From positions 1-62,536 of IMG/VR virus record IMGVR_UViG_3300036944_000366: 62,536 nucleotides of DNA; one strand, given 5' to 3'. The notes under the pieces are model-generated. The model was given only the letters and a program-made list of their open reading frames with translations, ran no database searches and was not told the origin of the DNA. Shown piece by piece: positions 1-62,536 of the stretch (positions are counted from its first letter, which is position 1; each line of letters starts with the position of its first letter). This DNA is from a virus. The position numbers and the translations under genes are program-made.

Positions 1-127
1 GCAAAGAAGGCAAGTCCGAGAAGGGCGGCTTGAACGCGAAAGGGCGGGCGTCTTACAACAAGGCGAACCCCGGCAAGCCCGGCCTGAAGGCTCCCCAGCC
101 CGAGGGCGGCAAACGCCGCGACTCTTT
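1..127. repeat. Terminal redundancy (copy 1) marking a circular genome
   Basis: Bases 1-127 are identical to 62410-62536. The duplication lies inside one open reading frame that continues across it, so the contig closes into a 62,409-bp circle. A length of exactly 127 matches the largest k-mer of common short-read assemblers, so this is probably an assembly overlap and not a biological terminal repeat. Confidence 0.93.
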
Positions 128-230
128 TTGCGCTCGTATGGAAGGCATGAAGAAGAAGCTGACCAGCGAGAAAACAGCCAAAGACCCGGACTCCCGGATC
201 AACAAAAGCCTGCGGGCTTGGAAGTGCTGA
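1..230 (+). CDS. Small basic phage protein, 3' part of junction-spanning gene
   Basis: This is the C-terminal part of a gene whose ATG is at 62385, so the whole protein is about 84 residues once the circle is closed. It is very basic and low in hydrophobics, with the conserved-looking segments LNAKGRASYN, EGGKRRDSFCARM and INKSLRAWKC. I recognise the family as a conserved small phage protein of unknown function, possibly DUF6321; that name is from memory. A TTG at 30 is in frame but is not needed as a start. It opens a run of small basic proteins (to 1320) between the head and adaptor genes, which suggests virion-internal or DNA-associated proteins; this is inference. Confidence 0.75.
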   Translation, partial: KEGKSEKGGLNAKGRASYNKANPGKPGLKAPQPEGGKRRDSFCARMEGMKKKLTSEKTAKDPDSRINKSLRAWKC

Positions 231-231
231 C

Positions 232-477
232 ATGGAGATGATGCTTTGGAACGCAGCCCTGAGCGCTATTGTGGCGATCATGGGCTTTTTGCTCAAAGGT
301 AAGTTTGACGAGCTGGACCGGCTCAGCATTTTGCTGAACCGCACCCGTGAAGAAGTTGCTCGTGACCACATTACCCGTGCGGAGTTCCGTGCGGACATGC
401 AGCAGTTGCTGGACCGGTTTGACAGGCTTGAGCGCAAGATCGACAACTTGCGAGGCAGCAATGCCAAGCACGAGTAA
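232..477 (+). CDS. Small membrane-anchored coiled-coil protein
   Basis: 81 residues. A hydrophobic segment (about residues 4-20, AALSAIVAIMGFLLKG) is followed by a heptad-like charged helix ending in FDRLERKIDNLRG. This architecture, one N-terminal membrane helix plus a coiled coil, is common among small phage membrane proteins. The start lies 1 base after the previous stop and the gene overlaps the next by 17 bases, so the three are probably translationally coupled. Function unknown; its place among virion genes does not settle whether it enters the particle. Confidence 0.6.
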   Translation: MEMMLWNAALSAIVAIMGFLLKGKFDELDRLSILLNRTREEVARDHITRAEFRADMQQLLDRFDRLERKIDNLRGSNAKHE

Positions 478-808
478 AAAACAGCACAACTTCATGAACG
501 CCGTGGCGCACAGCCCCGCGTTTGCGAAGAAGGTAGGCGTCCCACAATCCGTGGGCAAAGACTTTTCCAACGCGGACAAAAACCGCAAATTCAAAGAAGG
601 TGGTGACACTATGGCAACGAAAATGAACGCAGGCTTTGAAGCAATGATGGCCAAGAAAAAAGGTGCTCCTGCCAAGAAAATGGCTATGGGCGGCGTGACC
701 AAGATGGGCTCTGTCAAGACAGGCGCTCCAAGCCGTGACGGTATTGCCACCAAAGGCAAGACCAAGGGCACTATGGTCACAATGAAACGCGGCGGCAAGA
801 CCTGCTGA
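461..808 (+). CDS. Small lysine/glycine-rich phage protein
   Basis: 115 residues from ATG 461. The first part (KKQHNFMNAVAHSPAFAKK, then KVGVPQSVGKDFSNADK) looks like a conserved phage domain. The second (from Met at 611) is an Ala/Lys/Gly-rich basic tail with KKMAMGGVTKMG, ending in KRGGKTC. The ribosome site before 461 is weak, whereas a purine-rich stretch precedes the internal ATG at 611, so an internal start or two products are possible. The basic, flexible composition matches its neighbours. Function unknown. Confidence 0.6.
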   Translation: MPSTSKKQHNFMNAVAHSPAFAKKVGVPQSVGKDFSNADKNRKFKEGGDTMATKMNAGFEAMMAKKKGAPAKKMAMGGVTKMGSVKTGAPSRDGIATKGKTKGTMVTMKRGGKTC

Positions 809-809
809 T

Positions 810-1085
810 ATGATGGCCAGCCGCGGCATGGGGGACATCGCCCCCTCAAAGATGCCCAAAGGTGTGAAAAAAGCACGCCGGGATGACACCGACTTCACGC
901 AATACGCTGAAGGCGGCAAAGTCAATGCGGCGGGCAACTACACCAAGCCCAGTCTGCGCAAGCGGATTGTGAGCCAAGTCAAGGCTGCTGCAACGCAGGG
1001 CACAGGTGCAGGTCAGTGGTCAGCGCGAAAAGCCCAGCTCGTGGCCAAGAAGTACAAGGCTGCGGGCGGCGGGTACAAGGACTGA
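810..1085 (+). CDS. Conserved small basic phage protein
   Basis: 91 residues. It opens with MMASRGMGDIAPSKMPKG and contains YAEGGKVNAAGNYTKPSLRK and a C-terminal WSARKAQLVAKKYKAAGGGY motif. I recognise this arrangement as a recurrent phage protein family without known function. It starts 1 base after the preceding stop. The EGG(K/I/V) motif also appears in the large internal virion proteins at 14.6-19.9 kb, which hints at a shared structural role; that link is inference. Confidence 0.7.
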   Translation: MMASRGMGDIAPSKMPKGVKKARRDDTDFTQYAEGGKVNAAGNYTKPSLRKRIVSQVKAAATQGTGAGQWSARKAQLVAKKYKAAGGGYKD

Positions 1086-1086
1086 C

Positions 1087-1320
1087 GTGAAAGCGCCCCA
1101 GCAATCCCTCAAAGACTGGGGCGACCAGAAGTGGCGCACCAAGAGTGGGAAGCCGTCTTCAAAAACGGGGGAGCGCTACTTGCCTGAGAAGGCGATAAAA
1201 TCGCTGAGCCCCGCAGAGTATGCGGCAACGACCCGTGCAAAACGTGCCGGTAAGGCGGCGGGCAAGCAGTTTGTGGCCCAGCCCAAGACTATCGCAAAGA
1301 AAACAGCAGGGTTTAGATAA
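1087..1320 (+). CDS. DUF5872-like small basic protein
   Basis: 77 residues with a GTG start at 1087, one base after the TGA of the previous gene. The core QKWRTKSGKPSSKTGERYLP followed by KSLSPAEYAATTRAKR is the pattern I associate with DUF5872, found in phages and some large DNA viruses; its function is unknown. The stop TAA overlaps the ATG of the adaptor gene (TAATG), giving tight coupling. An upstream in-frame extension to 1006 exists but would overlap the preceding gene by 80 bases, so I prefer GTG. Confidence 0.65.
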   Translation: MKAPQQSLKDWGDQKWRTKSGKPSSKTGERYLPEKAIKSLSPAEYAATTRAKRAGKAAGKQFVAQPKTIAKKTAGFR

Positions 1321-2018
1321 TGGCAACTTCCGGCACCTCATCGTTTAACCTCGACTTGACGGAAATCGTTGAGGAGGCGTTCGAGCGCGTAGGTTCGGAG
1401 TTGCGCACGGGCTACGACCTGCGTACGGCCCGTCGTTCGTTGAACCTGATGTTTGCCGACTGGGCAAACCGCGGCATCAACATGTGGACGTTTGAGCAGG
1501 GCTCGATCTCGTTGGTGGCGGGCACAGCAACGTATGACCTTCCGGCCGACACTGTGGACTTGCTTGAGCATGTGATTCGCACGGGCGCGGGCAGCGCATC
1601 GACACAGGCGGACTTGACCATTACGCGTATTAGCGTCTCGACCTACGCCACGATCCCCAACAAGTTGCAACAGGCCCGGCCTATTCAGGTCTGGATTGAG
1701 CGCTTGAACACCCCACGCATCACCGTCTGGCCTGTGCCGGACGACACCCAGCCCTACACCTTCGTGTACTGGCGCATGAAGCGTATCCAAGACGCTGGCA
1801 ATGGCGTCAACACAATGGACATGCCCTTCCGGTTCATCCCGTGCATGGTGGCAGGCTTGGCCTACTACTTGGCGCTCAAGGTGGCGGGCGGTGCGGAACG
1901 TCTGCCGATTTTGAAGCAGCAGTACGACGAGGCTTGGCAGTTGGCCAGCGATGAAGACCGTGAAAAAGCTGCGGTACGTTTTGTGCCCCGTCAGATGTAC
2001 ATTGGAAGCGGTACGTAA
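1320..2018 (+). CDS. Head-tail connector (adaptor) protein
   Basis: 232 residues, mostly soluble. The N-terminal part (IVEEAFERVGSELRTGYDLR, then TARRSLNLMFADWANRGINM) is the pattern seen in phage adaptor proteins that bind under the portal. The middle is beta-rich (ATYDLPADTVDLLEHVI, TPRITVWPVPDD) and the C-terminus helical (LKQQYDEAWQLASDEDRE). Its position after the head genes and before a second adaptor-like gene (2810-3496) supports a role in the portal-tail joint. No biochemical residue pins it down, so the call rests on pattern and context. Confidence 0.65.
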   Translation: MATSGTSSFNLDLTEIVEEAFERVGSELRTGYDLRTARRSLNLMFADWANRGINMWTFEQGSISLVAGTATYDLPADTVDLLEHVIRTGAGSASTQADLTITRISVSTYATIPNKLQQARPIQVWIERLNTPRITVWPVPDDTQPYTFVYWRMKRIQDAGNGVNTMDMPFRFIPCMVAGLAYYLALKVAGGAERLPILKQQYDEAWQLASDEDREKAAVRFVPRQMYIGSGT

Positions 2019-2411
2019 ATGGGCAATCGTTTTGCGTCAGCCAAGAACTCGATTGCGCAATGTGATCGGTGTGGGTTTCGCTTTAAGTTGACCCAGTTGC
2101 GCACGGAAGTCATCAAGACCAAGCAGTACAACCTTATGGTCTGTGACTCCTGCTGGGACCCAGATCACCCGCAGTTGCTGCTGGGCATGTATCCGGTAGA
2201 TGATCCGCAGGCAGTGCGCAATCCACGTAAAGACACCACGTACATCACAGCGGGTGTCAACACGGCCGGGTACACTACCGGCGGGTCTAGAGACATTCAG
2301 TGGGGGTGGAACCCGGTTGGCGGGTCCCGGTTCTTTGACAACGCGCTGACGCCAAATAACTTGGCTTTAGTCGTGGAAATTGGTACAGTTACAGTACAAA
2401 TAGGAGTCTGA
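2019..2411 (+). CDS. Zinc-ribbon virion-associated protein
   Basis: 130 residues starting directly after the previous stop. Two CxxC pairs (CDRC at about 15-18 and CDSC at about 42-45) form a likely zinc ribbon, followed by WDPDHPQLLLGMYPVDDPQA, a block I recognise in many phage genomes between adaptor genes. The rest is Gly/Asn-rich and ends with a short hydrophobic strand. Probably a small head-tail joining or accessory virion protein; the role is unproven. Confidence 0.65.
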   Translation: MGNRFASAKNSIAQCDRCGFRFKLTQLRTEVIKTKQYNLMVCDSCWDPDHPQLLLGMYPVDDPQAVRNPRKDTTYITAGVNTAGYTTGGSRDIQWGWNPVGGSRFFDNALTPNNLALVVEIGTVTVQIGV

Positions 2412-2412
2412 C

Positions 2413-2595
2413 ATGGACAAGCAAGATTTGAAGCAGGACAAAAAGATGGTAGCGGGCGCAGTGCATAAGCACGAGGCACGCATGCACCCCGGTAAAAAAC
2501 CGACCAAGCTACGCGCTGGCGGCAAAACCAACAGCGACATGCTGAAGATGGGTCGCGGATTGGCCAAAATTGCCAACCAAAAAGCAAAGGGGTAA
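2413..2595 (+). CDS. Small lysine-rich hypothetical protein
   Basis: 60 residues with a good AGGAG site 7 bases upstream of ATG. About a quarter of the residues are lysine; it contains KMVAGAVHKHEARMHPGKKP and KMGRGLAKIANQKAKG. It resembles the other small basic proteins of this region and could bind DNA or a charged virion surface. No known family assigned. Confidence 0.6.
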   Translation: MDKQDLKQDKKMVAGAVHKHEARMHPGKKPTKLRAGGKTNSDMLKMGRGLAKIANQKAKG

Positions 2596-2597
2596 TC

Positions 2598-2801
2598 ATG
2601 GCCACGTACCGTTCCCCCAAACCCGCTGCTACGCAAGCAGTGTTGCCCGACACGGACAACAAAAAGTACATGCGCGACATGAACGTCTCTGTGGGCACAA
2701 ACCACAGCAACGACTACAAGCCAACCAAGACTTCCGGCATTAAAATCCGAGGTACTGGCTGTGCGACCAAGGGCGTGTTGGCCCGAGGCCCGATGGCATA
2801 A
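2598..2801 (+). CDS. Small basic hypothetical protein
   Basis: 67 residues, preceded by AAAGGGG at a normal distance. Contains SGIKIRGTGCATKGVLARGP, a glycine/arginine segment typical of a widespread small phage protein located beside adaptor genes. Function unknown. Lies 8 bases before the next gene, within a tightly packed virion operon. Confidence 0.65.
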   Translation: MATYRSPKPAATQAVLPDTDNKKYMRDMNVSVGTNHSNDYKPTKTSGIKIRGTGCATKGVLARGPMA

Positions 2802-2809
2802 GGCAGCGC

Positions 2810-3496
2810 ATGAACTACACCGAGCTTAAATCCGCGATCATCGCCTACACGGAAAATCAGGATACGTCGTTTGAGACGGAGATACCTGTCTTTGTGCAGC
2901 AGGCGGAGCAGCGCATTTACAACTCGGTGCAGTTCCCTTCTTTGCGTAAAAACGTCACCGGCGCAACGTCAGCGGGTAACAAGTATCTATCTTGTCCTAC
3001 GGACTTCTTGGCTCCGTATTCGCTGGCCGTTGTTACCGGCGCGGTGGGCGGTGACTTGAACACGGGGACCTACGAGTACCTGCTGAACAAGGACGTAAAC
3101 TTTATCCGCCAAGCGTACCCAACACCAAACGACACGAGCGTGCCCAAGTACTACGCCCTGTTTGGACCTTTGGTTATTGGCAGCGCGATCACAACCGAGT
3201 TGTCTTTGATTTTGGGGCCAACGCCTGATAACGCGTACCCTGTTGAGTTGCACTATTACTACTACCCGGCGTCGATTGTGACCGCAGGCACATCTTGGCT
3301 GGGGGACAACTTTGATTCTGTGCTCCTGTACGGATCGCTGCTTGAGGCGTACACGTACATGAAAGGTGAGCAGGACATGCTGACCCTGTACAACCAGAAG
3401 TTTATGGAAGCGCTTGCGTTGGCTAAACGTCTGGGTGATGGCATGGAGCGTCAGGACGCGTACCGCTCCGGGCAGTTCCGTCAGCAAGTAACATGA
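2810..3496 (+). CDS. Head-tail adaptor / tail completion protein
   Basis: 228 residues. N-terminal MNYTELKSAIIAYTENQDTS followed by FVQQAEQRIYNSVQFPSLRK is a recognisable phage adaptor pattern, with a beta-rich centre and a C-terminal helical segment (SLLEAYTYMKGEQDMLTLYN). Proteins of this shape sit below the portal or close the tail channel. With 1320-2018 it gives two ring-forming candidates, as expected for a short-tailed virion. Start chosen at ATG 2810, 7 bases after AAGG. Confidence 0.65.
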   Translation: MNYTELKSAIIAYTENQDTSFETEIPVFVQQAEQRIYNSVQFPSLRKNVTGATSAGNKYLSCPTDFLAPYSLAVVTGAVGGDLNTGTYEYLLNKDVNFIRQAYPTPNDTSVPKYYALFGPLVIGSAITTELSLILGPTPDNAYPVELHYYYYPASIVTAGTSWLGDNFDSVLLYGSLLEAYTYMKGEQDMLTLYNQKFMEALALAKRLGDGMERQDAYRSGQFRQQVT

Positions 3497-3516
3497 TAGA
3501 TAATCAAGGAAATTAA

Positions 3517-3711
3517 ATGGCAACCGTAACAACGACCAAAGGCGACATGGATGACGCCCTTCTTGAGAAAAAAGAAGGTCAGTTTGAAAATGACGACGAG
3601 TTGACTACGTGGGTCGAGTACTGGTTGGACGGCGAGTTGGTGCACCGTTCTGTACACGTCCATTTGAAGAAAGCGCCTGTCATCGGCGCATCCACCGCAG
3701 TTTTTGAATAA
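3517..3711 (+). CDS. Small acidic hypothetical protein
   Basis: 64 residues, preceded by AAGGAAATTAA. The sequence is charged (DMDDALLEKKEGQFENDDE), then strand-like (WVEYWLDGELVHRSVHVHLK). No family recognised. It lies between the adaptor gene and a pair of beta-rich virion proteins. Confidence 0.6.
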   Translation: MATVTTTKGDMDDALLEKKEGQFENDDELTTWVEYWLDGELVHRSVHVHLKKAPVIGASTAVFE

Positions 3712-3722
3712 AGGAGCCTGAC

Positions 3723-4181
3723 ATGGCAAACACGCAAGCAATGTGCACCTCGTTTATGGGCGAGCTGCTGACTGGAACACACAACTTCACAACCGGTACT
3801 GGCGACTCGTTCAAGGCGGCGTTGTTTCTGTCTTCCGCAACGATCAATGCCGCTACCACAGTGTACTCAACCACGGGCGAAGTTTCCGGTTCGGGCTACA
3901 CCGCTGGCGGCGTTGCGGTCACAAACGGCACTTCACCGCTTAGCTCCAACACATCCGCAACTGCGGGTACGGCCTACTGGACTCCCTCTGCGTCACTCAC
4001 ATACACATCGGTCACGCTGACATCTGCGTTTAACTGCGTGCTGATTTACAACACAAGCAAGACCAACAAAGCGGTGAGTGTGCACACGTTTGGCGATCAG
4101 ACAATCACGGCCGGAACCTTCACGCTGACCATGCCTACAAACAGTACGGCTACGGCGCTCTTGCGTTTGGCAACCACTTGA
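3723..4181 (+). CDS. Beta-rich virion protein, paralogue A
   Basis: 152 residues, strong AAAGGAG site. Ser/Thr/Ala-rich beta-strand pattern. It shares with the next gene the order GTHNF...SFKAALF...VYSTTGEVSGSGYTAGG...AYWTPSA...VLIYNTSKTNKAVSV, so the two are tandem paralogues. Such proteins are usually annotated as phage structural or fibre-associated. It lies directly upstream of the fibre-like and tailspike genes, so a surface or adhesion role is likely. Confidence 0.65.
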   Translation: MANTQAMCTSFMGELLTGTHNFTTGTGDSFKAALFLSSATINAATTVYSTTGEVSGSGYTAGGVAVTNGTSPLSSNTSATAGTAYWTPSASLTYTSVTLTSAFNCVLIYNTSKTNKAVSVHTFGDQTITAGTFTLTMPTNSTATALLRLATT

Positions 4182-4182
4182 T

Positions 4183-4629
4183 ATGACTTTTGCGCAAACT
4201 GCAACGACCAGTTTTATTGTGGAGCTGCCGCAAGGCGTCCACAATTTCGGTCCGACTGCGCCCGATACTTTCAAGATTGCGTTGTACACAGCGGCCGCTA
4301 CTTTGGACGCTACAACCACAGCGTACTCCACCACAGGAGAAGTGGTTGGAACAGGATACACTGCCGGGGGCAACACGCTGGTCATCAGTGTGACGCCCGT
4401 TGCAGCTAACAACTCCAGCGGTGTGCCGACTGCGTATTGGTCTTTTGCCAACACTACTTGGGCTGGAGCGTCGTTTACTGCGCGAGGCGCACTGATTTAC
4501 AACGCGACCGAAAGCAACAAATCTGTTGCGGTGTTGGATTTTGGCTCTGACAAAACCGTGAGCAACACCACATTTCAAATTGTTTTTCCAACCCCAGACG
4601 CCGACAGCGCCATTGTGCGTATTTCGTAA
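4183..4629 (+). CDS. Beta-rich virion protein, paralogue B
   Basis: 148 residues, beginning 1 base after the stop of its paralogue. There is no convincing ribosome site, so it probably depends on coupled translation. It contains GVHNFGPTAPDTFKIALY, YSTTGEVVGTGYTAGGN and LIYNATESNKSVAVLDFG, aligning by eye with paralogue A along its whole length. The pair arose by tandem duplication and has diverged. Likely a virion surface or base structure protein. Confidence 0.65.
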   Translation: MTFAQTATTSFIVELPQGVHNFGPTAPDTFKIALYTAAATLDATTTAYSTTGEVVGTGYTAGGNTLVISVTPVAANNSSGVPTAYWSFANTTWAGASFTARGALIYNATESNKSVAVLDFGSDKTVSNTTFQIVFPTPDADSAIVRIS

Positions 4630-4665
4630 AAGGCGTAAATGCCCGCGAGGGCCTTAAGGACCACC

Positions 4666-5181
4666 ATGACCAACGACACCGCACGCGCTACAGGCAAGTT
4701 CAAACTCGAATGTTTTGACCCACAGGGCAACCTGAAGTGGGTTGCGGAAAAAAGCAATCTGGTTGTGAACGTGGGCCTTGCTTACATGGCAAACACCGCC
4801 CTGACGGGTGGTTCGCAGCTTACTACGTGGTATGTTGGCCTCTACGGCGCTCAGGCATCGAACAACCCCGCCGCTTCCGACACGGCATCATCCCACGCTG
4901 GATGGACAGAAGTTACGCCTTACAGCAACGCAACGCGTCCCCAAGCCACTTTTCCAACTGCGTCAGCAGCCAACCCCACGGTTGTAACAAACTCAGCTTC
5001 GCCTGCTTCGTTCCTGATTAACGCCACTTCAGTTGTTGGCGGCGCGTTCATCATCAGTAACAACACAAAAGGCGGGACTACCGGAACTTTGTTCGCGGCA
5101 GCCGACTTTACAACTGCGGATCGTTCCGTGGCTTTGGGCGATGTTTTGAATGTGACCTACACCTTCAGCTTGGCGGGGTAA
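4666..5181 (+). CDS. Putative virion structural protein
   Basis: 171 residues from ATG 4666, preceded by AAGGACCACC. An in-frame ATG at 4639 would add 9 residues but is worse spaced. The N-terminus (FKLECFDPQGNLKWVAEKSN, then LVVNVGLAYMANTALTGG) is typical of a phage protein family placed among tail or fibre genes. The remainder is Thr/Ser/Ala-rich and strand-forming, ending in ALGDVLNVTYTFSLAG. Exact role unknown. Confidence 0.65.
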   Translation: MTNDTARATGKFKLECFDPQGNLKWVAEKSNLVVNVGLAYMANTALTGGSQLTTWYVGLYGAQASNNPAASDTASSHAGWTEVTPYSNATRPQATFPTASAANPTVVTNSASPASFLINATSVVGGAFIISNNTKGGTTGTLFAAADFTTADRSVALGDVLNVTYTFSLAG

Positions 5182-5183
5182 GC

Positions 5184-5372
5184 ATGGTCAAGATTGATTT
5201 CAATATCAATGGTTTTGGCGACGCTTTGCATCTGCCTGACGACCACGGCTTGACTGACGCAGAGATTGAAACAATGAAGCAGGCCCGATACGACAAGTGG
5301 CTTGACTTTATCAACAACCCCCCTGCCGCAATTGACGAACCCGTTGCAATTGACGAACCCATTGAGGAATAA
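5184..5372 (+). CDS. Small acidic hypothetical protein
   Basis: 62 residues, good GGGGTAAGC site. It has a short strand (VKIDFNINGFGDALHLP), a helix (LTDAEIETMKQARYDKWLDF) and an acidic tail containing the tandem heptad AIDEPVAIDEPI, encoded by a near-perfect 18-base repeat at about 5329-5361. No known family. It sits 2 bases before the large fibre-like gene and could be an assembly partner of it; that is speculation. Confidence 0.6.
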   Translation: MVKIDFNINGFGDALHLPDDHGLTDAEIETMKQARYDKWLDFINNPPAAIDEPVAIDEPIEE

Positions 5373-5374
5373 GC

Positions 5375-7837
5375 ATGGCTGCACGGTTCTGGGTAACAGG
5401 CGGTACAGGTGACTGGAACAGCACAACCAATTGGTCTACAACTTCCGGTGGAGCTTCTGGTGCGTCTGTGCCGGGTTCTGCTGACACTGCAACGCTGAAC
5501 GCCTCCTCTGGCTCTGGCACGGTCACGCTCGACATCAGCCCAGACATCCAAACCCTGACCTGCACGGGCTTCACGGGCACACTTGCGTTTGGCACAAACA
5601 CGATTTCGCTGAACAGCACGGGAACCATTTTCACTGGCGCTACGACCATGACGGTCACAGGTACGCCTTTGATTATTTGCACTGACTCAAGTGCAACGGG
5701 AAGAACAGTCAATTCCGGAACAGTCACAGAGGCTAACAGTATTTCGTTCAGAATTACTGCTGGAACTGGGGCTTTAGGTTTTGGTGCTAATTCAGTATTT
5801 AGAAATTTAGATTTTACTGATGGAACAAATCCAACTGGATACGCTGGATTATTGGGTACGGCGGCTTTAACTATTTACGGCGATTTCAAAGCATCGACAG
5901 GCATGACGGCTTCGTCGTCTGCAAATGCTTTTACTTTTGCAGCCACATCAGGCACAAAGACAATCAACACTGCTGGCGTAACATTTGACCGTGCGTTCAC
6001 ATTCAACGGTGTGGGCGGCACTTTCCAACTTGCTTCAGCCCTGACTTCTGGCGCAACCCGCACAGTCACACTGACTGCTGGTGCGTTAGATGTGAATAGC
6101 TATACACTGACTACGGGCTTGTTTACCGGAACAGGCAGCGGTGTTCGTCAACTCGTCACTAATTCCGTGCCAATTGTGATTACTGGTAGCGGCGCTGTCG
6201 TGGTCAACTTTGGAACGACCACAAACTACACGGTTGATGTAAGTCCTACGTTCAACTTAACTTATTCTGGTTCTGTTGGTACGCGGACAATTTCTTCAGG
6301 TTCAACTAGCAATCTTGTTGTATCTCCAAACATTACCGTAACTGCTGGTAGCGATACAATCACAACCAGCGGAACAACAACGCTAAGTAATTTAATTTTT
6401 ACAAGCCCGTTTACCGGAACACTGGGCAACGCAACTCGCAACATTTACGGAAACCTTACTTTGGTTTCTGGAATGGCTACCCCATCTTCAGGTTCTTTGG
6501 TCACCACGTTTAATGGCGTTAGCTCTCAGACCATTACAACCGCCGGTAAAACTCTTGATTTCCCCATCACATTTAATGGCGTTGGTGGAACATGGACAAT
6601 TCAAGATGCGCTTACTGTTGGCGCAACTCGCACAACTACACTGACTAATGGCGCAGTGGGTTTAAACACCTACACGTTGACCACGGGAGTTTTTAACACA
6701 AACAACAGCAACACACGTTTAATTGCTTTTGGCACTGGCAAAATTGTGTTGACTGGTACGGACGCACTTGTTTGGACCAACGCAACGGGCACAGGCTTTA
6801 CTTACACCGGAACATCCCGGATTGAAGCTTTTGGACCATCCACAACCGGCACACGCTCATTTAACCCCAGTACGGTAAGCACAAGTACAGAGGCTACAGC
6901 TTTAAGTTTTTACATTACTGGCGGGACAGACACGGTTAGCTTTACAGCTACAAGCCGCCGCGTCAACAGCATGGATTTCACAGGCTTTTCAGGAACATTC
7001 ACAAACTCCCAGCAAACAGTCCACGGAAGCTACACAATCTCAACGGGGATGACTGTCGGCGCAGGCACAGAAGTCACTACCTTTGCGTCAACCAGCGGAA
7101 CAAAAACAATCACCATCAACGGCAAAACTTTGGACTTCCCGATCACTTTTAACGGTGTTGGTGGCACATGGTCTTTTGCAGATGCTTTGACGCAGGGCGC
7201 TGGAAAAGCATTCACGATGACTGAGGGCACGGTTAATCTGGCTTCTGGCGTAACCAGCACGGTGGGCGCTTTTGCCACATCAGGCACAAACCAAAAATAT
7301 CTGCAAAGCTCCACGGCAGGGGTTCAGGCTACGTTGTCTCAAGCAACGGGTACAGTTGACGTTAGTTACCTGACCATCCAAGACAGCGCCGCTACGGGCG
7401 GGGCCACATGGATTGCGTACTTGGCCAACGCAAATATTGATGCCGGGAACAACACGGGCTGGACGTTTTTCAACAACGTCTACGCAAACACTGCCACCGA
7501 CTCCGCAGCCGTAACAGACGTAGCTGAGGCAGCGGCCACATTTAATGCAGCTGCCTCGGACACTGCTGCTTTATCGGACTCGGCAGAGGCGGCGACCACG
7601 TTTAATGCAACCATCTCGGATACTGCCGCCGTAACAGACGTAACAGACGTAGCAGCCACATTTAATCCAGAGGTTGCTGATACGGCCACTTTGTCTGACT
7701 CAGCAGAGGCGGCGGCTACGTTTAATGCAGCCGCATCCGACAGCGCCACACTAACAGACGCTACCAGTAGTGCCCTCCTGTGGAACTTAATTGATGACGC
7801 CCAAGACCCAAACTGGCAAAATATCAACACCATCTAA
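5375..7837 (+). CDS. Large repetitive beta-strand fibre-like protein
   Basis: 820 residues, almost wholly Thr/Ser/Gly/Asn-rich beta strands. It opens with RFWVTGGTGDWNSTTNWS, a segment also seen in adhesins and surface proteins. A long unit recurs about every 190 residues around the signature TFNGVGGT (near residues 209, 399 and 592), each followed by a GATRTVTLT-type strand and a TYTLTTG-type strand. The C-terminus carries the 20-residue repeats annotated separately. Likely a fibre or adhesin on the tail or capsid that contacts the host surface. It lies directly upstream of the tailspike, spacing 15 bases. Confidence 0.7.
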   Translation: MAARFWVTGGTGDWNSTTNWSTTSGGASGASVPGSADTATLNASSGSGTVTLDISPDIQTLTCTGFTGTLAFGTNTISLNSTGTIFTGATTMTVTGTPLIICTDSSATGRTVNSGTVTEANSISFRITAGTGALGFGANSVFRNLDFTDGTNPTGYAGLLGTAALTIYGDFKASTGMTASSSANAFTFAATSGTKTINTAGVTFDRAFTFNGVGGTFQLASALTSGATRTVTLTAGALDVNSYTLTTGLFTGTGSGVRQLVTNSVPIVITGSGAVVVNFGTTTNYTVDVSPTFNLTYSGSVGTRTISSGSTSNLVVSPNITVTAGSDTITTSGTTTLSNLIFTSPFTGTLGNATRNIYGNLTLVSGMATPSSGSLVTTFNGVSSQTITTAGKTLDFPITFNGVGGTWTIQDALTVGATRTTTLTNGAVGLNTYTLTTGVFNTNNSNTRLIAFGTGKIVLTGTDALVWTNATGTGFTYTGTSRIEAFGPSTTGTRSFNPSTVSTSTEATALSFYITGGTDTVSFTATSRRVNSMDFTGFSGTFTNSQQTVHGSYTISTGMTVGAGTEVTTFASTSGTKTITINGKTLDFPITFNGVGGTWSFADALTQGAGKAFTMTEGTVNLASGVTSTVGAFATSGTNQKYLQSSTAGVQATLSQATGTVDVSYLTIQDSAATGGATWIAYLANANIDAGNNTGWTFFNNVYANTATDSAAVTDVAEAAATFNAAASDTAALSDSAEAATTFNATISDTAAVTDVTDVAATFNPEVADTATLSDSAEAAATFNAAASDSATLTDATSSALLWNLIDDAQDPNWQNINTI
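7498..7760 (+). repeat. 60-bp tandem repeats in fibre-like gene
   Basis: At least four consecutive copies with a 60-base period, each encoding a 20-residue unit of the form DTAxxxDxAEAAATFNAAxS. Copies alternate between ...AVTDV... and ...ALSDS... variants. The period is exact at the DNA level, which favours copy-number change by slippage or recombination and could vary fibre length. Confidence 0.85.
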
Positions 7838-7852
7838 AGCAAAAGGACTAAC

Positions 7853-9733
7853 ATGACAACAGGAAACACCGCACTGCTCGGACTGGCGCTGCCAGTTCAA
7901 GGCGAACTTGCAGGGACATGGGGCACTGTTGTTAACACGTCCATCACCTCGCTGATTGACTCCGCTATCGCCGGTACAACCACACTCAGCACGGACGCTG
8001 ACGTTACGTTGACCACCACAGCCCTTGCAGCCAACCAAGCTCGGCAAGCCATTCTCTTGTGGACAGCCAGCAACGGGGCGACAACACGCAACATTACTGC
8101 GCCCGCGCAGAGTAAGCCTTACATTGTCATCAACGCAGGCACAGGTTCGATTGTTTTGCGCGGCGCTGGCCCAACAACCGGCGTAACCATTTTGGCGGGC
8201 GAAAAGTGCATGGCCGCATGGAATGGAAGTGACTTCGTTAAGATAGGAACTGCGGCGTCCAGCGTAACGTACACCCCTGCGGGGACCGGCGCTGTCACAA
8301 CCGATGTGCAAACCAAACTGCGTGAAACGGTTAGCGTCAAAGACTTTGGCGCTGTTGGAGACGGGGTTACAAACGCCACCTCTGCAATTCAAGCCGCCAT
8401 TGATGCGTGTTTTACAAGCGGCCAAACAGTGTACGTTGATGCGGGAACATACGCCGTAACGAGCATCAAAATTTATCCAAACACCATTCTTGAGTTTGAT
8501 GCCAACGCAACATTCAAGCAAACCGCAAACGGGTTTGCCATTCGCACATCAACGAGCCCGTCTGTAACCGTACCAAACACTTCTGTTCGTTACGCAAAAA
8601 TTTACAACGCGCAAATTAACATGAACAGTTGCACGGGCGCAGCTATCTTTTTAGAAGGCGCTCAATCTTGCGTTGTTGACAATGCAGTTATAACCAACGT
8701 GGGTAGCGGAACATTTACCTACGACGATGGTGTGACCAACAACGCAAACTACCGCACATCGGCAATCATGATTAAGGGCATTACCGGTGTAGCTGGCCCT
8801 TACTACAACCAGATCAACCATTGCCGAGCCAGCGGGGGCGGCAGTTCAAGCACCAACAGCGGCATCTGGCTTGGCACAACAATTGGCAGCACAGACAACC
8901 AGCGTGCCAACTTAAACCAAGTCAACCAATGCGTTTTCACCAGCTTTGGTGAAGGCATTTCTATGTGGGTGGGTAGCGATAACAGGTTTATTCAACCAGA
9001 AGTCTCTAGCTGTGGAACCGGCATTGTTGTTGGGAATACAACCCTGTACACCCTGAACTCCAACGGAAATAGTTTTCAGCAAGTTTATGCCGAAAGCTGC
9101 ACTACAGGGATGAACCTAACAACCCTAAGTTTGGACACCACAATTTTTGGGTTTTCCTCCTTGTCTGGAACAACAACGGGGCTTGTAGACAACGGAGAGC
9201 GAACTTACGTTGCTGAGTTAAGGGCCACCTCTCAAATTGCAAACACGCCACGGTCTTACCCCGGAGGTCTTTATTACCCCAACCTCGGAACAGCAACGAC
9301 TGGAACATCAACAAGCACGTTGATGGGGTATTACGACACCGGAACTTTTACTCCAATTCTGGCGGACAACCAAACGGGAGGTAATGTTGCAACTTTTCTT
9401 TACGCCTATGGTTTGTACACAAGAATCGGCAACCGAGTTTTTGTGACCATCTCTCTTACAGACATCACTACTACAGGAATGACTGCTGGGAATCAGGTAT
9501 TTATTCGCGGCCTACCTTGGGATGTAAATTCAAACACGTTGCTTCGCTCGGCTGGCGCTGTGTCGTTTAGTTTTATTTCAACAACCACAGGTTGCATAAG
9601 CGCCCGTGCAATCGCGGCATCAAACTACATTTCCTTGTTTGAACAAACGACCACAGGGCAGGCAACACTGCTGGTTTCACAGCTTACCAGCGGTTCAACA
9701 GATTTGTTTATTGAACTTTCTTATCAGGTGTGA
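7853..9733 (+). CDS. Tailspike with pectate-lyase-like beta helix
   Basis: 626 residues, strong AAAGGACTAAC site. N-terminal about 150 residues form a virion-attachment-type region (GNTALLGLALPVQGELAGTW is typical of phage fibre N-termini). Around residue 160 the motif VSVKDFGAVGDGVTNATSAI starts the right-handed beta-helix domain of the pectate-lyase superfamily found in depolymerising tailspikes. Asn/Gly-rich turns continue to about residue 450, and a C-terminal beta domain follows. Likely acts outside the cell on host capsule or lipopolysaccharide. Whether it cleaves glycan or only binds cannot be read from the sequence. Confidence 0.85.
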   Translation: MTTGNTALLGLALPVQGELAGTWGTVVNTSITSLIDSAIAGTTTLSTDADVTLTTTALAANQARQAILLWTASNGATTRNITAPAQSKPYIVINAGTGSIVLRGAGPTTGVTILAGEKCMAAWNGSDFVKIGTAASSVTYTPAGTGAVTTDVQTKLRETVSVKDFGAVGDGVTNATSAIQAAIDACFTSGQTVYVDAGTYAVTSIKIYPNTILEFDANATFKQTANGFAIRTSTSPSVTVPNTSVRYAKIYNAQINMNSCTGAAIFLEGAQSCVVDNAVITNVGSGTFTYDDGVTNNANYRTSAIMIKGITGVAGPYYNQINHCRASGGGSSSTNSGIWLGTTIGSTDNQRANLNQVNQCVFTSFGEGISMWVGSDNRFIQPEVSSCGTGIVVGNTTLYTLNSNGNSFQQVYAESCTTGMNLTTLSLDTTIFGFSSLSGTTTGLVDNGERTYVAELRATSQIANTPRSYPGGLYYPNLGTATTGTSTSTLMGYYDTGTFTPILADNQTGGNVATFLYAYGLYTRIGNRVFVTISLTDITTTGMTAGNQVFIRGLPWDVNSNTLLRSAGAVSFSFISTTTGCISARAIAASNYISLFEQTTTGQATLLVSQLTSGSTDLFIELSYQV

Positions 9734-9735
9734 CC

Positions 9736-9831
9736 ATGAAAGACTGGGCCGTTAGCTTTGTTGCTGCGGCCCTTCTTGTTGGGCTTGTGCTTTGGTGCAT
9801 CCGCATTTTTATTTGGAGTTTTTATGGCTGA
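9736..9831 (+). CDS. Tiny single-span membrane peptide near lysis genes
   Basis: 31 residues. After MKDWAVSF comes one hydrophobic helix (VAAALLVGLVLWCIRIFIW) ending in SFYG. It starts 2 bases after the tailspike stop and overlaps the next gene's ATG by 8 bases. Size, position and membrane helix suit a small holin or antiholin-type lysis peptide. I see no diagnostic motif, and it could be a coupling ORF only. Confidence 0.45.
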   Translation: MKDWAVSFVAAALLVGLVLWCIRIFIWSFYG

Positions 9832-10141
9832 AGAAACCAAAGAATCAGCAAAAAGTGCGTTGATCGAAAAGATCACGTTTGCCATCCTGCCCTTGTTGTT
9901 CTCGTGTGTGGTGTACCTCATGAACGCACTGTCCAATTTGGCGCATGAAGTCACCATTCTTAACAGCAAGATCAGCTTGGTGGTGACGTCCGACAATAAG
10001 CAGGCAACCAACACAGGCGCTGAGTTGGCCCGTGAACGGTTGCGCCAAGACCTGTCGCTGGAGATTCAAAAGAACCGCGACGACATCCAATACAACCGCC
10101 AAAAAATTGCAATCATCGAAACCAAGATGGACAAAAAATGA
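9824..10141 (+). CDS. Membrane protein of the lysis cassette (holin/spanin-like?)
   Basis: 105 residues from ATG 9824, chosen because GGAG lies 5-6 bases upstream; an earlier in-frame start at 9758 lacks a site. One membrane segment (about residues 16-36, KITFAILPLLFSCVVYLMNA) is followed by a charged coiled-coil region (LARERLRQDLSLEIQKNRDD). This could be an inner-membrane spanin-like protein or a holin accessory. The stop overlaps the ATG of the holin gene by 4 bases (ATGA). Confidence 0.5.
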   Translation: MAEETKESAKSALIEKITFAILPLLFSCVVYLMNALSNLAHEVTILNSKISLVVTSDNKQATNTGAELARERLRQDLSLEIQKNRDDIQYNRQKIAIIETKMDKK

Positions 10142-10602
10142 ACTTGAGCGACCTGAACCCGTTGGCTGCCATCGGCGGCAAACTGATCGACCGTTTTTTG
10201 CCCGACCCCGCCGCAGCCGCAGCCGCAAAGCAGGAGTTGGCCCAAATGCAGGAGAACGGCGAATTGGCGCGGATGGCCAACGACACCAAGGTGCTGGAGA
10301 TCACCAACGCCAACACAGACAGCGCACGCAACATGAACGCCAAGATTCAAGAGTCTGACAGCGCTTCATGGTTGGCCAAGAACACGGCCTATGCGCTTGA
10401 CATTGGGATTGTGTCAGCCACCATATTCTTGGCTTGGTTTGCCTTCATAAAGGGCGTCCCAGAGGCCAACAAAGAACTGGTGTACATGGCACTTGGATCG
10501 CTCATTACCATGTGCGGCACCGTGCTGAACTTTCACCGTGGCAGCTCCCAAGGCTCCAAAGACAAAGGCCTTGACCTTCAAAACCTAAAAGACAAAAAAT
10601 GA
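10138..10602 (+). CDS. Holin, 3TM/GTA-type family
   Basis: 154 residues. The N-terminal amphipathic part (LNPLAAIGGKLIDRFLPDP, AAAAAAKQELAQ) and two clear membrane helices (about 78-97 and 107-124, the second ending in GTVLNFHRGSS) match the phage holin family often called 3TM holin. It would open the inner membrane for the endolysin encoded directly downstream. Starts inside the previous stop (ATGA) and ends in the same way into the endolysin gene, a classic lysis cassette. Confidence 0.75.
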   Translation: MNLSDLNPLAAIGGKLIDRFLPDPAAAAAAKQELAQMQENGELARMANDTKVLEITNANTDSARNMNAKIQESDSASWLAKNTAYALDIGIVSATIFLAWFAFIKGVPEANKELVYMALGSLITMCGTVLNFHRGSSQGSKDKGLDLQNLKDKK

Positions 10603-11189
10603 CGGAAGACCAACTCAAGGAAATGCACATTGACCCGTCTTGGCTGGAGCCACTGAAGGCGGCTTTTGACCGTTACGACATCAGCACCCCTGAGCGCCAA
10701 GCGGCATTTATTGGGCAGTGCTCCCACGAGTCGGGCAACTTCAAGACCCTGCAAGAGAACCTGAACTACAGCGCCAAGGGCTTGCATGCCACTTGGCCAA
10801 GCCGGTTCCCATCCGAAGAGGCGGCTCAGCCGTTCCACCGCAACTCCGAGAAGATCGCCAACAAGGTGTACTCGGGTCGTATGGGCAACACTCAAGATGG
10901 CGACGGATGGAAGTACCGTGGCCGAGGTCTGATCCAATTGACCGGCAAAGACAACTACCGCCTTGCCTCGGACGCTCTGGGCGTGGACTTGGTTGGCAAC
11001 CCTGACTTGGTTCTGTCCAAAGAATATGCCGCCCTGACGGCTGCGTGGTACTGGAACAAGCGCGGCCTAAACAAAGAGGCCGACGCCAAAGACTTCACGG
11101 GGATGACAAAGAAGATTAACGGTGGGACAATAGGGCTCGAAGACAGGGTTGCGCACATCAACACCGCCCTCAACGTCCTGACCGCATGA
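10599..11189 (+). CDS. Endolysin, GH19 chitinase-type
   Basis: 196 residues, a single catalytic domain without signal peptide or cell-wall binding module. The motif AAFIGQCSHESGNFKTLQEN places the catalytic glutamate near residue 44 and a second acidic residue near 53. YRGRGLIQLTGKDNYR and AWYWNKRGLN are further family hallmarks. GH19-type phage lysozymes cleave the glycan strands of peptidoglycan. Lacking an export signal, it needs the holin at 10138-10602 to reach its substrate. Confidence 0.9.
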   Translation: MTEDQLKEMHIDPSWLEPLKAAFDRYDISTPERQAAFIGQCSHESGNFKTLQENLNYSAKGLHATWPSRFPSEEAAQPFHRNSEKIANKVYSGRMGNTQDGDGWKYRGRGLIQLTGKDNYRLASDALGVDLVGNPDLVLSKEYAALTAAWYWNKRGLNKEADAKDFTGMTKKINGGTIGLEDRVAHINTALNVLTA

Positions 11190-11197
11190 GGTAAAAC

Positions 11198-13636
11198 GTG
11201 CCACTACAAAAAATACTGTTTAAGCCGGGGATTAACCGCGAAAACACACGCTATACCACTGAAGGCGGATGGTATGACGGCGACAAAGTGCGCTTTCGTC
11301 AAGGCACGCCCGAGAAGATTGGCGGCTGGCAACGCATTTCGGCCAGCACGTTTTTGGGCGTTTGTCGTTCATTATGGAACTGGGCAACGCTTGCCTATTT
11401 GAACTTGATTGGCGTGGGTACAAACCTTAAGTTCTATATAGAGAACGGCGGGGCTTACTACGACATCACGCCCATTCGCAGTACCGTTACGCTGACAAAC
11501 CCGTTTACTGCCACGCTTAACTCAGCAGTTATCACAGTTGCGGACACTGCTCACGGTGCTGTTGCTGGGGATTTTGTGACATTTAGCGGGGCTACGGGCC
11601 TTGGCGGCAACATCACAGCGGCGGTGCTCAACAAAGAGTATCAAGTTACCGCTGTGGTGAGCGACGACGCATACACCGTTACTGCCAGTGCAACGGCCAA
11701 CGCAACGGACGTTTCAGGATCGCCCGGGGGTGGTACGGTAACTGCGACTTACCAAATTAACACAGGCTCGGCGATTGAAGTGCCTGAAGTTGGTTGGGGC
11801 GGTGGAGCTTGGGGCTCAGGAGCGTGGGGTGTTGGTTCCACCACGGCATTTTCGCTTCGACTGTGGAACCAGAGCAACTACGGTGAAGACTTGGTTTTTG
11901 GCCCCCGCGGCGGCGGTGTCTATTACTGGAACGCAACCGACGGGTTAAATACTCGCGGGGTTCTCATGAACTCTTTGGGCGGGGCCGTTACAATTTCACT
12001 GACAAACCCAACAATTGTTTCCGGGGTAACACTGTTTACTTCCGGCGCGGCGTTGCAGTTTCAGGGCAATTTGCCGTCAACTATGGCGGCGAACACTACG
12101 TATTACGTTTTTGATCCTGACGGTTTGGCTTACCGGTTGCTGGATGCAGATGGAAACTTTGTAGGCAACTCCCTTCCGCCAGCAGTTTTGGGGGTAACGG
12201 GTTTGGGGGGTGTGGGTACGGTTGTTGCCCGTGTACTGCCTTTACCCGCGCTGTCTGGAGTGGGCGCGGTTGGAAGCGTAGGCACTGTTGGTCCTGTAGC
12301 GGCTATGACTGGCGTCTATTTGAGCGGCGTCTCTGCAACGGGTTCTTTGGGCACAATGAACGAGGCAGGCGTTGCGCTTTCAGGAGTATCCGCATCCGGC
12401 GTGGTAAACACTTTCACTGCGGCAAACAACAGCGGGATTGTTTTGTCGGGAACCACCAGCGTTGGAAACGCAGGGACTGTGCTCCCTACAGGCAGTTTGA
12501 CGGGCGCGTATGTGTCAAAAATTGTGGATGTGCCGGAGTTGCAAAACACGTTGACAGTCTCTGACACCTCACGGTTCATCATTGTTTTTGGCACAAACGA
12601 CTACAACAGCATCACGATGGACCCCATGCTAATCCGCTGGTCCAACCAAGACGACTTTTATAACTGGACGCCTGATGCAACCAATCAGGCAGGCAGCATC
12701 CGTCTGTCGCACGGCTCTGAAATTGTTACGGCTATCCAGACTCGGCAAGAAATTGTGACCTTTACCGACTCCGCCGTGTATTCACTGCAATACCTTGGCC
12801 CCCCCGCTGTGTGGCAGACGCAGTTGCTTGGCGATAATATATCTATCGTAAGCCCGAACTGTGTTGCACTGGCTTCTGGCATTGTGTACTGGATGGGCGT
12901 AGATAAGTTCTATGCCTACGATGGCCGAGTGCAAACGCTTAACTGCGATGTCCGGCGCTACGTTTTTAGCAACTTCAATCAGGGCCAAGCCTCTCAAGTC
13001 TTTTCGGGGACTAACGAAGGGTTTAACGAAGTATGGTGGTTCTACTGCTCAGCTACTGGGCCAGATGGTACAAACACGCCAGCAAACCCAAACACCGTTG
13101 CTGACCGGTACGTGGTGTTCAACTACGCCGAACGAATCTGGTATTACGGTACGTTGCAACGCACTGCGTGGCTGGATTCAGGAATCAACGACTACCCTAT
13201 AGCCGCTACATACAGCAACAATCTTGTGAACCATGAGCAAGGGATTAACAACGACGAGACAGAAACTACGCTGCCTATTGCTGCCAACATCTCGTCGTCT
13301 GAGTTCGACATTGGTGACGGTCATAACTTTGGATTTGTTTGGCGCGTGCTGCCTGACTTGACGTTTGGAAACTCGACTACATCACCTAGTGCGCAAGCGC
13401 CTACTGTGACTATGACGCTGTACGGGCTTTCAAACTCCGGTTCTGGGGCAACTAGCTCGGCAGGAGCGCCGGTTGCGGCTGTTGCTACTTACACGCTTAC
13501 AGAAGAATTCACGGGGCAGATTTACACCCGGATGCGCGGTCGTCAGATAATTTTCAAGATTGAGTCGAACCAAGTTAACACGGAGTGGCAGATTGGCGCT
13601 CCTCGTATTGACATCAGGCCTGATGGACGTAGGTGA
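11198..13636 (+). CDS. Tail nozzle / hub-like structural protein
   Basis: 812 residues with a GTG start preceded by GAGG. N-terminal PLQKILFKPGINRENTRYTT followed by GWYDGDKVRFRQGTPEKIGG is a recurring phage signature at the start of large tail proteins of short-tailed phages. The rest is beta-rich: a domain around residues 95-185 (VITVADTAHGAVAGDFVTFS) that is also present in the virion protein at 61877-62392, a glycine/valine-rich repeat region (about 330-440, SGVSATGSLGT-like), then a propeller-like C-terminal half (HGSEIVTAIQTRQEIVTFTD). By analogy it corresponds to the P22 gp10 / T7 gp12 position; that equivalence is inferred. Confidence 0.65.
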   Translation: MPLQKILFKPGINRENTRYTTEGGWYDGDKVRFRQGTPEKIGGWQRISASTFLGVCRSLWNWATLAYLNLIGVGTNLKFYIENGGAYYDITPIRSTVTLTNPFTATLNSAVITVADTAHGAVAGDFVTFSGATGLGGNITAAVLNKEYQVTAVVSDDAYTVTASATANATDVSGSPGGGTVTATYQINTGSAIEVPEVGWGGGAWGSGAWGVGSTTAFSLRLWNQSNYGEDLVFGPRGGGVYYWNATDGLNTRGVLMNSLGGAVTISLTNPTIVSGVTLFTSGAALQFQGNLPSTMAANTTYYVFDPDGLAYRLLDADGNFVGNSLPPAVLGVTGLGGVGTVVARVLPLPALSGVGAVGSVGTVGPVAAMTGVYLSGVSATGSLGTMNEAGVALSGVSASGVVNTFTAANNSGIVLSGTTSVGNAGTVLPTGSLTGAYVSKIVDVPELQNTLTVSDTSRFIIVFGTNDYNSITMDPMLIRWSNQDDFYNWTPDATNQAGSIRLSHGSEIVTAIQTRQEIVTFTDSAVYSLQYLGPPAVWQTQLLGDNISIVSPNCVALASGIVYWMGVDKFYAYDGRVQTLNCDVRRYVFSNFNQGQASQVFSGTNEGFNEVWWFYCSATGPDGTNTPANPNTVADRYVVFNYAERIWYYGTLQRTAWLDSGINDYPIAATYSNNLVNHEQGINNDETETTLPIAANISSSEFDIGDGHNFGFVWRVLPDLTFGNSTTSPSAQAPTVTMTLYGLSNSGSGATSSAGAPVAAVATYTLTEEFTGQIYTRMRGRQIIFKIESNQVNTEWQIGAPRIDIRPDGRR

Positions 13637-13697
13637 CATGTATACCGATCTAAAAATAACGTGTATACTACAAGCTCTTAATCTGAAGGGGCTTGTG

Positions 13698-14318
13698 ATG
13701 AAATTCGTGGATCGAACAGGGCAGGTGTTTGGAAAACTGACGGTACTCGGGCAGGCCGGACGAAACCGTTTGAAAAAAGTTTTGTGGCGCTGTCAGTGTG
13801 TCTGCGGTAACGAAACGACAGTCGTGGCAGGATCGCTGGTCACCGGGAACACTACTTCCTGCGGGTGTGTTATTCCCAACTTCAAACACGGCGGCTGGAA
13901 CAAGTCTTCCTACAACACATGGCGGGCCATGATGCGTCGCTGCTACACCGCTTCAGACAAGGACTACCCAAAGTGGGGCGGTAGGGGGGTACTTGTTTAC
14001 GCGCCTTGGCACGATTACGCTACTTTTGCGAAAGAAGTTGGAGAGCCTTCAGGGGCAGAGACCTTTGACCGGATTGATACCACGGGAAACTACGTGCCGG
14101 GCAATGTACGCTGGACAACCCCAACAGTGCAGGCTCGAAATATTCGCGTACCAAAGACAAGTAAGACCGGGGTCACTGGCGTGCTGTTCCATCATGGCTG
14201 CTATTACGCCGCAATAACCGTGCAAAAGAAAAAGTACTACTCCAAGGTGTGCGCTACTTTGGAAGAAGCCGCGGCAGCCCGTAAAGAACTTGAGCGCCTC
14301 CACTGGGGAATTGCATAA
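13698..14318 (+). CDS. Free-standing HNH/AP2-type homing endonuclease
   Basis: 206 residues from ATG 13698, with GAAGGGG 7 bases upstream. A zinc-finger-like start (CQCVCGNE...CGC, about 33-58) is followed by the HNH-type core: YNTWRAMMRRCYTASDKDYP, WGGRGVLVYAPW, FDRIDTTGNYVPGNVRWTT. A C-terminal AP2-like DNA-binding domain follows (SKTGVTGVLFHHGCYYAAIT). It lies between two virion genes, has its own short leader (13637-13697) with two GTATAC elements and a TATACT box, and breaks the otherwise continuous virion operon. It is probably a selfish element that cuts related phage genomes. Confidence 0.85.
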   Translation: MKFVDRTGQVFGKLTVLGQAGRNRLKKVLWRCQCVCGNETTVVAGSLVTGNTTSCGCVIPNFKHGGWNKSSYNTWRAMMRRCYTASDKDYPKWGGRGVLVYAPWHDYATFAKEVGEPSGAETFDRIDTTGNYVPGNVRWTTPTVQARNIRVPKTSKTGVTGVLFHHGCYYAAITVQKKKYYSKVCATLEEAAAARKELERLHWGIA

Positions 14319-14584
14319 TGGCAGAACTAAACGCAACCCCGCCCAACTTGCCGTTGGCTCCGGACCAGTACGAACGCCGGTATCAGGACCAACTGAACAA
14401 CATTTTGCGCTTGTTCTTCAACCAGCTCAACAACCCCGGAGCGGTTGGCGCAGCCACGCTGAACCTGAACCTGAACACACTGCCAACAGACGCGGACCTT
14501 GCGAACCTGAGACTTGGCGATGTGTTTCGAGACACCACCACGGGTTCGGCCAGCCAAGTGCTTCGCATAAAGACCGCCCCGTGA
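14318..14584 (+). CDS. Small virion-associated hypothetical protein
   Basis: 88 residues. The ATG overlaps the stop of the HNH gene (TAATG). Contains PLAPDQYERRYQDQLNNILR and a C-terminal LRLGDVFRDTTTGSASQVLR strand pattern, familiar from small phage proteins encoded between tail-nozzle and internal-protein genes. Likely a virion or fibre-linked protein; role unknown. Confidence 0.6.
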   Translation: MAELNATPPNLPLAPDQYERRYQDQLNNILRLFFNQLNNPGAVGAATLNLNLNTLPTDADLANLRLGDVFRDTTTGSASQVLRIKTAP

Positions 14585-14618
14585 TAACATCCACCAACCC
14601 TATTTTTAAGAGGCAAAT

Positions 14619-17264
14619 ATGAGCCTTCACGCACTCGCGGGCCACATGTCCGCCAAAGGCCGTGGTCCCGACTCGATGTTGGTTCACATGACCCCCCGAG
14701 AAGTCGCAAGTCTTCAGGCTTTGGCGGTAAAAAACGGCACGTCGTTAACAGTCAACCCCGAAACAGGGTTGCCGGAAGCGTTCAAACTCAAAGACTTGCT
14801 GCCCATGATTGCAGGCGCAGCGCTTGGCCCTGCCGGTTTTGGTTTGATGTCTGCTGGTATGGCAGGTGTGGCCGTTGGCGGCATCACCACTTTGGCTACA
14901 GGCAGCTTGTCTCGCGGCCTCATGGCCGGTTTGGGTGCTTATGGCGGTGCAGGTTTGGCCGAAGGGTTAGCGGGTATGGGGTCTACAGCGGTTGGCTCGG
15001 AGGCACTTGCTGCCGCTAATGCGGCGACGGACCCAATAGCGTCCCTTGCAGCAGCTAAAGACGCTGCAACTGCGGCGGGCACCGTTGCTCCTACAGGTTT
15101 TTCAGCACTGACCGAAGGGGCAAGCCGCGCTTTTACAAGCCCTGAAGGCCTCAAAGAGTTGGGTACGTCAATGGGGGGTATGGGTAAACTGGCCCAGTCC
15201 GGACTTGCCGCAATCTCCCCCATGTTGGCGGATAAAGGCGTGCAGACCACAACTAAGATGCCTAGCACGGGCACTATCCGCAGGTACAACTTTGATCCGT
15301 ACGGGCAGACCTACACGCCTGCCGGGGAGTACGCAGCTGCTGAAGAAGACAGAAAAGCAACAGGCGGTATCGTGGCGTTGGCCGCAGGCGGTCCCTCGTA
15401 TATTGACTTGAACAAAGACAGCTCGGCTGACCAAATTGCTTCTGCTTACAAAGCGTTCACTGATGCCTCTGGCGGTGACACGAAGGAAAACCAAGCCGCA
15501 GCTATTGACTACTTGGCAAACCTTGGTATCGGAAACGACAAGATTAACCAGTCCTACAGCAATTTTCAAGAAGGTCCAAAATACACCAACTACACGGCGC
15601 AAGACGTTACGGACTACTTGCAGGCCAACCCCAACGCAGACATTGCAGCAGCCACGCAGCAATTTAACGCCGACCCAACCACGGTAAATCAGGCCATCGG
15701 CCAACTGGGCGCTGGGTTCCTCGACCCAACGCAGACGGCAAAAGGCTCCGGCAGCGGGCAGTACTTCGACACATTCTCTAAATACGGCATTGACGCAAAC
15801 GAGTTGTTTGCGGCAAACAAAGCGCTCAACCCCAACTATTCTTTTGCAGGCGACACAACTGCTGGCGGGATGAACCGCGCCTTTGAAACAGCAAAAGACT
15901 TTAAGGGTTTTAATCCTGTGGGCACCAGTCAAGCCCTTCAGGATGTTGAGTGGGTCAAGAAGATGGACACCGAAGGCGCAAACGCCGTTGACATTGCCCG
16001 CTTGACTGGCCTTTCGATTGGTGAAGTGCAAGCGCGTGAAACCGCTGCGCGGTTGTTAATGAAAACGGGTATTGGTACAGGCAAATTAGACACGGTAGAT
16101 ATTTTGCCCGGCGGCGGTCCCGGCGGAATCAGCGGTGGTGGCAACACGGTGGTCAACCCCAACGGCACAGTTACAACTACGCCCAACATTCCCGGTCGTC
16201 CAGATGGCGGCTTTACAGGTATGGGGCAAGTTAAAGACGCGTACACGGCAGGTGGCGGTAGTTTGGGTTACGTCAACAACGCCCCTAAAGACATGGACGA
16301 GTTCAACCGGCGCTTCAACACGCAAACGGGCGACTCACTGGCGGCATACAACTACCTCATAGGTAAAGGCGCATACCCAACGCAGTCTGGCGTGGGGCAA
16401 ATCATGCGCCCGTATGGCGAAGGCGCACTTGGCATGCCGGTAACCGAAGGCCGTCCAACGCAGCGGTATATTTACGACCCGGTCACACGCGGGTACAAAG
16501 AAAACCCCAACTACGTGCCCATCACATACGACAGCAAGGGCAAGCGCGTCGAAGGGCTTTCAACAAACGAAGTGCTTAAAGGCGTTAAAGCGCTTAAGGA
16601 CCCCGCTGATAACGTCGCGTTATTTGACTGGGCAACCGCCAACAACGTCTCTGAAGCACAACTTGCCGCTGCGCTGGGCATCTCGATTGCCGAAGCCCGC
16701 GCCCGTATTGCCGCAGGCAAGACAAAGAGCACTGCCGCAAATGCGGCAGTGGCAGGCACTACTGTTGTAGATACTGGCGGGGGTGGCGATAGCTCTGGTG
16801 CCGGGGCTGGTGGTGTTGGGGGTACTGGCGGTAACGGTGGCGGTGTTGGTGGGGGCATGGGCAACTCCGGAGAAGGCGGCGGGGGTCCCGGCGAAGGGGG
16901 CTGGGCCTACGGAGGGCAAGTCAAGCGCATGGCTCTTGGCGGTCTTGGCGCTCTGGCTGGCGGCGGTCAAGCCGGGTACAACCTCGGCGGCTACTCTGAT
17001 GGCGGTCGTTTGCTGCGCGGCCCCGGTGATGGCGTGTCTGACAGCATCCCTGCGACAATTGGTAACAAGCAACCCGCACGCCTTGCCGATGGTGAATTCG
17101 TGGTCCCGGCCCGCATTGTGTCTGAGCTGGGCAACGGCTCGACTGAAGCTGGCGCACGCAAGCTGTACGCCATGATGGACCGTGTTCAAAAGGCCCGTGG
17201 CAAGACCACAGGCAAGAGCCGTGTTGCTGCCAACACACGTTCTGAAAAATATCTCCCCGCATAA
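14619..17264 (+). CDS. Large internal virion protein with tape-measure-like tail
   Basis: 881 residues. The N-terminal third is Gly/Ala-rich and hydrophobic (LLPMIAGAALGPAGFGLMSA to about residue 180), suggesting membrane-inserting helices. The centre has helical repeats (YKAFTDASGGDTKENQAA; AQDVTDYLQANPNADIAAAT) and a UBA-like stretch (about residue 450, DIARLTGLSIGEVQARE, with a second copy near 690). After a poly-Gly stretch (about 725-770) the C-terminus has SDSIPATIGNKQPARLADGE then FVVPARIVSELG, a motif I associate with tape-measure and related proteins. Likely ejected into the host during infection; this is inference from position and composition. Confidence 0.6.
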   Translation: MSLHALAGHMSAKGRGPDSMLVHMTPREVASLQALAVKNGTSLTVNPETGLPEAFKLKDLLPMIAGAALGPAGFGLMSAGMAGVAVGGITTLATGSLSRGLMAGLGAYGGAGLAEGLAGMGSTAVGSEALAAANAATDPIASLAAAKDAATAAGTVAPTGFSALTEGASRAFTSPEGLKELGTSMGGMGKLAQSGLAAISPMLADKGVQTTTKMPSTGTIRRYNFDPYGQTYTPAGEYAAAEEDRKATGGIVALAAGGPSYIDLNKDSSADQIASAYKAFTDASGGDTKENQAAAIDYLANLGIGNDKINQSYSNFQEGPKYTNYTAQDVTDYLQANPNADIAAATQQFNADPTTVNQAIGQLGAGFLDPTQTAKGSGSGQYFDTFSKYGIDANELFAANKALNPNYSFAGDTTAGGMNRAFETAKDFKGFNPVGTSQALQDVEWVKKMDTEGANAVDIARLTGLSIGEVQARETAARLLMKTGIGTGKLDTVDILPGGGPGGISGGGNTVVNPNGTVTTTPNIPGRPDGGFTGMGQVKDAYTAGGGSLGYVNNAPKDMDEFNRRFNTQTGDSLAAYNYLIGKGAYPTQSGVGQIMRPYGEGALGMPVTEGRPTQRYIYDPVTRGYKENPNYVPITYDSKGKRVEGLSTNEVLKGVKALKDPADNVALFDWATANNVSEAQLAAALGISIAEARARIAAGKTKSTAANAAVAGTTVVDTGGGGDSSGAGAGGVGGTGGNGGGVGGGMGNSGEGGGGPGEGGWAYGGQVKRMALGGLGALAGGGQAGYNLGGYSDGGRLLRGPGDGVSDSIPATIGNKQPARLADGEFVVPARIVSELGNGSTEAGARKLYAMMDRVQKARGKTTGKSRVAANTRSEKYLPA

Positions 17265-17275
17265 GGAGCCAAGAC

Positions 17276-18301
17276 ATGGCTGATCCAGTACAACAAAATG
17301 TATCGCAGACGACCATCCCCGACTATGCGAAAGAGTATGTCGAGCGGTTGTTGGGCAGAACCGAAGCCCTAACCGATCTGTCGTCCAACCCCTACATGCA
17401 GTACATGGGGGAGCGGCAAGCGCAGTTCTCTCCTTTGCAACAACAGGCGTTTGAGAACGCGGCACTGATGCGCAGCAGCCCCCAGTTGCAAGATGCAACC
17501 GGATTGGCCGGGATGGCGGGCTTGGGCGCTTTGAACACCAGCTACACGTATAGACCTGCTGACTTTACGGCCGAAAACGCTGGTCGCATGATGTCTCCGT
17601 ACATGCAGAACGTGGTGGACGTGCAGTCCCAGCAAGCCAAACGTCAAGCAGATATTGCTGCGCAGACTCAACAAGCACAAGCGGCCCGTTCGGGCTCGTT
17701 TGGTGGCGCACGTGACTACATTTCCCGCAATCAGGGCAACGCAGAGTTGCAGCGCAATCTGGCCAACATCCAAGCCACAGGCTCACAAAACGCTTTTACT
17801 CAAGCGCAAAACCAGTACAACACACAAAATCAGCTCAACGCTCAGCAAGGCCAGTTCGGTGCGGGCCTTGGCATGCAGGGTTTGCAGACAGCGCTTTCCA
17901 GCGCTAACACTCTGGGCAATTTGGGTAACCAGCAGTACACCCAGAACATGGGCATCACAAGCATGCAAAACCAGTTCGGTGGTCAACAGCAACAGCAAGT
18001 TCAGAACATGCTGAACAACCAATACAACGACTTCCAAAACTACCAGAACTATCCGTACAAGCAGTTGGGCTTTATGTCCGACATGCTGCGCGGTTTGCCT
18101 CTGTCGCAAACATCTTCAAACATCTACCAACAAGCGCCTTCCACGGGCGCACAAGTCCTTGGCGCAGCCACCTCATTGGGCGGTGCGTACTTGATGGGCG
18201 GTCGCAAAGAAGGCGGTGTTGTGGGCAGCTACGCAAACGGCGGCGCTGTGAACTCTCAGCCAGCAGGTCTGGCTGAACTGGCTCTTTCTCGGATGGCGTA
18301 A
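17276..18301 (+). CDS. Gln/Asn-rich internal virion protein
   Basis: 341 residues, strong AAGGAG site. N-terminal YAKEYVERLLGRTEALTDL and QFSPLQQQAFENAALM are followed by a long Gln/Asn-rich helical region (about 110-270, e.g. NTQNQLNAQQGQFGAGLGM). The C-terminus has a GGRKEGGVVGSYANGGAV motif shared with its neighbours. I recognise it as a recurrent phage virion protein placed before the giant internal protein. Probably part of the ejected core; exact role unknown. Confidence 0.6.
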   Translation: MADPVQQNVSQTTIPDYAKEYVERLLGRTEALTDLSSNPYMQYMGERQAQFSPLQQQAFENAALMRSSPQLQDATGLAGMAGLGALNTSYTYRPADFTAENAGRMMSPYMQNVVDVQSQQAKRQADIAAQTQQAQAARSGSFGGARDYISRNQGNAELQRNLANIQATGSQNAFTQAQNQYNTQNQLNAQQGQFGAGLGMQGLQTALSSANTLGNLGNQQYTQNMGITSMQNQFGGQQQQQVQNMLNNQYNDFQNYQNYPYKQLGFMSDMLRGLPLSQTSSNIYQQAPSTGAQVLGAATSLGGAYLMGGRKEGGVVGSYANGGAVNSQPAGLAELALSRMA

Positions 18302-18310
18302 GGATAAATC

Positions 18311-19876
18311 ATGGCAATCGACCAACGCGACGTCAGCTCCACATTGCGGTTCATGGATGACCGCGCCTTGCAGCAGTATGCTGCGATGCACAAGAACGAC
18401 CCTTACATCTTCCCTCTGGCTTTTCAAGAAAGCCAAAACCGCCAGAAGCTGCGCATGAACCAACAGGCGCAAGCCGGTGCACAGCCCCAGCCAAAAGTAG
18501 CCGACGCAGCACTGGCCCAGATGGCTCCCCCACAAGCACAACCGATGCCTGAAGCACAGGGTATTGGCGCGTTGCCTGCACCGAACATGCAGTTTGCAGC
18601 CGAAGGCGGCATCCTCGGTTACGACGATGCAGACCTTGCTGAGCGCAGCGAACCTGTAGTGATGATGGCTGAAGGCGGGGTTGCTCGGTATCAGGTTGGG
18701 GGTCCTACTTTTGACCCAGCTACAGGCGTGGTGGTTGCAGACCCTGCCGCTTACGGCGGTACAGACGACCGAACACTGTTTGAGCGCTTGGGCATCTTCA
18801 ACCCCGAGAACCGCCGTGCTTTAGAAAAAGCAGAACGAGAGCAAGCAATTCGGGAAGAAGCGGCCAAAGCTGCAAAAACCCCCGGCGCTAAAGCGGCCGC
18901 TGCCGCAGCCCCCACTACAACTACGCCTGCGCCAACAGTCGATGCCGCCCCCAAACCCGATACTACCCGCAAGACCGGCCCTAGCAATAAGCCAGCCGCA
19001 GCGGCATCCACCGCGGACAAGGGGCCAACAGGCATTGAGGCACTGGCAGACAAGCTCACACGTTCGACCGATCTTGCCCTTGGAGAGCAGCGCAATGCAC
19101 GCGCTGGGCTTTCATCGCGTATGGAGCAAGAAGCTACAGAGTACGCCGCCGACACCAAGAACAGAATCAAGGAAGAGGGCGACGTGTTCAAGGGCAAAGA
19201 AGAGCGCCTTGCTGCACGGGAAAAAGGTATTGAAGGTTTGGGCGACAAGTACATGGGCTTGGCGCTGCTGCAAGCAGGCGCTGCCATGATGTCCACTCCG
19301 GGCAACCTCGGCTCCGTGATCGGCAAAGGCATCCAAGTAGGAAGCGAGCGCTACATCGCTGGTATCGACAAGATCAACGCCGCCAAGGACAAGTTTGCCG
19401 AAGCACGCGACCGTCTGGACGACCTGCGCCTGAACCGCGACGACATGAACAAGAAAGAAGTTCGTGACGCCGACCGCGCTATTCGCACTGCCCGACTCCA
19501 AGGCCAGCAGTTGCTGGTTGACGGTGCTGGGAAAGACTTGGAAATCTCAAACGCAAACCAAACAAAAATCTTTGGCGCGGTTGCCAACGCAATGCAGTCG
19601 GACAAAGAAATCGCCAGCAAAGAAGGTATTGCTCGTTCGCAGATCGCAGCAACGCTCAACACGCCTGATCGCATCCTGTTTGACCAGCTGATGAAAAAGA
19701 ACGGTAATGACGCTACCAAAGCGTTGGAAGCGTTCAAGCTGGCCAAAGGCGACAAGTTTGATGTGCGCTCGTCGTACGCAGACTACCTCAAGGCGTTTGC
19801 GGGCAAAGAAGGTTTGACGCCTCCGATGTCAATGGGGGCCTACGCCGGGCAGTTTGGGGCTACTCTCCCACGCTGA
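18311..19876 (+). CDS. Alpha-helical internal virion protein
   Basis: 521 residues, AAGGATAAATC site. The N-terminus (LRFMDDRALQQYAAMHKNDP, then YIFPLAFQESQNRQKLR) is conserved-looking. Two EGG motifs (FAAEGGILGY, MAEGGVARYQVGG) echo adjacent virion proteins. An Ala/Pro/Thr-rich linker (about 190-235) leads into a long coiled-coil-prone region (about 245-440) with a hydrophobic patch near 315-340 (YMGLALLQAGAAMMSTPGN). It fits the pattern of proteins stored in the capsid core and delivered with DNA. Confidence 0.6.
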   Translation: MAIDQRDVSSTLRFMDDRALQQYAAMHKNDPYIFPLAFQESQNRQKLRMNQQAQAGAQPQPKVADAALAQMAPPQAQPMPEAQGIGALPAPNMQFAAEGGILGYDDADLAERSEPVVMMAEGGVARYQVGGPTFDPATGVVVADPAAYGGTDDRTLFERLGIFNPENRRALEKAEREQAIREEAAKAAKTPGAKAAAAAAPTTTTPAPTVDAAPKPDTTRKTGPSNKPAAAASTADKGPTGIEALADKLTRSTDLALGEQRNARAGLSSRMEQEATEYAADTKNRIKEEGDVFKGKEERLAAREKGIEGLGDKYMGLALLQAGAAMMSTPGNLGSVIGKGIQVGSERYIAGIDKINAAKDKFAEARDRLDDLRLNRDDMNKKEVRDADRAIRTARLQGQQLLVDGAGKDLEISNANQTKIFGAVANAMQSDKEIASKEGIARSQIAATLNTPDRILFDQLMKKNGNDATKALEAFKLAKGDKFDVRSSYADYLKAFAGKEGLTPPMSMGAYAGQFGATLPR

Positions 19877-19945
19877 TCTTTGCCATAATAGGCAGGCGCT
19901 TAAACATTCGGGGTCGCGCCACCCGATCACAATTCGAGAACTGCT

Positions 19946-22900
19946 ATGGCTGACAAAATCCAACTCCCCAACGGTGCTTTTTTTCCGGTCAAAGAGGGCG
20001 AAAGTAAAGAGCAGGCGCTGTCTGTCGCCAAGCAGATGTACCCCGATGCGTTTGCTCCACCCGTAGCAGAGAAATCCAAGGAAGACACAAAGGGTTTCAA
20101 AGCTGCCGCAGCCGCAGGCTTTGAGCGACTCAAAGGCGAAGCCGCACTGACCGCGGGTAAGCTGGGCCTGATGGATGAGGCCAAGGCCGAGCAGTTCCAA
20201 AAAGAAAAGCAGGCCGCAGCACAAGCACGCTTCACTCCCACCGAAGAAGGCTGGACCGAAGCGCCATTCCAGAAGTTCAAAGAAACCCTTGGCGGTTCTG
20301 TGCCGTACATGCTGGCTCCTGCTGCCGCAGGTATTGCGGCTTTGGCCGCGCCAGTATCCGCCCCGGTTGCTGCTGGCTTGGGTTTGCTGGGCGCAGGCGC
20401 TGTGTCTACAGGCCAGTTCACCGGCTCCAACCTTGCCGCTCAGATGGAGACAGGCAAGTCCCTGAAGGAGTCCAGCGGAGCCGCTGCCCTTGCCGCAGCC
20501 GTTCCTCAAGCACTGATCGACACTGCCGCCATGGCGTTGCTGCCCGGTGTGGGCAAGCTGTTCGGCTCTGTGGGCTCCAAGCTGACAACCGAGCAAGCCA
20601 AAGCGATTGCCAACCAGACGCTTGGCAAAGCGGTCATGGACTACACCGCCAAGACCGGCACGGCCATGACCCGAGAAGGTTTTACCGAGACTGTGCAACA
20701 GGTACTCGAACGCCTGCAAGCAGGCACGAACCTCGCAGACGAAGACGCACGCAAAGAGTACATCGAGAGTTTTATTGGCGGCGCAGTGCTTGGCGGTGCA
20801 GTCGCGCCTGCTGGACGTTACATCGAGCGCAGCGGTGCAAAAACGCAGGCAGCAAAAGTTGATAGGGAAGAGCGCAACGTAGCGGCCAAAACAGCCGCTG
20901 AGCAAGCCCGCATCGCAGAGGAAGCGGACGCTGCCCGTAAGAACACGCCTGAGTACGCCATGGAAGTTGGGCAGCAGTACGACACCCTCCTGCAACAGTT
21001 TCAGGCAAAGCAGGCGCAACTCAAGAAGCCCGGCAAAAATGCAGACCCTGTGCAAAAGGCGGAGTACGCTGACGCACAGAAGGAATTGCAGGCCCTGAAC
21101 GGGCAACTCAAAGAGCTGGTGCCCGAGTACCGCCGCACAGCGCCTATCCGGGCGCAGATGCCTGAGACGCTTGAGCTGACACCTTCCCCAGCAGAAACGG
21201 CAGCACCGACAGAAGCCGTTGAAGTTGACCCTACCCAGTTACTTGAGCGCAAGCGTCAGGCGCAGCAGCTGCTGGAGCAAAACCAGCAAGAGCTGTCCGA
21301 CGTAACTGCCGCAGGCAACATGGCCCAGTTTGATGCGGGCATGAAGCAACGCAAAGCTCTGCAAAAAGAGATTGGCCAAATTGACGCGCAGCTTAAACAG
21401 GCCGGTGTAGAGGATGTGCAAACAGACCCCGCCGCTATTCAGGCGCAACTTGAGAAAGAATACGCGAAGCTCTCCAATATGGCAGGAGCGGGGTTTGATC
21501 CGGACAAGGCCGAACGCCAACGGGCAAAGATCACAAAGCTCGAAACACAGCTTCAAAGTGTTGCAGGCGGACAACAAGGTCTTGACTTCGGCGCTACTCG
21601 CACGTTGGAGCTCCCTCTTACTGCTGCGCAGAACCAACGCGAAGCTATGGCAGCACGCGGCACGGCCGCAGGCCAGCAACGTATTGCCGGTGTGGAGGAA
21701 GAAGAGCAAGCGCTGTTGGAAGAGCAGCGTGCGCAAACGGAACGAGACCTACAAGAAGCCCAGCGCGTGCAAGCACTTGGCGGAGAGTTTGCTGGGTTGC
21801 AGCGGATGCAGGCAGCTCCTGCCGGTATCTCCGACCAGTTTGGTTTGTTTGGTACTGAGGAGCTGCCACCCGCAGGGTCTGCGGGTATTGGGCAGATGAA
21901 GCAAAAGTTGCTGGGCGAAGACGTTACGTTTACCGCCGAGGAAGACAAACCGCGTGACCTGCGCCGTGTACCCGGCGCTGAGTTCAAACTCCGTGGCCGC
22001 AATGAAGGCACTGCGCCTGTTACACGCGATGAGCTGGCAGACCGCCTTAACCGTGTGCTGTCTACGTACGACCTGTCACCAGAAGCAGTTGAACTTTTGC
22101 AACGCGCTGAGAAAGCGTTGCCGCAGTCAGGCGCTGACTATTTTGCTTTGCTGGACGAACAGCTGGCCAAGATTGAAAGTGGTGAAGAAGGCGTGCCCCG
22201 TAAGGGACAAAGCCGCACAGCCGAGCTCCAGACATTCCCTGCGGCTCCGGCACAGCAGGCACGCGCATCTACTACAGCGCCAACAGAAGCTGGCGTTCGC
22301 CAAGTCGAACAAATTACTGGCGCAGTTCCGGGGCAAGCTGCTTCCAAGTTGAAGACTCCTATTGCGCAGCCAGAAGCTGAAGACCGCCGCACAGGCGTGC
22401 GCGGTGCAGCCGACGTAACAAAACGCGTGGACGATACGCAGGCATCCACACTGCGCGGTCCTTCTGCGCAAGCAGGCGAGTTGTCTTTGGCCAACGAGTT
22501 GGCGGAGCCTTTGCGTATACAAGAAGAAGCTGCCCGCGAAGACACTGGCCAGAAGTCGTTGTTCCCTGAAGAACAAGAAAAGCTGGGCTTCATCAAAGGC
22601 AATCGCGGTGCTTTCCAGATGTTCATGAAGAGCAAGTTCGTGCAGAACTTGCGCCAGCAGTTGCGCCGTGACGAGGAAATCGCCAAGCGTGCGCAGGCCA
22701 TCCCTGCGCTGGAGAAGCGTGCCAACAGCTTGATTGCCGAGATTGAGGACATCCTCAAACAGTACGCCGAGTACCGCAGTGCCGACGCCGTTGTGAAAGC
22801 CAACAAGGACGTGGCCAAAGCCAAACGTGACATGGCCGAAATCCGCGCAGCCGCCAGCAAGTCCACCGTGGACCGCATGCTTCTTGCCGGAGCCATCGAA

Positions 22901-25900
22901 GACCTCAAGCAAGCGCGTAAACAAGTCATTGAGCAGGGCTACACCGAAGGCGGTGTGCAGGAGTTGATCGCCAACATTGACGACGTCAACGCGCAGTTGC
23001 AAGACGCGCAGACAGACATGGCCCTGCTCAACTCAGCGTTGTCCGTGCTTGACGGTCAGATGCAGTCGTTTGCCGCTGTTCAGAAACTGACAGCACTGAT
23101 CGACAAGGCTCCGTCGGTCGAACGTATCGACCAAGCCAAGCAAGAGTTTGCGGCTGTTCGGGCCGAGCTGGAGGTCCTGCAAACTGAAAACAACGAACTG
23201 CAAACACGGTTGCGCAAAGACGCGGCAGACAAACGCCGTGCAGACGAGGCCGTCAAAGCAGCGGAGCGCAAAGCACAGGCGGCTGCGGGGCAGCTCAAAC
23301 CGTCCGAGCAAGCGCTCAACAACTTGCCAAACTATGACAAGGCTACGCAGTACCCGGCGCTGACTGAAGCACAAATGCTGGCGCGTGAACAAGGCGGCAC
23401 AACGCCCACACTGTCGGCAGCAGAAACAACGCAAATCAATGGCGACCCCGCACAAGTTCTTGGCGGCTATCGTTCACGCATTACTGACTTGGAAAAGCTC
23501 ATCAGGCAGTCGCAGGATAAATCCAAAACAGCGCTGGCCAAAGACATGGTGCAGCCTGCACAAAACCTGCGCGATGCCCTTGATAAAGCGTACAAAAAAG
23601 CCAAGTCTGCTGCCGAGCGAGATGTGCTGGGACCAAAACTGGATGCAGCCGAAGCCAAGTTGGCGCAAGCTAAAGCTGAGCTGGCCAACACGCAGGTAAT
23701 CTGGGTGGGCATGAAGAAGCAGATCAACGACTTGGCCAACGTCATGGCTCGCGCTGACTGGCTGGAAGGGCTTATTGCTGAAGGTAAGATTGAATTGGAA
23801 GCGCCCGCTGCCGCAAAGGTCCGGGCCAAACCCACAGCAGAAGAAGCCGCCACCACACGCGCAGCACAAGCCAAAGCCGCAGCAGAGCGCACAACTGCGC
23901 CTGCAACATCCGGCGAAGCGCTGACACGTTCGGAAGCCGCCAAGGCACGCCAGTCCCAAAAGACTTTGTTTGAAGGCAAAGGCGTGCCTGAAGGGACGGC
24001 AAAAGAAATCCCAATGACTCCCGCTGAGCGTTTGGCGGCTATGCAAAAAACCGCTGCGGCGCGGAACAAAGCGCTGTATCGTGTATCCGCCACAACCGGC
24101 CCAAGCATGAGCGTAGCTCAAGTGCAAAAAGTCTATGACGCGCTGACAGGTGCGTGGGTGAACAAGCCTGAGACTGTTGTGGTGGCGGATGAAAAAGGTT
24201 TGCCCATCCGTATTCGCAATCAAGCAGAGCGCGATGGTATGACCGGCAAGATTCCCGGTTTGTATGACCCCGTAAGTGGCAAGGTGTATTTGGTTGCGTC
24301 CAACCTGCGCAGCGTCAACGACGTGATCCTGACGACAGTGCACGAGATTGCTGGCCACTTTGGCTTGCAGTCCATCCTTGGCGACACCTACGCCAAGACC
24401 ATGACCGACATCTACAACGGCAACGCAGCTATCCGTAAAGCTGCCAACGCCAAGATGAAACAGGTCAAGTCTCTTGACCAGAACACCGCCGTGGAAGAAG
24501 CGCTGGCAGAGCAGGCCGAGTTGGACCCCAACGCGCCGGATACCCGCAGCGCCATGCGCAAGATTTACGACACCCTGAAGAAGTGGGTGCGCGACACCTT
24601 GGGGTTAAAGGACACCGTCACAGACGCACAGGTCAACCAGATCATTGCCAACGCCCGCAAGTACGTCATCCAAGGCGGCGAAGCCGGTACGGGTACGGCT
24701 GGCGTAGCTACGCCGTCATACCGCTCAAAAACCACAGCACCCGCCAACGCACTGGAGTCATTGGCCCAAGACATCACAGCGCAGCCCAAGACCCTCAAAG
24801 AGAAGCTGGGCAACAACTTGGCGTTGCAGGCTGAAATGCAGGCCGTGGATATGCGGGCGGGTTTGCGTGACGTGCTCAAGTTTGGCGACGACAACCTGTT
24901 CACACAAGCGATGTACCACGTGCGCAAGGCCGAGCAGAAGATGGCGCAGATGTTCACCGTGATGAACAGCGGCCCGCTGGTGGCTTACAAAGACGAGAAA
25001 GGTCTCGTCGGCTACCGCAGCTCAAACCAGAACAGTGCTCGGGAAGTGTTTGACGCCATCGCTGACATCCCTGTGGACGACCCACAACTGAAGACCAACA
25101 TCGCGCAAGCGTACATGGTTGCTCAGCGTGCGCAAAACAAAGGTCTGTCCAAGCTGGACTTCGGTGAGTTGGGTATCACAGAGGAAAAACTGCAAGCCGC
25201 CTTGGCAGCAGCCAATGCCGACCCTGCCTTGAAAGACGCGCTGGAGAACGTGCGCCGCAAGTACAACGCCTACAACAAGGGGTTGATCGAGTTCCTCGCC
25301 AGCTCTGGCCGCATCTCCAAGAAGACGGCCGCTGACTTGCTGAAAGACGGCGACTACGTGCCTTACTACCGTGTGCGTGACAACGGCACAGCCGAGCTGA
25401 ACTTCGGCAACAACGTCACGTTCAACGTGGGCGACATCCGCCGCCAGCCATACCTTGCCGAACTCAAAGGCGGCGAGACCAAACTGCTGCCCTTGAACGA
25501 AGCCATCCAGCAAAACACTTTGCTGCTGACGGACATGGCGTTGACCAACAACGCCACCAAGAGCGTGGCGTACGGCTTGCAGGCTCTGGGCAAAGGCATG
25601 GGGCCAGTCGATCCGAAGACAGGCAAGCCTACAAACCTGATGCCCATCAAACCCGGCAAAGGCCCAGCAGACGCCCGTACTATCCGGTTCTTCCAAGAGC
25701 CGGACCCAAACAAGCCAGACGACACTGGTGAGCGCCACGTTGTGGTGGAGACCAAGGGTACGCTTGCCGAAGGCGTCCCTGCGGAACTCGTGGTACAGAG
25801 CTTGGAAGGCTCAAGCCTTGCGCTGCCCGGCTTCCTGAAACTGGGCGGTGTTGCTGCCGATCTGTTGCGTGCTGGTGTGACCCGCACACCTCTGTACATT

Positions 25901-27376
25901 GCCCGCAAACTGCTGCGCGAACCCATGGCCGCGTCGTTTACCGGCGGTCTGGAGTCAAACACGTTCTCGTCCATCTTCAAGGCAGGCGCTGAGTATCTAC
26001 GCATGAGCACTGGCCGCAGCGACATGCAGGCCAAGCTGATCGAGAAAGGCTTGATCCAGTCCAACATCTTCGCAGGCGACATGTCTGACATGAAGAAGAT
26101 GGCGCTCCAGCTTGCCAGCGGTAAAGACCAAAACGCTTTTGAAAAGCTCCTTGCTGCGGCTGACCGTTCTGCGATGCGGGCGGACGCCGCTACGCTGGCG
26201 CTGGTGCTCAAAAACGCTGAAGCCAACGGCTTGTCCGAAGTCGAGGCCGATATGGCCACGATGGAGTCGATGAACTTCTACAAGCGCGGGCTGTCGCCAA
26301 CGCTGCAATACGCAAGCCGCCTGATTCCGTTCTTCAACGCCCAGATTCAGGGTCTGAACGTGTTGGTCAAGGCAGCGCGAGGCAACATGCCGTTCGAGGA
26401 ACAGCAGCAAATCAAGCGCAAGTTCTTCAACAATGCGCTGTTGTTGACCGCCACCGGTCTGGTGTATGCCATGGCCATGGAAGACGACGAGACTTTCCGC
26501 AACGCACGCCCACGGGATAAGTACTCCAACTTCTTCATGCCGATCCCCGGCGTGGATGAGCCACTGAAGTTGCCAATCCCGTTTGAAGCGGGTTACTTCT
26601 TCTCCATGGCGGTTGCCGCTGTGGATGCAATGCGTGCCGAGACTGACGGCAAAGCGCAGTGGCAGGCTATCCGTGATCTGTTCTTGGGCTCGGTCCCCGG
26701 CTACTCGTCCATGGGCATGCCGCAGATCGTCAAGCCTGCCTTTGAGGTGTGGACCAACAAGAACTTCCTGACTGGCGGTCCCGTTGAGTCGTTGCGTTTG
26801 CAGGGCATGAACCCAGAAGAGCGCTACCTTGCCACCACGACAGAGCTGGCCAAGCAGATGAGCAAGGCGGTGCCTATCTTGTCCCCCGTCCAGATCGAGC
26901 ACATTGTGCGCGGGTACTTGGGTGTGCTGCCTCTGGCAGCAGCGGCTGGGGCCAACGGTTTGTTTGAACGTGAAGGCAAGGGCGAGAAGCCTGAAGGCCG
27001 TGCGTCAGACCTGCCGCTGGTGGGTACCGCCTTCCAGAAGAAGTACGGCGGTGCTGATGCTGACGTTGTGTTCCGTGAAGCCAAAGAAGCCGAGCAGACA
27101 CGCAACACGCTCAACAAAATGCTCAAGGAAGGCCGCAAAGAAGAGGCCATCGAGTTCCGTGATGCAAACCGTGCCGAGCTGGCGCTGGCTTCTGTCGCAG
27201 GGCAGTACCGCCAAGTGGTTGGGCGCATCAACGAGGACATCCGCCGCACGCAAGAGCGCACCGACTTGAACGCTCAGGAAAAGCGTATCCGACTGGACGC
27301 GCTGGACAAGGCCAAGCAAGACCGCGCCGATGCTTTCCTCAAAGCACAGCGCAGAATTGAAGAAGCTCAGCGATAA
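19946..27376 (+). CDS. Giant polyvalent virion protein with zincin metallopeptidase motif
   Basis: 2,476 residues. N-terminal about 300 residues include Ala/Gly-rich hydrophobic helices (near 110-150). Long charged coiled coils fill about 320-1400. A peptidase-like region follows: HEIAGHFG at 1466-1473 supplies two candidate zinc histidines and the catalytic glutamate, and EE at 1517-1518 may give the third ligand. The C-terminal half is globular, and its last about 200 residues (SLRLQGMNPEERYLATTTEL, IEHIVRGYLGVLPLAAAAG) resemble the LPD38 domain of large polyvalent proteins. Such proteins are packaged and injected to act early in the host. The ribosome site is weak (GAGAA). The stop overlaps a convergent gene by 10 bases. 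Confidence 0.75.
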   Translation: MADKIQLPNGAFFPVKEGESKEQALSVAKQMYPDAFAPPVAEKSKEDTKGFKAAAAAGFERLKGEAALTAGKLGLMDEAKAEQFQKEKQAAAQARFTPTEEGWTEAPFQKFKETLGGSVPYMLAPAAAGIAALAAPVSAPVAAGLGLLGAGAVSTGQFTGSNLAAQMETGKSLKESSGAAALAAAVPQALIDTAAMALLPGVGKLFGSVGSKLTTEQAKAIANQTLGKAVMDYTAKTGTAMTREGFTETVQQVLERLQAGTNLADEDARKEYIESFIGGAVLGGAVAPAGRYIERSGAKTQAAKVDREERNVAAKTAAEQARIAEEADAARKNTPEYAMEVGQQYDTLLQQFQAKQAQLKKPGKNADPVQKAEYADAQKELQALNGQLKELVPEYRRTAPIRAQMPETLELTPSPAETAAPTEAVEVDPTQLLERKRQAQQLLEQNQQELSDVTAAGNMAQFDAGMKQRKALQKEIGQIDAQLKQAGVEDVQTDPAAIQAQLEKEYAKLSNMAGAGFDPDKAERQRAKITKLETQLQSVAGGQQGLDFGATRTLELPLTAAQNQREAMAARGTAAGQQRIAGVEEEEQALLEEQRAQTERDLQEAQRVQALGGEFAGLQRMQAAPAGISDQFGLFGTEELPPAGSAGIGQMKQKLLGEDVTFTAEEDKPRDLRRVPGAEFKLRGRNEGTAPVTRDELADRLNRVLSTYDLSPEAVELLQRAEKALPQSGADYFALLDEQLAKIESGEEGVPRKGQSRTAELQTFPAAPAQQARASTTAPTEAGVRQVEQITGAVPGQAASKLKTPIAQPEAEDRRTGVRGAADVTKRVDDTQASTLRGPSAQAGELSLANELAEPLRIQEEAAREDTGQKSLFPEEQEKLGFIKGNRGAFQMFMKSKFVQNLRQQLRRDEEIAKRAQAIPALEKRANSLIAEIEDILKQYAEYRSADAVVKANKDVAKAKRDMAEIRAAASKSTVDRMLLAGAIEDLKQARKQVIEQGYTEGGVQELIANIDDVNAQLQDAQTDMALLNSALSVLDGQMQSFAAVQKLTALIDKAPSVERIDQAKQEFAAVRAELEVLQTENNELQTRLRKDAADKRRADEAVKAAERKAQAAAGQLKPSEQALNNLPNYDKATQYPALTEAQMLAREQGGTTPTLSAAETTQINGDPAQVLGGYRSRITDLEKLIRQSQDKSKTALAKDMVQPAQNLRDALDKAYKKAKSAAERDVLGPKLDAAEAKLAQAKAELANTQVIWVGMKKQINDLANVMARADWLEGLIAEGKIELEAPAAAKVRAKPTAEEAATTRAAQAKAAAERTTAPATSGEALTRSEAAKARQSQKTLFEGKGVPEGTAKEIPMTPAERLAAMQKTAAARNKALYRVSATTGPSMSVAQVQKVYDALTGAWVNKPETVVVADEKGLPIRIRNQAERDGMTGKIPGLYDPVSGKVYLVASNLRSVNDVILTTVHEIAGHFGLQSILGDTYAKTMTDIYNGNAAIRKAANAKMKQVKSLDQNTAVEEALAEQAELDPNAPDTRSAMRKIYDTLKKWVRDTLGLKDTVTDAQVNQIIANARKYVIQGGEAGTGTAGVATPSYRSKTTAPANALESLAQDITAQPKTLKEKLGNNLALQAEMQAVDMRAGLRDVLKFGDDNLFTQAMYHVRKAEQKMAQMFTVMNSGPLVAYKDEKGLVGYRSSNQNSAREVFDAIADIPVDDPQLKTNIAQAYMVAQRAQNKGLSKLDFGELGITEEKLQAALAAANADPALKDALENVRRKYNAYNKGLIEFLASSGRISKKTAADLLKDGDYVPYYRVRDNGTAELNFGNNVTFNVGDIRRQPYLAELKGGETKLLPLNEAIQQNTLLLTDMALTNNATKSVAYGLQALGKGMGPVDPKTGKPTNLMPIKPGKGPADARTIRFFQEPDPNKPDDTGERHVVVETKGTLAEGVPAELVVQSLEGSSLALPGFLKLGGVAADLLRAGVTRTPLYIARKLLREPMAASFTGGLESNTFSSIFKAGAEYLRMSTGRSDMQAKLIEKGLIQSNIFAGDMSDMKKMALQLASGKDQNAFEKLLAAADRSAMRADAATLALVLKNAEANGLSEVEADMATMESMNFYKRGLSPTLQYASRLIPFFNAQIQGLNVLVKAARGNMPFEEQQQIKRKFFNNALLLTATGLVYAMAMEDDETFRNARPRDKYSNFFMPIPGVDEPLKLPIPFEAGYFFSMAVAAVDAMRAETDGKAQWQAIRDLFLGSVPGYSSMGMPQIVKPAFEVWTNKNFLTGGPVESLRLQGMNPEERYLATTTELAKQMSKAVPILSPVQIEHIVRGYLGVLPLAAAAGANGLFEREGKGEKPEGRASDLPLVGTAFQKKYGGADADVVFREAKEAEQTRNTLNKMLKEGRKEEAIEFRDANRAELALASVAGQYRQVVGRINEDIRRTQERTDLNAQEKRIRLDALDKAKQDRADAFLKAQRRIEEAQR

Positions 27377-27555
27377 AACCACACCCCGCTCAGTCCCTTG
27401 TGGACGGCGGGGTAGGCTTTGGCATCGAAGATGCGGCAGCGCAGCGCCTCACTGAGGCCTGCTTTGCGTACTGCTTCGGAGTTGAGGCAGGGGATGAAGA
27501 ACCCCTGCCCCCGCTCAACTCGTGCCCAAGGGAATGCTCTGGAGTACCGAGTCAT
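27367..27555 (-). CDS. Small hypothetical protein at the convergent junction
   Basis: 62 residues. Starts 41 bases inside the primase gene and ends 10 bases inside the rightward giant gene, so both ends overlap. Its sequence (ARVERGQGFFIPCLNSEAVR, AYPAVHKGLSGVWFYR) resembles small phage proteins with a GxxFFVP core and a C-terminal aromatic strand, which argues against chance. The ribosome site is weak (GAG 9 bases upstream). It fills most of the 138-bp gap between the convergent operons; no separate terminator hairpin is obvious there. Confidence 0.5.
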   Translation of the reverse strand: MTRYSRAFPWARVERGQGFFIPCLNSEAVRKAGLSEALRCRIFDAKAYPAVHKGLSGVWFYR

Positions 27556-30502
27556 CGAGTGTGCTCATGTTCGCGCTCAGGCGCAGTGTTGCCACACGCA
27601 TCGGGGGGCCGTCCGTCTTGGCCAGCATGTCCTTCTTGGGAACTTGCTGCACGATGAACGAGTGCGCGATCTCCTGCTTGAACGTGGCGTAACTGAAGCT
27701 CATGTTGGAGCAGAACGCACGGAGCAGGCGCTCCTCGATGTAGAAGTCGATATAGCCCGGATTGACGCCATGCTCGACCCGGCCCATGATCTCTTGCCGC
27801 GTTGTCGTCTTGCCCACACTCGTGCCGTCCCCAAACATCGCAGCAGGGCCCGCCTTCTCGCCGTACTTGACGATGACGAACTTGCCTTGGAACTCTTGGG
27901 TGAACGCGTTGAGCACGTCCTCTGCGGTGCGCTTGCCGCCCTTGATGGCCTGACGCTGGTGGTCGATCTGTCGGCGGTACGACTCGATGATCTCCTGCAA
28001 GGGGATGTTGACGATGCCCGTGTGCTTGTCGCTCAGAAGCAGACCAGCCGCAATGATTGCGCCCACACCGGCCATCCAGTACCGCTCGTCGTTGGGGGCC
28101 TTGTACTCGGTGTACATACGGCGCACGCACTCAGGAACCAGCTCACGCAGCATGCTTGCGTTGTCCACCAGATACTGCGCCAAGATTTCGCCTGCTACGG
28201 CAAAGTTGAACGGCAGCGTCTTGATGATCTCGATCTCCTCTTGCGACCACTCCAGCTTCACGTCCATGTTGAACTCGATCATGCGGCGCAACTCACCCTC
28301 GGAGGAGTGCTTGCGCTCACCTGTCATGTAGTCAACGGCAGGGCGGTTGGAGGACATCAGCGCCAGCGTGGCCCATGTGGACAGGTTCAGCCGTTCCTTG
28401 TTGGTTCCAGACTCCATGCGCTCTTTGCCGCGCCCTTCGCTCATGCTGAACAAGAAGGCAGGGAACCACTCGAAGTCCTTGCGGTTGTTGGTTGTGATCT
28501 CGTCCGTGATAAGCGGCAAGCTGCGCAGGTGACCAAGGCGTTGCTGCATAGCAACAGGTGATGTGCCCGAGCCTGTGCGGTAGTGGATGGGGTGGCCCCA
28601 GATGGATGCCGCTGCATCCAGTGACAACGACTTGCCAGTGCCTGACTCAGTGGACGCTACGTGGACTGTCATGCCCAGCAGGCCAGTGAACTTCATCAAG
28701 GGGGCGGCAGCACCGGCCAGCACCACGGCCAACTGATCCCACATCTTGCGCCGCACCATCATGTTGATGACGGTTCTCCACGCATCAAGCGTGCCCGTGG
28801 GTTTGGTGCTGTTCACAATGTTTTGCAACTCAGTCATCGGAACCATGACCGGCAAACGGTTTGCGCTGTACACGCGGCTTGCAAAAACAAACGTACCGTC
28901 GTCTTGCCACCCGTAGCTGGGAGGCATGTTGATAGGGGACCGCTCCACGCTGATCTTCTCCACGCTGGCGCGGACGTAGTCGTAGAAGTTCTTGTCGTTG
29001 CCGGAACCAAACGCTGCCATGACGTTCTGGTTGGCCAAGTGTTTGATCGTCTCGTCCTTGCTGGCCAGACACTTTTGGGGAACCAGCACGTTGTGCAGCT
29101 GCTTGTTCTTGATGACGCAGAAGTGCACCTCGTAGCTGCCGTTGTTGTTCAGCACGTCCACCGGGAAAATAGTGTTGGAACAAAGCAACAGTTGCTTCGT
29201 GACCTTGTGGCCGTCACTGTCTTCCTCGATGCGTTCCAAGAACACGCCGCCCCTTGCACCAAAGGCATAGCCCCGTGGTGGCTCAGGCTGGGCAATCAGT
29301 ACAGTGTCGGCCTCAGTATCGGTATCGGACGCTGCGCTGCTCTCAACTTCGACCGTAGTCTCCTCAGTGGTCAGCGCCATCTCTCTGCCCCACAACAGTG
29401 GGTTGGTGATCTTGCCCCAGTGCGGGCAGCCGCGGCATACGCCGGGGTTCATGTCGTCCATGGCAGCGCATGAGTACGGGCCTTTGATCTCGGCCAGCTT
29501 CTGGTGCATGCGCTCGTGGGGGTAGGGGTGCAGGTCGCTGAGCCACGTAGCCGCCTTCCCGCCGTCTGCGCAGACCTTGGCCCAACTGAGCACTCCGCGC
29601 CAGATCGGCTCCATGCCGTCATCGCTTGCGTTGTCCACGTAGTTCTGGAGCTGGCCGCATCCGGTGCCTGCCTTTGTTTTGAGCAGGAGTTTCTTGAACA
29701 GCGTGATGCTGTTTTGTGCAAGCGCCGTCAACGTGGATGGCGCACCGGCTCCCGTTGGCCTTTGCCCCGGCAACGCAAGTGTTGAGCTGGTAGGCATCTT
29801 CACGAACTCGGGGCCAAACCCTTCGGCCGTCATGATGGCCTCGACGTCGTCCACAGCGAACCGATCCCCCTCGGAGATACTGCGCACATTCGTAGCGCCG
29901 CGCACCGCCTTGCCGTTCTTGATCCCGGTGTTGATGGTGTCAGGTACGCGCAAGACCCGAGAAGCATCGCCTGTGACAGCAGTGTCGATGGCCAGCCCAT
30001 GCTTGAGGCACATCTCTTTGAAGCGCTTGGCAAAGGCGTACCAGTCGTCCTTGAACAGCATCTCGTCCAGCGGCCAGTAGGCGTGAATGCCGCCGCCAGA
30101 ATGAACCAGCCAAGGGTCGCCCAGACCTGCCAGTCCGGTGTCCTCACAGAACTTCTGCAAGGCTTGCGCCGCAGCTTTGGCGCTTGGGTATGACTTGGGC
30201 TTGATGACCAGCTCACCCTCTTTGTCTGGCACAGGGATGTCTTTGGGGTGGTTGCAGTCAAGGTCCACGGCCAGCACTTGGCTGGCGTGCATGTTGTCCT
30301 TGGTGCGGTCCTTGTCCGTGCCGAACGTGCCGAGTGCGAAGTATGTGTCGTATCCAGCTTGCGCCCACTTCTCGACGGTGGGCATGAGTTCCTCAAGTGT
30401 TTGTCCGAAGACGTGTTGTTTCTTCTTTGAGAGTTCTACCGCGCAGTAATAGCCATTACCCGGAGACGGCAAAACCGCCGCCATCAAATCGAGCGGAGTC
30501 AT
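27515..30502 (-). CDS. Primase-polymerase/helicase fusion (AEP + SF3/DUF927-like)
   Basis: 995 residues, AAGGACC site. The N-terminal half carries archaeo-eukaryotic primase hallmarks: AVDLDC (D80, D82), VHSGGGIHAYW (S134, H139) and IDTAVTGDASRVLR (D172). A Cys cluster (VCRGCPHWGK, near 360) could bind zinc. The C-terminal half is a P-loop ATPase with STESGTGKS (K624), the acidic box LPLITDEITT and the arginine-rich GELRRMIEFNM, as in DUF927-type helicases. It would unwind the phage origin and prime synthesis for the polymerase at 36633-38624. Last large gene of the leftward unit. Confidence 0.88.
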   Translation of the reverse strand: MTPLDLMAAVLPSPGNGYYCAVELSKKKQHVFGQTLEELMPTVEKWAQAGYDTYFALGTFGTDKDRTKDNMHASQVLAVDLDCNHPKDIPVPDKEGELVIKPKSYPSAKAAAQALQKFCEDTGLAGLGDPWLVHSGGGIHAYWPLDEMLFKDDWYAFAKRFKEMCLKHGLAIDTAVTGDASRVLRVPDTINTGIKNGKAVRGATNVRSISEGDRFAVDDVEAIMTAEGFGPEFVKMPTSSTLALPGQRPTGAGAPSTLTALAQNSITLFKKLLLKTKAGTGCGQLQNYVDNASDDGMEPIWRGVLSWAKVCADGGKAATWLSDLHPYPHERMHQKLAEIKGPYSCAAMDDMNPGVCRGCPHWGKITNPLLWGREMALTTEETTVEVESSAASDTDTEADTVLIAQPEPPRGYAFGARGGVFLERIEEDSDGHKVTKQLLLCSNTIFPVDVLNNNGSYEVHFCVIKNKQLHNVLVPQKCLASKDETIKHLANQNVMAAFGSGNDKNFYDYVRASVEKISVERSPINMPPSYGWQDDGTFVFASRVYSANRLPVMVPMTELQNIVNSTKPTGTLDAWRTVINMMVRRKMWDQLAVVLAGAAAPLMKFTGLLGMTVHVASTESGTGKSLSLDAAASIWGHPIHYRTGSGTSPVAMQQRLGHLRSLPLITDEITTNNRKDFEWFPAFLFSMSEGRGKERMESGTNKERLNLSTWATLALMSSNRPAVDYMTGERKHSSEGELRRMIEFNMDVKLEWSQEEIEIIKTLPFNFAVAGEILAQYLVDNASMLRELVPECVRRMYTEYKAPNDERYWMAGVGAIIAAGLLLSDKHTGIVNIPLQEIIESYRRQIDHQRQAIKGGKRTAEDVLNAFTQEFQGKFVIVKYGEKAGPAAMFGDGTSVGKTTTRQEIMGRVEHGVNPGYIDFYIEERLLRAFCSNMSFSYATFKQEIAHSFIVQQVPKKDMLAKTDGPPMRVATLRLSANMSTLDDSVLQSIPLGTS

Positions 30503-30522
30503 GAGGGTCCTTCGGGAACAGA

Positions 30523-30675
30523 TTACTTGAGGGTGTCTTCGTAGACGTTGTCGGACAGCGTAGCAAAGCGCTCGTACAACTCTTTCACGACTTCGGCAGG
30601 CACGCTGTAGTTGGCCATGTAAATGTGGTTCAGCAACTCTTCGTCAGTCAGGGCTTGAGGTTGTACTCGTGACAT
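30523..30675 (-). CDS. Small acidic hypothetical protein
   Basis: 50 residues (MSRVQPQALTDEELLNHIYM... ending YEDTLK). A clear GGAGAAG site lies 3 bases upstream of ATG 30675. It overlaps the end of the HTH gene by 28 bases and ends 21 bases before the primase start. The composition, a short acidic helix pair, is typical of phage regulatory peptides, but no family is recognised. Confidence 0.55.
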   Translation of the reverse strand: MSRVQPQALTDEELLNHIYMANYSVPAEVVKELYERFATLSDNVYEDTLK

Positions 30676-30926
30676 ATTCTTCTCCATGCCTCATCCGCTG
30701 TGGTTGAGGACTGCATTATTGTTAAAAGGGTTTCCACGCGATGGCGGTACGCAACAAAGACTTCTGATCCGTTGAACCAGTTGTAGACGGTCTGTCGTGT
30801 GACGCCAAGGGCGAAGGCTATTTTCGTGACGGGGAAATCCAAGTGGATAGCCCAACGCCCAAGCTGGTTGCCCAGAGACTTGGGAGTCTTCATCACGTCA
30901 TCAATGATTTTTTGTGAGTAGGCCAT
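30648..30926 (-). CDS. Helix-turn-helix DNA-binding protein
   Basis: 92 residues. VTKIAFALGVTRQTVYNWFN (about 33-52) is a good helix-turn-helix of the Cro/resolvase type, and the basic flanks fit DNA contact. It could repress or time the leftward operon, or act on host promoters. There is no integrase in the genome, so this is more likely a lytic-cycle regulator than a lysogeny switch. A hairpin sits just upstream of its ATG (annotated separately), and no normal Shine-Dalgarno sequence is visible. Confidence 0.7.
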   Translation of the reverse strand: MAYSQKIIDDVMKTPKSLGNQLGRWAIHLDFPVTKIAFALGVTRQTVYNWFNGSEVFVAYRHRVETLLTIMQSSTTADEAWRRICHEYNLKP

Positions 30927-30933
30927 GGTAGTA

Positions 30934-30947
30934 GGGGCCGAAGCCCC
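30934..30947 (-). terminator. GGGGC-TTCG-GCCCC hairpin before HTH gene
   Basis: On the minus strand GGGGC TTCG GCCCC forms a stable UUCG tetraloop hairpin between the stop of the SPFH gene (30953) and the HTH start (30926). No T-run follows, so termination would be weak. It may instead attenuate translation of the HTH gene or protect an mRNA end. Confidence 0.5.
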
Positions 30948-30952
30948 TTTGG

Positions 30953-31756
30953 TTATTTGATGTGCACGAACGGTGTGACCTGTCCGGGCATCGTGGTCGG
31001 CAGCTTACCGTCCCACTTCTCGATGGCCTTCAACTCCACGTACTCTTTGCCGCCTTGCGATGTGATGGCAGCAGCACGCATACGGATTGCATCAGCATCA
31101 CCTTGCGCTTCGACACGCTTACGATCAGCTTCAGCTTTGGCCAGCTCGACTTCCTTTTGCTTTGCGGCAATCTGGAAGTTGCGGTTTGCGGACTCCTTGA
31201 TGGATGCCTCCAGCGCAGGGTCGGTCACCAAGTTGCGCACGTTTGCGCTACGCACAAAGAACCAACCCTTGCCAGCGCTCTCGTCCAAGTCCTTTTGCAG
31301 GGCTTCAACAACCTTGGCTGCAATGGCCACGCGCTCGGTGTGCACAGTCTCGGAGCTGTAGCCAGACACGGCGTTGTAGATTGCTTCTCGGGCTTGGCGC
31401 GTCACGTAGTTGTTACCAACACGCACACCGTCCTCACCCTTGAACTCAGCCAAATCACCGGGCCAGCGGGTCATGATTTCCGAGGCCTTTGCGGAGTCGA
31501 TCTGGTAGTAGATGTCCACGTCCAAGTCGGTCAGCGTAATCTTGTCCTTGGTCTGCGGCTTCATGTCGTTCATCTGAAGCAGCAACTCCTTTGCTGTGAC
31601 TTCAGTGACGCGCTTGAACAGCGTGAAGAACACGCCCGGTGGCATGGTCTCTTTCTTGACTTGGCCCATGGTGGACTCAACGCCGATGTTGCCGGTGTCG
31701 ATCTGGGTGCAGGCAGACAGTGCTGCTGCCGCGACGATGGTTAACAGTTTTTTCAT
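30953..31756 (-). CDS. SPFH/prohibitin-domain lipoprotein
   Basis: 267 residues. The N-terminal signal ends in a lipobox (ALSAC, Cys16), predicting lipid anchoring outside the inner membrane. The body is a Band-7/SPFH domain: NIGVESTMGQVKKETMPPGV, LDVDIYYQIDSAKASEIM, then a long helix with KQKEVELAKAEADRKRVEAQ. SPFH proteins form membrane-bound rings that affect proteases and membrane domains. A phage copy might protect or remodel the envelope or limit FtsH-type proteolysis; that role is speculative. It is followed upstream by a two-helix membrane gene (31764-31955). Confidence 0.85.
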   Translation of the reverse strand: MKKLLTIVAAAALSACTQIDTGNIGVESTMGQVKKETMPPGVFFTLFKRVTEVTAKELLLQMNDMKPQTKDKITLTDLDVDIYYQIDSAKASEIMTRWPGDLAEFKGEDGVRVGNNYVTRQAREAIYNAVSGYSSETVHTERVAIAAKVVEALQKDLDESAGKGWFFVRSANVRNLVTDPALEASIKESANRNFQIAAKQKEVELAKAEADRKRVEAQGDADAIRMRAAAITSQGGKEYVELKAIEKWDGKLPTTMPGQVTPFVHIK

Positions 31757-31763
31757 TTGCTTC

Positions 31764-31955
31764 TCACAGTATTTTTGTTGATGTCAGGTTGGTCTGGAAG
31801 ACCAAACCCAGTAAAGCGATACAGACCAAGGCCAGTACGGCAAGCGCGTGGCGCTTGAGCAGGATAGTCGCCAAGACTTTTTCCCGGTTGTTCAGGTAGT
31901 ACCAGAGGAAATACCCTCCGACTACCAGCAGCAAAAGAAGCACTAGGTGTTTCAT
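31764..31955 (-). CDS. Two-span small membrane protein
   Basis: 63 residues with two hydrophobic helices (LVLLLLLVVGGYFLWYYL and ALAVLALVCIALLGLVF) joined by a short basic loop (NNREKVLATILLKRH). The ribosome site is weak. It lies 7 bases before the SPFH lipoprotein gene, which suggests a joint envelope function. No family recognised. Confidence 0.55.
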   Translation of the reverse strand: MKHLVLLLLLVVGGYFLWYYLNNREKVLATILLKRHALAVLALVCIALLGLVFQTNLTSTKIL

Positions 31956-32058
31956 AGGTAAGGTGGGGGTACTCGCTGCGTCTGCGGGGGCTGCACCGCA
32001 TGAACTGAATCACTTGGCTGGGCGTTATCCAACAGCATCCGCTTTCCCCCCGATTTAA

Positions 32059-33039
32059 TTACTCGTCGTCCCAGTCGGACACGATGTCAGCCAGCTTGGA
32101 CTTCTTGGCAGGCACGGCACCACCTTTGGCGGTCTCCTTGCGCACTTCGGGTTCGTCCGTTTCAGCTTCTTCCACTGGCTTGGCTTTGGGCTTGGCCTTG
32201 GCGGCTTTGACTTCGGCCATCGCGGCAGTGTCGTCCTCGTCCATCATCTCGCCCATGGGCTTAGCAACGGGCTTTGGCGCAGCGCCGCCGATGTTCATCG
32301 GTGCGGCTTTCACGCCGTCAGCTTGCGCCACGGTCAGGGTCACAGCCTTCTTGGCATCGTCAGACTCGCCTTGCGTCACAGCAATCGGGTACTCGTCGTC
32401 TGTCAACCAGCGCGTAGGCGCGAAGAACAGCTTGGGAGACTCGGCCTTGGTGTCGAACTTCATGCGCGTGACGATCTGCTCGGGGTTAACCGGAGGTGTC
32501 TGCGCTGCCAAGTAGCGGGCGTAGGCTTGCAGGGGACGCTTGTCGCCTTCTTCCTTACCGAAGATGCTGGTAGCTGGGAGTGTCAGTTGCAGCACATCAC
32601 CTTCAGGGTTGTTGGCCAGCACAACAGCAAGGCGCTGTTGGAAGCGGCAGGCGCGGCTGTTGCCGTTACCGGAACCGGCTTCGTTCTGTGGGCAACCCAT
32701 GCAGGCGTGGTTCTGCGGGGCCGAGATGCTTGCGTCAGGCTTCTCGCCGTCATTGCTCCAGCAGTCAGGGCGCACGATTGCGTCAGCGTTGTAAGCGCCA
32801 GCGTAGAAGATGCGGCTGACCTTGGGGGCAGCGCGAACAATGATGACGTCAAGGTGGCGGTCGTCGATGCTGGTGATCTCCTTGCCGCCTGCCACCAGAC
32901 GGAACACGCCGCCTTTGATGGAGATGCGCTTGGTAGATACGCCAGAACCGCCGGTCAGGGCCTTGGCTGTGTCAGACAACTCGTTGTTACGAGCAAATGC
33001 GGGGACGTTGGACGAACTGAAAAGCGTAATGTTGCTCAT
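32059..33039 (-). CDS. Putative single-stranded DNA-binding protein
   Basis: 326 residues. An OB-like N-terminal region (RISIKGGVFRLVAGGKEITS, DDRHLDVIIVRAAPKVSRIF) contains a possible zinc site (CW...HACMGCP...CRFQQR, about 92-135). A Lys/Ala/Glu-rich linker ends in the acidic tail KLADIVSDWDDE, the signature of ssDNA-binding proteins that recruit replication partners. It sits between replication genes. The fold is inferred; no standard SSB motif is present. Confidence 0.6.
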   Translation of the reverse strand: MSNITLFSSSNVPAFARNNELSDTAKALTGGSGVSTKRISIKGGVFRLVAGGKEITSIDDRHLDVIIVRAAPKVSRIFYAGAYNADAIVRPDCWSNDGEKPDASISAPQNHACMGCPQNEAGSGNGNSRACRFQQRLAVVLANNPEGDVLQLTLPATSIFGKEEGDKRPLQAYARYLAAQTPPVNPEQIVTRMKFDTKAESPKLFFAPTRWLTDDEYPIAVTQGESDDAKKAVTLTVAQADGVKAAPMNIGGAAPKPVAKPMGEMMDEDDTAAMAEVKAAKAKPKAKPVEEAETDEPEVRKETAKGGAVPAKKSKLADIVSDWDDE

Positions 33040-33046
33040 GATTGCG

Positions 33047-33463
33047 TTACTTTCGGATTGGTGTTACACGAATGTCGAACCCAGTGACTGAGTTCAAACC
33101 CGGCGGCAGGACGCCGGGGTTTTCTTCCAAGAACTGCGCCATGTTGGTTTGGGCGATGCGCTTTTCCAACAGGTCTACGACTTGATGCTCAAGCACGAAT
33201 GCTTTGAACGAGTCCCAGTCCTGTGTGTTGTAGCGCGTCGACTTCGTCAACGACACGGTTCCAGAGGAAGTCTTGACCGATGTCAGGCCGAGGGCCTTCA
33301 TCTGGTCTTTGATTGCAAGGCGAACTGTTTCGCGCTGCTCCTCAAGGTCAGCCAGCTCTTTGTCGAGCTTGGCTTGCTTGGCCTTGATCTTGGCGTGAAT
33401 GGCGACCAGCGTGTCGAGCGGAATTGCTTCAACTTCCGGTGCTTCTTCGAGGTCTTCAGTCAT
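33047..33463 (-). CDS. Coiled-coil hypothetical protein of replication module
   Basis: 138 residues, strong GGAGAAAGC site. A coiled coil (about 20-58, IHAKIKAKQAKLDKELADLE) is followed by a small alpha/beta domain (SVKTSSGTVSLTKSTRYNTQ, DWDSFKAFVLEHQVVDLLEK). This form is a recurrent phage protein next to SSB-like genes. It could be a recombination or SSB partner, by context only. A promoter-like sequence precedes it. Confidence 0.6.
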   Translation of the reverse strand: MTEDLEEAPEVEAIPLDTLVAIHAKIKAKQAKLDKELADLEEQRETVRLAIKDQMKALGLTSVKTSSGTVSLTKSTRYNTQDWDSFKAFVLEHQVVDLLEKRIAQTNMAQFLEENPGVLPPGLNSVTGFDIRVTPIRK

Positions 33464-33497
33464 TGCTTTCTCCTAATATTTTTGTCAAGCGTTGGAC

Positions 33498-33525
33498 AGT
33501 TTACATGGATTTTCTGGTGGTGCAA
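33498..33525 (-). promoter_or_regulatory. Candidate sigma-70 promoter for SSB/primase genes
   Basis: On the minus strand TTGCAC (33520-33525) and TAAACT (33498-33503) are 16 bases apart in the 69-bp gap between the helicase stop and the start at 33463. It would give the downstream replication and SPFH genes a separate start. Just after it comes TGTCCAACGCTTGACA, an imperfect dyad also seen near 46.0 kb. Confidence 0.4.
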
Positions 33526-33532
33526 CCCCCTT

Positions 33533-35092
33533 TCAAGAATTTATTTCAAGCGTAAACATCTCTGTCAGAAGTGAGCTATCGCTTACTTTCGCTCCAAGGG
33601 CTTTGAACATCTTGGACTCCACGGGCGAACTCTGGATGTGGAAGACGGTCACCTTGTCGGAGTTCTGCCCCTTGCGGTCGGCACGGGCAATACACTGGAT
33701 GTACTGCTCAACGCTCATCAACGGGCCGTAGAACACCACGGTGTCAGCGGCTGTCAGCGTAATGCCGTGCGCTGTAGCCTGCGGCTGCATGACCAGCACC
33801 CTTGGGTCAGTGTCGGTCTGGAAGCGGTGGATGATGTCGCCTCGTTTGTTGGCCGACACGCCGCCGTGGATGCACTCGTTGGTGATGCCCTTGGATGTCA
33901 GGTGCCGCTGGATGGTCTCGATGCTGGCGCGGAACAACGCGAAGATGATGACCTTGCGCTGCGTCTCCTCCAGAATTTCCTCCAACACGCCAAGGCGTGG
34001 GCCAGCGTCGAACTCCACCACCTCTTTGGTATCCGTGAGCGCAGCACCGCAACTGACTTGCAGCAACTTACTCAGCATAGCAGCGGCGTTGACCGCTGTG
34101 ATGACCTCCCCTGCGGCTTGGACCAGCATCTGGTCCTTGAGCATGTTGTAGTACTTGGCCTGCTGCGGAGTCAGCGGAACCTCACGGGTCAGCGTCATCA
34201 CTGGCGGCAAGTCAAGGCACTGGTCTTTGGAGAAGCGGATCGCTGGTTGCAGCGCGTTGAACACACGGTCACGCGCATCAGGCTTGGGGGCCCACTTGTA
34301 CAGCGTGATCTTGTTCATCACCGAGTCGCGCCATCCTGTGTAGAACAGCGGCACGTTGTCAGGGTTGACCAGCTTGGCCAGCCCATACGCATCAGCAGGC
34401 GACTGCGATGCAGGTGTGCCCGTCATCATCCACAGGTGGGTCGTGGGGCCAATGACAGACTTGAGCGTCTTCCAGCGCTTGGTGGTCACGGTCTTGTAGG
34501 CGTTGGCCTCGTCAACAATCACCAGATCAAAGCGCCCATCATTGATGACCTCATCGGCAATCAGGTTCAGTCCGTCGTAGTTGCAGATCACGAACTCGTA
34601 GTCCTGCTGAATCATCTCGATGCGCCGTGATGACTTGGTGTGGTGCGCCACGATGGCCGAGCGGTGGATGATGCTGTTGTTCAGATCACTGAGCCATGCG
34701 GAGTGCATGATCGACAGTGGGCACAGTATCAACACACGCCGCACAAAGCCTAGCTTCATCAAGTAGTCAGCCGCCCACAGCGCAGCAAGCGTCTTGCCTG
34801 TGCCGGGATCGTTGAAACAAAACGCACGCTTGTGCATGGTCAGAAACGAGGCCGTCTCTACTTGGTGAGCCATAGGCTTGTAGCGCCCCGGCCAGTTATA
34901 GCGCCGTGTGATCGGTGACTGGATGTCCTTCACGCCGAGGTTCTTCAGAACACGCGCCTCATCGAGGCCCCAGTACACAGCCACATCGAAGCCGCCGTCA
35001 TCACGTTCAATGACTTTGTGCTTCGGAATGATCTTGTACTTCTCAGGGTTGCGTGTCCTGAAGACGACGGCCTTGTCGTCAATGATGTCCAT
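33533..35092 (-). CDS. SNF2-type superfamily 2 helicase
   Basis: 519 residues. Motif I is NDPGTGKT (K100), motif II DEAN (194-197), motif III MTGTPASQSPADAY, and motif VI QCIARADRKGQ near the C-terminus. Spacing and the HQVETASFLTMHKRAFCFND context place it in the SNF2/Rad54-like branch common in phages. It probably moves along double-stranded DNA to help replication, recombination or removal of bound proteins. GGAG site 5 bases before ATG. Lies between the nuclease genes and the SSB-like gene. Confidence 0.88.
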   Translation of the reverse strand: MDIIDDKAVVFRTRNPEKYKIIPKHKVIERDDGGFDVAVYWGLDEARVLKNLGVKDIQSPITRRYNWPGRYKPMAHQVETASFLTMHKRAFCFNDPGTGKTLAALWAADYLMKLGFVRRVLILCPLSIMHSAWLSDLNNSIIHRSAIVAHHTKSSRRIEMIQQDYEFVICNYDGLNLIADEVINDGRFDLVIVDEANAYKTVTTKRWKTLKSVIGPTTHLWMMTGTPASQSPADAYGLAKLVNPDNVPLFYTGWRDSVMNKITLYKWAPKPDARDRVFNALQPAIRFSKDQCLDLPPVMTLTREVPLTPQQAKYYNMLKDQMLVQAAGEVITAVNAAAMLSKLLQVSCGAALTDTKEVVEFDAGPRLGVLEEILEETQRKVIIFALFRASIETIQRHLTSKGITNECIHGGVSANKRGDIIHRFQTDTDPRVLVMQPQATAHGITLTAADTVVFYGPLMSVEQYIQCIARADRKGQNSDKVTVFHIQSSPVESKMFKALGAKVSDSSLLTEMFTLEINS

Positions 35093-35107
35093 TACTTCTC
35101 CGTGTGG

Positions 35108-35353
35108 TTATTTTGAACTGGCGCGGTTCTTGGCAACACTGCGCATGCGCAGGTTACTGCGGGCGGATGTGCCACCACTCTTGAGCGGCTTGATGTGGTC
35201 AACATCTTTGCCGTCTCCTTTGCTGGCTGCGCCCTCGGCCTCCATGATGCGGCGGGCTTTCACGCGCTCACCTCGCTTGGCGACTTGCTCGGGCTTGCCG
35301 TGGAAGTCTTTGTACTCTTGCTTGTAGTTACGTTTGCTGGGGTCTTGTGCCAT
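35108..35353 (-). CDS. Small HNH endonuclease
   Basis: 81 residues from ATG 35353. A basic N-terminus precedes KDVDHIKPLKSGGTSARSNL, an HNH core (DH...N) matching small phage HNH proteins. It lacks the extra DNA-binding domains of homing enzymes, and its place between a RecB-like nuclease and a helicase suggests a replication or packaging-linked nuclease more than a mobile element. Confidence 0.7.
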   Translation of the reverse strand: MAQDPSKRNYKQEYKDFHGKPEQVAKRGERVKARRIMEAEGAASKGDGKDVDHIKPLKSGGTSARSNLRMRSVAKNRASSK

Positions 35354-35354
35354 A

Positions 35355-36020
35355 TCAATCTTTCTTTCGGTTGTACTCACAGGTTTTAACAACGCACCAC
35401 CCGCATAGCGGTGTGGGCTTGGGGTTCCACACCCCGGTCTCATGCGCCTTTTCAATGCGGGCGACGCGTGTCCGGTAATCCCACCAATACTCCTCGGCCT
35501 CACCGCGCAAGAAGCTGGCCTTGACCAAGTCGTTCTTGACCACGAACAGCAGACCGCCACTGACCTTGCGTATGTGCGGGAAGTGCACGAACACCATCAG
35601 CGCCATCAGCCGAAGCTGCTCCCGATCCGGGTACTTGTTGTTGCCCGACTTATAGTCGACCACGCGAGCTGTCAAGTTGTCATCGTCGATGATGAGCAAG
35701 TCGGCAATACCGCGCACCCATACATCTTTGTCCATGAATCCGCAAGGGCGCAGATCGGACGTGACGCCCATCTCGTGCTCACACAGCTTGCGGCCGGGCT
35801 TGGCTTTGAGCGCATCGAGCATGTCCTTGATGAACTCAAACTGTGGTGGCAACGGCGTGTTGTCCTTGATGTAGAACTCCGCCGCGGAGTGCAGCTCCTT
35901 GCCGTACAGCGTAGCCTCTGTGTCAGTGAACGGGTAGCTCTTGAGCACCTTCACCTCGTGGTAGCGCCGGGGACAACCTTCGTAGTCCTTGAGCGCGGAG
36001 TGCGACCATTTAACTGTCAT
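35355..36020 (-). CDS. RecB/Cas4-like PD-(D/E)XK nuclease with Fe-S cysteines
   Basis: 221 residues. The nuclease core is GIADLLI (D107) plus VVDYKSG (D122, K124). C16 near the N-terminus and C206, C209 and C214 near the C-terminus are arranged like the iron-sulphur clamp of Cas4/AddB-type exonucleases. The N-terminal SALKDYEGCPRRYHEVK is typical of that family. Likely an exonuclease acting in recombination or processing of replicated ends. The ATG overlaps the stop of the gene before it (ATGA). Confidence 0.85.
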   Translation of the reverse strand: MTVKWSHSALKDYEGCPRRYHEVKVLKSYPFTDTEATLYGKELHSAAEFYIKDNTPLPPQFEFIKDMLDALKAKPGRKLCEHEMGVTSDLRPCGFMDKDVWVRGIADLLIIDDDNLTARVVDYKSGNNKYPDREQLRLMALMVFVHFPHIRKVSGGLLFVVKNDLVKASFLRGEAEEYWWDYRTRVARIEKAHETGVWNPKPTPLCGWCVVKTCEYNRKKD

Positions 36021-36199
36021 CGTGTTTCCTTTGTGTTTTGGTCAATCCACTTGAGCGCCTCGCCCATCTCGGTGTACTCCTCGATGGGTACTACGCGAAC
36101 GTCCATATCACCTTTTTCCCGGTGCGTCATTAACAGCACGCCTGTGCCGTACAACAAAGCGTTTTTGAACAGCTCATCAAAGATGACATCTTCTTCCAT
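36017..36199 (-). CDS. Small acidic hypothetical protein
   Basis: 60 residues with ATGA overlaps at both ends, so translation is coupled to the peptidase-like gene upstream and the RecB-like nuclease downstream. Sequence (EEDVIFDELFKNALLYGTGV, VRVVPIEEYTEMGEALK) suggests one helix plus a small sheet. No family recognised. Confidence 0.6.
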   Translation of the reverse strand: MEEDVIFDELFKNALLYGTGVLLMTHREKGDMDVRVVPIEEYTEMGEALKWIDQNTKETR

Positions 36200-36507
36200 C
36201 AGAACCTCGCAGATTGAATTGCTTTTGATAACCGGGTGCTGAACCCTTCGACGAAGTGCTCGTCGTTGTTCAGGTCGGGGCGGTCCATGCTCTCAAGGAT
36301 GGCGTGTGTCAGCTCATGCCAGAACGTCTCTTGCAGTGCAGACAGTTTCAGCGGTATGCCGTGGTACGACTTACGCGCCAAGGTGATGGTGCGCTTGGCG
36401 TAGTGCACCTCCCCCATGTACAGACGCTCACGCATCGACTCAGCGATGTCCACGCTGTACCAGTTCTCACCCACCTTGATCTTTTTGGGTAGTGTCAGTT
36501 GCTTCAT
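36199..36507 (-). CDS. Minimal zincin (HExxH) metallopeptidase-like protein
   Basis: 102 residues. FWHELTHAILESM puts the zinc-binding HELTH at 64-68, and NDEHFVEGFSTRLSK supplies a possible third ligand (E83 or E87). The N-terminal strands are typical of very small phage zincins related in pattern to SprT or ImmA-type peptidases. Its target is unknown; it may process a host or phage protein early in infection. Good ribosome site (AAGGAGAAAGCAA). Confidence 0.7.
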   Translation of the reverse strand: MKQLTLPKKIKVGENWYSVDIAESMRERLYMGEVHYAKRTITLARKSYHGIPLKLSALQETFWHELTHAILESMDRPDLNNDEHFVEGFSTRLSKAIQSARF

Positions 36508-36631
36508 TTGCTTTCTCCTTAGTTAAAACTTGACGCAGTGTCCACCGTGCGTCAACACGGTCAGCAAACCATCGAAACAGTTTGCGGCAGTCATCTTGCA
36601 GCAGGTATGGTGGCCACCCCGTCTTTTTCAT
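36467..36631 (-). CDS. Small basic phage protein
   Basis: 54 residues (MKKTGWPPYLLQDDCRKLFR, WFADRVDARWTLRQVL...). AAGGGCTGAT precedes ATG. The LLQDDxRxLxRWFA pattern resembles small phage proteins encoded beside replication genes. It overlaps the start of the zincin gene by 41 bases, and its 3' end contains that gene's ribosome site. Function unknown. Confidence 0.5.
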   Translation of the reverse strand: MKKTGWPPYLLQDDCRKLFRWFADRVDARWTLRQVLTKEKANEATDTTQKDQGG

Positions 36632-36632
36632 A

Positions 36633-38624
36633 TCAGCCCTTTGCTAAACCATAACGGCGGTGTGCACCGACCTCTGAGTTCAGCGGTATGCCGGGCATGT
36701 ACTTAGGCGGAGCAATCATCTGCTCCAGCACCCAGCCCTTGGCATACTCGACCTCAGCGTCAGGCACGACACAGAGCAATTCATCATGCACTGTGCCTAC
36801 CACGGGGTACTTCTTGTCCACCCGTAGCATGCCGTCCGTCATCACCACACGCGCAGTTCCCTGCACGATGTTGTTCGTTATCTTACCTGCATACAGCTTG
36901 GTTGGCTTGACGCCCTCCTCCCCGTACACCCAGTTGCGTTGCTTTGTTTCTTTATCGACTTCGTTACGTAAGTTCGGATACTTGAGGGTCATGCCCGAGG
37001 GCAAGACGATCTCTTCTTTTCTGAACGTGACGCATTTATACACCACCTCTTCGCCGCCGTAAAGCGACTTCTCCATCAGCTTGGAGCACATGTCCCAGAA
37101 GCTGACCACGGGGTGCGCTGTGCTGCGGTAGATGTCGATGATCTTCTTGGCCGCGACACAGTGGATCAGCAGCTCCCGCTCCGTACAGGTGTGGGGAATC
37201 TCCCGGAGCTTCTTAACATTCTCGTCCCACCCAACGAAGCGGTCGATGTAGGCGGCGTCCACACCGAGCTTCTTTGCAAACGCTTTGTCGTAGCGTACGG
37301 GAGGAGCGCCAAGGAATCCAACGAGAAGCTGAGCAGCGAAAGACGCCCAGCCAAGCCCGTACCCGCAGCCAAGGAGTGCCGACTTTGCAGACTGTCGCAA
37401 GTCTGGGTGGCTTTCTTTTGAAAGGCCGGGTATGTTGAACATCTGAGCGCCGAAAGCGGCGTAAGCGTCACTGCCAGACCTGAAGATGTCGAGCATATCT
37501 TCGTAATCCGCAAACCACGCAAGTACTCGCGGTTCAATTTGTGAAAGGTCCCCGACGACAAGCTGGTTCCCCAGCGGTGCCATGATTGCTTTGCGTAAGA
37601 ACGAACCTCGCTTGAGGTTTTGCATGTTGATCGCACTGCCTTTGGCCGCAGTCCAACGGCCCGTTGCCGCGCCGTAGTAGCTAAGCGGAACCGGGAGCGG
37701 GCCCCTGCCCGAGATGTCAAGGAAACGCTGGGCACGGGTACGTTCGGTTGTAGACTTAACGCGAAGACGCGCTTCACAAAGAAGGGCAACGTCTTCACGT
37801 TCACCGTTGAGCAGCGCTTGAAATAGCGCGTCATTTTTTGCGAGAGCAAACGCCTCCTTCCCAGTGGTCTTGCTGATTTTCGTAGGGGGAGTGACGCCCA
37901 TGAGAGTAAGTACTTGCGCAAACTTATCGTTCGACGCAAGCGAAGACTCCTCAATGCCGAGTTTCTTAAGTAGCCCTTCACGTTTTTCTCCTTCTTCTGA
38001 TAGCGCTTTGATGAGCATCTCCCTGTCCAGCTCAAGGCAGGCGTTGGTGTACATGCGCAGGGTCATGTCGATGAGGCGCAGTTCTTTGGCTGGATACCCT
38101 TTGATGAGCCGCAAGAAAATCTGCTCACACAACCATGTGTCGTGGCAGCAGTAGTCGGCAAGGATGGCCTCAACATCCGCAGGCAGCTCGTCCAGAATAT
38201 TCTCTGACGGAGACAGCCCATCGCCCTTGGGCGGCAGGTTAAACAGCGCAGCCAGCTTGGCCAGACTGTTGCCCACCTCAACCCCGCGCAGTGCACGGCC
38301 CATCGACAACGTGTCGAAGATGAACGCAGGTCGGGCGTTGTAGTGCCAGCTCATGATGGACACATCAAACAGTGCGTTCTGTGCAACCACCGCAGTGCGG
38401 CTCCAGTCGATCAGCGCAAAGAACTTGGGCAGCTCTTTGCGTGTCACCCATACTGCGGGTTCTGCGCTGCCCAGCGGCTTCCACGATAGGCCCCATGCTT
38501 TGAAGCGCGGGTCGCGTACGTACTCCTCGTTGGTCTGTGTTGAGAACCCAAGCCGCACATCAGGTGAGCGGCCCCATGCTGTCTCGAAGTCCAGCACTAT
38601 GACTTGGTCGTATGGTGCGCTCAA
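36633..38624 (-). CDS. Family A DNA polymerase with 3'-5' exonuclease
   Basis: 663 residues with a TTG start, chosen because AAGGAG lies 8 bases upstream and the TTG overlaps the previous stop (TTGA). The exonuclease domain begins with VLDFETAWG (D12, E14). Polymerase motif A is DLSQIEPRVLAW (D359), motif B RQSAKSALLGCGYG (R410, K414) and motif C VGTVHDELL (H613, D614, E615). There is no 5'-nuclease domain, as in T7-like enzymes. The phage replicative polymerase, working with the primase-helicase at 27515-30502. Confidence 0.93.
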   Translation of the reverse strand: MSAPYDQVIVLDFETAWGRSPDVRLGFSTQTNEEYVRDPRFKAWGLSWKPLGSAEPAVWVTRKELPKFFALIDWSRTAVVAQNALFDVSIMSWHYNARPAFIFDTLSMGRALRGVEVGNSLAKLAALFNLPPKGDGLSPSENILDELPADVEAILADYCCHDTWLCEQIFLRLIKGYPAKELRLIDMTLRMYTNACLELDREMLIKALSEEGEKREGLLKKLGIEESSLASNDKFAQVLTLMGVTPPTKISKTTGKEAFALAKNDALFQALLNGEREDVALLCEARLRVKSTTERTRAQRFLDISGRGPLPVPLSYYGAATGRWTAAKGSAINMQNLKRGSFLRKAIMAPLGNQLVVGDLSQIEPRVLAWFADYEDMLDIFRSGSDAYAAFGAQMFNIPGLSKESHPDLRQSAKSALLGCGYGLGWASFAAQLLVGFLGAPPVRYDKAFAKKLGVDAAYIDRFVGWDENVKKLREIPHTCTERELLIHCVAAKKIIDIYRSTAHPVVSFWDMCSKLMEKSLYGGEEVVYKCVTFRKEEIVLPSGMTLKYPNLRNEVDKETKQRNWVYGEEGVKPTKLYAGKITNNIVQGTARVVMTDGMLRVDKKYPVVGTVHDELLCVVPDAEVEYAKGWVLEQMIAPPKYMPGIPLNSEVGAHRRYGLAKG

Positions 38625-38905
38625 TTAAATAACTCCTTGGGGGGTGCATCGCGCAGCACCATTGCTTGCGCCATATCGTTTGCCTGTCCGATCATGGTGG
38701 CCAAATCCATCTCGTCAGCGCCAACGCAGAACGTCAGCATCGCGTCTCCAGTATCGACCAGCACAACTGCTTTGTTGGGCAGGTCGGGGTTGTAGCACTT
38801 GGCCAGCATCATGATGAGTTTGCCGAAGTGATCGCGCAGGCCCATGTCGCTGTTGCTCAGGCTCTCTATCGTGGCATCCCACGACTCTTGTGTCAGCTTA
38901 TCCAT
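38621..38905 (-). CDS. Conserved hypothetical protein upstream of polymerase
   Basis: 94 residues, GGAGTTGCAAGC site. Contains LIMMLAKCYNPDLPNKAVVL and ADEMDLATMIGQANDMAQAM, a helix-rich pattern I recognise in phage replication modules. It overlaps the VRR-NUC gene by 13 bases and the polymerase start by 4. Possibly a polymerase accessory protein by context only. Confidence 0.65.
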   Translation of the reverse strand: MDKLTQESWDATIESLSNSDMGLRDHFGKLIMMLAKCYNPDLPNKAVVLVDTGDAMLTFCVGADEMDLATMIGQANDMAQAMVLRDAPPKELFN

Positions 38906-39189
38906 GCTTGCAACTCCTGTTCTAGTTCTTCCAAATTATCCTCACGGACCACAACCGCGAACCCGTATGCGGCTTTGATTGCCTGAAGCTCGCGCTCCTG
39001 TAGTGCCGTGGTCTTGCCCTTGCCCGCCTTGCACTCGATAGCGATGAAGCGGCCTTGGTAGCATCCGATGATGTCGGGGATACCTGAGCGCCCAAGCCCC
39101 ATGCCCGGAGGCATGAAGTGGTAGATGCCCAAGCGGTCCAGTACCTTGCGTACTTCGTTCTTGACCTTCTTCTCTGGGGTGTCAGCCAT
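38893..39189 (-). CDS. VRR-NUC domain nuclease
   Basis: 98 residues from ATG 39189. The PD-(D/E)XK-type core is GIPDIIGCYQGRFIAIECKA (D39, E52, K54), followed by ALQERELQAIKAAYGFAVVV, which is diagnostic of stand-alone VRR-NUC proteins. They act on branched DNA such as Holliday junctions or replication intermediates. It lies just upstream of the polymerase cluster and overlaps the DUF3310 gene by 8 bases. Confidence 0.88.
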   Translation of the reverse strand: MADTPEKKVKNEVRKVLDRLGIYHFMPPGMGLGRSGIPDIIGCYQGRFIAIECKAGKGKTTALQERELQAIKAAYGFAVVVREDNLEELEQELQAWIS

Positions 39190-39427
39190 TTTGAATCTCC
39201 GCGAGTTTGACTGCGTAGTGCCGCGCCTTGTTGGCGTCGTCACTGTCCTTCTTGCCTTGACGCATGGCGTACTTGATGACGTTGCCTTTGAGGAAGCCCA
39301 CGAACTCCTCGTGCGTGAGCACAGCCTCCATCACAGCCCAAGGCTGGATGCCCATGTCTTTGTAGTGTTGGCCACCAATCTGCAAATCGTTTGCAGTGGT
39401 TCCGTTGAATCCGTCTTTGATGTTCAT
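39182..39427 (-). CDS. DUF3310 / T7 gp1.7-like protein
   Basis: 81 residues. IGGQHYKDMGIQPWAVMEAV and FVGFLKGNVIKYAMRQGKKD are the hallmarks of DUF3310, the family of T7 gp1.7, reported as a nucleotide kinase. Here the small size matches the usual single-domain form. Probably influences nucleotide supply during replication. ATGA overlap with the upstream gene. Confidence 0.8.
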   Translation of the reverse strand: MNIKDGFNGTTANDLQIGGQHYKDMGIQPWAVMEAVLTHEEFVGFLKGNVIKYAMRQGKKDSDDANKARHYAVKLAEIQNG

Positions 39428-39678
39428 GTGGTTCTCCTTCGTTTAGCATCTGGTCGTGGGCAATTTTCTGGGGGCACAACTACGCACCATACGGCGCTGG
39501 GCATTCCCCTCCCGCCGTAGTGTGTCCATCTGTCGATGTATGCGTCTGGCATTTCTTTCAGGCGCTTGCGCACGCTGGGCGGTTCGAGGTTAAGGTAGTT
39601 GGCTATCGTGCCAACATCCATCCCGTCAGGGTTTTTCCTGAGCAGGGCGCGTAGTGAGTGCGTGGCGTAAGTTCTCAT
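39424..39678 (-). CDS. Winged-helix-like small protein
   Basis: 84 residues. LRALLRKNPDGMDVGTIANY then LNLEPPSVRKRLKEMPDAYI reads as a winged-helix DNA-binding fold, with an aromatic/glycine C-terminus (WTHYGGRGMPSAVWCVVVPP). Could be a phage transcription or replication regulator. Stop overlaps the DUF3310 start. Confidence 0.6.
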   Translation of the reverse strand: MRTYATHSLRALLRKNPDGMDVGTIANYLNLEPPSVRKRLKEMPDAYIDRWTHYGGRGMPSAVWCVVVPPENCPRPDAKRRRTT

Positions 39679-39971
39679 AGTTCGTGCTTGTTGAGTGAGG
39701 GCTTGACGTTGGGGGCAGCGCGGCTGTAAACGCCGAACTGTTTGTACGCAGTGACAGCCAGCTCCTTGTCTTTCTTGCGCGACCCCAGTTTGTGGATCGT
39801 ACCTATACTTTTGCCAAGTTGGCGTTGGGAGTCCACAAAATCCGTGGCAATTTGTGCTCCGCTCTTACCGTCCTCGCCCTTGGCCCGGAAAGTGTGGTCT
39901 TTAAGAAACATGCTGTCGCGGGGGTTGCTGGCCCACAGGAACGGCGAGTCGGGGTGGCATTTACATTTCAT
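39675..39971 (-). CDS. Hypothetical protein with N-terminal Cys/His motif
   Basis: 98 residues starting MKCKCHPDSPF, a possible metal-binding start. A basic helical region (SQRQLGKSIGTIHKLGSRKK) is followed by VYSRAAPNVKPSLNKHEL. I recognise no family. Overlaps its neighbours at both ends by ATGA, and marks the edge between replication genes and the modular small-gene array. Confidence 0.55.
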   Translation of the reverse strand: MKCKCHPDSPFLWASNPRDSMFLKDHTFRAKGEDGKSGAQIATDFVDSQRQLGKSIGTIHKLGSRKKDKELAVTAYKQFGVYSRAAPNVKPSLNKHEL

Positions 39972-40336
39972 GTGTTCTTCTCCTTGAGTTTGTCTTCAAC
40001 CCGTTTCATTGCCCGTTCAGGAATAGTGTCCCAACAATCTGCCAACTCTTTATTTGTCAGCCCAACCCATTGCCGCTGTGCTGCGGGTGGGGTGGTGTTT
40101 AACCGATTCAATAGCCACTCCATGACATTCAAAGATACAAATTCCCGTGTGTTTTCGTAAATTTCTTGCTCAAGGCTGTCTATTGTTGCCACAGGCTCCT
40201 GCACAGTTGCTGAACGGGCTTGCTTGATGGCGGTGCAAGCGTCTTCTGCCATTGCGTAATCCATCAAACTAGTAGACGTGTCGATGAAATACTCCAACGC
40301 CGCCAGCGCCAAGTTGAGTGCTTCGTCTTTGGTCAT
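39968..40336 (-). CDS. Modular array protein 1 (VQEPV/TTPPA type)
   Basis: 122 residues built from blocks shared with neighbours: TKDEALNLALAALE at the N-terminus, TAIKQARSATVQEPVA in the middle, TTPPAAQRQWVGLTNKELAD near the C-terminus, and the terminal tail DKLKEKNT that doubles as the next gene's ribosome site. The family is frequent in phages and prophages but has no known function. Proline/glutamine linkers between helices suggest a flexible modular protein. Confidence 0.6.
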   Translation of the reverse strand: MTKDEALNLALAALEYFIDTSTSLMDYAMAEDACTAIKQARSATVQEPVATIDSLEQEIYENTREFVSLNVMEWLLNRLNTTPPAAQRQWVGLTNKELADCWDTIPERAMKRVEDKLKEKNT

Positions 40337-40572
40337 AGTCCCAACTCCTTGAGTGCTGCTTGCAGTCCAGCCAAGCCACCGACACGCTGGTTGTTGATGA
40401 AGATTTGTGGCATCTGCCGGGCTTCGGGGTACGCCAAGATAAAGCTATTGCGCACAAAGTCGGGCCATGCTTCAACATCAATATCGGTGTACCCAATCCC
40501 CTTGTCGTCCAGCAGCCGCTTGGCTGTCACGCAGTTGGGGCATCCTGATTTTGTATATACAACAATGTTCAT
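40333..40572 (-). CDS. Glutaredoxin
   Basis: 79 residues, complete thioredoxin fold. The active site is CPNC (C11, C14) after MNIVVYTKSG, with the cis-proline region MPQIFIN and the glutathione-binding GGLAGLQA. It could keep a ribonucleotide reductase or other enzyme reduced, though no reductase is encoded here, so a host partner is likely. Inserted between array genes with 4-base overlaps. Confidence 0.9.
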   Translation of the reverse strand: MNIVVYTKSGCPNCVTAKRLLDDKGIGYTDIDVEAWPDFVRNSFILAYPEARQMPQIFINNQRVGGLAGLQAALKELGL

Positions 40573-40760
40573 GTGTTCTCCTTCAGGTATCTGTCTACCT
40601 TCCCTTGTTCAAACTTCGCATAATGTTGCGCCGCTTCCCAAAACCCAATCAATGAATCTTGGTTTATAAGCCACGCAAACATGCGTATCTCCGGTGTTAT
40701 TTCTGTTATGCCAGCTTCGGCGGCAAGTCGCTCTAAGTTTTCGTGCAGTCGGTTGGTCAT
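40569..40760 (-). CDS. Small helical protein, paralogue of next gene
   Basis: 63 residues. The N-terminal LERLAAEAGITEITPEIRMF matches the protein at 40757-41116 (RLAAEAGIKDVTPEIRRFA), so the two are tandem duplicates with different C-termini. Ends in YLKENT, encoding the GGAGAACACATGA junction. Function unknown. Confidence 0.6.
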   Translation of the reverse strand: MTNRLHENLERLAAEAGITEITPEIRMFAWLINQDSLIGFWEAAQHYAKFEQGKVDRYLKENT

Positions 40761-41116
40761 GTGTTCTTCTCCATTTCAGTTTTCAGCCTCGGGTAGTATC
40801 GCCCGACAGATACAAGCGTTGAGTTCGCGGTCTTCTCGTTGAAGCCGCATTCAAGGTGTTGCTTGATATTCAAGTGCGCCATGGCCAGCAAACCGTACAC
40901 CGCTGTAAGCTCTGCGTTGAGTTTTGATACGGCGAGTTCATGTTGCTTTTCGCGCATATCAGGCTCAGCAGCCGTCAGGTCTACCCCCTCATGCCCGGGC
41001 CACCCCACCAAATCTTGTCGCACAAGCACAGCAAAGCGCCGAATCTCAGGCGTCACATCTTTAATGCCAGCTTCGGCGGCAAGGCGGTCAAATTTTTCAA
41101 TCAGTCGTTCAGTCAT
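40757..41116 (-). CDS. Small helical protein, longer paralogue
   Basis: 119 residues. It shares its first about 30 residues with the 40569-40760 product, followed by a unique helical domain (MREKQHELAVSKLNAELTAV, LNIKQHLECGFNEKTANSTL). Ends in EMEKNT at an ATGA junction. The duplication with divergent tails fits repeated recombination in this array. Confidence 0.6.
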   Translation of the reverse strand: MTERLIEKFDRLAAEAGIKDVTPEIRRFAVLVRQDLVGWPGHEGVDLTAAEPDMREKQHELAVSKLNAELTAVYGLLAMAHLNIKQHLECGFNEKTANSTLVSVGRYYPRLKTEMEKNT

Positions 41117-41790
41117 GCGTTCTTCTCCTTGAGTTTGGCTTCGATGGCTCGGGCGACTTCTGTAAAAGACAGCATTGCCGCACCAAGCGGAACACAGGCT
41201 TTTTCAATTTCCTCATCCGTCAGGTCTACCCATGTGCGCTGTGCGGGTGGGGTGGTGTAGCGCTCCAGCGCAGAAAACAGAGCGCCACCGTGATCCGCTT
41301 CAACGTCTCGGCCTTTGTAGCCCGGCAAAGAATCGCCATGAACTGCTCGTGCGCCTCTGGCATCGTTGTAGCCAAGGTCATATGCGCCACGGATCGCATC
41401 AAAAATCCGGCGTTTTGCCATTGCATGCAGCGCCACAGGCTCCTGCACAGGTGCTGCGGGTGGGGTGGTGTAGAGGGGTTCGACTTCTTTGTCTTTCTCG
41501 GGAGTCGGTGCAAAACACCCGAACAGTTCCCAATCACCCTTTCGTTTACTCATACCATCTGTGCCGTAGTGGTATCTAACACGCCACGCCACAGGCTCCT
41601 GCACAGATGCTGGCTGTGCGGGTGGGTGAAGCAGTGGCTCATTTGTAATGTGCTTGCGCCCATTCCTGTCTGTAATTATTCGTTCAGTCATGTGTTCTCC
41701 TTCAAGGGGGTACTTTGCGTCGTAGGTGCCTCGCTCTTTGGCTCTCTCGACCATGAACCGGAACAGGGCCTTGATTTCGTCTTTGCTCAT
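41113..41790 (-). CDS. Modular array protein 2, possible fusion of two genes
   Basis: 225 residues from ATG 41790, where GGAGG is well placed. The first about 33 residues (SKDEIKALFRFMVERAKERG) look like a separate small gene. An internal ATG at 41691 has its own ribosome site (AAGGAGAACAC) and begins MTERIITDRNGRKHITNEPL. The body has two VQEPVA blocks, two TTPPA blocks, QRTWVDLTDEEIEKAC and the tail AKLKEKNA. Either the full ORF is made, or the shorter one is also made from 41691. Confidence 0.6.
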   Translation of the reverse strand: MSKDEIKALFRFMVERAKERGTYDAKYPLEGEHMTERIITDRNGRKHITNEPLLHPPAQPASVQEPVAWRVRYHYGTDGMSKRKGDWELFGCFAPTPEKDKEVEPLYTTPPAAPVQEPVALHAMAKRRIFDAIRGAYDLGYNDARGARAVHGDSLPGYKGRDVEADHGGALFSALERYTTPPAQRTWVDLTDEEIEKACVPLGAAMLSFTEVARAIEAKLKEKNA

Positions 41791-41972
41791 GTGCCCTCCT
41801 TGGGTTCATCAAAATCAAACCACTCATGTATTTCGTTGAGCACCTCACGCACGATTGACTCGTTGATGTCTGCCGTGCTTGGCGCATCGTTGTGCTTGTA
41901 GGCCCTTGTGTGCCCAATAACTACTCCGTCAGTGATGCACTGCTCAAGCAACTGGGTAAATTTTGGTCTCAT
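41787..41972 (-). CDS. Small acidic hypothetical protein
   Basis: 61 residues (RPKFTQLLEQCITDGVVIGH, ESIVREVLNEIHEWFDFDEP). Mixed alpha/beta, acidic C-terminus. Start follows GAGGAGAAAAC, and the stop overlaps the next start by ATGA. No family recognised. Confidence 0.6.
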   Translation of the reverse strand: MRPKFTQLLEQCITDGVVIGHTRAYKHNDAPSTADINESIVREVLNEIHEWFDFDEPKEGT

Positions 41973-42199
41973 GTTTTCTCCTCAAGGGTTAGGCCCCACA
42001 CTTTGTACCCGGCGCAGTCGGTTGTGTGGAACAGTCCGTCTGTGCCAAGTGCGTTCTGGTGCAGTGCGTGTGCTGTTGGGTGTTTTTCATGGCAAGGAAA
42101 CCCGCCAGACTCTTTTATGGTTCCGTACATCTGCCGCACTAAATATCTGTGCAACTCAGGCGTCGTTGGTTTGCATGGGCACATCGTACATACCTTCAT
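41969..42199 (-). CDS. Cysteine-rich small protein
   Basis: 76 residues from ATG 42199, chosen over longer in-frame ORFs because it overlaps the upstream stop in the array's usual ATGA manner. N-terminal CTMCPC plus later Cys and His residues (GGFPCHEKHPTAH, TTDCAGYK) suggest a zinc-binding fold. The tail LEEKT encodes the next gene's ribosome site. Function unknown. Confidence 0.6.
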   Translation of the reverse strand: MKVCTMCPCKPTTPELHRYLVRQMYGTIKESGGFPCHEKHPTAHALHQNALGTDGLFHTTDCAGYKVWGLTLEEKT

Positions 42200-42606
42200 G
42201 TGTTCTTCTCCTTGAGTTTGGCTTCGATGGCTCGGGCAGCGTCTTCCCAAAATGGTTTACGCAATCCTTCAGCAACTTCTTCGTCCGTCAGCCCAACCCA
42301 TGTGCGCTGTGCTGCGTGTTGGGTGGTGTAAAGAGGCGTTGATGTAACTGGATAGCTCTTAGAAAAGTCCACCCCCGGTTTACCAAATGGGTGTTTTCGT
42401 TTTTGCGTGATCGAAACAATCCCTTTGCCGTTGGCCTTGATGCCTTCAGTGTTGTCCATTACGTGCATCCACGCCACAGGCTCTTGCACAGGTGCTGGCT
42501 GTGCTGGTGGGTTGTTTAGTGCAGCAATTGCGGCGTTCCACCCACGGTTGAACAACGTCACTTCCATAGAATCGCAATCGCGTTCTGGTTTTTTACTCGG
42601 CGTCAT
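42196..42606 (-). CDS. Modular array protein 3
   Basis: 136 residues from ATG 42606 (AAGGGACAAAA upstream). Blocks: GWNAAIAALNNPPAQPAP, VQEPVAW, PLYTTQHAAQRTWVGLTDEE and ARAIEAKLKEKNT. The last two are nearly the same as in the 41113-41790 product, showing exchange or duplication of C-terminal modules. A unique insert (MDNTEGIKANGKGIVSITQK) separates them. Confidence 0.6.
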   Translation of the reverse strand: MTPSKKPERDCDSMEVTLFNRGWNAAIAALNNPPAQPAPVQEPVAWMHVMDNTEGIKANGKGIVSITQKRKHPFGKPGVDFSKSYPVTSTPLYTTQHAAQRTWVGLTDEEVAEGLRKPFWEDAARAIEAKLKEKNT

Positions 42607-42697
42607 TTTTGTCCCTTCCCCCGGCCATGTAGCCAACTATAAAAATGAAAATTGCCACAAAAAGAAAATAGGCGATACGGTCATCCGTGCAACTCAT
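42593..42697 (-). CDS. Tiny single-span membrane peptide in array
   Basis: 34 residues: MSCTDDRIAY, a membrane helix FLFVAIFIFIVGYM, then AGGRDKNDAE. The ATG at 42697 overlaps the stop of the upstream array gene (ACATGA) with GGAGAAC before it. The 3' end carries the ribosome site of the next gene. Its placement and coupling make it a likely real small gene. Confidence 0.55.
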   Translation of the reverse strand: MSCTDDRIAYFLFVAIFIFIVGYMAGGRDKNDAE

Positions 42698-43398
42698 GTG
42701 TTCTCCTTATTTTCTACAGACTGCATAGGTACTGCTGCGGGTGGGGTGGTGGCGATCCAGAAAGGTGGCTGTTTACCCTCCAGCAAATAACGCACTTCAG
42801 CCAGAACCAGATCAACATCAGTAGGGTCGGCGGGGATGCGGCGCGGCGCGTGTCCGTCCTGAATGCGTTGCTCTGCTGCCTTGATGCGGTCAATCAAACC
42901 ATCAGGCCACGCCACAGGCTCCTGCTGCGGTTGTGACTTTGTTCCCCTCAGTCTTAATCTCCCGGGGCCAGACGCAAGCGTGTATGCGTCTATGATTTGG
43001 CGCAGGGATGTGGTGGCATCAAGTTCGGCTTGCAAGTCAGGTGCTGCGGGTGGGGTGGTGTAGAGGGGCGTTGCGTCATCCCAGCATTTTGATTCGTAAT
43101 AGATGCGAATTCCGTCTTCATCCCTGTACCACGCCACAGGCTCCTGCACAGGTGCTGGCTGCGGATTGATGTCACCAGTTGCCATGTACCGATCAAGCTG
43201 CCCCTTTGTTACATCGCCATATTGCCGAAGGTGATAGACAGGCTCCTGCACAGGTGTTGAACGGGCTTGCTTAATGGCTGTGATGGCTTTGTCAACCTTT
43301 GCTTGACTGAAATATTGGTAGCTGCCTTCGCTTCCATATACCTGATCGCAAGACTCCAACGCCGCCAGCGCCAAGTCGAGTGCATCGTCTTTGGTCAT
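42694..43398 (-). CDS. Modular array protein 4, largest member
   Basis: 234 residues from ATG 43398 (GGAGAAACCAA). It begins TKDDALDLALAALESCD, like array protein 1. It then has TAIKQARSTPVQEPV, PAPVQEPVAWYRDEDGI, PLYTTPPAAP, QQEPVAWPDGLIDRIKAAEQ and ATTPPAA, ending VENKENT. It thus holds three QEPV and two TTPPA blocks with unique inserts between. This mosaic layout is the clearest evidence for module shuffling in the region. Confidence 0.6.
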   Translation of the reverse strand: MTKDDALDLALAALESCDQVYGSEGSYQYFSQAKVDKAITAIKQARSTPVQEPVYHLRQYGDVTKGQLDRYMATGDINPQPAPVQEPVAWYRDEDGIRIYYESKCWDDATPLYTTPPAAPDLQAELDATTSLRQIIDAYTLASGPGRLRLRGTKSQPQQEPVAWPDGLIDRIKAAEQRIQDGHAPRRIPADPTDVDLVLAEVRYLLEGKQPPFWIATTPPAAVPMQSVENKENT

Positions 43399-43628
43399 TT
43401 GGTTTCTCCTCTTGCTCGGATGGTGTCGCGCAAACTTATGCAAATGTCAGCGCCATCCCGGTCGTTATGGCAAACAAGAATGCCAGCCAATTCATCACAC
43501 AACTTTGCACACGCCTCACGCTCATCGGCACGAACAAGGGCTTCAAAACGTTTGAGGTGTTCCATGCTATCCCTTGAAGTGTTTACAAGCATTCCAGCTT
43601 CACGGGCCATCTTTATTGCGTCTCTCAT
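43395..43628 (-). CDS. Small phage protein of the RADEREACAKLC family
   Basis: 77 residues from ATG 43628 (GGGAGAAGAA). Contains FEALVRADEREACAKLCDEL and ends SLRDTIRARGETK. I know this pattern as a very common small phage protein of unknown function. It shares the E..ECAK(L/V)C...IRARG core with the product at 43762-43968. Confidence 0.65.
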   Translation of the reverse strand: MRDAIKMAREAGMLVNTSRDSMEHLKRFEALVRADEREACAKLCDELAGILVCHNDRDGADICISLRDTIRARGETK

Positions 43629-43765
43629 TTCTTCTCCCTCAAGCATGAGCATGTATACCCACTTGAGTCGTAGCCCAAACCCAAGCAGTAAGGACAATGC
43701 TCGTCCACGACAGCGCGTGGCACAGGGGCGAACCAGCGCTTGATCCAGTTGATGATGGCCGTCAT
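43625..43765 (-). CDS. Small zinc-ribbon protein
   Basis: 46 residues: MTAIINWIKRWFAPVPRAVV, then a paired CxxC/CxC cluster (CPYCLGLGYDSSGYTCSC) typical of a minimal zinc ribbon, ending REKK. AAGGGGGCAAGC precedes ATG, and both ends overlap neighbours by ATGA. The N-terminal helix is amphipathic and may touch the membrane. Confidence 0.6.
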   Translation of the reverse strand: MTAIINWIKRWFAPVPRAVVDEHCPYCLGLGYDSSGYTCSCLREKK

Positions 43766-43968
43766 GCTTGCCCCCTTGCGCGGATGGCGTCAGCAAGATC
43801 AGCCGGATGCGTGGACTTGTCAGCGGCATCGCACACCTTTGCGCACTCCTCGCGCTCCGCTTGTATGGCCCTTTGCCATGTGCGCAGGAACACGCTCAAC
43901 TCTTCAGGGGTTGGCTCCCCCAACATCTCGCTGATCTCCAGCCAAGTGACTTTCATTTCTTCGTTCAT
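43762..43968 (-). CDS. Small phage protein, AEREECAKVC type
   Basis: 68 residues from ATG 43968 (GGAGCGTGAC). A helical N-terminus (VTWLEISEMLGEPTPEELSV) is followed by AIQAEREECAKVCDAADKST and DAIRARGQA. Related by its C-terminal half to the 43395-43628 product. Function unknown. Confidence 0.6.
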   Translation of the reverse strand: MNEEMKVTWLEISEMLGEPTPEELSVFLRTWQRAIQAEREECAKVCDAADKSTHPADLADAIRARGQA

Positions 43969-43969
43969 G

Positions 43970-44569
43970 TCACGCTCCGAAAATGTTGCGCAGTTCTGAG
44001 TACACAGCCATTGCTTGACGCACCGTGAGCTTGTCGATGACATCGCTAGTCTCCCAAGGCCTCTCTACTGGCGTGGTGTGCAGCGCTGTGGTCATTTGCG
44101 TTGCTGGCAACGAAGCAATACCCATACGTGGCACAGGGGGAATGACTTCCCCGGTGCGGGTGTTGACTATCGTGACTCTCTTGCGCTCGGGCATGGGTGC
44201 GGGGGCTTGCTGGACTTTCTTGGTCGAGGATGCTTTGATCGGTGTGTACTCGTTGGCGTTGGCGTACAGCAGTTTGTTGGTCTCCCTCAGCATCCCTTGC
44301 CGCAGCATTTGCCCAAGCAGTGAGGACACGGACTTGTTGTTGAACCCTTGCTTGGCCAACTCTTTGCCCACCTCTGTGCGTGTCATGGCGGGGTTGTTGC
44401 GCACGAAGTCGAACGTAACGCGAGTCACGTTGTTGGTGGTCTGAAAGTATTGTTTGGGCACGGCTTGCTCCTTGGGTGGTTGAATTGTTTGCTGGGCTTC
44501 ATCATCTGCGGCCCATGCGTTGACTGTTTGTGCAAGCGCTTTCTCCAGCGCGGTCTTGATGTCTGGCAT
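43970..44569 (-). CDS. Winged-helix DNA-binding protein
   Basis: 199 residues, strong GGAGAAAGC site. The central domain (about 46-105) reads VTFDFVRNNPAMTRTEVGKE, LAKQGFNNKSVSSLLGQMLR, then QGMLRETNKLLYANANEY, a clear winged helix. Basic/proline linkers follow (KASSTKKVQQAPAPMPERKR), and a C-terminal helix (VRQAMAVYSELRNIFG) may make dimers. Position at the head of the modular array makes it a candidate regulator of the leftward unit. Confidence 0.7.
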   Translation of the reverse strand: MPDIKTALEKALAQTVNAWAADDEAQQTIQPPKEQAVPKQYFQTTNNVTRVTFDFVRNNPAMTRTEVGKELAKQGFNNKSVSSLLGQMLRQGMLRETNKLLYANANEYTPIKASSTKKVQQAPAPMPERKRVTIVNTRTGEVIPPVPRMGIASLPATQMTTALHTTPVERPWETSDVIDKLTVRQAMAVYSELRNIFGA

Positions 44570-44584
44570 TGCTTTCTCCTTTGG

Positions 44585-44776
44585 TTACTTTAAGCGGCGA
44601 ATAAACGGTGCGAATGGTGGTTCCTCTACTACCGGGGGTGGAGGCGGCGTAGCACGGCCCTCAGAGGGCGGCGTCCAGCCATACTTGCGCCATGTGGCTT
44701 GCACATCTGCGCCTGACGTCCACTTGAAGTCGGGATGACCTACCGGAACGAACGGTACTGTTTTGATTTCACTCAT
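44585..44776 (-). CDS. Small proline-rich phage protein
   Basis: 63 residues, GGAGAAAAC site. FKWTSGADVQATWRKYGWTP then PSEGRATPPPPPVVEE and a basic end. The DVQxTWRKxGWxPPSE core recurs in small phage proteins of unknown role. Sits between RtcB and the winged-helix gene. Confidence 0.6.
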   Translation of the reverse strand: MSEIKTVPFVPVGHPDFKWTSGADVQATWRKYGWTPPSEGRATPPPPPVVEEPPFAPFIRRLK

Positions 44777-44796
44777 AGTTTTCTCCTTGGGTTTTC

Positions 44797-45984
44797 TCAG
44801 TTGCCTTTGACGCAGAGCACTTGCTTGAGCGTGTGCACCACTTCAACGAGATCGGTTTGGTTGGCCATCACTTGGTCGATGTCTTTGTACGATGCGGGGA
44901 TTTCGTCGATGACTCCTTCATCTTTGCGGCATTCAACTCCCTCTGTTTGAGCAATGAGGTCAGTAAGGGAGAAGCGGCGCTTGGCTTCGGCTCTCGACAT
45001 AACTCGTCCTGCACCATGCGAACAAGAGCAGTAGGAGCTAACATCACCTTTGCCTCGGACGATGTAAGACCGCTGTCCCATACTTCCCGGAATAATTCCA
45101 AGATCGCCTTCTCGGGCACGGATTGCCCCTTTGCGTGTGACCCACATGTTGCGTCCGAAGTGGTGTTCTTTTTCGACATAGTTGTGGTGGCAGTTGATTG
45201 CTTCCTGTGTGATGGTGAACGCAGGCATCATCCCGCGCATCGCTTCGATAACTTGAATCATCATGCGGCGGCGGTTCTCAAGCGCGTAGTTCTGCGCCCA
45301 TCCCACTGCGTACATGTATGCGTCAAAGTCGTCTGTGTCCTCGGGGAAGTACGCGAGGTTGTCATCGGGCAACGTGATAAAGAACTGCTCCATCTGGCGC
45401 TTGGCCTTGGCGATGTAGTGTGTGCCGATCATGTTGCCGATGCCGCGTGATCCGGAGTGAAGCATGATCCACACATCTTGGCTCTCGTCGATGCACACCT
45501 CAATGAAGTGGTTGCCTGACCCGAGTGAGCCGATCTGTGATGCGGCCTTGGCGTGGAACTTGTCGTAGTCGCCTTTGTACAGCGGCTCAACAACGGTGCG
45601 CAAAAGCTCGGGAGTCACGCTTCCAATGTCTGTGCTGTCATCGTGCGCACCCCCCACACCTAGAGGCACACGGCGCTCGATCTCGTCACGCAAAGGCTTG
45701 AGATTGTCGGGCAGATCACTGGCCTTCAGAGACAGGCGCACAGCGTTCATGCCGCACCCAATATCGACACCCACAGCGGCGGGGATAACGGCCTTCTCCG
45801 TGGCAATGACCGTGCCCACAGTCGAGCCGATGCCAGCGTGAACGTCAGGCATACAGGCCACGCCATTGGCGTTGATGAATGGTAGCCGCGCCAAGTTCTT
45901 GAGTTGCGTCAAAGCGGAGGCTTCGACGTCGTCCGTCCATACTTTGATGGGGCGTGCGCCCTCATCTTGCATTACTTGTTTCAT
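44797..45984 (-). CDS. rtcB: RtcB-type RNA ligase
   Basis: 395 residues, near the usual family length. Metal and catalytic positions are present: D47 and H49 in CMPDVHAG, D74 and C77 in VGVDIGCGMNAV, H159 in LGSGNHFIEV, H176 in MLHSGSRGIGN, a His pair at 266-267, and the guanylylated-type His323 in SHGAGRVMSR. RtcB joins 2',3'-cyclic phosphate or 3'-phosphate ends to 5'-OH ends using GTP. In a phage it could reseal tRNAs cut by host anticodon nucleases; that use is inferred. GGAG site 7 bases before ATG. Confidence 0.93.
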   Translation of the reverse strand: MKQVMQDEGARPIKVWTDDVEASALTQLKNLARLPFINANGVACMPDVHAGIGSTVGTVIATEKAVIPAAVGVDIGCGMNAVRLSLKASDLPDNLKPLRDEIERRVPLGVGGAHDDSTDIGSVTPELLRTVVEPLYKGDYDKFHAKAASQIGSLGSGNHFIEVCIDESQDVWIMLHSGSRGIGNMIGTHYIAKAKRQMEQFFITLPDDNLAYFPEDTDDFDAYMYAVGWAQNYALENRRRMMIQVIEAMRGMMPAFTITQEAINCHHNYVEKEHHFGRNMWVTRKGAIRAREGDLGIIPGSMGQRSYIVRGKGDVSSYCSCSHGAGRVMSRAEAKRRFSLTDLIAQTEGVECRKDEGVIDEIPASYKDIDQVMANQTDLVEVVHTLKQVLCVKGN

Positions 45985-46006
45985 AGTTTTCTCCTTGGAA
46001 TGGTGA

Positions 46007-46240
46007 TTATTTGTCGAGCGTTAGACATTTGTCAACACCAATTTGCAATTCTTTTTTAAGTTCTGCAATCTGGTAGTCGAGGCTTCGCCTCTTGCGCCAT
46101 GCTTGGTCTTCGTTTTGCAGGTCAGACGGGCAGTTACGCACAGCGTGAGCCGGTCTTGCGTAGCGGTTGCAATCAGCGATGGCTTCGTCCAGTTTGGCTT
46201 GCAAGTCAGAAAGAGTTTGTTGATAGGGAAGTCCGGTCAT
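46007..46240 (-). CDS. Small coiled-coil hypothetical protein
   Basis: 77 residues, AAGGAGCTGAC site. Two helices (TLSDLQAKLDEAIADCNRYA; RRSLDYQIAELKKELQIGVD) with a Cys in each half. No family recognised. The last codons contain a TGTCTAACGCTCGACA element discussed in the findings. It ends 22 bases before the rtcB start. Confidence 0.6.
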   Translation of the reverse strand: MTGLPYQQTLSDLQAKLDEAIADCNRYARPAHAVRNCPSDLQNEDQAWRKRRSLDYQIAELKKELQIGVDKCLTLDK

Positions 46241-46608
46241 GTCAGCTCCTTGGGCACAGCAACGTCATCGCCCAGCTTGCTGGCGACATAACAGCGCATC
46301 GCAGCGATCAGGTAAGTCGGGCCGTGTTGAATGTGCGTACACCCTCTGTCACAAGCCATCCATTCAAGCCCAGCAACGGGCGATCCCTCGGATACAGTGA
46401 TGGCTTCACGCTCAATAATCGGCCCACCTTGCGCCCAGTTGGTTGAAGGAGAAAAGGTGACGCCAATATCTTGCAAGCCCTGCGATTCGTAGACCCGCTT
46501 TGTTAGTGGATTGAAACAAGGGGAGCCATATCTGTATCGCAGGTTATCGTATATACACTTTGCCACCGCCCAATCAAGGGCGGCACCTGTCAATTCTGAT
46601 GTTTTCAT
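46237..46608 (-). CDS. P22 NinX-like protein (DUF2591)
   Basis: 123 residues from ATG 46608 (GGAGTGACT). KTSELTGAALDWAVAKC at the N-terminus, FSPSTNWAQGGPIIEREAIT in the middle and GPTYLIAAMRCYVASKLGDD near the C-terminus are the pattern of the phage P22 NinX family. The biochemical role is unknown; the family is found in nin-type regions of lambdoid and other phages. Confidence 0.8.
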   Translation of the reverse strand: MKTSELTGAALDWAVAKCIYDNLRYRYGSPCFNPLTKRVYESQGLQDIGVTFSPSTNWAQGGPIIEREAITVSEGSPVAGLEWMACDRGCTHIQHGPTYLIAAMRCYVASKLGDDVAVPKELT

Positions 46609-46610
46609 AG

Positions 46611-46736
46611 TCACTCCAAGTAAAGGTACACGGCCATGAAGATGGCCAACAGTAGGAAGATCACGCGCTCTGCTTTGTCGCTGACGATCTCGATGTGGGT
46701 GGGGATGCCCCTTGCGGGGCCTGTGTATCGTTTCAT
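46611..46736 (-). CDS. Tiny single-span membrane protein
   Basis: 41 residues: MKRYTGPARGIPTHIEIVSD, KAERV, then a membrane helix IFLLLAIFMAVYLYLE. A strong AAGGAGAAAGC site precedes ATG 46736, and the stop lies next to the NinX ribosome site. Small membrane peptides like this are frequent early phage genes. Function unknown. Confidence 0.55.
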   Translation of the reverse strand: MKRYTGPARGIPTHIEIVSDKAERVIFLLLAIFMAVYLYLE

Positions 46737-46755
46737 GCTTTCTCCTTGGGTTAAC

Positions 46756-47850
46756 TTATGCGGCGTAAGAGTGGTCAAAGATCGTTGCAAGCACGGCCGT
46801 GGGGTCGTACGTTGCGCTGTTCTTGAGCGCCTCGGTAAGCACAGCCTCGTTGATCTTGTTGCGGTCGATCAGGCGCTCGGCCATCTCTGGGTCTTCGGGC
46901 CACACGGACTCACACATCAGCTCGATGAGCCACTGCTTACTGCCAGCCTGTGCGTCATACAGCGCCTCTTGCAACTCGATGGTGTACGAGTCGTAGTCGT
47001 AGTCGTCATCGCTGAGGTGATGCCATGCAGAGTTGACACCCGTCAAGGCCGAGGTGTACCACGATGAGTAGTCGATGTGCTCGACCACCGCAGGGTCACG
47101 GTCAGTAGGCAGGCTGTCCCAGTCGATGAGCGCCACACGATCCGCCAGTGCTTGGAAGTGGACGATGTCGAGCGACTCCTTGTCGCTGTGCTCAGAGTAG
47201 TAACCCACGCTGATGTTGGTGCACTCGGGTATGACCTCGATGAACTCGGCCGTGTCTGTGTACACACCTGAGTTGTCGGGCAGGTACATCAGGGTATCGT
47301 CGGCGTTGAGCGCGGCGCTGAGAGCATCGGCAAACGCATCGGAACAGCAACGCCCACGACCTTGGTGCGTGATGACACTGTCGATACCCCTGCGGTCAAA
47401 GGCAATAGCGCGGTCGAACTCAGAGAGAAGTTCTCCCTGTGTCTTGGCGATGTGTGTCGCACCGATACCGCCGCACTCCTCGCCTTGCGTGAAGATGTAG
47501 TAGGCATCAACGCCAGCGTGTAGCAGGTGCATGAGCATCGCCACACCCGCGCCATCGTCAGCACCCAGCGCGGCACCGTCAGCGTACCAGTGCGTGCTGG
47601 TCTGCTTGATCTTGTTGGGGCCTTCCTTGCGGTGCACAGTATCGACGTGCGCAACGAACAGCGTCCGGTTGGTGTCGCTGATGCGTGTGTCAACGTGCAG
47701 GTTACCTGCCGCATCGCGGTGCGTCTTGGCATACAACGGCGCACGTTCTTCCAGCCAGTCAGTCAGGCGCTTGGTTCCCTCGCTGTCATGTGGGCGCATC
47801 ATTGAGAGCGCACGGGCAAGGGTCTTGTACAGGATGGTTGATTTGTTCAT
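46756..47850 (-). CDS. M20/M28/M42-type zinc peptidase
   Basis: 364 residues from ATG 47850 (AAGGAGAAACATCC). Co-catalytic metal ligands are visible in order: AHVDTVH (H68, D70), LGADDGAG (D98/D99), TQGEECGGIG (E124/E125), AFDRRG (D152) and GYYSEHSDKESLD (H221). This is the two-zinc exopeptidase/deacylase fold. There is no signal peptide, so it acts in the cytoplasm. The substrate is unknown: an aminopeptidase or amide hydrolase acting on host metabolites is possible. The C-terminal about 100 residues are helical and unique. A copy of the short palindrome family is read in frame as GELLSEF. Confidence 0.75.
   Translation of the reverse strand: MNKSTILYKTLARALSMMRPHDSEGTKRLTDWLEERAPLYAKTHRDAAGNLHVDTRISDTNRTLFVAHVDTVHRKEGPNKIKQTSTHWYADGAALGADDGAGVAMLMHLLHAGVDAYYIFTQGEECGGIGATHIAKTQGELLSEFDRAIAFDRRGIDSVITHQGRGRCCSDAFADALSAALNADDTLMYLPDNSGVYTDTAEFIEVIPECTNISVGYYSEHSDKESLDIVHFQALADRVALIDWDSLPTDRDPAVVEHIDYSSWYTSALTGVNSAWHHLSDDDYDYDSYTIELQEALYDAQAGSKQWLIELMCESVWPEDPEMAERLIDRNKINEAVLTEALKNSATYDPTAVLATIFDHSYAA
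47422..47438. repeat. AGAGAGAA palindrome, copy 1 (degenerate)
   Basis: AGAGAGAA-G-TTCTCCCT, one mismatch in the right arm. Lies in the peptidase gene, read in frame on the minus strand as GELLSEF. Confidence 0.6.
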
Positions 47851-47863
47851 GGATGTTTCTCCT

Positions 47864-49342
47864 TCAAAATGTGGGCATAACAAATGGGGTAGGCTCGGCC
47901 TCGACCGCTGTCTCGGCCTCATCCTCGTCATCCTCGTCATCCGCGTCTGGCTCAGGTGCATGGTCAGGGTGGTACAGCTCGCCGTCAACTATTACGTTGT
48001 CCTCGTCGTCGGTGTACCAGTTGCCTGACTCAGTGCACTGCCAGCAGTCCTCGGTCAGCGCGTACTGCTGGGTGTCATCGGCGTAGCAGATGTCGTCATC
48101 GTCAACGTGGTAGTACGCATCAGCGGAGTCGATGAACACCGCGTTGTCCATGTGCGCGTACTCGCCGTTGGCTAACTCAACGATGCTGTTGTCAGACAGG
48201 TAATTGCAGTGGTAGTAAGAATCTTGTGACCCAACATACACAGCGTCGTCGTTGTGCACATGGTACTCATGCCTGTTGCGGCCAGATACCAGTGTGTAGT
48301 TGTCGATACAGCACGGGCCGACATGCCTGTCACCGTGGTAGCCGATAGAGTAGCTGTCGTCATCGTCCATGCCTTGGCCGCAGTCATCGCAGGTACAGGT
48401 GTAGCCGTTGAGCATACCGCTGGTACTGCACGCCTCCCACCCGTCGTAGCTTGAGATGGTAAAGGTGTCAGTGCTCACGTCCTCGTCAACGTGCTGACAG
48501 TTGCCGTCGATGTACGGCATCAAGTACCCGCCCTGTCGAAGCGGATAGCGCTTGATGCGTGCTTCGCTAGGCCAGCCGCGCCACTTGGCATAACCCAAGC
48601 CCTGCAACATAGCCTCGATGGACTCGTCAGCACCTGAGTGCGAACTGTACTCACGCTCACGTTTGTATGAACGTACAAACCCTTTGGTCTCCCCGTCACC
48701 GTCCTCGAACACAAGGCAACGACCTAGCACCATACCGTCAGTGTCAGTACGCACAGCCATACCCCAGCCAAGCGATGGGTCATACACAGCGTAGGGATGG
48801 CGCTCCACCCTGTCGTCGCACGCGATGTCGAAGCTCGGACTCATACACGAGCGAGGCCCGTGGATCACAGCGTGGACCATCTTGTCCATGTCCTTGGTGA
48901 TGTCAGTCGTGCCGCCATAGGTGTACTGCGCAACCACGTCACGGATAAGGTTGGATGGTGCGTCAGGGAAGTGACGCGTCAGGTACTTACCGATGGTAGT
49001 CACGACAGCTTTGGCATCGCTGTCCCCGTTGTGCATAGCTGACTTCTCGTCGCGTGTATAGGCTAGGCGGTTTGGGTCAGTGATGGACTTGTGTGGCCAC
49101 TCAAGCAACAGTTGATGCCAGTCATCTGCACGATACTGGTGCTCGGTCATCATCTTGTACACAGCAGGGTGCAGTTGGTGCCGCTGGCGCTGTTGGTTGA
49201 ACCACTCGCGCCCCTGCACAACTGTCTCGTACTCTCCCGCGCGGATGCGTCTGAACACGCCATCCGATACGATGCGTGCGGCTTGCATGAACACATAGTC
49301 CATGAACTGGTGTGCTTCGTGTAGGCTTTTCCATGTAGGCAT
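47864..49342 (-). CDS. Large acidic protein with repeated Cys/Tyr/Asp modules
   Basis: 492 residues. The N-terminal half is helical (FMDYVFMQAARIVSDGVFRR, TTIGKYLTRHFPDAPSNLIR), the middle has CRVED-like strands, and the C-terminal 200 residues hold a zinc-ribbon-like CTCDDCGQGM...GPCC. Repeats follow of the type DDAVYVGSQDSYYHCNYL / ADAYYHVDDDDICYADD / EDCWQCTESGNWYTDDEDN, before a poly-acidic tail. The repeat could bind zinc or calcium, or mimic nucleic acid. I have seen this style in phage proteins of unknown function. It is 13 bases upstream of the peptidase gene, suggesting joint expression. Confidence 0.65.
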   Translation of the reverse strand: MPTWKSLHEAHQFMDYVFMQAARIVSDGVFRRIRAGEYETVVQGREWFNQQRQRHQLHPAVYKMMTEHQYRADDWHQLLLEWPHKSITDPNRLAYTRDEKSAMHNGDSDAKAVVTTIGKYLTRHFPDAPSNLIRDVVAQYTYGGTTDITKDMDKMVHAVIHGPRSCMSPSFDIACDDRVERHPYAVYDPSLGWGMAVRTDTDGMVLGRCLVFEDGDGETKGFVRSYKREREYSSHSGADESIEAMLQGLGYAKWRGWPSEARIKRYPLRQGGYLMPYIDGNCQHVDEDVSTDTFTISSYDGWEACSTSGMLNGYTCTCDDCGQGMDDDDSYSIGYHGDRHVGPCCIDNYTLVSGRNRHEYHVHNDDAVYVGSQDSYYHCNYLSDNSIVELANGEYAHMDNAVFIDSADAYYHVDDDDICYADDTQQYALTEDCWQCTESGNWYTDDEDNVIVDGELYHPDHAPEPDADDEDDEDEAETAVEAEPTPFVMPTF

Positions 49343-49412
49343 TTTGCTTTCTCCTTAGTTTCAAGTTTGGAATGATGGGTATACCGGTATGGTCGCCACC
49401 CATCAAGGCGTC

Positions 49413-49429
49413 AGAGAGAAACTCTCTCT
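49413..49429. repeat. AGAGAGAA palindrome, copy 2
   Basis: AGAGAGA-AAC-TCTCTCT, intergenic, just after the stop of the 49433-49672 gene in the direction of transcription. Confidence 0.75.
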
Positions 49430-49432
49430 TGA

Positions 49433-49672
49433 TTACTTGCGTGCTTTCTTCTTGGGCAGTGTGAACGTGCCGAGCCACTGCGTACCCTTGACCATCGGCT
49501 GGTACATGGCGATCTCGTATGGGTCTGTGTGCTTACAGGGCACAAGGAACAGGTTGTAGGTGTAGCCGTCCTTCTCCATCAGGTCGAGCAGTGCAGGCAG
49601 GTCACGCTCCTCGTTGGTTGTAGCCCATTGCGCTACGCTGGAAGCGTAGAAGTGGGAGTGGTTCTCTGTCAT
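49433..49672 (-). CDS. Small hypothetical protein
   Basis: 79 residues, AAGGAGAATGAC site. FYASSVAQWATTNEERDLPA, LLDLMEKDGYTYNLFLVPCK and a strand-rich end finishing in PKKKARK. The WxTTNEERDLxxLL pattern is familiar from small phage proteins. A palindrome of the AGAGAGAA family lies 4-20 bases past its stop. Confidence 0.6.
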   Translation of the reverse strand: MTENHSHFYASSVAQWATTNEERDLPALLDLMEKDGYTYNLFLVPCKHTDPYEIAMYQPMVKGTQWLGTFTLPKKKARK

Positions 49673-49673
49673 G

Positions 49674-49880
49674 TCATTCTCCTTGGTTTATTTCATACAG
49701 GCGGTGCTGGCGGTAGAACTTGCAGAACAAGTCATCGAACGCAGAGAGAAGTTTCTCTCTGTTGGTGCTGTCCGCTACGTAGAACGCCCTTGCGATGTGC
49801 CCTGCGAAGCTCCCACCTTGGGACTCCATCAGTCGTGCCGCACTGAGCAGCATGTCACGGTCTAAGTCCATTGCTTTCAT
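49674..49880 (-). CDS. Small phage protein with GGSFAGHIARAFYVAD motif
   Basis: 68 residues. RLMESQGGSFAGHIARAFYV then ADSTNREKLLSAFDDLFCKF is a pattern I recognise in many unrelated phages; no function known. The NREKLLS stretch is encoded by one of the AGAGAGAA palindromes. ATGA coupling to the gene upstream. Confidence 0.65.
   Translation of the reverse strand: MKAMDLDRDMLLSAARLMESQGGSFAGHIARAFYVADSTNREKLLSAFDDLFCKFYRQHRLYEINQGE
49743..49760. repeat. AGAGAGAA palindrome, copy 3
   Basis: AGAGAGAA-GT-TTCTCTCT, inside the 49674-49880 gene, encoding REKLLS. Confidence 0.8.
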
Positions 49881-50089
49881 TTGCTTTCTCCTTGGTTAAG
49901 TAACTTGTCACGCCATGCGTTGAGGTCAGAGAGAACTTTCTCTCTCGTGCCTTTGTAGCCCATCATCTTGAGCGTTGAGTAGGCCGTTGGCCCACGGGAT
50001 TTGCTCAGCCCCTTGAGTTCTAGCTTGAGCATCTGGCGCAGTGTCAAGAGGCGAGCCGCCTCGATCTGCGATCCGGTCAGTGTTGTCAT
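49877..50089 (-). CDS. Small basic phage protein
   Basis: 70 residues, AAGGAGAAACATCC site. QIEAARLLTLRQMLKLELKG, GPTAYSTLKMMGYKGTREKV. Helical and basic; conserved-looking in phages. TREKVLS is encoded by an AGAGAGAA palindrome. Function unknown. Confidence 0.65.
   Translation of the reverse strand: MTTLTGSQIEAARLLTLRQMLKLELKGLSKSRGPTAYSTLKMMGYKGTREKVLSDLNAWRDKLLNQGESK
49927..49944. repeat. AGAGAGAA palindrome, copy 4
   Basis: AGAGAGAA-CT-TTCTCTCT, inside the 49877-50089 gene, encoding REKVLS. Confidence 0.8.
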
Positions 50090-50180
50090 GGATGTTTCTC
50101 CTTGCCGCCCTGCTTGAGGTAGGCTCGACCATGCGGGCGGCGTTGCATGGCCAAGCGGTTAAAGAGAGTTGTTGATAGGG

Positions 50181-50197
50181 AGAGAGAACTTCTCTCT
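50181..50197. repeat. AGAGAGAA palindrome, copy 5
   Basis: AGAGAGAA-C-TTCTCTCT, 3 bases past the stop of the 50201-50971 gene. The transcript would fold into a perfect 8-bp hairpin there. Confidence 0.8.
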
Positions 50198-50200
50198 GGG

Positions 50201-50971
50201 TTATTTGATGAGGTTGAGTAGGCCTGTCCATCGGGCAGGCAGGGGCATCGTTGGCTTGAGGTTGTCCATCGCAAGGTAGGCGCGTTGCAAGTCCATATCT
50301 CGGGCGTCGAGTTCGGCAATAAGCTCGGGGGCTGTTGCAAAAAGGCGCTCTTGGTCGATCTCGTCCTGCGCTTTCTTCATCTGGCCCACAAGGAACGCAC
50401 GCTGTATGACGTGGACATTGGGGGATACGCGGCGCTCGAACGGCACCTTTCTTTTACCTCTGACCGGATCGGGGACTGCATTAAACAGATCACGCACAAG
50501 GCGTTTGCTTTTGTCGCTGACGTAGTCTGCCCAATGTTCCCCGTTGTTGGGGATGGTGCGGCCAGTCTCCTCCTTGATGAAGGCCACGAACTGGCCCGGC
50601 GCAAACTCGCCTGCCTTTTGTAGCTTGACCAGCTTTGCGATCACCTCAACGAGCACGTCCTCGTAGGCCGACAGCGCCTTGTACTTGGCCGCTGTCCCTG
50701 CGTTACCAAACTCAGCGGCTACTTGGCGTTTGGCTTGGGACTTCATGGTGCGTACGCCGCCCAGCTCCATCCTTGCGGAAGACAGGATGTCGTCCCACAG
50801 TTGATGCGCCACGGTGGCCTTGATTTTCAGCTTGCGTTGCCGAGCCTTGGCCAGCTTCACGGCCTGCAAGATGTCACGCATCACGGGCACAGGGTACTTG
50901 TGCTCGGTCAGGTGGCGCTCCAAACGAGGCGCACTCATGGCCAACCAAGCGGGTTGGAGGACTTCTTCCAT
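50201..50971 (-). CDS. Helical hypothetical protein downstream of putative control region
   Basis: 256 residues from ATG 50971 (AAGGAGTAAAAGT). Almost entirely helical and charged (VMRDILQAVKLAKARQRKLK, YKALSAYEDVLVEVIAKLVK, DKSKRLVRDLFNAVPDPVRG). The basic middle part may bind nucleic acid. No family recognised. It is the first gene after the AT-rich block 50972-51391, so it probably has its own promoter there (TACAAT box at 50997-51002, minus strand). A palindrome follows its stop by 3 bases. Confidence 0.6.
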   Translation of the reverse strand: MEEVLQPAWLAMSAPRLERHLTEHKYPVPVMRDILQAVKLAKARQRKLKIKATVAHQLWDDILSSARMELGGVRTMKSQAKRQVAAEFGNAGTAAKYKALSAYEDVLVEVIAKLVKLQKAGEFAPGQFVAFIKEETGRTIPNNGEHWADYVSDKSKRLVRDLFNAVPDPVRGKRKVPFERRVSPNVHVIQRAFLVGQMKKAQDEIDQERLFATAPELIAELDARDMDLQRAYLAMDNLKPTMPLPARWTGLLNLIK

Positions 50972-51391
50972 ACTTTTACTCCTTAAAATTACGAATTGTA
51001 CAGGGGCTGTCCGGACTGTCCTAATTCTTTTACACATTAACGGTGGTTCATGGACGGGGCTTTGCCCCTCTGCAAGCCGCATGAACACAGGGTTCTTTGC
51101 TTTCGAGGGGGGCAGGTGTCCACTTATTCTTGCCAAAATAAAAAGAGAACACGCTTCACCTTTAATTTTATATATGTGTGTATGTGTGTGGATCTGTACG
51201 AACATATAAAAATTCATCTTCTTCTCTATATCTATATAAATATATATAGAAAGAGAGGACAGTTTTGAGCGGAGCCACGCAACCATGCGGGTTGCAGGCA
51301 GTCCACGCTTTGCTTTCATGTGTAAAAGTAAATGGACAGTCCGGACAGTGGTTTTTTAACAACACTTTGAGGGCCAGAGAGAAGTTCTCTC
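50972..51391 (-). promoter_or_regulatory. AT-rich non-coding block, candidate origin or early control region
   Basis: Gene-free 420 bp with base composition unlike its surroundings: AT-rich at 51140-51260 (TATATATA, TATATAAATATATATA). It is bracketed by inverted copies of a 31-base element (51007-51037 and 51318-51348), 27 of 31 positions matching, with core GGACAGTCCGGACAG. Inside are a hairpin pair GTTCATG...CATGAAC (51046-51086) enclosing GGGGC-TTT-GCCCC, and GCAACC-ATGCG-GGTTGC (51279-51295). On the minus strand TACAAT lies just downstream of the left core, so a bound protein there could control the 50201-50971 gene. Confidence 0.5.
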
Positions 51392-51392
51392 T
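51376..51392. repeat. AGAGAGAA palindrome, copy 6
   Basis: AGAGAGAA-G-TTCTCTCT, touching the stop codon of the 51392-51619 gene. Confidence 0.8.
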
Positions 51393-51619
51393 CAAAAGTT
51401 GGGGAAGGCTTGCTGTTGCCTGATGTTGACCTCATGCCACATCTGTGCGACGGAGGCGCAGGGGATGCTGATGGTGGTGCCTACCTTGCTCACGAGGTGG
51501 ATGGTGTAGGTGGGGTCTTTCTTGCCCAGTGGGTAGTAGGTTTGAGCGCACCAGAGTGCGCCTGCTTGGTCACGCCACTGTGTGACGGTTTCGAGGGCGG
51601 GTTGCTTGTTGTTACGCAT
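51392..51619 (-). CDS. Small hypothetical protein
   Basis: 75 residues from ATG 51619 (GGAGACAGCC). ETVTQWRDQAGALWCAQTYY then TYTIHLVSKVGTTISIPCAS, a compact alpha/beta pattern. No family recognised. Its stop codon TGA overlaps the first base of an AGAGAGAA palindrome. Confidence 0.6.
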   Translation of the reverse strand: MRNNKQPALETVTQWRDQAGALWCAQTYYPLGKKDPTYTIHLVSKVGTTISIPCASVAQMWHEVNIRQQQAFPNF

Positions 51620-51630
51620 GGCTGTCTCCT

Positions 51631-51813
51631 TCAGTTGGTGTGGTGGATGCGGACATAGCGGGCCATGGCTTTGAGCATGACCTTTTGGGGGACGCAATAC
51701 TTGATTGCGATGAATTTGGCTACCAAGGGCAAGTACGTGGGGGAGATGCGCTTGAGTTGGTCGTGCAGTTCGTGGATGATGCGCTTGGCATCACGGGTGA
51801 CAAGGTTGTTCAT
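51631..51813 (-). CDS. Small basic helical protein
   Basis: 60 residues (TRDAKRIIHELHDQLKRISP, FIAIKYCVPQKVMLKAMARY). Basic with a helix-turn-helix-like spacing, so DNA binding is possible but unproven. GGAGAAACTTCC precedes ATG. Second gene of the leftward unit. Confidence 0.6.
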   Translation of the reverse strand: MNNLVTRDAKRIIHELHDQLKRISPTYLPLVAKFIAIKYCVPQKVMLKAMARYVRIHHTN

Positions 51814-51922
51814 GGAAGTTTCTCCGATTGGTTTTGGCTATGAAGTCGCCGCCGTGATTGGCGAAGCCAGTGGCGGTTAGACACGGGGAGGAACAACGGG
51901 CCAGCCACGCCCGTTGAATTCG

Positions 51923-51939
51923 AGAGAGAAAATCTCTCT
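51923..51939. repeat. AGAGAGAA palindrome, copy 7
   Basis: AGAGAGA-AAA-TCTCTCT, intergenic, 15 bases past the stop of the 51955-52374 gene. Confidence 0.75.
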
Positions 51940-51954
51940 GAGAATCATTCGCAT

Positions 51955-52374
51955 TTACAGGGAACGCAGAACGATCAGGGCTTGCTTGAGTTGGGCCTCA
52001 AGGGAGTCGCCCTCGAAGTTGGCCAAGAAGTCCATCGCCGCCGCCGTGTGCACCTTGCTGATGCGCTGTTGCGCCGCAGGCTTGGCCTTGGCTTTGACCG
52101 GACGCACAACGTAGTAGCGGAAGTCACTCGAAGCGCGGTCAATGGCCTTGACTGCCTCTGGCTTTGCACCAGCGCCTTTGCCCAGAGAGAACATTCTCTC
52201 TGGGTTGCTCACGCCTTGGCCCTCAAGGTGGCCAAGCATCCACTCTTTGCGCAGTGCGCCTTGTTGCGTAGGGGTTGCGCTGGTGTAAGCCTTGTGGAAG
52301 GCGTCAGCCGCATCACGTAGGGCTGTTGTGTGGTTGCCGACATTGGTTGCGAATTGCTTGATGGATAAAGACAT
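51955..52374 (-). CDS. First gene of the leftward unit, hypothetical
   Basis: 139 residues, AAGGAGAAACTTCC site. The N-terminal helix (MSLSIKQFATNVGNHTTALR, DAADAFHKAYTSATPTQQGA) is followed by a basic middle (YYVVRPVKAKAKPAAQQRIS) and an acidic C-terminal helix. As the promoter-proximal gene it is likely expressed earliest and may act in host takeover. PERMFSLG is encoded by the longest copy of the palindrome family (52181-52204). No family recognised. Confidence 0.6.
   Translation of the reverse strand: MSLSIKQFATNVGNHTTALRDAADAFHKAYTSATPTQQGALRKEWMLGHLEGQGVSNPERMFSLGKGAGAKPEAVKAIDRASSDFRYYVVRPVKAKAKPAAQQRISKVHTAAAMDFLANFEGDSLEAQLKQALIVLRSL
52181..52204. repeat. AGAGAGAA palindrome, copy 8 (longest)
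   Basis: CCCAGAGAGAA-CA-TTCTCTCTGGG, an 11-bp perfect arm, inside the 51955-52374 gene. Confidence 0.8.
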
Positions 52375-52663
52375 GGAAGTTTCTCCTTGGGTTGATGTAT
52401 CGGCTGGGCTGATTCCCTAACCGATGCCTCTATTGTATGGAAGGGGGTGTTTCTAAGCATTACTGGCAGGGCCAAAGCTAGTACGGAAGACCCCACCGTA
52501 CCCCCACCAAGCCTTGTATGTGACGACAGCCCCGGTCCGCATGAACACTGTTTCACTCCCGCTCCCACCACTTTGTAAAAACTTAGACAACCACCCCCCT
52601 GTACAAAACCACACCCCCTCTAAAAAATTTTATAAAAATTTCAAAAAACTCGGGGCGTAAAAA

Positions 52664-52689
52664 AACCCCCCGCGTTGCCGTGGGGGGTT
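52664..52689 (-). terminator. Strong GC hairpin with T-run on minus strand
   Basis: AACCCCCC (52664-52671) pairs with GGGGGGTT (52682-52689). On the minus strand the hairpin is followed by seven T, the form of a Rho-independent terminator pointing left. Since no leftward gene lies to its right, it may block stray antisense transcription from the late region, or separate the divergent promoters. Confidence 0.65.
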
Positions 52690-52732
52690 AAGGGGTCTCT
52701 CAACCCAAGGAGAAGCAAAGGACCAACCGAAG

Positions 52733-52762
52733 TTGCACCCAAGCCGGAAGTGAGTATATACT
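52733..52762 (+). promoter_or_regulatory. Sigma-70-type promoter of the late unit
   Basis: TTGCAC (52733-52738), an 18-base spacer and TATACT (52757-52762) sit 50 bases upstream of the first packaging gene. It is the best promoter match I see in the window and points into the terminase-to-tail genes. Confidence 0.65.
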
Positions 52763-52811
52763 CTGCACATCGGGACAGCAACCCGCAACTCTTTGGAGGG
52801 TAGGCAACAGA

Positions 52812-53459
52812 ATGTTGCTGGGCCTCCGTCAGGACCAAATGTTAGACCACCTCCTTGACTTCGACCCTGAAGTCCTGCCCAAATCTCAAGCGCCCGCCCC
52901 GGCGGAGAAGGTTGCGCCTGTTGAGCTGCTCAACGGCAAGATCAGTACAAACGACTGGTTGAAAGAAATGGGTGTCCCAGACGCTGAGACCGCGGTCTCT
53001 GAGTTGGAAAAGAAGCAGGCCCGGGAAACTTTCTCCGCGCTGACAACCGCATCCGCCATAAAAGAACAGCACGCCTTGATCTCCTCGATTGAGACGCCCG
53101 AGGCCGTGAAGCACCTTGTGGGAATGCTGACGGCCTATGACTGGGAGTTTGTAAGCCAAGCGAAAGAATTGCGCGGGTATGCGGTGGCCAAGATTTTGGA
53201 AGAGTGTGAGAGCCCCAACGCCAACATCCGGCTCAAAGCGCTGGGCCTTTTGGGCAAGGTCACCGAGATCGGGCTGTTCACAGAGAAGATTGAGGTCAAG
53301 AAGACTGACATGACCGAGGCCGAGATCGACCAGCGCCTGAAAGAGAAGCTGGCCAAGTTCATGGATGTGTCCGACGCCGACGTTACGGACCTTGTGGACA
53401 TCACAGACGTCACCCCAACCCCCGCCCCTGATGACGACCAACCCACCACTGACGCCTGA
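52812..53459 (+). CDS. Terminase small subunit (putative)
   Basis: 215 residues. Helical throughout, with ELLNGKISTNDWLKEMGVPD, AAVSE-like helices and PNANIRLKALGLLGKVTEIG, then FTEKIEVKKTDMTEAEIDQR and a Pro/Asp-rich tail. The NxRLKALxLLGKxxxxxLFTE pattern is typical of phage small terminases or DNA-packaging starters. ATG 52812 follows GGAGGG at 11 bases; an in-frame ATG at 52839 with AGGA closer by is an alternative. Overlaps the large subunit by 29 bases. Confidence 0.65.
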   Translation: MLLGLRQDQMLDHLLDFDPEVLPKSQAPAPAEKVAPVELLNGKISTNDWLKEMGVPDAETAVSELEKKQARETFSALTTASAIKEQHALISSIETPEAVKHLVGMLTAYDWEFVSQAKELRGYAVAKILEECESPNANIRLKALGLLGKVTEIGLFTEKIEVKKTDMTEAEIDQRLKEKLAKFMDVSDADVTDLVDITDVTPTPAPDDDQPTTDA

Positions 53460-54963
53460 GCAAGCCTCTGCGCTGTTCAAGAACCTCGGCAAGCTGACAG
53501 CGACCGAGAAGTTGGAGGCGTTGGAGCTTTTGGACAAGGCGCAGGAGCACAAGCAGAAGAATTTGGCCCGCTCGGACATGATCGAGTTCGCCAAGGCGAT
53601 GTATCCGGGCTTCAAAATCGGGCCGCACCACAGGAAACTGGCCAAAATCTTTGCAGAAGTGATCGCCGGGACCAAAAAACGGGTCATCATCAACATTGCG
53701 CCGCGTATGGGTAAGTCTGAGTTCAGCTCTTACCTGTTCCCGGCGTTCTTTTTGGGCAATTTCCCCGAGAAGAAGATCATCATGGGCACGCACACGGCCG
53801 GTTTGTCGGAAGACTTCGGCCGCAGGGTGCGAAACCTACTGGAAGACGACGACTACCATGGACTTTTCCCCCAAACGCTGGTTGCTGCTGACCAAAAGGC
53901 GGCTGGTAAGTGGTCTACAAGCGCTGGCGGTCAGTACTATGCTGCTGGTGTCGGCGGTGCTCTTGCTGGTCGTGGTGCTGATCTGTTCGTTATTGACGAT
54001 CCTCACTCGGAGCAGGACGTTAAGGCCAACTCACGGCTGGCTTTCGACACTGCATGGTCTTGGTTCCAAACAGGCCCGCTCCAGCGACTGATGCCGGGCG
54101 GTGCGATCATCATCGTGATGACGCGCTGGGGCAAACTGGACCTGACTGGACGCCTGATTGACTACCAGTCGAAGAACCCCAACGCCGAGCCGTGGGAGAT
54201 CGTGGAGCTTCCGGCCATCCTCAACGAGGACATGCCCAACGAGAAGTCGCTCTGGCCAGAGCAGTGGCCGCTGGCCACCCTCAAGGCTACCAAGGCCAGC
54301 ATTGACCCCCAGTACTGGAACGCCCAGTACATGCAGCAGCCCACCAGCAACAGCGCAGCCATCATCTCGCGCAAGTCTTGGAGGGTGTGGACCCGTGACG
54401 AGCCGCCCCGGTGCGACTTCGTCATCCAGAGCTGGGACACGGCATTTGAGACCAGCAACACGGCCGACTACTCTGCGTGCACAACGTGGGGGGTGTTCTA
54501 CAACGAGGAAGAGAACGACAAGCCGCAGGTGATCTTGCTGGACGCGTTCAAAGACCGGATGGCCTTCCCCGAGCTCAAGGTGATCGCACTCAAGCACTAC
54601 AAAGAGTGGGAGCCTGACGCGTTCATCGTGGAGAAGAAAGCGGCCGGAGCGCCGCTGATCCAAGAGCTGCGGGCCATGGGCATCCCGGTCGACGAGTTCA
54701 GCCCCAGCCGGGGCAACGATAAAATTGTGCGGCTTAACGCGGTGTCGGACCTGTTTGCCTCTGGCTCGGTCTGGGCACCAGACACGCGGTGGGCACGCGA
54801 GGTGATCGAGGAAGTTGCATCCTTTCCCAACGGGGAGAACGACGACTACGTTGACACCACATCTCAGGCGCTGTTACGCTTTCGCCGGGGCGGCTTCATA
54901 CCGCTTGAAACCGACGAGCAAGAAGAGCGCTTTTACCAAGCCCGCCGGGCTGCGTACTATTAA
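53431..54963 (+). CDS. Terminase large subunit
   Basis: 510 residues from ATG 53431 inside the end of the small subunit; a longer ORF start at 53365 would overlap more and adds only Pro/Thr-rich sequence. ATPase: NIAPRMGKS (K95) is the P-loop and LFVIDDPH (D189, D190) Walker B. RNase-H-like nuclease: QSWDTAFE (D336), FIVEKKAAG (E401) and DDYVD (about 471-475). It pumps DNA into the prohead and cuts it, working at the portal encoded next. Confidence 0.93.
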   Translation: MTTNPPLTPEQASALFKNLGKLTATEKLEALELLDKAQEHKQKNLARSDMIEFAKAMYPGFKIGPHHRKLAKIFAEVIAGTKKRVIINIAPRMGKSEFSSYLFPAFFLGNFPEKKIIMGTHTAGLSEDFGRRVRNLLEDDDYHGLFPQTLVAADQKAAGKWSTSAGGQYYAAGVGGALAGRGADLFVIDDPHSEQDVKANSRLAFDTAWSWFQTGPLQRLMPGGAIIIVMTRWGKLDLTGRLIDYQSKNPNAEPWEIVELPAILNEDMPNEKSLWPEQWPLATLKATKASIDPQYWNAQYMQQPTSNSAAIISRKSWRVWTRDEPPRCDFVIQSWDTAFETSNTADYSACTTWGVFYNEEENDKPQVILLDAFKDRMAFPELKVIALKHYKEWEPDAFIVEKKAAGAPLIQELRAMGIPVDEFSPSRGNDKIVRLNAVSDLFASGSVWAPDTRWAREVIEEVASFPNGENDDYVDTTSQALLRFRRGGFIPLETDEQEERFYQARRAAYY

Positions 54964-54977
54964 GAAAGAGTTACATC

Positions 54978-57476
54978 ATGGCAACGAACATTGACAAGGC
55001 GCTGTTCCAGCAGCCCACGGGCATCGCGGCGGCGGCAGCCGAAGCTGAGGAGCCAATTGAGATTGAGATTGTTGACCCTGAAGCCGTGCGCATTGACATG
55101 GGCGACTTGGAGATCGAGATGCGCGAAGCCGAGCCGTCGGCCGACGACTTTGATGCCAACTTGGCCGAGTACATGACCGACGGGGCCATGAGCACCATGG
55201 CTGGTGATCTGGCGGGCGACATCGACAACGACCGCAACAGCCGCAAGGACTGGGAGAAAGCCTACACGGAAGGCCTGAAACTGCTGGGCTTGCAGATCGA
55301 GGAGCGCACAGAGCCGTGGAACGGCGCATCGGGCGTGTTCCACCCGATGATTACTGAGGCCGTTGTAAGGTTCCAGTCAGAGACAATCACCGAGACGTTC
55401 CCGGCCAAGGGCCCTGTGCGCACAAAGATCGTGGGCAAGGAGACGCCAGAGAAGAAAGCCGCGGCTTCCCGTGTGGAAGAGGACATGAACTTCCAGCTCA
55501 CCGAGAACATGCACGAGTTCCGGCCTGAGCACGAGCGCATGCTGTGGAGCCTCCCGGCCACCGGTTCAGCGTTCAAGAAGGTCTACTTTGACCCCAGCTT
55601 GGCGCGTCAGGTGTCGATCTTTATCCCCGCCGAGGACATCTTGCTGCCCTACGGCACCTCCGACATCCAGACTTGCTACCGCGTCACGCACCAGATGCGC
55701 AAGACGAAAAACGAGATCGTCAAGCTCCAGCAAGCCGGGTTCTACCTCGACGTGGACATCGGGGAGCCGGACAAAGCGATCAGTGAGATCAACAAAGCCA
55801 AGGACAAAGAGACCGGGTTCAGTGACCTGAACGACGAGCGCTTCACGCTGTACGAGTGCCACGTGGACTTGGACCTCAAAGGCTTTGAGGACGAGGATGA
55901 GGATGGTGAGCCCACAGGCATCGCGCTGCCTTACGTGGTGACGTTCATCCGTGGCACAAACACCGTGCTGTCCATCCGCCGCAACTGGCGCGAGGACGAC
56001 GAGCTCAAACTCAAGCGCCAGCACTTCGTGCACTACCAGTACATCCCCGGCTTCGGTGCGTACGGCTTCGGTCTGTTCCACCTGATCGGCGGGTTTGCCA
56101 AGTCGGCCACCAGCTTGATGCGCCAGTTGATCGACGCTGGCACATTGAGCAACTTGCCCGGTGGTTTGAAGTCCCGTGGCCTGCGCATCAAGGGCGACGA
56201 CACACCGATTGCTCCGGGCGAGTTCCGCGACGTGGACGTGGGCTCGGGCACGATCCGCGACAACATCTTACCGCTGCCTTACAAAGAGCCAAGTCAAGTT
56301 CTGATGGCGTTGCTGGGCAACGTGGTGGAAGAGGGGCGTCGTTTTGCCGCAACAGCGGACATGAAGATCAGCGACATGGGCGCGAATGCGCCTGTGGGCT
56401 CCACGCTGGCACTGCTGGAGCGCCAGTTGAAAGTCATGACGGCCGTCCAAGCCCGAGTGCACTTTGCCCTGAAGCAAGAGCTGCAACTGCTGGCTACCAT
56501 CATCCGCGACTACACGGACGACGAGTACACCTACGAGCCCGACGGCGAAGAGGGCCCCAAGGCCAAGGCGGCGGACTACCGTCACGTGGACGTGTTGCCC
56601 GTGAGCGACCCCAACGCAGCGACTCTCAGCCAGCGCGTGGTTCAGTACCAAGCCGTCATCCAGATGGCGCAGATGGCTCCGGACATTTACGACCTGCCGC
56701 AGTTGCACCGCGGCATGCTGGAGGTGCTGGGTATCAAGCATGCGGACAAGCTCGTGCCGCTGGAGGAGGACTTGAAACCCACCGACCCGGTCACCGAGAA
56801 CCAGCACGTGCTCAAGGGCGAGCCTGTCAAGGCGTTCCTGCACCAAGACCACCAGTCGCACATTCAGGTGCACATGTCAATGTTGCAGAACCCCACCATC
56901 ATGCAGCTGATTGGCCAGAACCCACGGGCTCCGATGATCCAAGCGGCGTTGACGGCACACGTGGCCGAGCACGTTGGCTTCATGATGCGCCAGCAAGTCG
57001 AGCAACAACTGGGCCTGCCACTGCCGCCCGAAGGCGAGCAGCTGCCACCGAACGTGGAGATCGCACTGTCGGCCATGATGGCGCAGGCTTCCCAGCAGGT
57101 GCTCATGCAAGACCAAGCCAAGGCCGCTCAGCAGCAAGCCCAGCAGCAACAGCAAGACCCCGTTGTCCAGATGCAGATGCAAGAGTTGCAGCTCAAGGCC
57201 AAAGAGGTCGAGCTCAAGGAAAAGAAAATCCTTGTGGACGCTGCCATTGCCGCCGACAAGCAAGAGCTGGAAGAGCAAAAAGTCTCTGGCAATCTGGAGC
57301 TGGAAGCCCTGCGCGTGGGGGCCCAGATCAACGAGAGCAAGAACAAAGCTCAGTTTGAACAAGAACGTGACGGCATCAAGCTCGGTGTCGACATCGCAAA
57401 GAGCAAAGCCCAGCAGCTTCAGCAGGCCATGGCCGCAGCCTCCCAAAGCGGTAAACAGGAGAAAAAACCTAAATGA
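54978..57476 (+). CDS. Portal protein
   Basis: 832 residues. The core includes GLQIEERTEPWNGASGVFHP, MITEAVVRFQSETITETFPA, HYQYIPGFGAYGFGLFHLIG and GTLSNLPGGLKSRGLRIKGD, a recognised portal pattern of large short-tailed-phage type. The C-terminal 200 residues are Gln-rich coiled coil (QQQQQDPVVQMQMQELQLKA), comparable in position with the long barrel of P22-like portals. It forms the dodecameric DNA channel between capsid, terminase and tail adaptor. Confidence 0.88.
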   Translation: MATNIDKALFQQPTGIAAAAAEAEEPIEIEIVDPEAVRIDMGDLEIEMREAEPSADDFDANLAEYMTDGAMSTMAGDLAGDIDNDRNSRKDWEKAYTEGLKLLGLQIEERTEPWNGASGVFHPMITEAVVRFQSETITETFPAKGPVRTKIVGKETPEKKAAASRVEEDMNFQLTENMHEFRPEHERMLWSLPATGSAFKKVYFDPSLARQVSIFIPAEDILLPYGTSDIQTCYRVTHQMRKTKNEIVKLQQAGFYLDVDIGEPDKAISEINKAKDKETGFSDLNDERFTLYECHVDLDLKGFEDEDEDGEPTGIALPYVVTFIRGTNTVLSIRRNWREDDELKLKRQHFVHYQYIPGFGAYGFGLFHLIGGFAKSATSLMRQLIDAGTLSNLPGGLKSRGLRIKGDDTPIAPGEFRDVDVGSGTIRDNILPLPYKEPSQVLMALLGNVVEEGRRFAATADMKISDMGANAPVGSTLALLERQLKVMTAVQARVHFALKQELQLLATIIRDYTDDEYTYEPDGEEGPKAKAADYRHVDVLPVSDPNAATLSQRVVQYQAVIQMAQMAPDIYDLPQLHRGMLEVLGIKHADKLVPLEEDLKPTDPVTENQHVLKGEPVKAFLHQDHQSHIQVHMSMLQNPTIMQLIGQNPRAPMIQAALTAHVAEHVGFMMRQQVEQQLGLPLPPEGEQLPPNVEIALSAMMAQASQQVLMQDQAKAAQQQAQQQQQDPVVQMQMQELQLKAKEVELKEKKILVDAAIAADKQELEEQKVSGNLELEALRVGAQINESKNKAQFEQERDGIKLGVDIAKSKAQQLQQAMAAASQSGKQEKKPK

Positions 57477-57667
57477 TCCAAGACTTCGCACGCGTATTGC
57501 GCGAAAAAATACGCACCGACATGAACAACTACGCCGATGACATGGCTGGTGGGGCATGCCGCAACTATGACGATTACCAAAAACTCTGCGGAATCATTCA
57601 GGGTCTTGCGACCGCAGAGCGTTATCTCCTAGACCTTGCAGAGAAAGTTGAGCAATCAGATGAGTGA
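57473..57667 (+). CDS. Small hypothetical protein after portal
   Basis: 64 residues, overlapping the portal stop by ATGA. FARVLREKIRTDMNNYADDM then YDDYQKLCGIIQGLATAERY, LLDLAEKVEQ: a helical hairpin pattern commonly seen in small phage proteins next to portals. Possibly a head-completion or assembly factor. The ribosome site of the next gene lies in its end. Confidence 0.65.
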   Translation: MIQDFARVLREKIRTDMNNYADDMAGGACRNYDDYQKLCGIIQGLATAERYLLDLAEKVEQSDE

Positions 57668-58094
57668 AATCATTCTGCCTCCGGGCATTACCCTGCCTGC
57701 CCACATCCAGCCCCTCGACACCCCAGACGAGACGGCGGACAGCGAAACCAAAGCATCGGCGCTGCCTATCCCCACGGGATACAAGCTGCTGTGCATCGTG
57801 CCCGAGGTCGATGAAAAGATCGCCGGTACGAGCCTCGACCTCGTTCGAGATGCGGCGACCATGCGAGCCGAAGAACATGCCACAACCGTGTTGTTCGTCA
57901 TGCGGGTCGGACCAGACGCGTACAAAGACACCGCCAAGTTCCCATCAGGTGCATGGTGCAAGGAAGGTGATTTTGTTCTCGTGCGTACCTACACCGGTAC
58001 GCGATTCAAGGTGTTTGGTAAAGAGTTCAGGGTGCTGAACGACGACCAAATTGAGTGTGTTGTGCAAGACCCTCGCGGTTATACCCGCGCATGA
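57660..58094 (+). CDS. GroES-like co-chaperonin or related head protein (putative)
   Basis: 144 residues from ATG 57660. PTGYKLLCIVPEVDEKIAGT at the start of the domain and GDFVLVRTYTGTRFKVFGKE, FRVLNDDQIECVV at the end follow the strand order of GroES (GD-V..Y.G....ln..dI.avv). The middle (TTVLFVMRVGPDAYKDTAKF) fits its GpVxxVG strand. Phage co-chaperonins such as T4 gp31 help GroEL fold the capsid protein. Placement between portal and scaffold supports that. The mobile loop is not clear, so confidence is moderate. Confidence 0.55.
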   Translation: MSEIILPPGITLPAHIQPLDTPDETADSETKASALPIPTGYKLLCIVPEVDEKIAGTSLDLVRDAATMRAEEHATTVLFVMRVGPDAYKDTAKFPSGAWCKEGDFVLVRTYTGTRFKVFGKEFRVLNDDQIECVVQDPRGYTRA

Positions 58095-58104
58095 AGGAGT
58101 AAAA

Positions 58105-59046
58105 ATGGCTGAACCGTACAAGTTCCCCGACGAGATCGAGGACACTTCAATCGAGGTGACTACCGAAAGCGACGTTGAAGTCGAGATCGTTGATGACACC
58201 CCCGCGCAAGACAGAGGCCGCAAGCCTTTGGACCGCGAAGTGGCGGATCCCACGGAGGAAGAGATCGAGAATTACTCCGACAACGTCAAAAAGCGTATCA
58301 AGGACCTGACACACGCTCGCCACGACGAGCGCCGTGCCAAAGAGGCCCTGCTGCGTGAGAAAGAAGAGCTGGAGCGTCTTGCACAGCACATGCTGGCGGA
58401 GAACAACAGGCTCAAACAGACCGTGAATACGGGCAATGAGCAGTATGTGGCTTCCGTCAAGCAGATTGCAGACTCAGATGTCGAAAAAGCCCGCCGCGCT
58501 TTGAAAGAAGCGCAAGAGTCTTTTGACAACGAGGCCATCGCCACCGCATCAGAAGCATTGATGGATGCCAAGATGCGGGCGGAAAGTGTAAAAAATTATC
58601 GCCCCACCCCTTTACAGGTGGAAGAAACTGTTGTACAAACACGTCAACAGCAAGACAAAACGTCCCAAGTCGATGAAAAGACGCTGCGCTGGCAGGCAAA
58701 AAACCAGTGGTTTGGGGCTGACGGTTTTGAGGAACACACCAGCTTTGCACTAGGGCTGCACCAAAAACTAGTGAATTCGGGACTCGACCCCCGCTCTGAC
58801 GAATACTTCGAGAGAATCGACTCTCGCATGAAGTCAACATTCCCGGACGTGTTCGGAAATGAAGACCGGCCAAAATCCGGCGATGGCTCCCGACGACCTG
58901 CTTCTGTCGTGGCACCGGCGACTCGTTCGACTGGAGCTCGAAAAGTTCAACTAACCCCTACGCAAGTTGCGTTGGCAAAAAAGTACGGACTGACCCCGCA
59001 GCAATATGCTGTTGAAGTAGCAAAACTGGAGAAATCGAATGGCTGA
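58105..59046 (+). CDS. Scaffolding protein (putative)
   Basis: 313 residues from ATG 58105 (AAGGAGTAAAA). The acidic N-terminus and long coiled coil (about 65-175, KRIKDLTHARHDERRAKEAL, LLREKEELERLAQHMLAENN) lead to a small basic C-terminal domain (VALAKKYGLTPQQYAVEVAK). This is the classic build of a capsid scaffold that is expelled during DNA entry. It lies directly before the head genes. No protease gene is visible nearby. Confidence 0.7.
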   Translation: MAEPYKFPDEIEDTSIEVTTESDVEVEIVDDTPAQDRGRKPLDREVADPTEEEIENYSDNVKKRIKDLTHARHDERRAKEALLREKEELERLAQHMLAENNRLKQTVNTGNEQYVASVKQIADSDVEKARRALKEAQESFDNEAIATASEALMDAKMRAESVKNYRPTPLQVEETVVQTRQQQDKTSQVDEKTLRWQAKNQWFGADGFEEHTSFALGLHQKLVNSGLDPRSDEYFERIDSRMKSTFPDVFGNEDRPKSGDGSRRPASVVAPATRSTGARKVQLTPTQVALAKKYGLTPQQYAVEVAKLEKSNG

Positions 59047-59497
59047 AACAATTAACCGGAATCCCCGTACCCTTGAGGCACGCGATAAAACGACTCGTTA
59101 TGTGTATACACCTGCGAGTGCACTGCCTGATCCTACCCCTGAACCCGGTATGGTGTATCGCTGGATTGCGACACACGTACTTGGCGAAGCACAAAACACG
59201 AACGTGTCTACCAAGATGCGTGAAGGTTGGGAACCGGTCAAAGCAGTCGACCATCCGGAACTGATGCTGGAGGGTAATGCGAAAACTGGCAACGTCGAAC
59301 TCGGCGGTCTCATGCTCTGCAAGATGCCCCGTGAACGTGCGCAAGCCCGTGATGAGTATTACGCCAAACAAGCTCAGGCCCAGATGGAATCTGTTGATAA
59401 CAGTTTCATGCGAAACAATGACCCCCGCATGCCACTCTTCGCTGACCGCAAGTCAACGACCAGTCGCGGTGGCGGTTTTGGTTCTGGTTCAAAGTAA
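59039..59497 (+). CDS. Head-region structural protein
   Basis: 152 residues, ATG overlapping the scaffold stop by 8 bases. RTLEARDKTTRYVYTPASAL, VYRWIATHVLGEAQNTNVST, GWEPVKAVDHPELMLEG and LGGLMLCKMPRERAQARDEY are a pattern I recognise between scaffold and capsid genes of several phages. Function not known; probably assembly or a minor capsid part. Confidence 0.65.
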   Translation: MAETINRNPRTLEARDKTTRYVYTPASALPDPTPEPGMVYRWIATHVLGEAQNTNVSTKMREGWEPVKAVDHPELMLEGNAKTGNVELGGLMLCKMPRERAQARDEYYAKQAQAQMESVDNSFMRNNDPRMPLFADRKSTTSRGGGFGSGSK

Positions 59498-59511
59498 CAA
59501 GGAGTCCTTAA

Positions 59512-60114
59512 ATGGCAACTACAGCTTCCGCTTACGGGCTGCGCCCCGTAAATCGTATCGACGGCATGCCTTATGCTGGCGCTACTTCTCAGTTCTTGGT
59601 TGATCCAGCAGGTCTGGCATCCAATCTGTTCTTCGGCCAAGTCGTTATTCTTAACGCCGCTGGCTACGTTGCTCTGTCAACCGCTACTGGCGCTGACTTG
59701 ACTACCAACAACCTTGGTGGTTCGAGTCTGGGTGCTCTCGGCGTGTTTGTCGGATGCTCTTACATCAACGCTCAAGGTCAGCAAATCTACGGCCAGTACT
59801 ACCCCTCCGGCACAACCGGCGTGGTAACTGCATACGTGGTTACTGATGACAGCGTGACTTTCCAAGCTCAACTGGACGGCGCTGCTGACCAGTCGGACCT
59901 CGGTGCAAACACTTTCTTCGCAGCCGTTCAGAGCACCAGCACTGGTTCTACCCAGACTGGTAACTCGACCAGCGCGTTGGAGTCCACCACCCAGACCGCT
60001 GCTGCCGCGTTCAAAATCATCGGCTTTGCATCCCCTGTGACTGACGCTTACCCAGACGTTCTGGTTAAGTTCAATCCCGGCGCACACGCCTTCTCTAACG
60101 CCGTCGGCATCTAA
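59512..60114 (+). CDS. Capsid decoration / minor head protein (putative)
   Basis: 200 residues, AAGGAGTCCTTAA site. Beta-rich: YGLRPVNRIDGMPYAGATSQ, FFGQVVILNAAGYVALSTAT, GVFVGCSYINAQGQQIYGQY. Small soluble beta proteins directly upstream of the major capsid gene are usually decoration or stabilising proteins. Its ribosome site is as strong as that of the capsid gene, consistent with high copy number. Confidence 0.65.
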   Translation: MATTASAYGLRPVNRIDGMPYAGATSQFLVDPAGLASNLFFGQVVILNAAGYVALSTATGADLTTNNLGGSSLGALGVFVGCSYINAQGQQIYGQYYPSGTTGVVTAYVVTDDSVTFQAQLDGAADQSDLGANTFFAAVQSTSTGSTQTGNSTSALESTTQTAAAAFKIIGFASPVTDAYPDVLVKFNPGAHAFSNAVGI

Positions 60115-60125
60115 GGAGCTAAACC

Positions 60126-61055
60126 ATGGCTATTTCACGCGCACAACTGCTCAAAGAGCTGCTCCCCGGTCTGAACGCTTTGTTCGGTTTGGAATATGCA
60201 CGCTACGGCGAGCAACACAAAGAAATTTACGAAACAGAGAAATCTGAGCGTAGTTTCGAAGAAGAGACCAAGCTGTCCGGTTTTGGCGCTGCTCCTGTCA
60301 AGAACGAAGGCTCCGCCATCGCTTACGACAACGCGCAAGAAGCCTTCACTGCACGCTACACCCACGAAACCATCGCTTTGGGCTTCTCCATCACGGAAGA
60401 AGCTGTGGAAGACAACCTGTACGACAGTCTGTCTGCCCGCTACACCAAGGCGCTGGCTCGCGGTATGGCTTACACCAAGCAAGTTAAAGCTGCTTCGGTG
60501 TTGAACACTGGCTTTGCTGGCACCGCTCTGGGCGGCGACGGCGTGTCTTTGTTCGGTAACAACTCCAGCGGCACTCGCGTTGGTCATCCTTTGGTTGGCG
60601 GTGGTGTGAACTACAACAGCCCAACTACTGGCGTTGACTTGAACGAGACCTCGTTGGAAAACGCTACCATCCAGATCGCTGCGTGGACTGATGAACGCGG
60701 TCTGTTGATCGCTGCCAAGCCAGTCAAGCTGATTATCCCCCCATCATTGATGTTCGTTGCCAAGCGTTTGCTGGACACCGAACTGCGTGTTGGTACTGCT
60801 GACAACGACATCAACGCGTTGAAGCAAATGGGCACGATCTCTGGCGGCTACACCGTCAACAACTTCTTGACCGACAACAACGCTTGGTTCCTGACCACAG
60901 ACGTTCCAAACGGCTTGAAGCATTTCGAGCGTACCGCTCTGGCCACCTCCATGGATGGTGACTTCGACACAGGTAACGTCCGTTACAAGGCCCGCGAGCG
61001 TTATTCGTTCGGCTGGTCTGACCCATTGGGTATGTGGGGTTCTTCGGGCTCTTAA
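60126..61055 (+). CDS. Major capsid protein
   Basis: 309 residues, strong AAGGAGCTAAACC site. N-terminal LLKELLPGLNALFGLEYARY, then FTARYTHETIALGFSITEEA, VEDNLYDSLSARYTKALARG and VKLIIPPSLMFVAKRLLDTE follow the order of HK97-fold capsid proteins of the Mu gpT-like type. The C-terminus (RYKARERYSFGWSDPLGMWG) is the usual P-domain end. No propeptide is evident. A strong terminator follows. Confidence 0.85.
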   Translation: MAISRAQLLKELLPGLNALFGLEYARYGEQHKEIYETEKSERSFEEETKLSGFGAAPVKNEGSAIAYDNAQEAFTARYTHETIALGFSITEEAVEDNLYDSLSARYTKALARGMAYTKQVKAASVLNTGFAGTALGGDGVSLFGNNSSGTRVGHPLVGGGVNYNSPTTGVDLNETSLENATIQIAAWTDERGLLIAAKPVKLIIPPSLMFVAKRLLDTELRVGTADNDINALKQMGTISGGYTVNNFLTDNNAWFLTTDVPNGLKHFERTALATSMDGDFDTGNVRYKARERYSFGWSDPLGMWGSSGS

Positions 61056-61153
61056 TCCGGAATCAGTACGGTAGAGGTGACTGGCCTACCAGTTGTTTAC
61101 CCGTTGGCAACTTAAAAGGAAGTAACGGCATTGGGGTGAGAGACCCCAAACTA

Positions 61154-61176
61154 GGGCCCCCTCGGGGGCCCTTTTT
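61154..61176 (+). terminator. Rho-independent terminator after major capsid gene
   Basis: GGGCCCCC-TC-GGGGGCCC followed by TTTTT. An additional small hairpin GGGGTGAGAGACCCC precedes it at 61135-61149. It would end or reduce transcription after the capsid gene. Confidence 0.8.
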
Positions 61177-61181
61177 ATTTG

Positions 61182-61210
61182 TTGCGCCTCTTTTTCTTTT
61201 GGTGTATATT
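61182..61210 (+). promoter_or_regulatory. Internal sigma-70-type promoter
   Basis: TTGCGC (61182-61187), a 17-base spacer and TATATT (61205-61210) directly behind the terminator. It would restart transcription for the 61300 gene and the tail genes across the junction. The 90 bp between it and the ATG have a hairpin-prone leader and no gene. Confidence 0.5.
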
Positions 61211-61299
61211 GCAAACACTCCCGGACTATCCGGTGTATCTGACGGCTCCGGGCCGACGTCATGCAGACAGATACGCCTTAACTGCATGAAGGAAAAATC

Positions 61300-61833
61300 A
61301 TGGCTCAGACTACTTTCCAAGGCCCAGTTCGTTCGTTGGCTGGCTTCTACACCCAAGGCCCCGCTTCTGTAGTGAACTTGGCTAACGGCACCAACACAGT
61401 GACTCTGGATGTCGCCACATACGCGGGCAAGACCATCCGCACCAACGACGCTACGCTGGTCATCACGCTGCCCACCATCAACGCTACAGCCAATCCTGTG
61501 ACTTCTGGCCCCGGCCAAGACCCCAACACCGTGAACAACGTGGGCACAACCTACACGTTCGTGGTTGAGACTGCCGCAACGGCGTTGTCCATCGTCACTG
61601 ACGGTACAGACAAGTTTGTTGGCTCCATGCTGATGGTTGACACCGACAGCTCCGGCGCTGTGACAGCTTTTGCTCCCGCATCGACCAACGACGTCATCAC
61701 CTTCAACGGCACTACCACCGGTGGTATCGCTGGTTCGACCGTTACCGTGACTGTGTTGGCTGCCAACAAGTACATGGTGACTGGCGTGGCTCTGGCCTCT
61801 GGCTCTGTTGTCACCCCATTCGCTGACGCTTAA
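61300..61833 (+). CDS. Beta-rich virion protein
   Basis: 177 residues, GAAGGAAAAATC site. Thr/Ala/Val-rich strands: VVNLANGTNTVTLDVATYAG, TYTFVVETAATALSIVTDGT, AANKYMVTGVALASGSVVTP. Probably a surface or head-fibre protein. Being framed by its own promoter and terminator suggests separate dosage from the head operon. Confidence 0.65.
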   Translation: MAQTTFQGPVRSLAGFYTQGPASVVNLANGTNTVTLDVATYAGKTIRTNDATLVITLPTINATANPVTSGPGQDPNTVNNVGTTYTFVVETAATALSIVTDGTDKFVGSMLMVDTDSSGAVTAFAPASTNDVITFNGTTTGGIAGSTVTVTVLAANKYMVTGVALASGSVVTPFADA

Positions 61834-61841
61834 TTGATCTC

Positions 61842-61862
61842 GGGGGCTTCGGCCCCTGTTTT
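61842..61862 (+). terminator. GGGGC-TTCG-GCCCC hairpin with T-run
   Basis: A stable UUCG-loop hairpin followed by TGTTTT, 9 bases after the stop of the 61300 gene. It would act as a partial terminator, leaving the next genes at lower expression. Confidence 0.7.
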
Positions 61863-61876
61863 AAAGGAGATTGATT

Positions 61877-62392
61877 ATGACGATGCAAACCGATGTTCTC
61901 AGTGGCCACATACACCAGAGCGGCTACGTTGTTCAGCAGTTTCGTTCGCGGATTAAAGGTCTTTCGGTCAGGGGCACAGCCACTGCGGGAGAAATTGCGC
62001 TTTTCAGCACCGAAATAGACCCCGTTGCAGCTACCTATGCGCAGTCCGGAGCAACAGTCACCATAACTTCGACGGCGCACGGCTTGGTGACAGGCGACAC
62101 TGTTGGTATTTCTTACCAGCCCGGTACAGGCGGAGCCGCCACATCCGGCAACTATGTAGTTACACGCCTGACGGCCGACACGTTTACGGTTGTTAGCCCT
62201 AACCCAAACACGGTTACGGCAGGCGCAGTGTGTAACTACGTTTCTAACGGTACGTGGTTGATGACACTTGATCTGGCGGCAGGCGACACGTTTCAAAACT
62301 ACTTTCTCATCCCCGGGCAAGGTATTTTGTGTGTTCAGCAGTGCTACGCGCTGATGACCAACTTGAACACATGCACGGTGTTCTATGGCTAA
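61877..62392 (+). CDS. Virion protein with tail-type beta domain
   Basis: 171 residues from ATG 61877 (AAAGGAG, 7 bases spacing); an in-frame TTG at 61871 is less likely. VLSGHIHQSGYVVQQFRSRI, then a beta domain ATVTITSTAHGLVTGDTVGI...GNYVVTRLTADTFTVVSP that is also present in the nozzle-like protein at 11198-13636. Likely a small tail or head-fibre part. The stop overlaps the next ATG (ATGGCTAA). Confidence 0.65.
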   Translation: MTMQTDVLSGHIHQSGYVVQQFRSRIKGLSVRGTATAGEIALFSTEIDPVAATYAQSGATVTITSTAHGLVTGDTVGISYQPGTGGAATSGNYVVTRLTADTFTVVSPNPNTVTAGAVCNYVSNGTWLMTLDLAAGDTFQNYFLIPGQGILCVQQCYALMTNLNTCTVFYG

Positions 62393-62536
62393 GACCGCAG
62401 CATGGACACGCAAAGAAGGCAAGTCCGAGAAGGGCGGCTTGAACGCGAAAGGGCGGGCGTCTTACAACAAGGCGAACCCCGGCAAGCCCGGCCTGAAGGC
62501 TCCCCAGCCCGAGGGCGGCAAACGCCGCGACTCTTT
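62385..62536 (+). CDS. Small basic phage protein, 5' part of junction-spanning gene
   Basis: Begins MAKTAAWTRKEGKSEKGG and runs off the window; on the circle it continues at base 128 to the stop at 230, about 84 residues in all. It overlaps the previous gene by 8 bases. See the entry at 1-230 for the rest of the protein. Confidence 0.75.
   Translation, partial: MAKTAAWTRKEGKSEKGGLNAKGRASYNKANPGKPGLKAPQPEGGKRRDS
62410..62536. repeat. Terminal redundancy (copy 2)
   Basis: Identical to bases 1-127. Removing either copy gives the closed circle. Confidence 0.93.

Follow-up and report, generated by a model that had tools for sequence, protein, structure and literature searches.

The usual explanation for mosaicism in phages is that illegitimate joints arise rarely and are filtered by selection, and in the lambdoid phages short conserved gene-boundary sequences, which lie at overlapping gene ends and carry ribosome-binding signals, allow genes to be swapped. 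Mosaicism within phage genes is likewise known already, as in tail fibres and Ea22. The Ead/Ea22-like proteins have their N-terminal part in common and differ at the C-terminus, where unrelated portable domains are swapped, and their function is subtle (IPR025153; PMC10834534, PMC7093339). Intragenic domain shuffling has been described for tail fibres, lysins and other proteins, and more of it is predicted for accessory proteins of unknown function (PMC10684548). In relaxed homologous recombination, small gene fragments are exchanged more often than modules, and the resulting mosaics occur mostly among temperate and defective phages, with 0.06 per pair in virulent ones (PMC3945230). We found no paper on a linker system across several genes in a search that included the EPVAW and EPVA motifs.

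The window (the whole of a 62,536-nucleotide stretch of viral DNA) contains four minus-strand ORFs, spanning 39968-43398, that share the blocks QEPVAW, YTTPPA, QRxWVGLTDEE and KLKEKNT. The sequence-only reading had described four proteins built from reused blocks and was right as to both the ORFs and their coordinates. The array is larger than described there and also includes the genes at 40569-40760, 40757-41116 and 43395-43628, whose heads are found joined to module parts in other contigs. This fast-changing cluster is carried by a group of bacterial viruses from freshwater and other environments. The genes are as follows.

39968-40336, minus strand: module gene 1, 122 aa; MTKDEAL..AIKQAR head, one EPVA linker, TTPPAAQRQWVGLT linker, KLKEKNT tail
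40569-40760, minus strand: short paralogue of the 40757-41116 head, likewise with an ATGA/Shine-Dalgarno junction
40757-41116, minus strand: gene with a TERL..TPEIRRFA head, shared with 40569-40760
41113-41790, minus strand: module gene 2, 225 aa; unusual head, two EPVA modules, tail TDEEIEKACVPLGAAMLSFTEVARAIEAKLKEKNA
42196-42606, minus strand: module gene 3, 136 aa; one EPVAW..PLYTT module and a WVGLT tail
42694-43398, minus strand: module gene 4, 234 aa; MTKDDAL..AIKQAR head, three EPV motifs, two TTPPA motifs
43395-43628, minus strand: gene with a MAREAG..RADER head, also carried by module proteins of other contigs; start codon picked by inspection

Parts of these genes recur in other contigs. 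The tail TDEEIEKACVPLGAAMLSFTEVARAIEAKLKEKNA of module gene 2 is present behind other upstream modules in L011, L017, L021, L177, L245 and L292, the insert WYRDEDGIRIYYESKCWDDATPLY of module gene 4 is common to L079, and the TERL..TPEIRRFA head is fused to a WVGLT/KLKEKN tail in L133 (3202-3507).

The repeated DNA that had been claimed for the array was borne out, the repeats being far above chance by shuffling. The EPV linker (CCACAGGCTCCTGCACAG) gave 7 matches in the window at up to 3 mismatches (0.10 expected by shuffling), the TTPPA linker (TGCTGCGGGTGGGGTGGTGT), previously noted in its protein form only, gave 6 (0 expected), and the gene-end linker (TCATGTGTTCTTCTCCTTGAG) gave 3 (0 expected). 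With 0-0.1 copies expected, a chance origin of the repeats is ruled out. The copies translate, in the same minus-strand frame, to PVQEPVAW, YTTPPAA and LKEKNT-stop. The EPV and TTPPA copies, identified by their match to CCACAGGCTCCTGCACAG and TGCTGCGGGTGGGGTGGTGT, respectively, are listed below.

40189-40206, minus strand: EPV linker copy
41433-41450, minus strand: EPV linker copy
41589-41606, minus strand: EPV linker copy
42474-42491, minus strand: EPV linker copy, 1 change
42912-42929, minus strand: EPV linker copy, truncated, 3 changes at one end
43134-43151, minus strand: EPV linker copy
43236-43253, minus strand: EPV linker copy, 2 changes, QEPVY not QEPVA
40079-40098, minus strand: TTPPAA linker copy
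41239-41258, minus strand: TTPPA linker copy, 3 changes
41452-41471, minus strand: TTPPAA linker copy
42310-42329, minus strand: TTQHAA linker copy, 2 changes
42733-42752, minus strand: TTPPAA linker copy, 1 change
43042-43061, minus strand: TTPPAA linker copy

In a set of about 400 viral contigs, the linkers are conserved as DNA across otherwise unrelated viruses. Third-base identity at fourfold sites between contigs was 0.79 for PVQEPVA, 0.96 for TTPPAA, 0.91 for AITAIKQA and 0.55 for WVGLT, whose DNA is less conserved than that of the other linkers; the saturation (chance) level of this measure is 0.27. Polymerase orthologues gave 0.83 at 95-100% amino acid identity, down to 0.57 at 80-85%. 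Where linkers and inserts were taken from the same pairs, the linkers stood at 0.87 and the inserts at 0.73. Exact runs of at least 23 nt were common to 42% of contig pairs for TTPPA, 23% for the tail and 14% for EPV, compared with 0.05% for random sites. Exact runs in linkers had a median of 13-21 nt and a 99th percentile of about 33-50 nt. Linkers from different contigs resembled each other about as much as those of a single contig did, so the linkers make up a shared pool.

Codons fixed far past the need of the protein could indicate that the linkers are kept for a DNA or RNA function of their own (a regulatory or translational signal, or a nuclease or recombinase site), with swapping as a by-product, and for the tail linker such a function is clear, namely its Shine-Dalgarno sequence and start. 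A free-standing site needs no reading frame, yet the EPV and TTPPA cores were found only in frame within module-type ORFs (about 400 loci), and ORFs without another mark accounted for just 5 of 125 EPV and 2 of 165 TTPPA cores. No core appeared on the opposite strand or elsewhere in the window. We consider this explanation unlikely, and for EPV and TTPPA a free DNA site such as Chi is rejected because the cores are confined in this way.

At the gene ends, the KLKEKNT tail doubles as the Shine-Dalgarno sequence and ATGA start of the next gene, which makes whole genes plug-in units. A Shine-Dalgarno sequence was present in 243 of 278 tail linkers, and an ATGA overlap with the next ORF in 213 of the 278, compared with 279 of 1091 control genes. 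The window contains the following junctions.

39968-39988, minus strand: gene-tail linker, LKEKNT-stop, with AAGGAG Shine-Dalgarno and ATGA overlap with the next gene
41113-41133, minus strand: gene-tail linker, 1 change from TCATGTGTTCTTCTCCTTGAG
42196-42216, minus strand: gene-tail linker, match to TCATGTGTTCTTCTCCTTGAG
42694-42714, minus strand: shorter gene-tail junction, ENKENT-stop, ATAAGGAGAACACATGA

In relatives chosen by their DNA polymerase, the island at 39.97-43.97 kb was mostly replaced, with the backbone kept. At 80-88% nucleotide identity the mean cover was 0.90 for the backbone and 0.10 for the island, and at 88-95% identity the island cover was 0.33. One whole module gene was replaced between L143 and L145 (97.5% identity), and module ORFs were not found in 4 of 16 relative islands. 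An array unchanged among relatives, the outcome named earlier as speaking against recombination, was seen in a single pair, L146/L147, whose backbone is also 100% identical. Among the roughly 400 viral contigs we found 110 close insert pairs between contigs; the neighbours of shared inserts were unrelated in 138 of 167 cases, weakly alike in 11 and alike in 18. Internal DNA homology ended within 12 nt of a linker in 51% of cases, compared with 21% at random. Since half of the ends are not at linkers, other events besides linker exchange also occur. It is clear that the island is mosaic and turns over: its loss in close relatives, inserts beside unrelated neighbours and ends at linkers strongly support the insert swapping and rapid turnover first suggested from the window.

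Duplication and divergence of one gene inside individual phages that exchange nothing with one another would agree with the several copies per genome and with the paralogues 40569-40760 and 40757-41116. It is contradicted by near-identical inserts beside unrelated neighbours in different contigs and by a linker similarity that is about equal between and within contigs, and we give it almost no credence. Assembly could also have joined different phages at the repeated linkers, as most relatives are metagenome contigs and co-occurring phages share linkers. However, the exact runs in linkers are short relative to the k-mers and reads in usual use, the identical 5.2 kb island of L146 and L147 comes from two different metagenomes, and the same modules and tail occur in DSL-LC05, whose deposited record describes a complete, circular genome. 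Moreover, inserts with different partners differ at many synonymous sites, so the joins are old. Such an artefact is highly improbable.

The inserts are under purifying selection, and real proteins must therefore be made from them: dN/dS was 0.15, for pairs picked at 65-98% amino acid identity (a choice that lowers dN), and pN was below pS in 123 of 131 pairs. The structure models were of low confidence (pTM 0.36 and 0.32); for the protein at 42196-42606, AlphaFold2 placed a helix at 12-31, strands at 45-50 and 87-92 and a confident helical tail. No fold match was obtained when the models were compared with the PDB. The joints bounding an EPVAW module appear to pair as beta strands, so that the insert would form a loop above a fixed base.

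The linker system as such had no match in Pfam, NCBIfam or PDB, and the PHROG matches were weak and all of unknown function. A degenerate pattern for the linker coding, run against 84,980 species genomes, hit 8 places. On inspection none of these resembled a module gene, and a prophage or bacterial origin was rejected on this ground for the coding covered by the pattern; wider module families may be coded in other ways. A search of one Paraburkholderia genome gave no match, a result that carries no weight. That the linker motif was found as a real module in no prokaryote genome suggests that the phages with these modules are virulent.

Other parts found in related module proteins were an RNAP alpha-CTD, a DnaJ zinc-finger and HNH. 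Full HNH enzymes are fused in frame to module tails in L021 and L261, as if homing endonucleases drove the exchange by cutting, with repair copying modules via the linkers. We regard this as very unlikely, since such fusions make up just 2 of 150 module proteins, none was found in the window array, and no cleavage site is known.

The proteins had also been proposed to counter host defences. The island could be mainly a counter-defence repertoire, its exchange being selected since it renews inhibitors of those defences. A Lar restriction-alleviation head in L103, an RNAP alpha-CTD-like part in L107, and the hypervariable position in a leftward gene cluster adjoining the replication genes point in this direction. 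However, profile scans matched no window protein to known anti-restriction or inhibitor families, Lar was found in only 1 of 150 related module proteins, and host takeover or regulation would give an identical pattern. We hold this role to be possible, though we rather doubt it. Our guess is that the host is their target, at an early stage of infection.

In-frame exchange of modules and genes at the short conserved linkers is likely, and from the sequence patterns we infer homologous recombination as its cause. The island would be a hypervariable set of small accessory proteins made from exchangeable parts, on a plan in which a helical head and a helical tail enclose EPVAW..PLYTT beta modules, from none to several in number. 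The linkers would anchor homologous recombination when phages co-infect. Crossing over at a pair of linkers would replace the insert between them and keep the reading frame, crossing over at a pair of gene tails would replace the whole gene and keep the ribosome-binding site and ATGA start, and selection on the protein would keep the inserts. Among the backbone genes are those for a PD-(D/E)XK exonuclease (35355-36020), an Hjc-like resolvase (38893-39243) and a helicase; profile searches identified no annealing protein. The minimum homology for RecA is usually quoted as 20-25 nt, and the exact runs in linkers are mostly near or below this. A dedicated in-frame cassette exchange, with linkers kept identical because exchange itself is selected, is doubtful; if true, a common pool of inserts, heads and tails would yield new host-interaction proteins, a combinatorial library of the phage community. 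It may be noted separately that the product of 32059-33039, which has an acidic tail at its end, is a possible single-strand DNA-binding protein, a reading with no profile support.

The array looks like a natural mix-and-match system yielding new accessory proteins. It amounts to a large set of natural examples of cargo that varies between joints conserved at the DNA level, in phages that have not been seen as prophages, and is a place to measure how short homology shapes new proteins. The linkers could also be used as a marker to pull uncharacterised accessory proteins out of metagenomes by the thousand, among them some with anti-restriction or RNA-polymerase-like parts.

Like the Ead/Ea22-like proteins of lambdoid phages, the module proteins are accessory, mosaic and encoded in an early region (IPR025153; PMC10834534, PMC7093339). 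Swapped C-terminal domains are present too, as a resemblance only: the Ead_Ea22 Pfam profile matched none of the scanned proteins (10 from the window, and 57 and 150 relatives), and the array phages have many genes each with DNA-conserved linkers and no common coiled-coil core. As in intragenic domain shuffling, fragments are common to otherwise unrelated proteins, with homology at the borders of exchange; the described examples have named core functions, whereas the array comprises unknown proteins, spans several genes and has short conserved DNA linkers as joints (PMC10684548). Relaxed homologous recombination likewise leaves homology where exchanged segments end, but exchange here is heavy, unlike that in the virulent phages of that study (PMC3945230), though the finding of the linkers as real modules in no prokaryote genome suggests virulent phages. 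Compared with the lambdoid boundary sequences, the array boundaries lie also inside genes. Site-specific cassette systems such as shufflons and integrons have a recombinase gene and inverted or attC-like sites; the array linkers are direct, in-frame and coding.

The four minus-strand ORFs proposed to share protein blocks (genes 1–4: 39968–40336, 41113–41790, 42196–42606 and 42694–43398) were found to have these blocks in common. The array is part of a 62,536-base virus record from IMG/VR and lies between the following genes:

36633–38624, PolA-type DNA polymerase, bordering the array on one side
44797–45984, minus strand, RtcB ligase gene, bordering it on the other side

The repeated DNA described in the sequence-only reading was confirmed, the 18-mer occurring in 7 copies in the window at up to 3 changes (0.10 expected). 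Two further linkers (short DNA stretches encoding the joints between modules) were also repeated: 6 copies for TTPPA and 3 for the gene tail, with 0 expected for each. A glutaredoxin gene (40333–40572, minus strand) lies within the same hypervariable island.

Searching with the polymerase returned 59 loci, of which 58 showed 67–97% identity. When these were compared with the window as DNA, the backbone of flanking genes (30.0–39.97 kb) was kept, while the island (39.97 to about 43.97 kb) was mostly unmatched in each. Among 16 syntenic islands inspected, 12 carried module ORFs of differing content and 4 carried none. Pairwise comparison of the 16 genomes gave island cover of 0.85, 0.33 and 0.10 at backbone identities of 95–100%, 88–95% and 80–88%, respectively, with backbone cover at least 0.90 throughout. 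The suspected rapid turnover is thus seen in the island content of relatives. Even between L143 and L145, two loci 97.5% alike, one module gene was replaced and one small gene duplicated. In L143, copies of a 63-aa gene (6853–7044 and 7962–8153, plus strand) flank the newly acquired module gene, an arrangement absent from L145; the doubling may possibly have arisen by duplication during insertion. None of the 59 polymerase loci matched the RtcB gene at the DNA level. Window positions 45981 and 44791 align to places that overlap by about 18 nt in L133, L136, L138 and L143, as though this gene were a precise single-gene gain beside the array.

Cutting ORFs at the linkers gave 925 segments, with 110 close pairs between different contigs. 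Swapping of inserts, the variable segments between linkers, had also been predicted, and 138 of 167 comparable neighbours of close insert pairs were indeed unrelated. The insert CAVIVEVFGKDWRLDYMSLP.. occurs in five differing contexts, and the tail of gene 2 is joined to several differing upstream modules. In 51% of cases DNA homology broke off no more than 12 nt from a linker, compared with 21% at random. The lake phage DSL-LC05 (circular, 37.6 kb) has a different genome plan and shares a tail linker of 43 nt as well as modules, DWGPGPHEYHSL among them.

A PVQEPVAW pattern with all synonymous positions free matched at least 120 IMG/VR contigs. Among the 124 matches listed, 63 had identical 24 bases, and CCC was absent as codon for either proline. 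QEPVA, YTTPPA, AIKQA, WVGLTDEE and KLKEKN each had their own dominant codon at each residue (glutamine being CAG in 90% for QEPVA and CAA in 100% for AIKQA), unlike the even codon use in the remainder of the module ORFs and in other genes. Three scans were pooled into a set of 546 non-redundant candidate ORFs from 401 loci, the window among them. Identity at fourfold third bases, compared between contigs, was 0.79 for PVQEPVA, 0.96 for TTPPAA, 0.91 for AITAIKQA and 0.55 for WVGLT; 0.27 is expected at saturation. Polymerase orthologues of the window's relatives gave 0.83 at 95–100% amino acid identity and 0.57 at 80–85%. Within the same ORF pairs, linkers (0.87) exceeded the inserts they flank (0.73). 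Since linkers were about equally alike between contigs and within one contig, they act as one common pool rather than as duplicates of local origin.

The tail linker AAACTCAAGGAGAAGAACACATGA encodes KLKEKNT-stop and contains AAGGAG and an overlapping ATG. The next ORF began at an ATGA overlap for 213 of 278 tails, compared with 279 of 1091 control genes. A gene exchanged between two tails therefore comes with working signals.

The most economical account is that co-infecting phages exchange DNA by homologous recombination at linkers about 20–40 nt long. In the backbone next to the array are genes for a PD-(D/E)XK exonuclease, an Hjc-like resolvase and a helicase, which makes a phage-encoded pathway plausible; no annealing protein was identified. 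The unassigned product of 32059–33039 (minus strand) has an acidic C-terminus (..SDWDDE) and is possibly a single-strand DNA-binding protein. Because degenerate linker matches were few in 84,980 prokaryote species genomes, and none was a module gene on inspection, the array-bearing phages look virulent. Few mosaics were found among virulent E. coli phages (PMC3945230), so the heavy exchange here is notable. A 2476-aa ORF in the window (19946–27376, plus strand) lacks any PHROG match.

The module ORFs encode real proteins with a common plan. Insert pairs, picked by amino acid identity, had a dN/dS of 0.15, with pN below pS in 123 of 131. In the AlphaFold2 model of the gene 3 protein (pTM 0.36), the EPVAW and PLYT linkers each form a strand, and there are also a helix and a helical tail modelled with confidence. 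We infer from this model that the insert may be a loop carried between two paired strands. A two-module protein was modelled more poorly, and a fold search gave no match.

Pfam searches of 150 relatives found WDGH (2), HNH_3 (2), DnaJ CXXCXGXG (2), Lar restriction alleviation (1) and RNA polymerase alpha-CTD (1), among others. Lar, alpha-CTD-like and HNH parts alike were fused in frame to modules, in these viral loci:

L021, 5050–5802, plus strand, and L261, 5986–6585, minus strand: HNH homing-endonuclease proteins fused in frame to module tails
L103, 409–1011, plus strand: Lar restriction-alleviation head, two EPVAW modules and a WVGLT tail
L107, 2–565, minus strand: RNA polymerase alpha-CTD-like segment within a module protein

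Such domain content suggests host-interaction roles. Because the window's own inserts had no match in family searches, the proposal that module proteins counter host defences is kept purely as a possibility.

No description of the linker system was found in the open-licence literature. Intragenic mosaicism has already been described, both for Ea22 (PMC10834534) and for a range of annotated phage proteins (PMC10684548); the second of these studies predicts further mosaicism in accessory proteins of unknown function.
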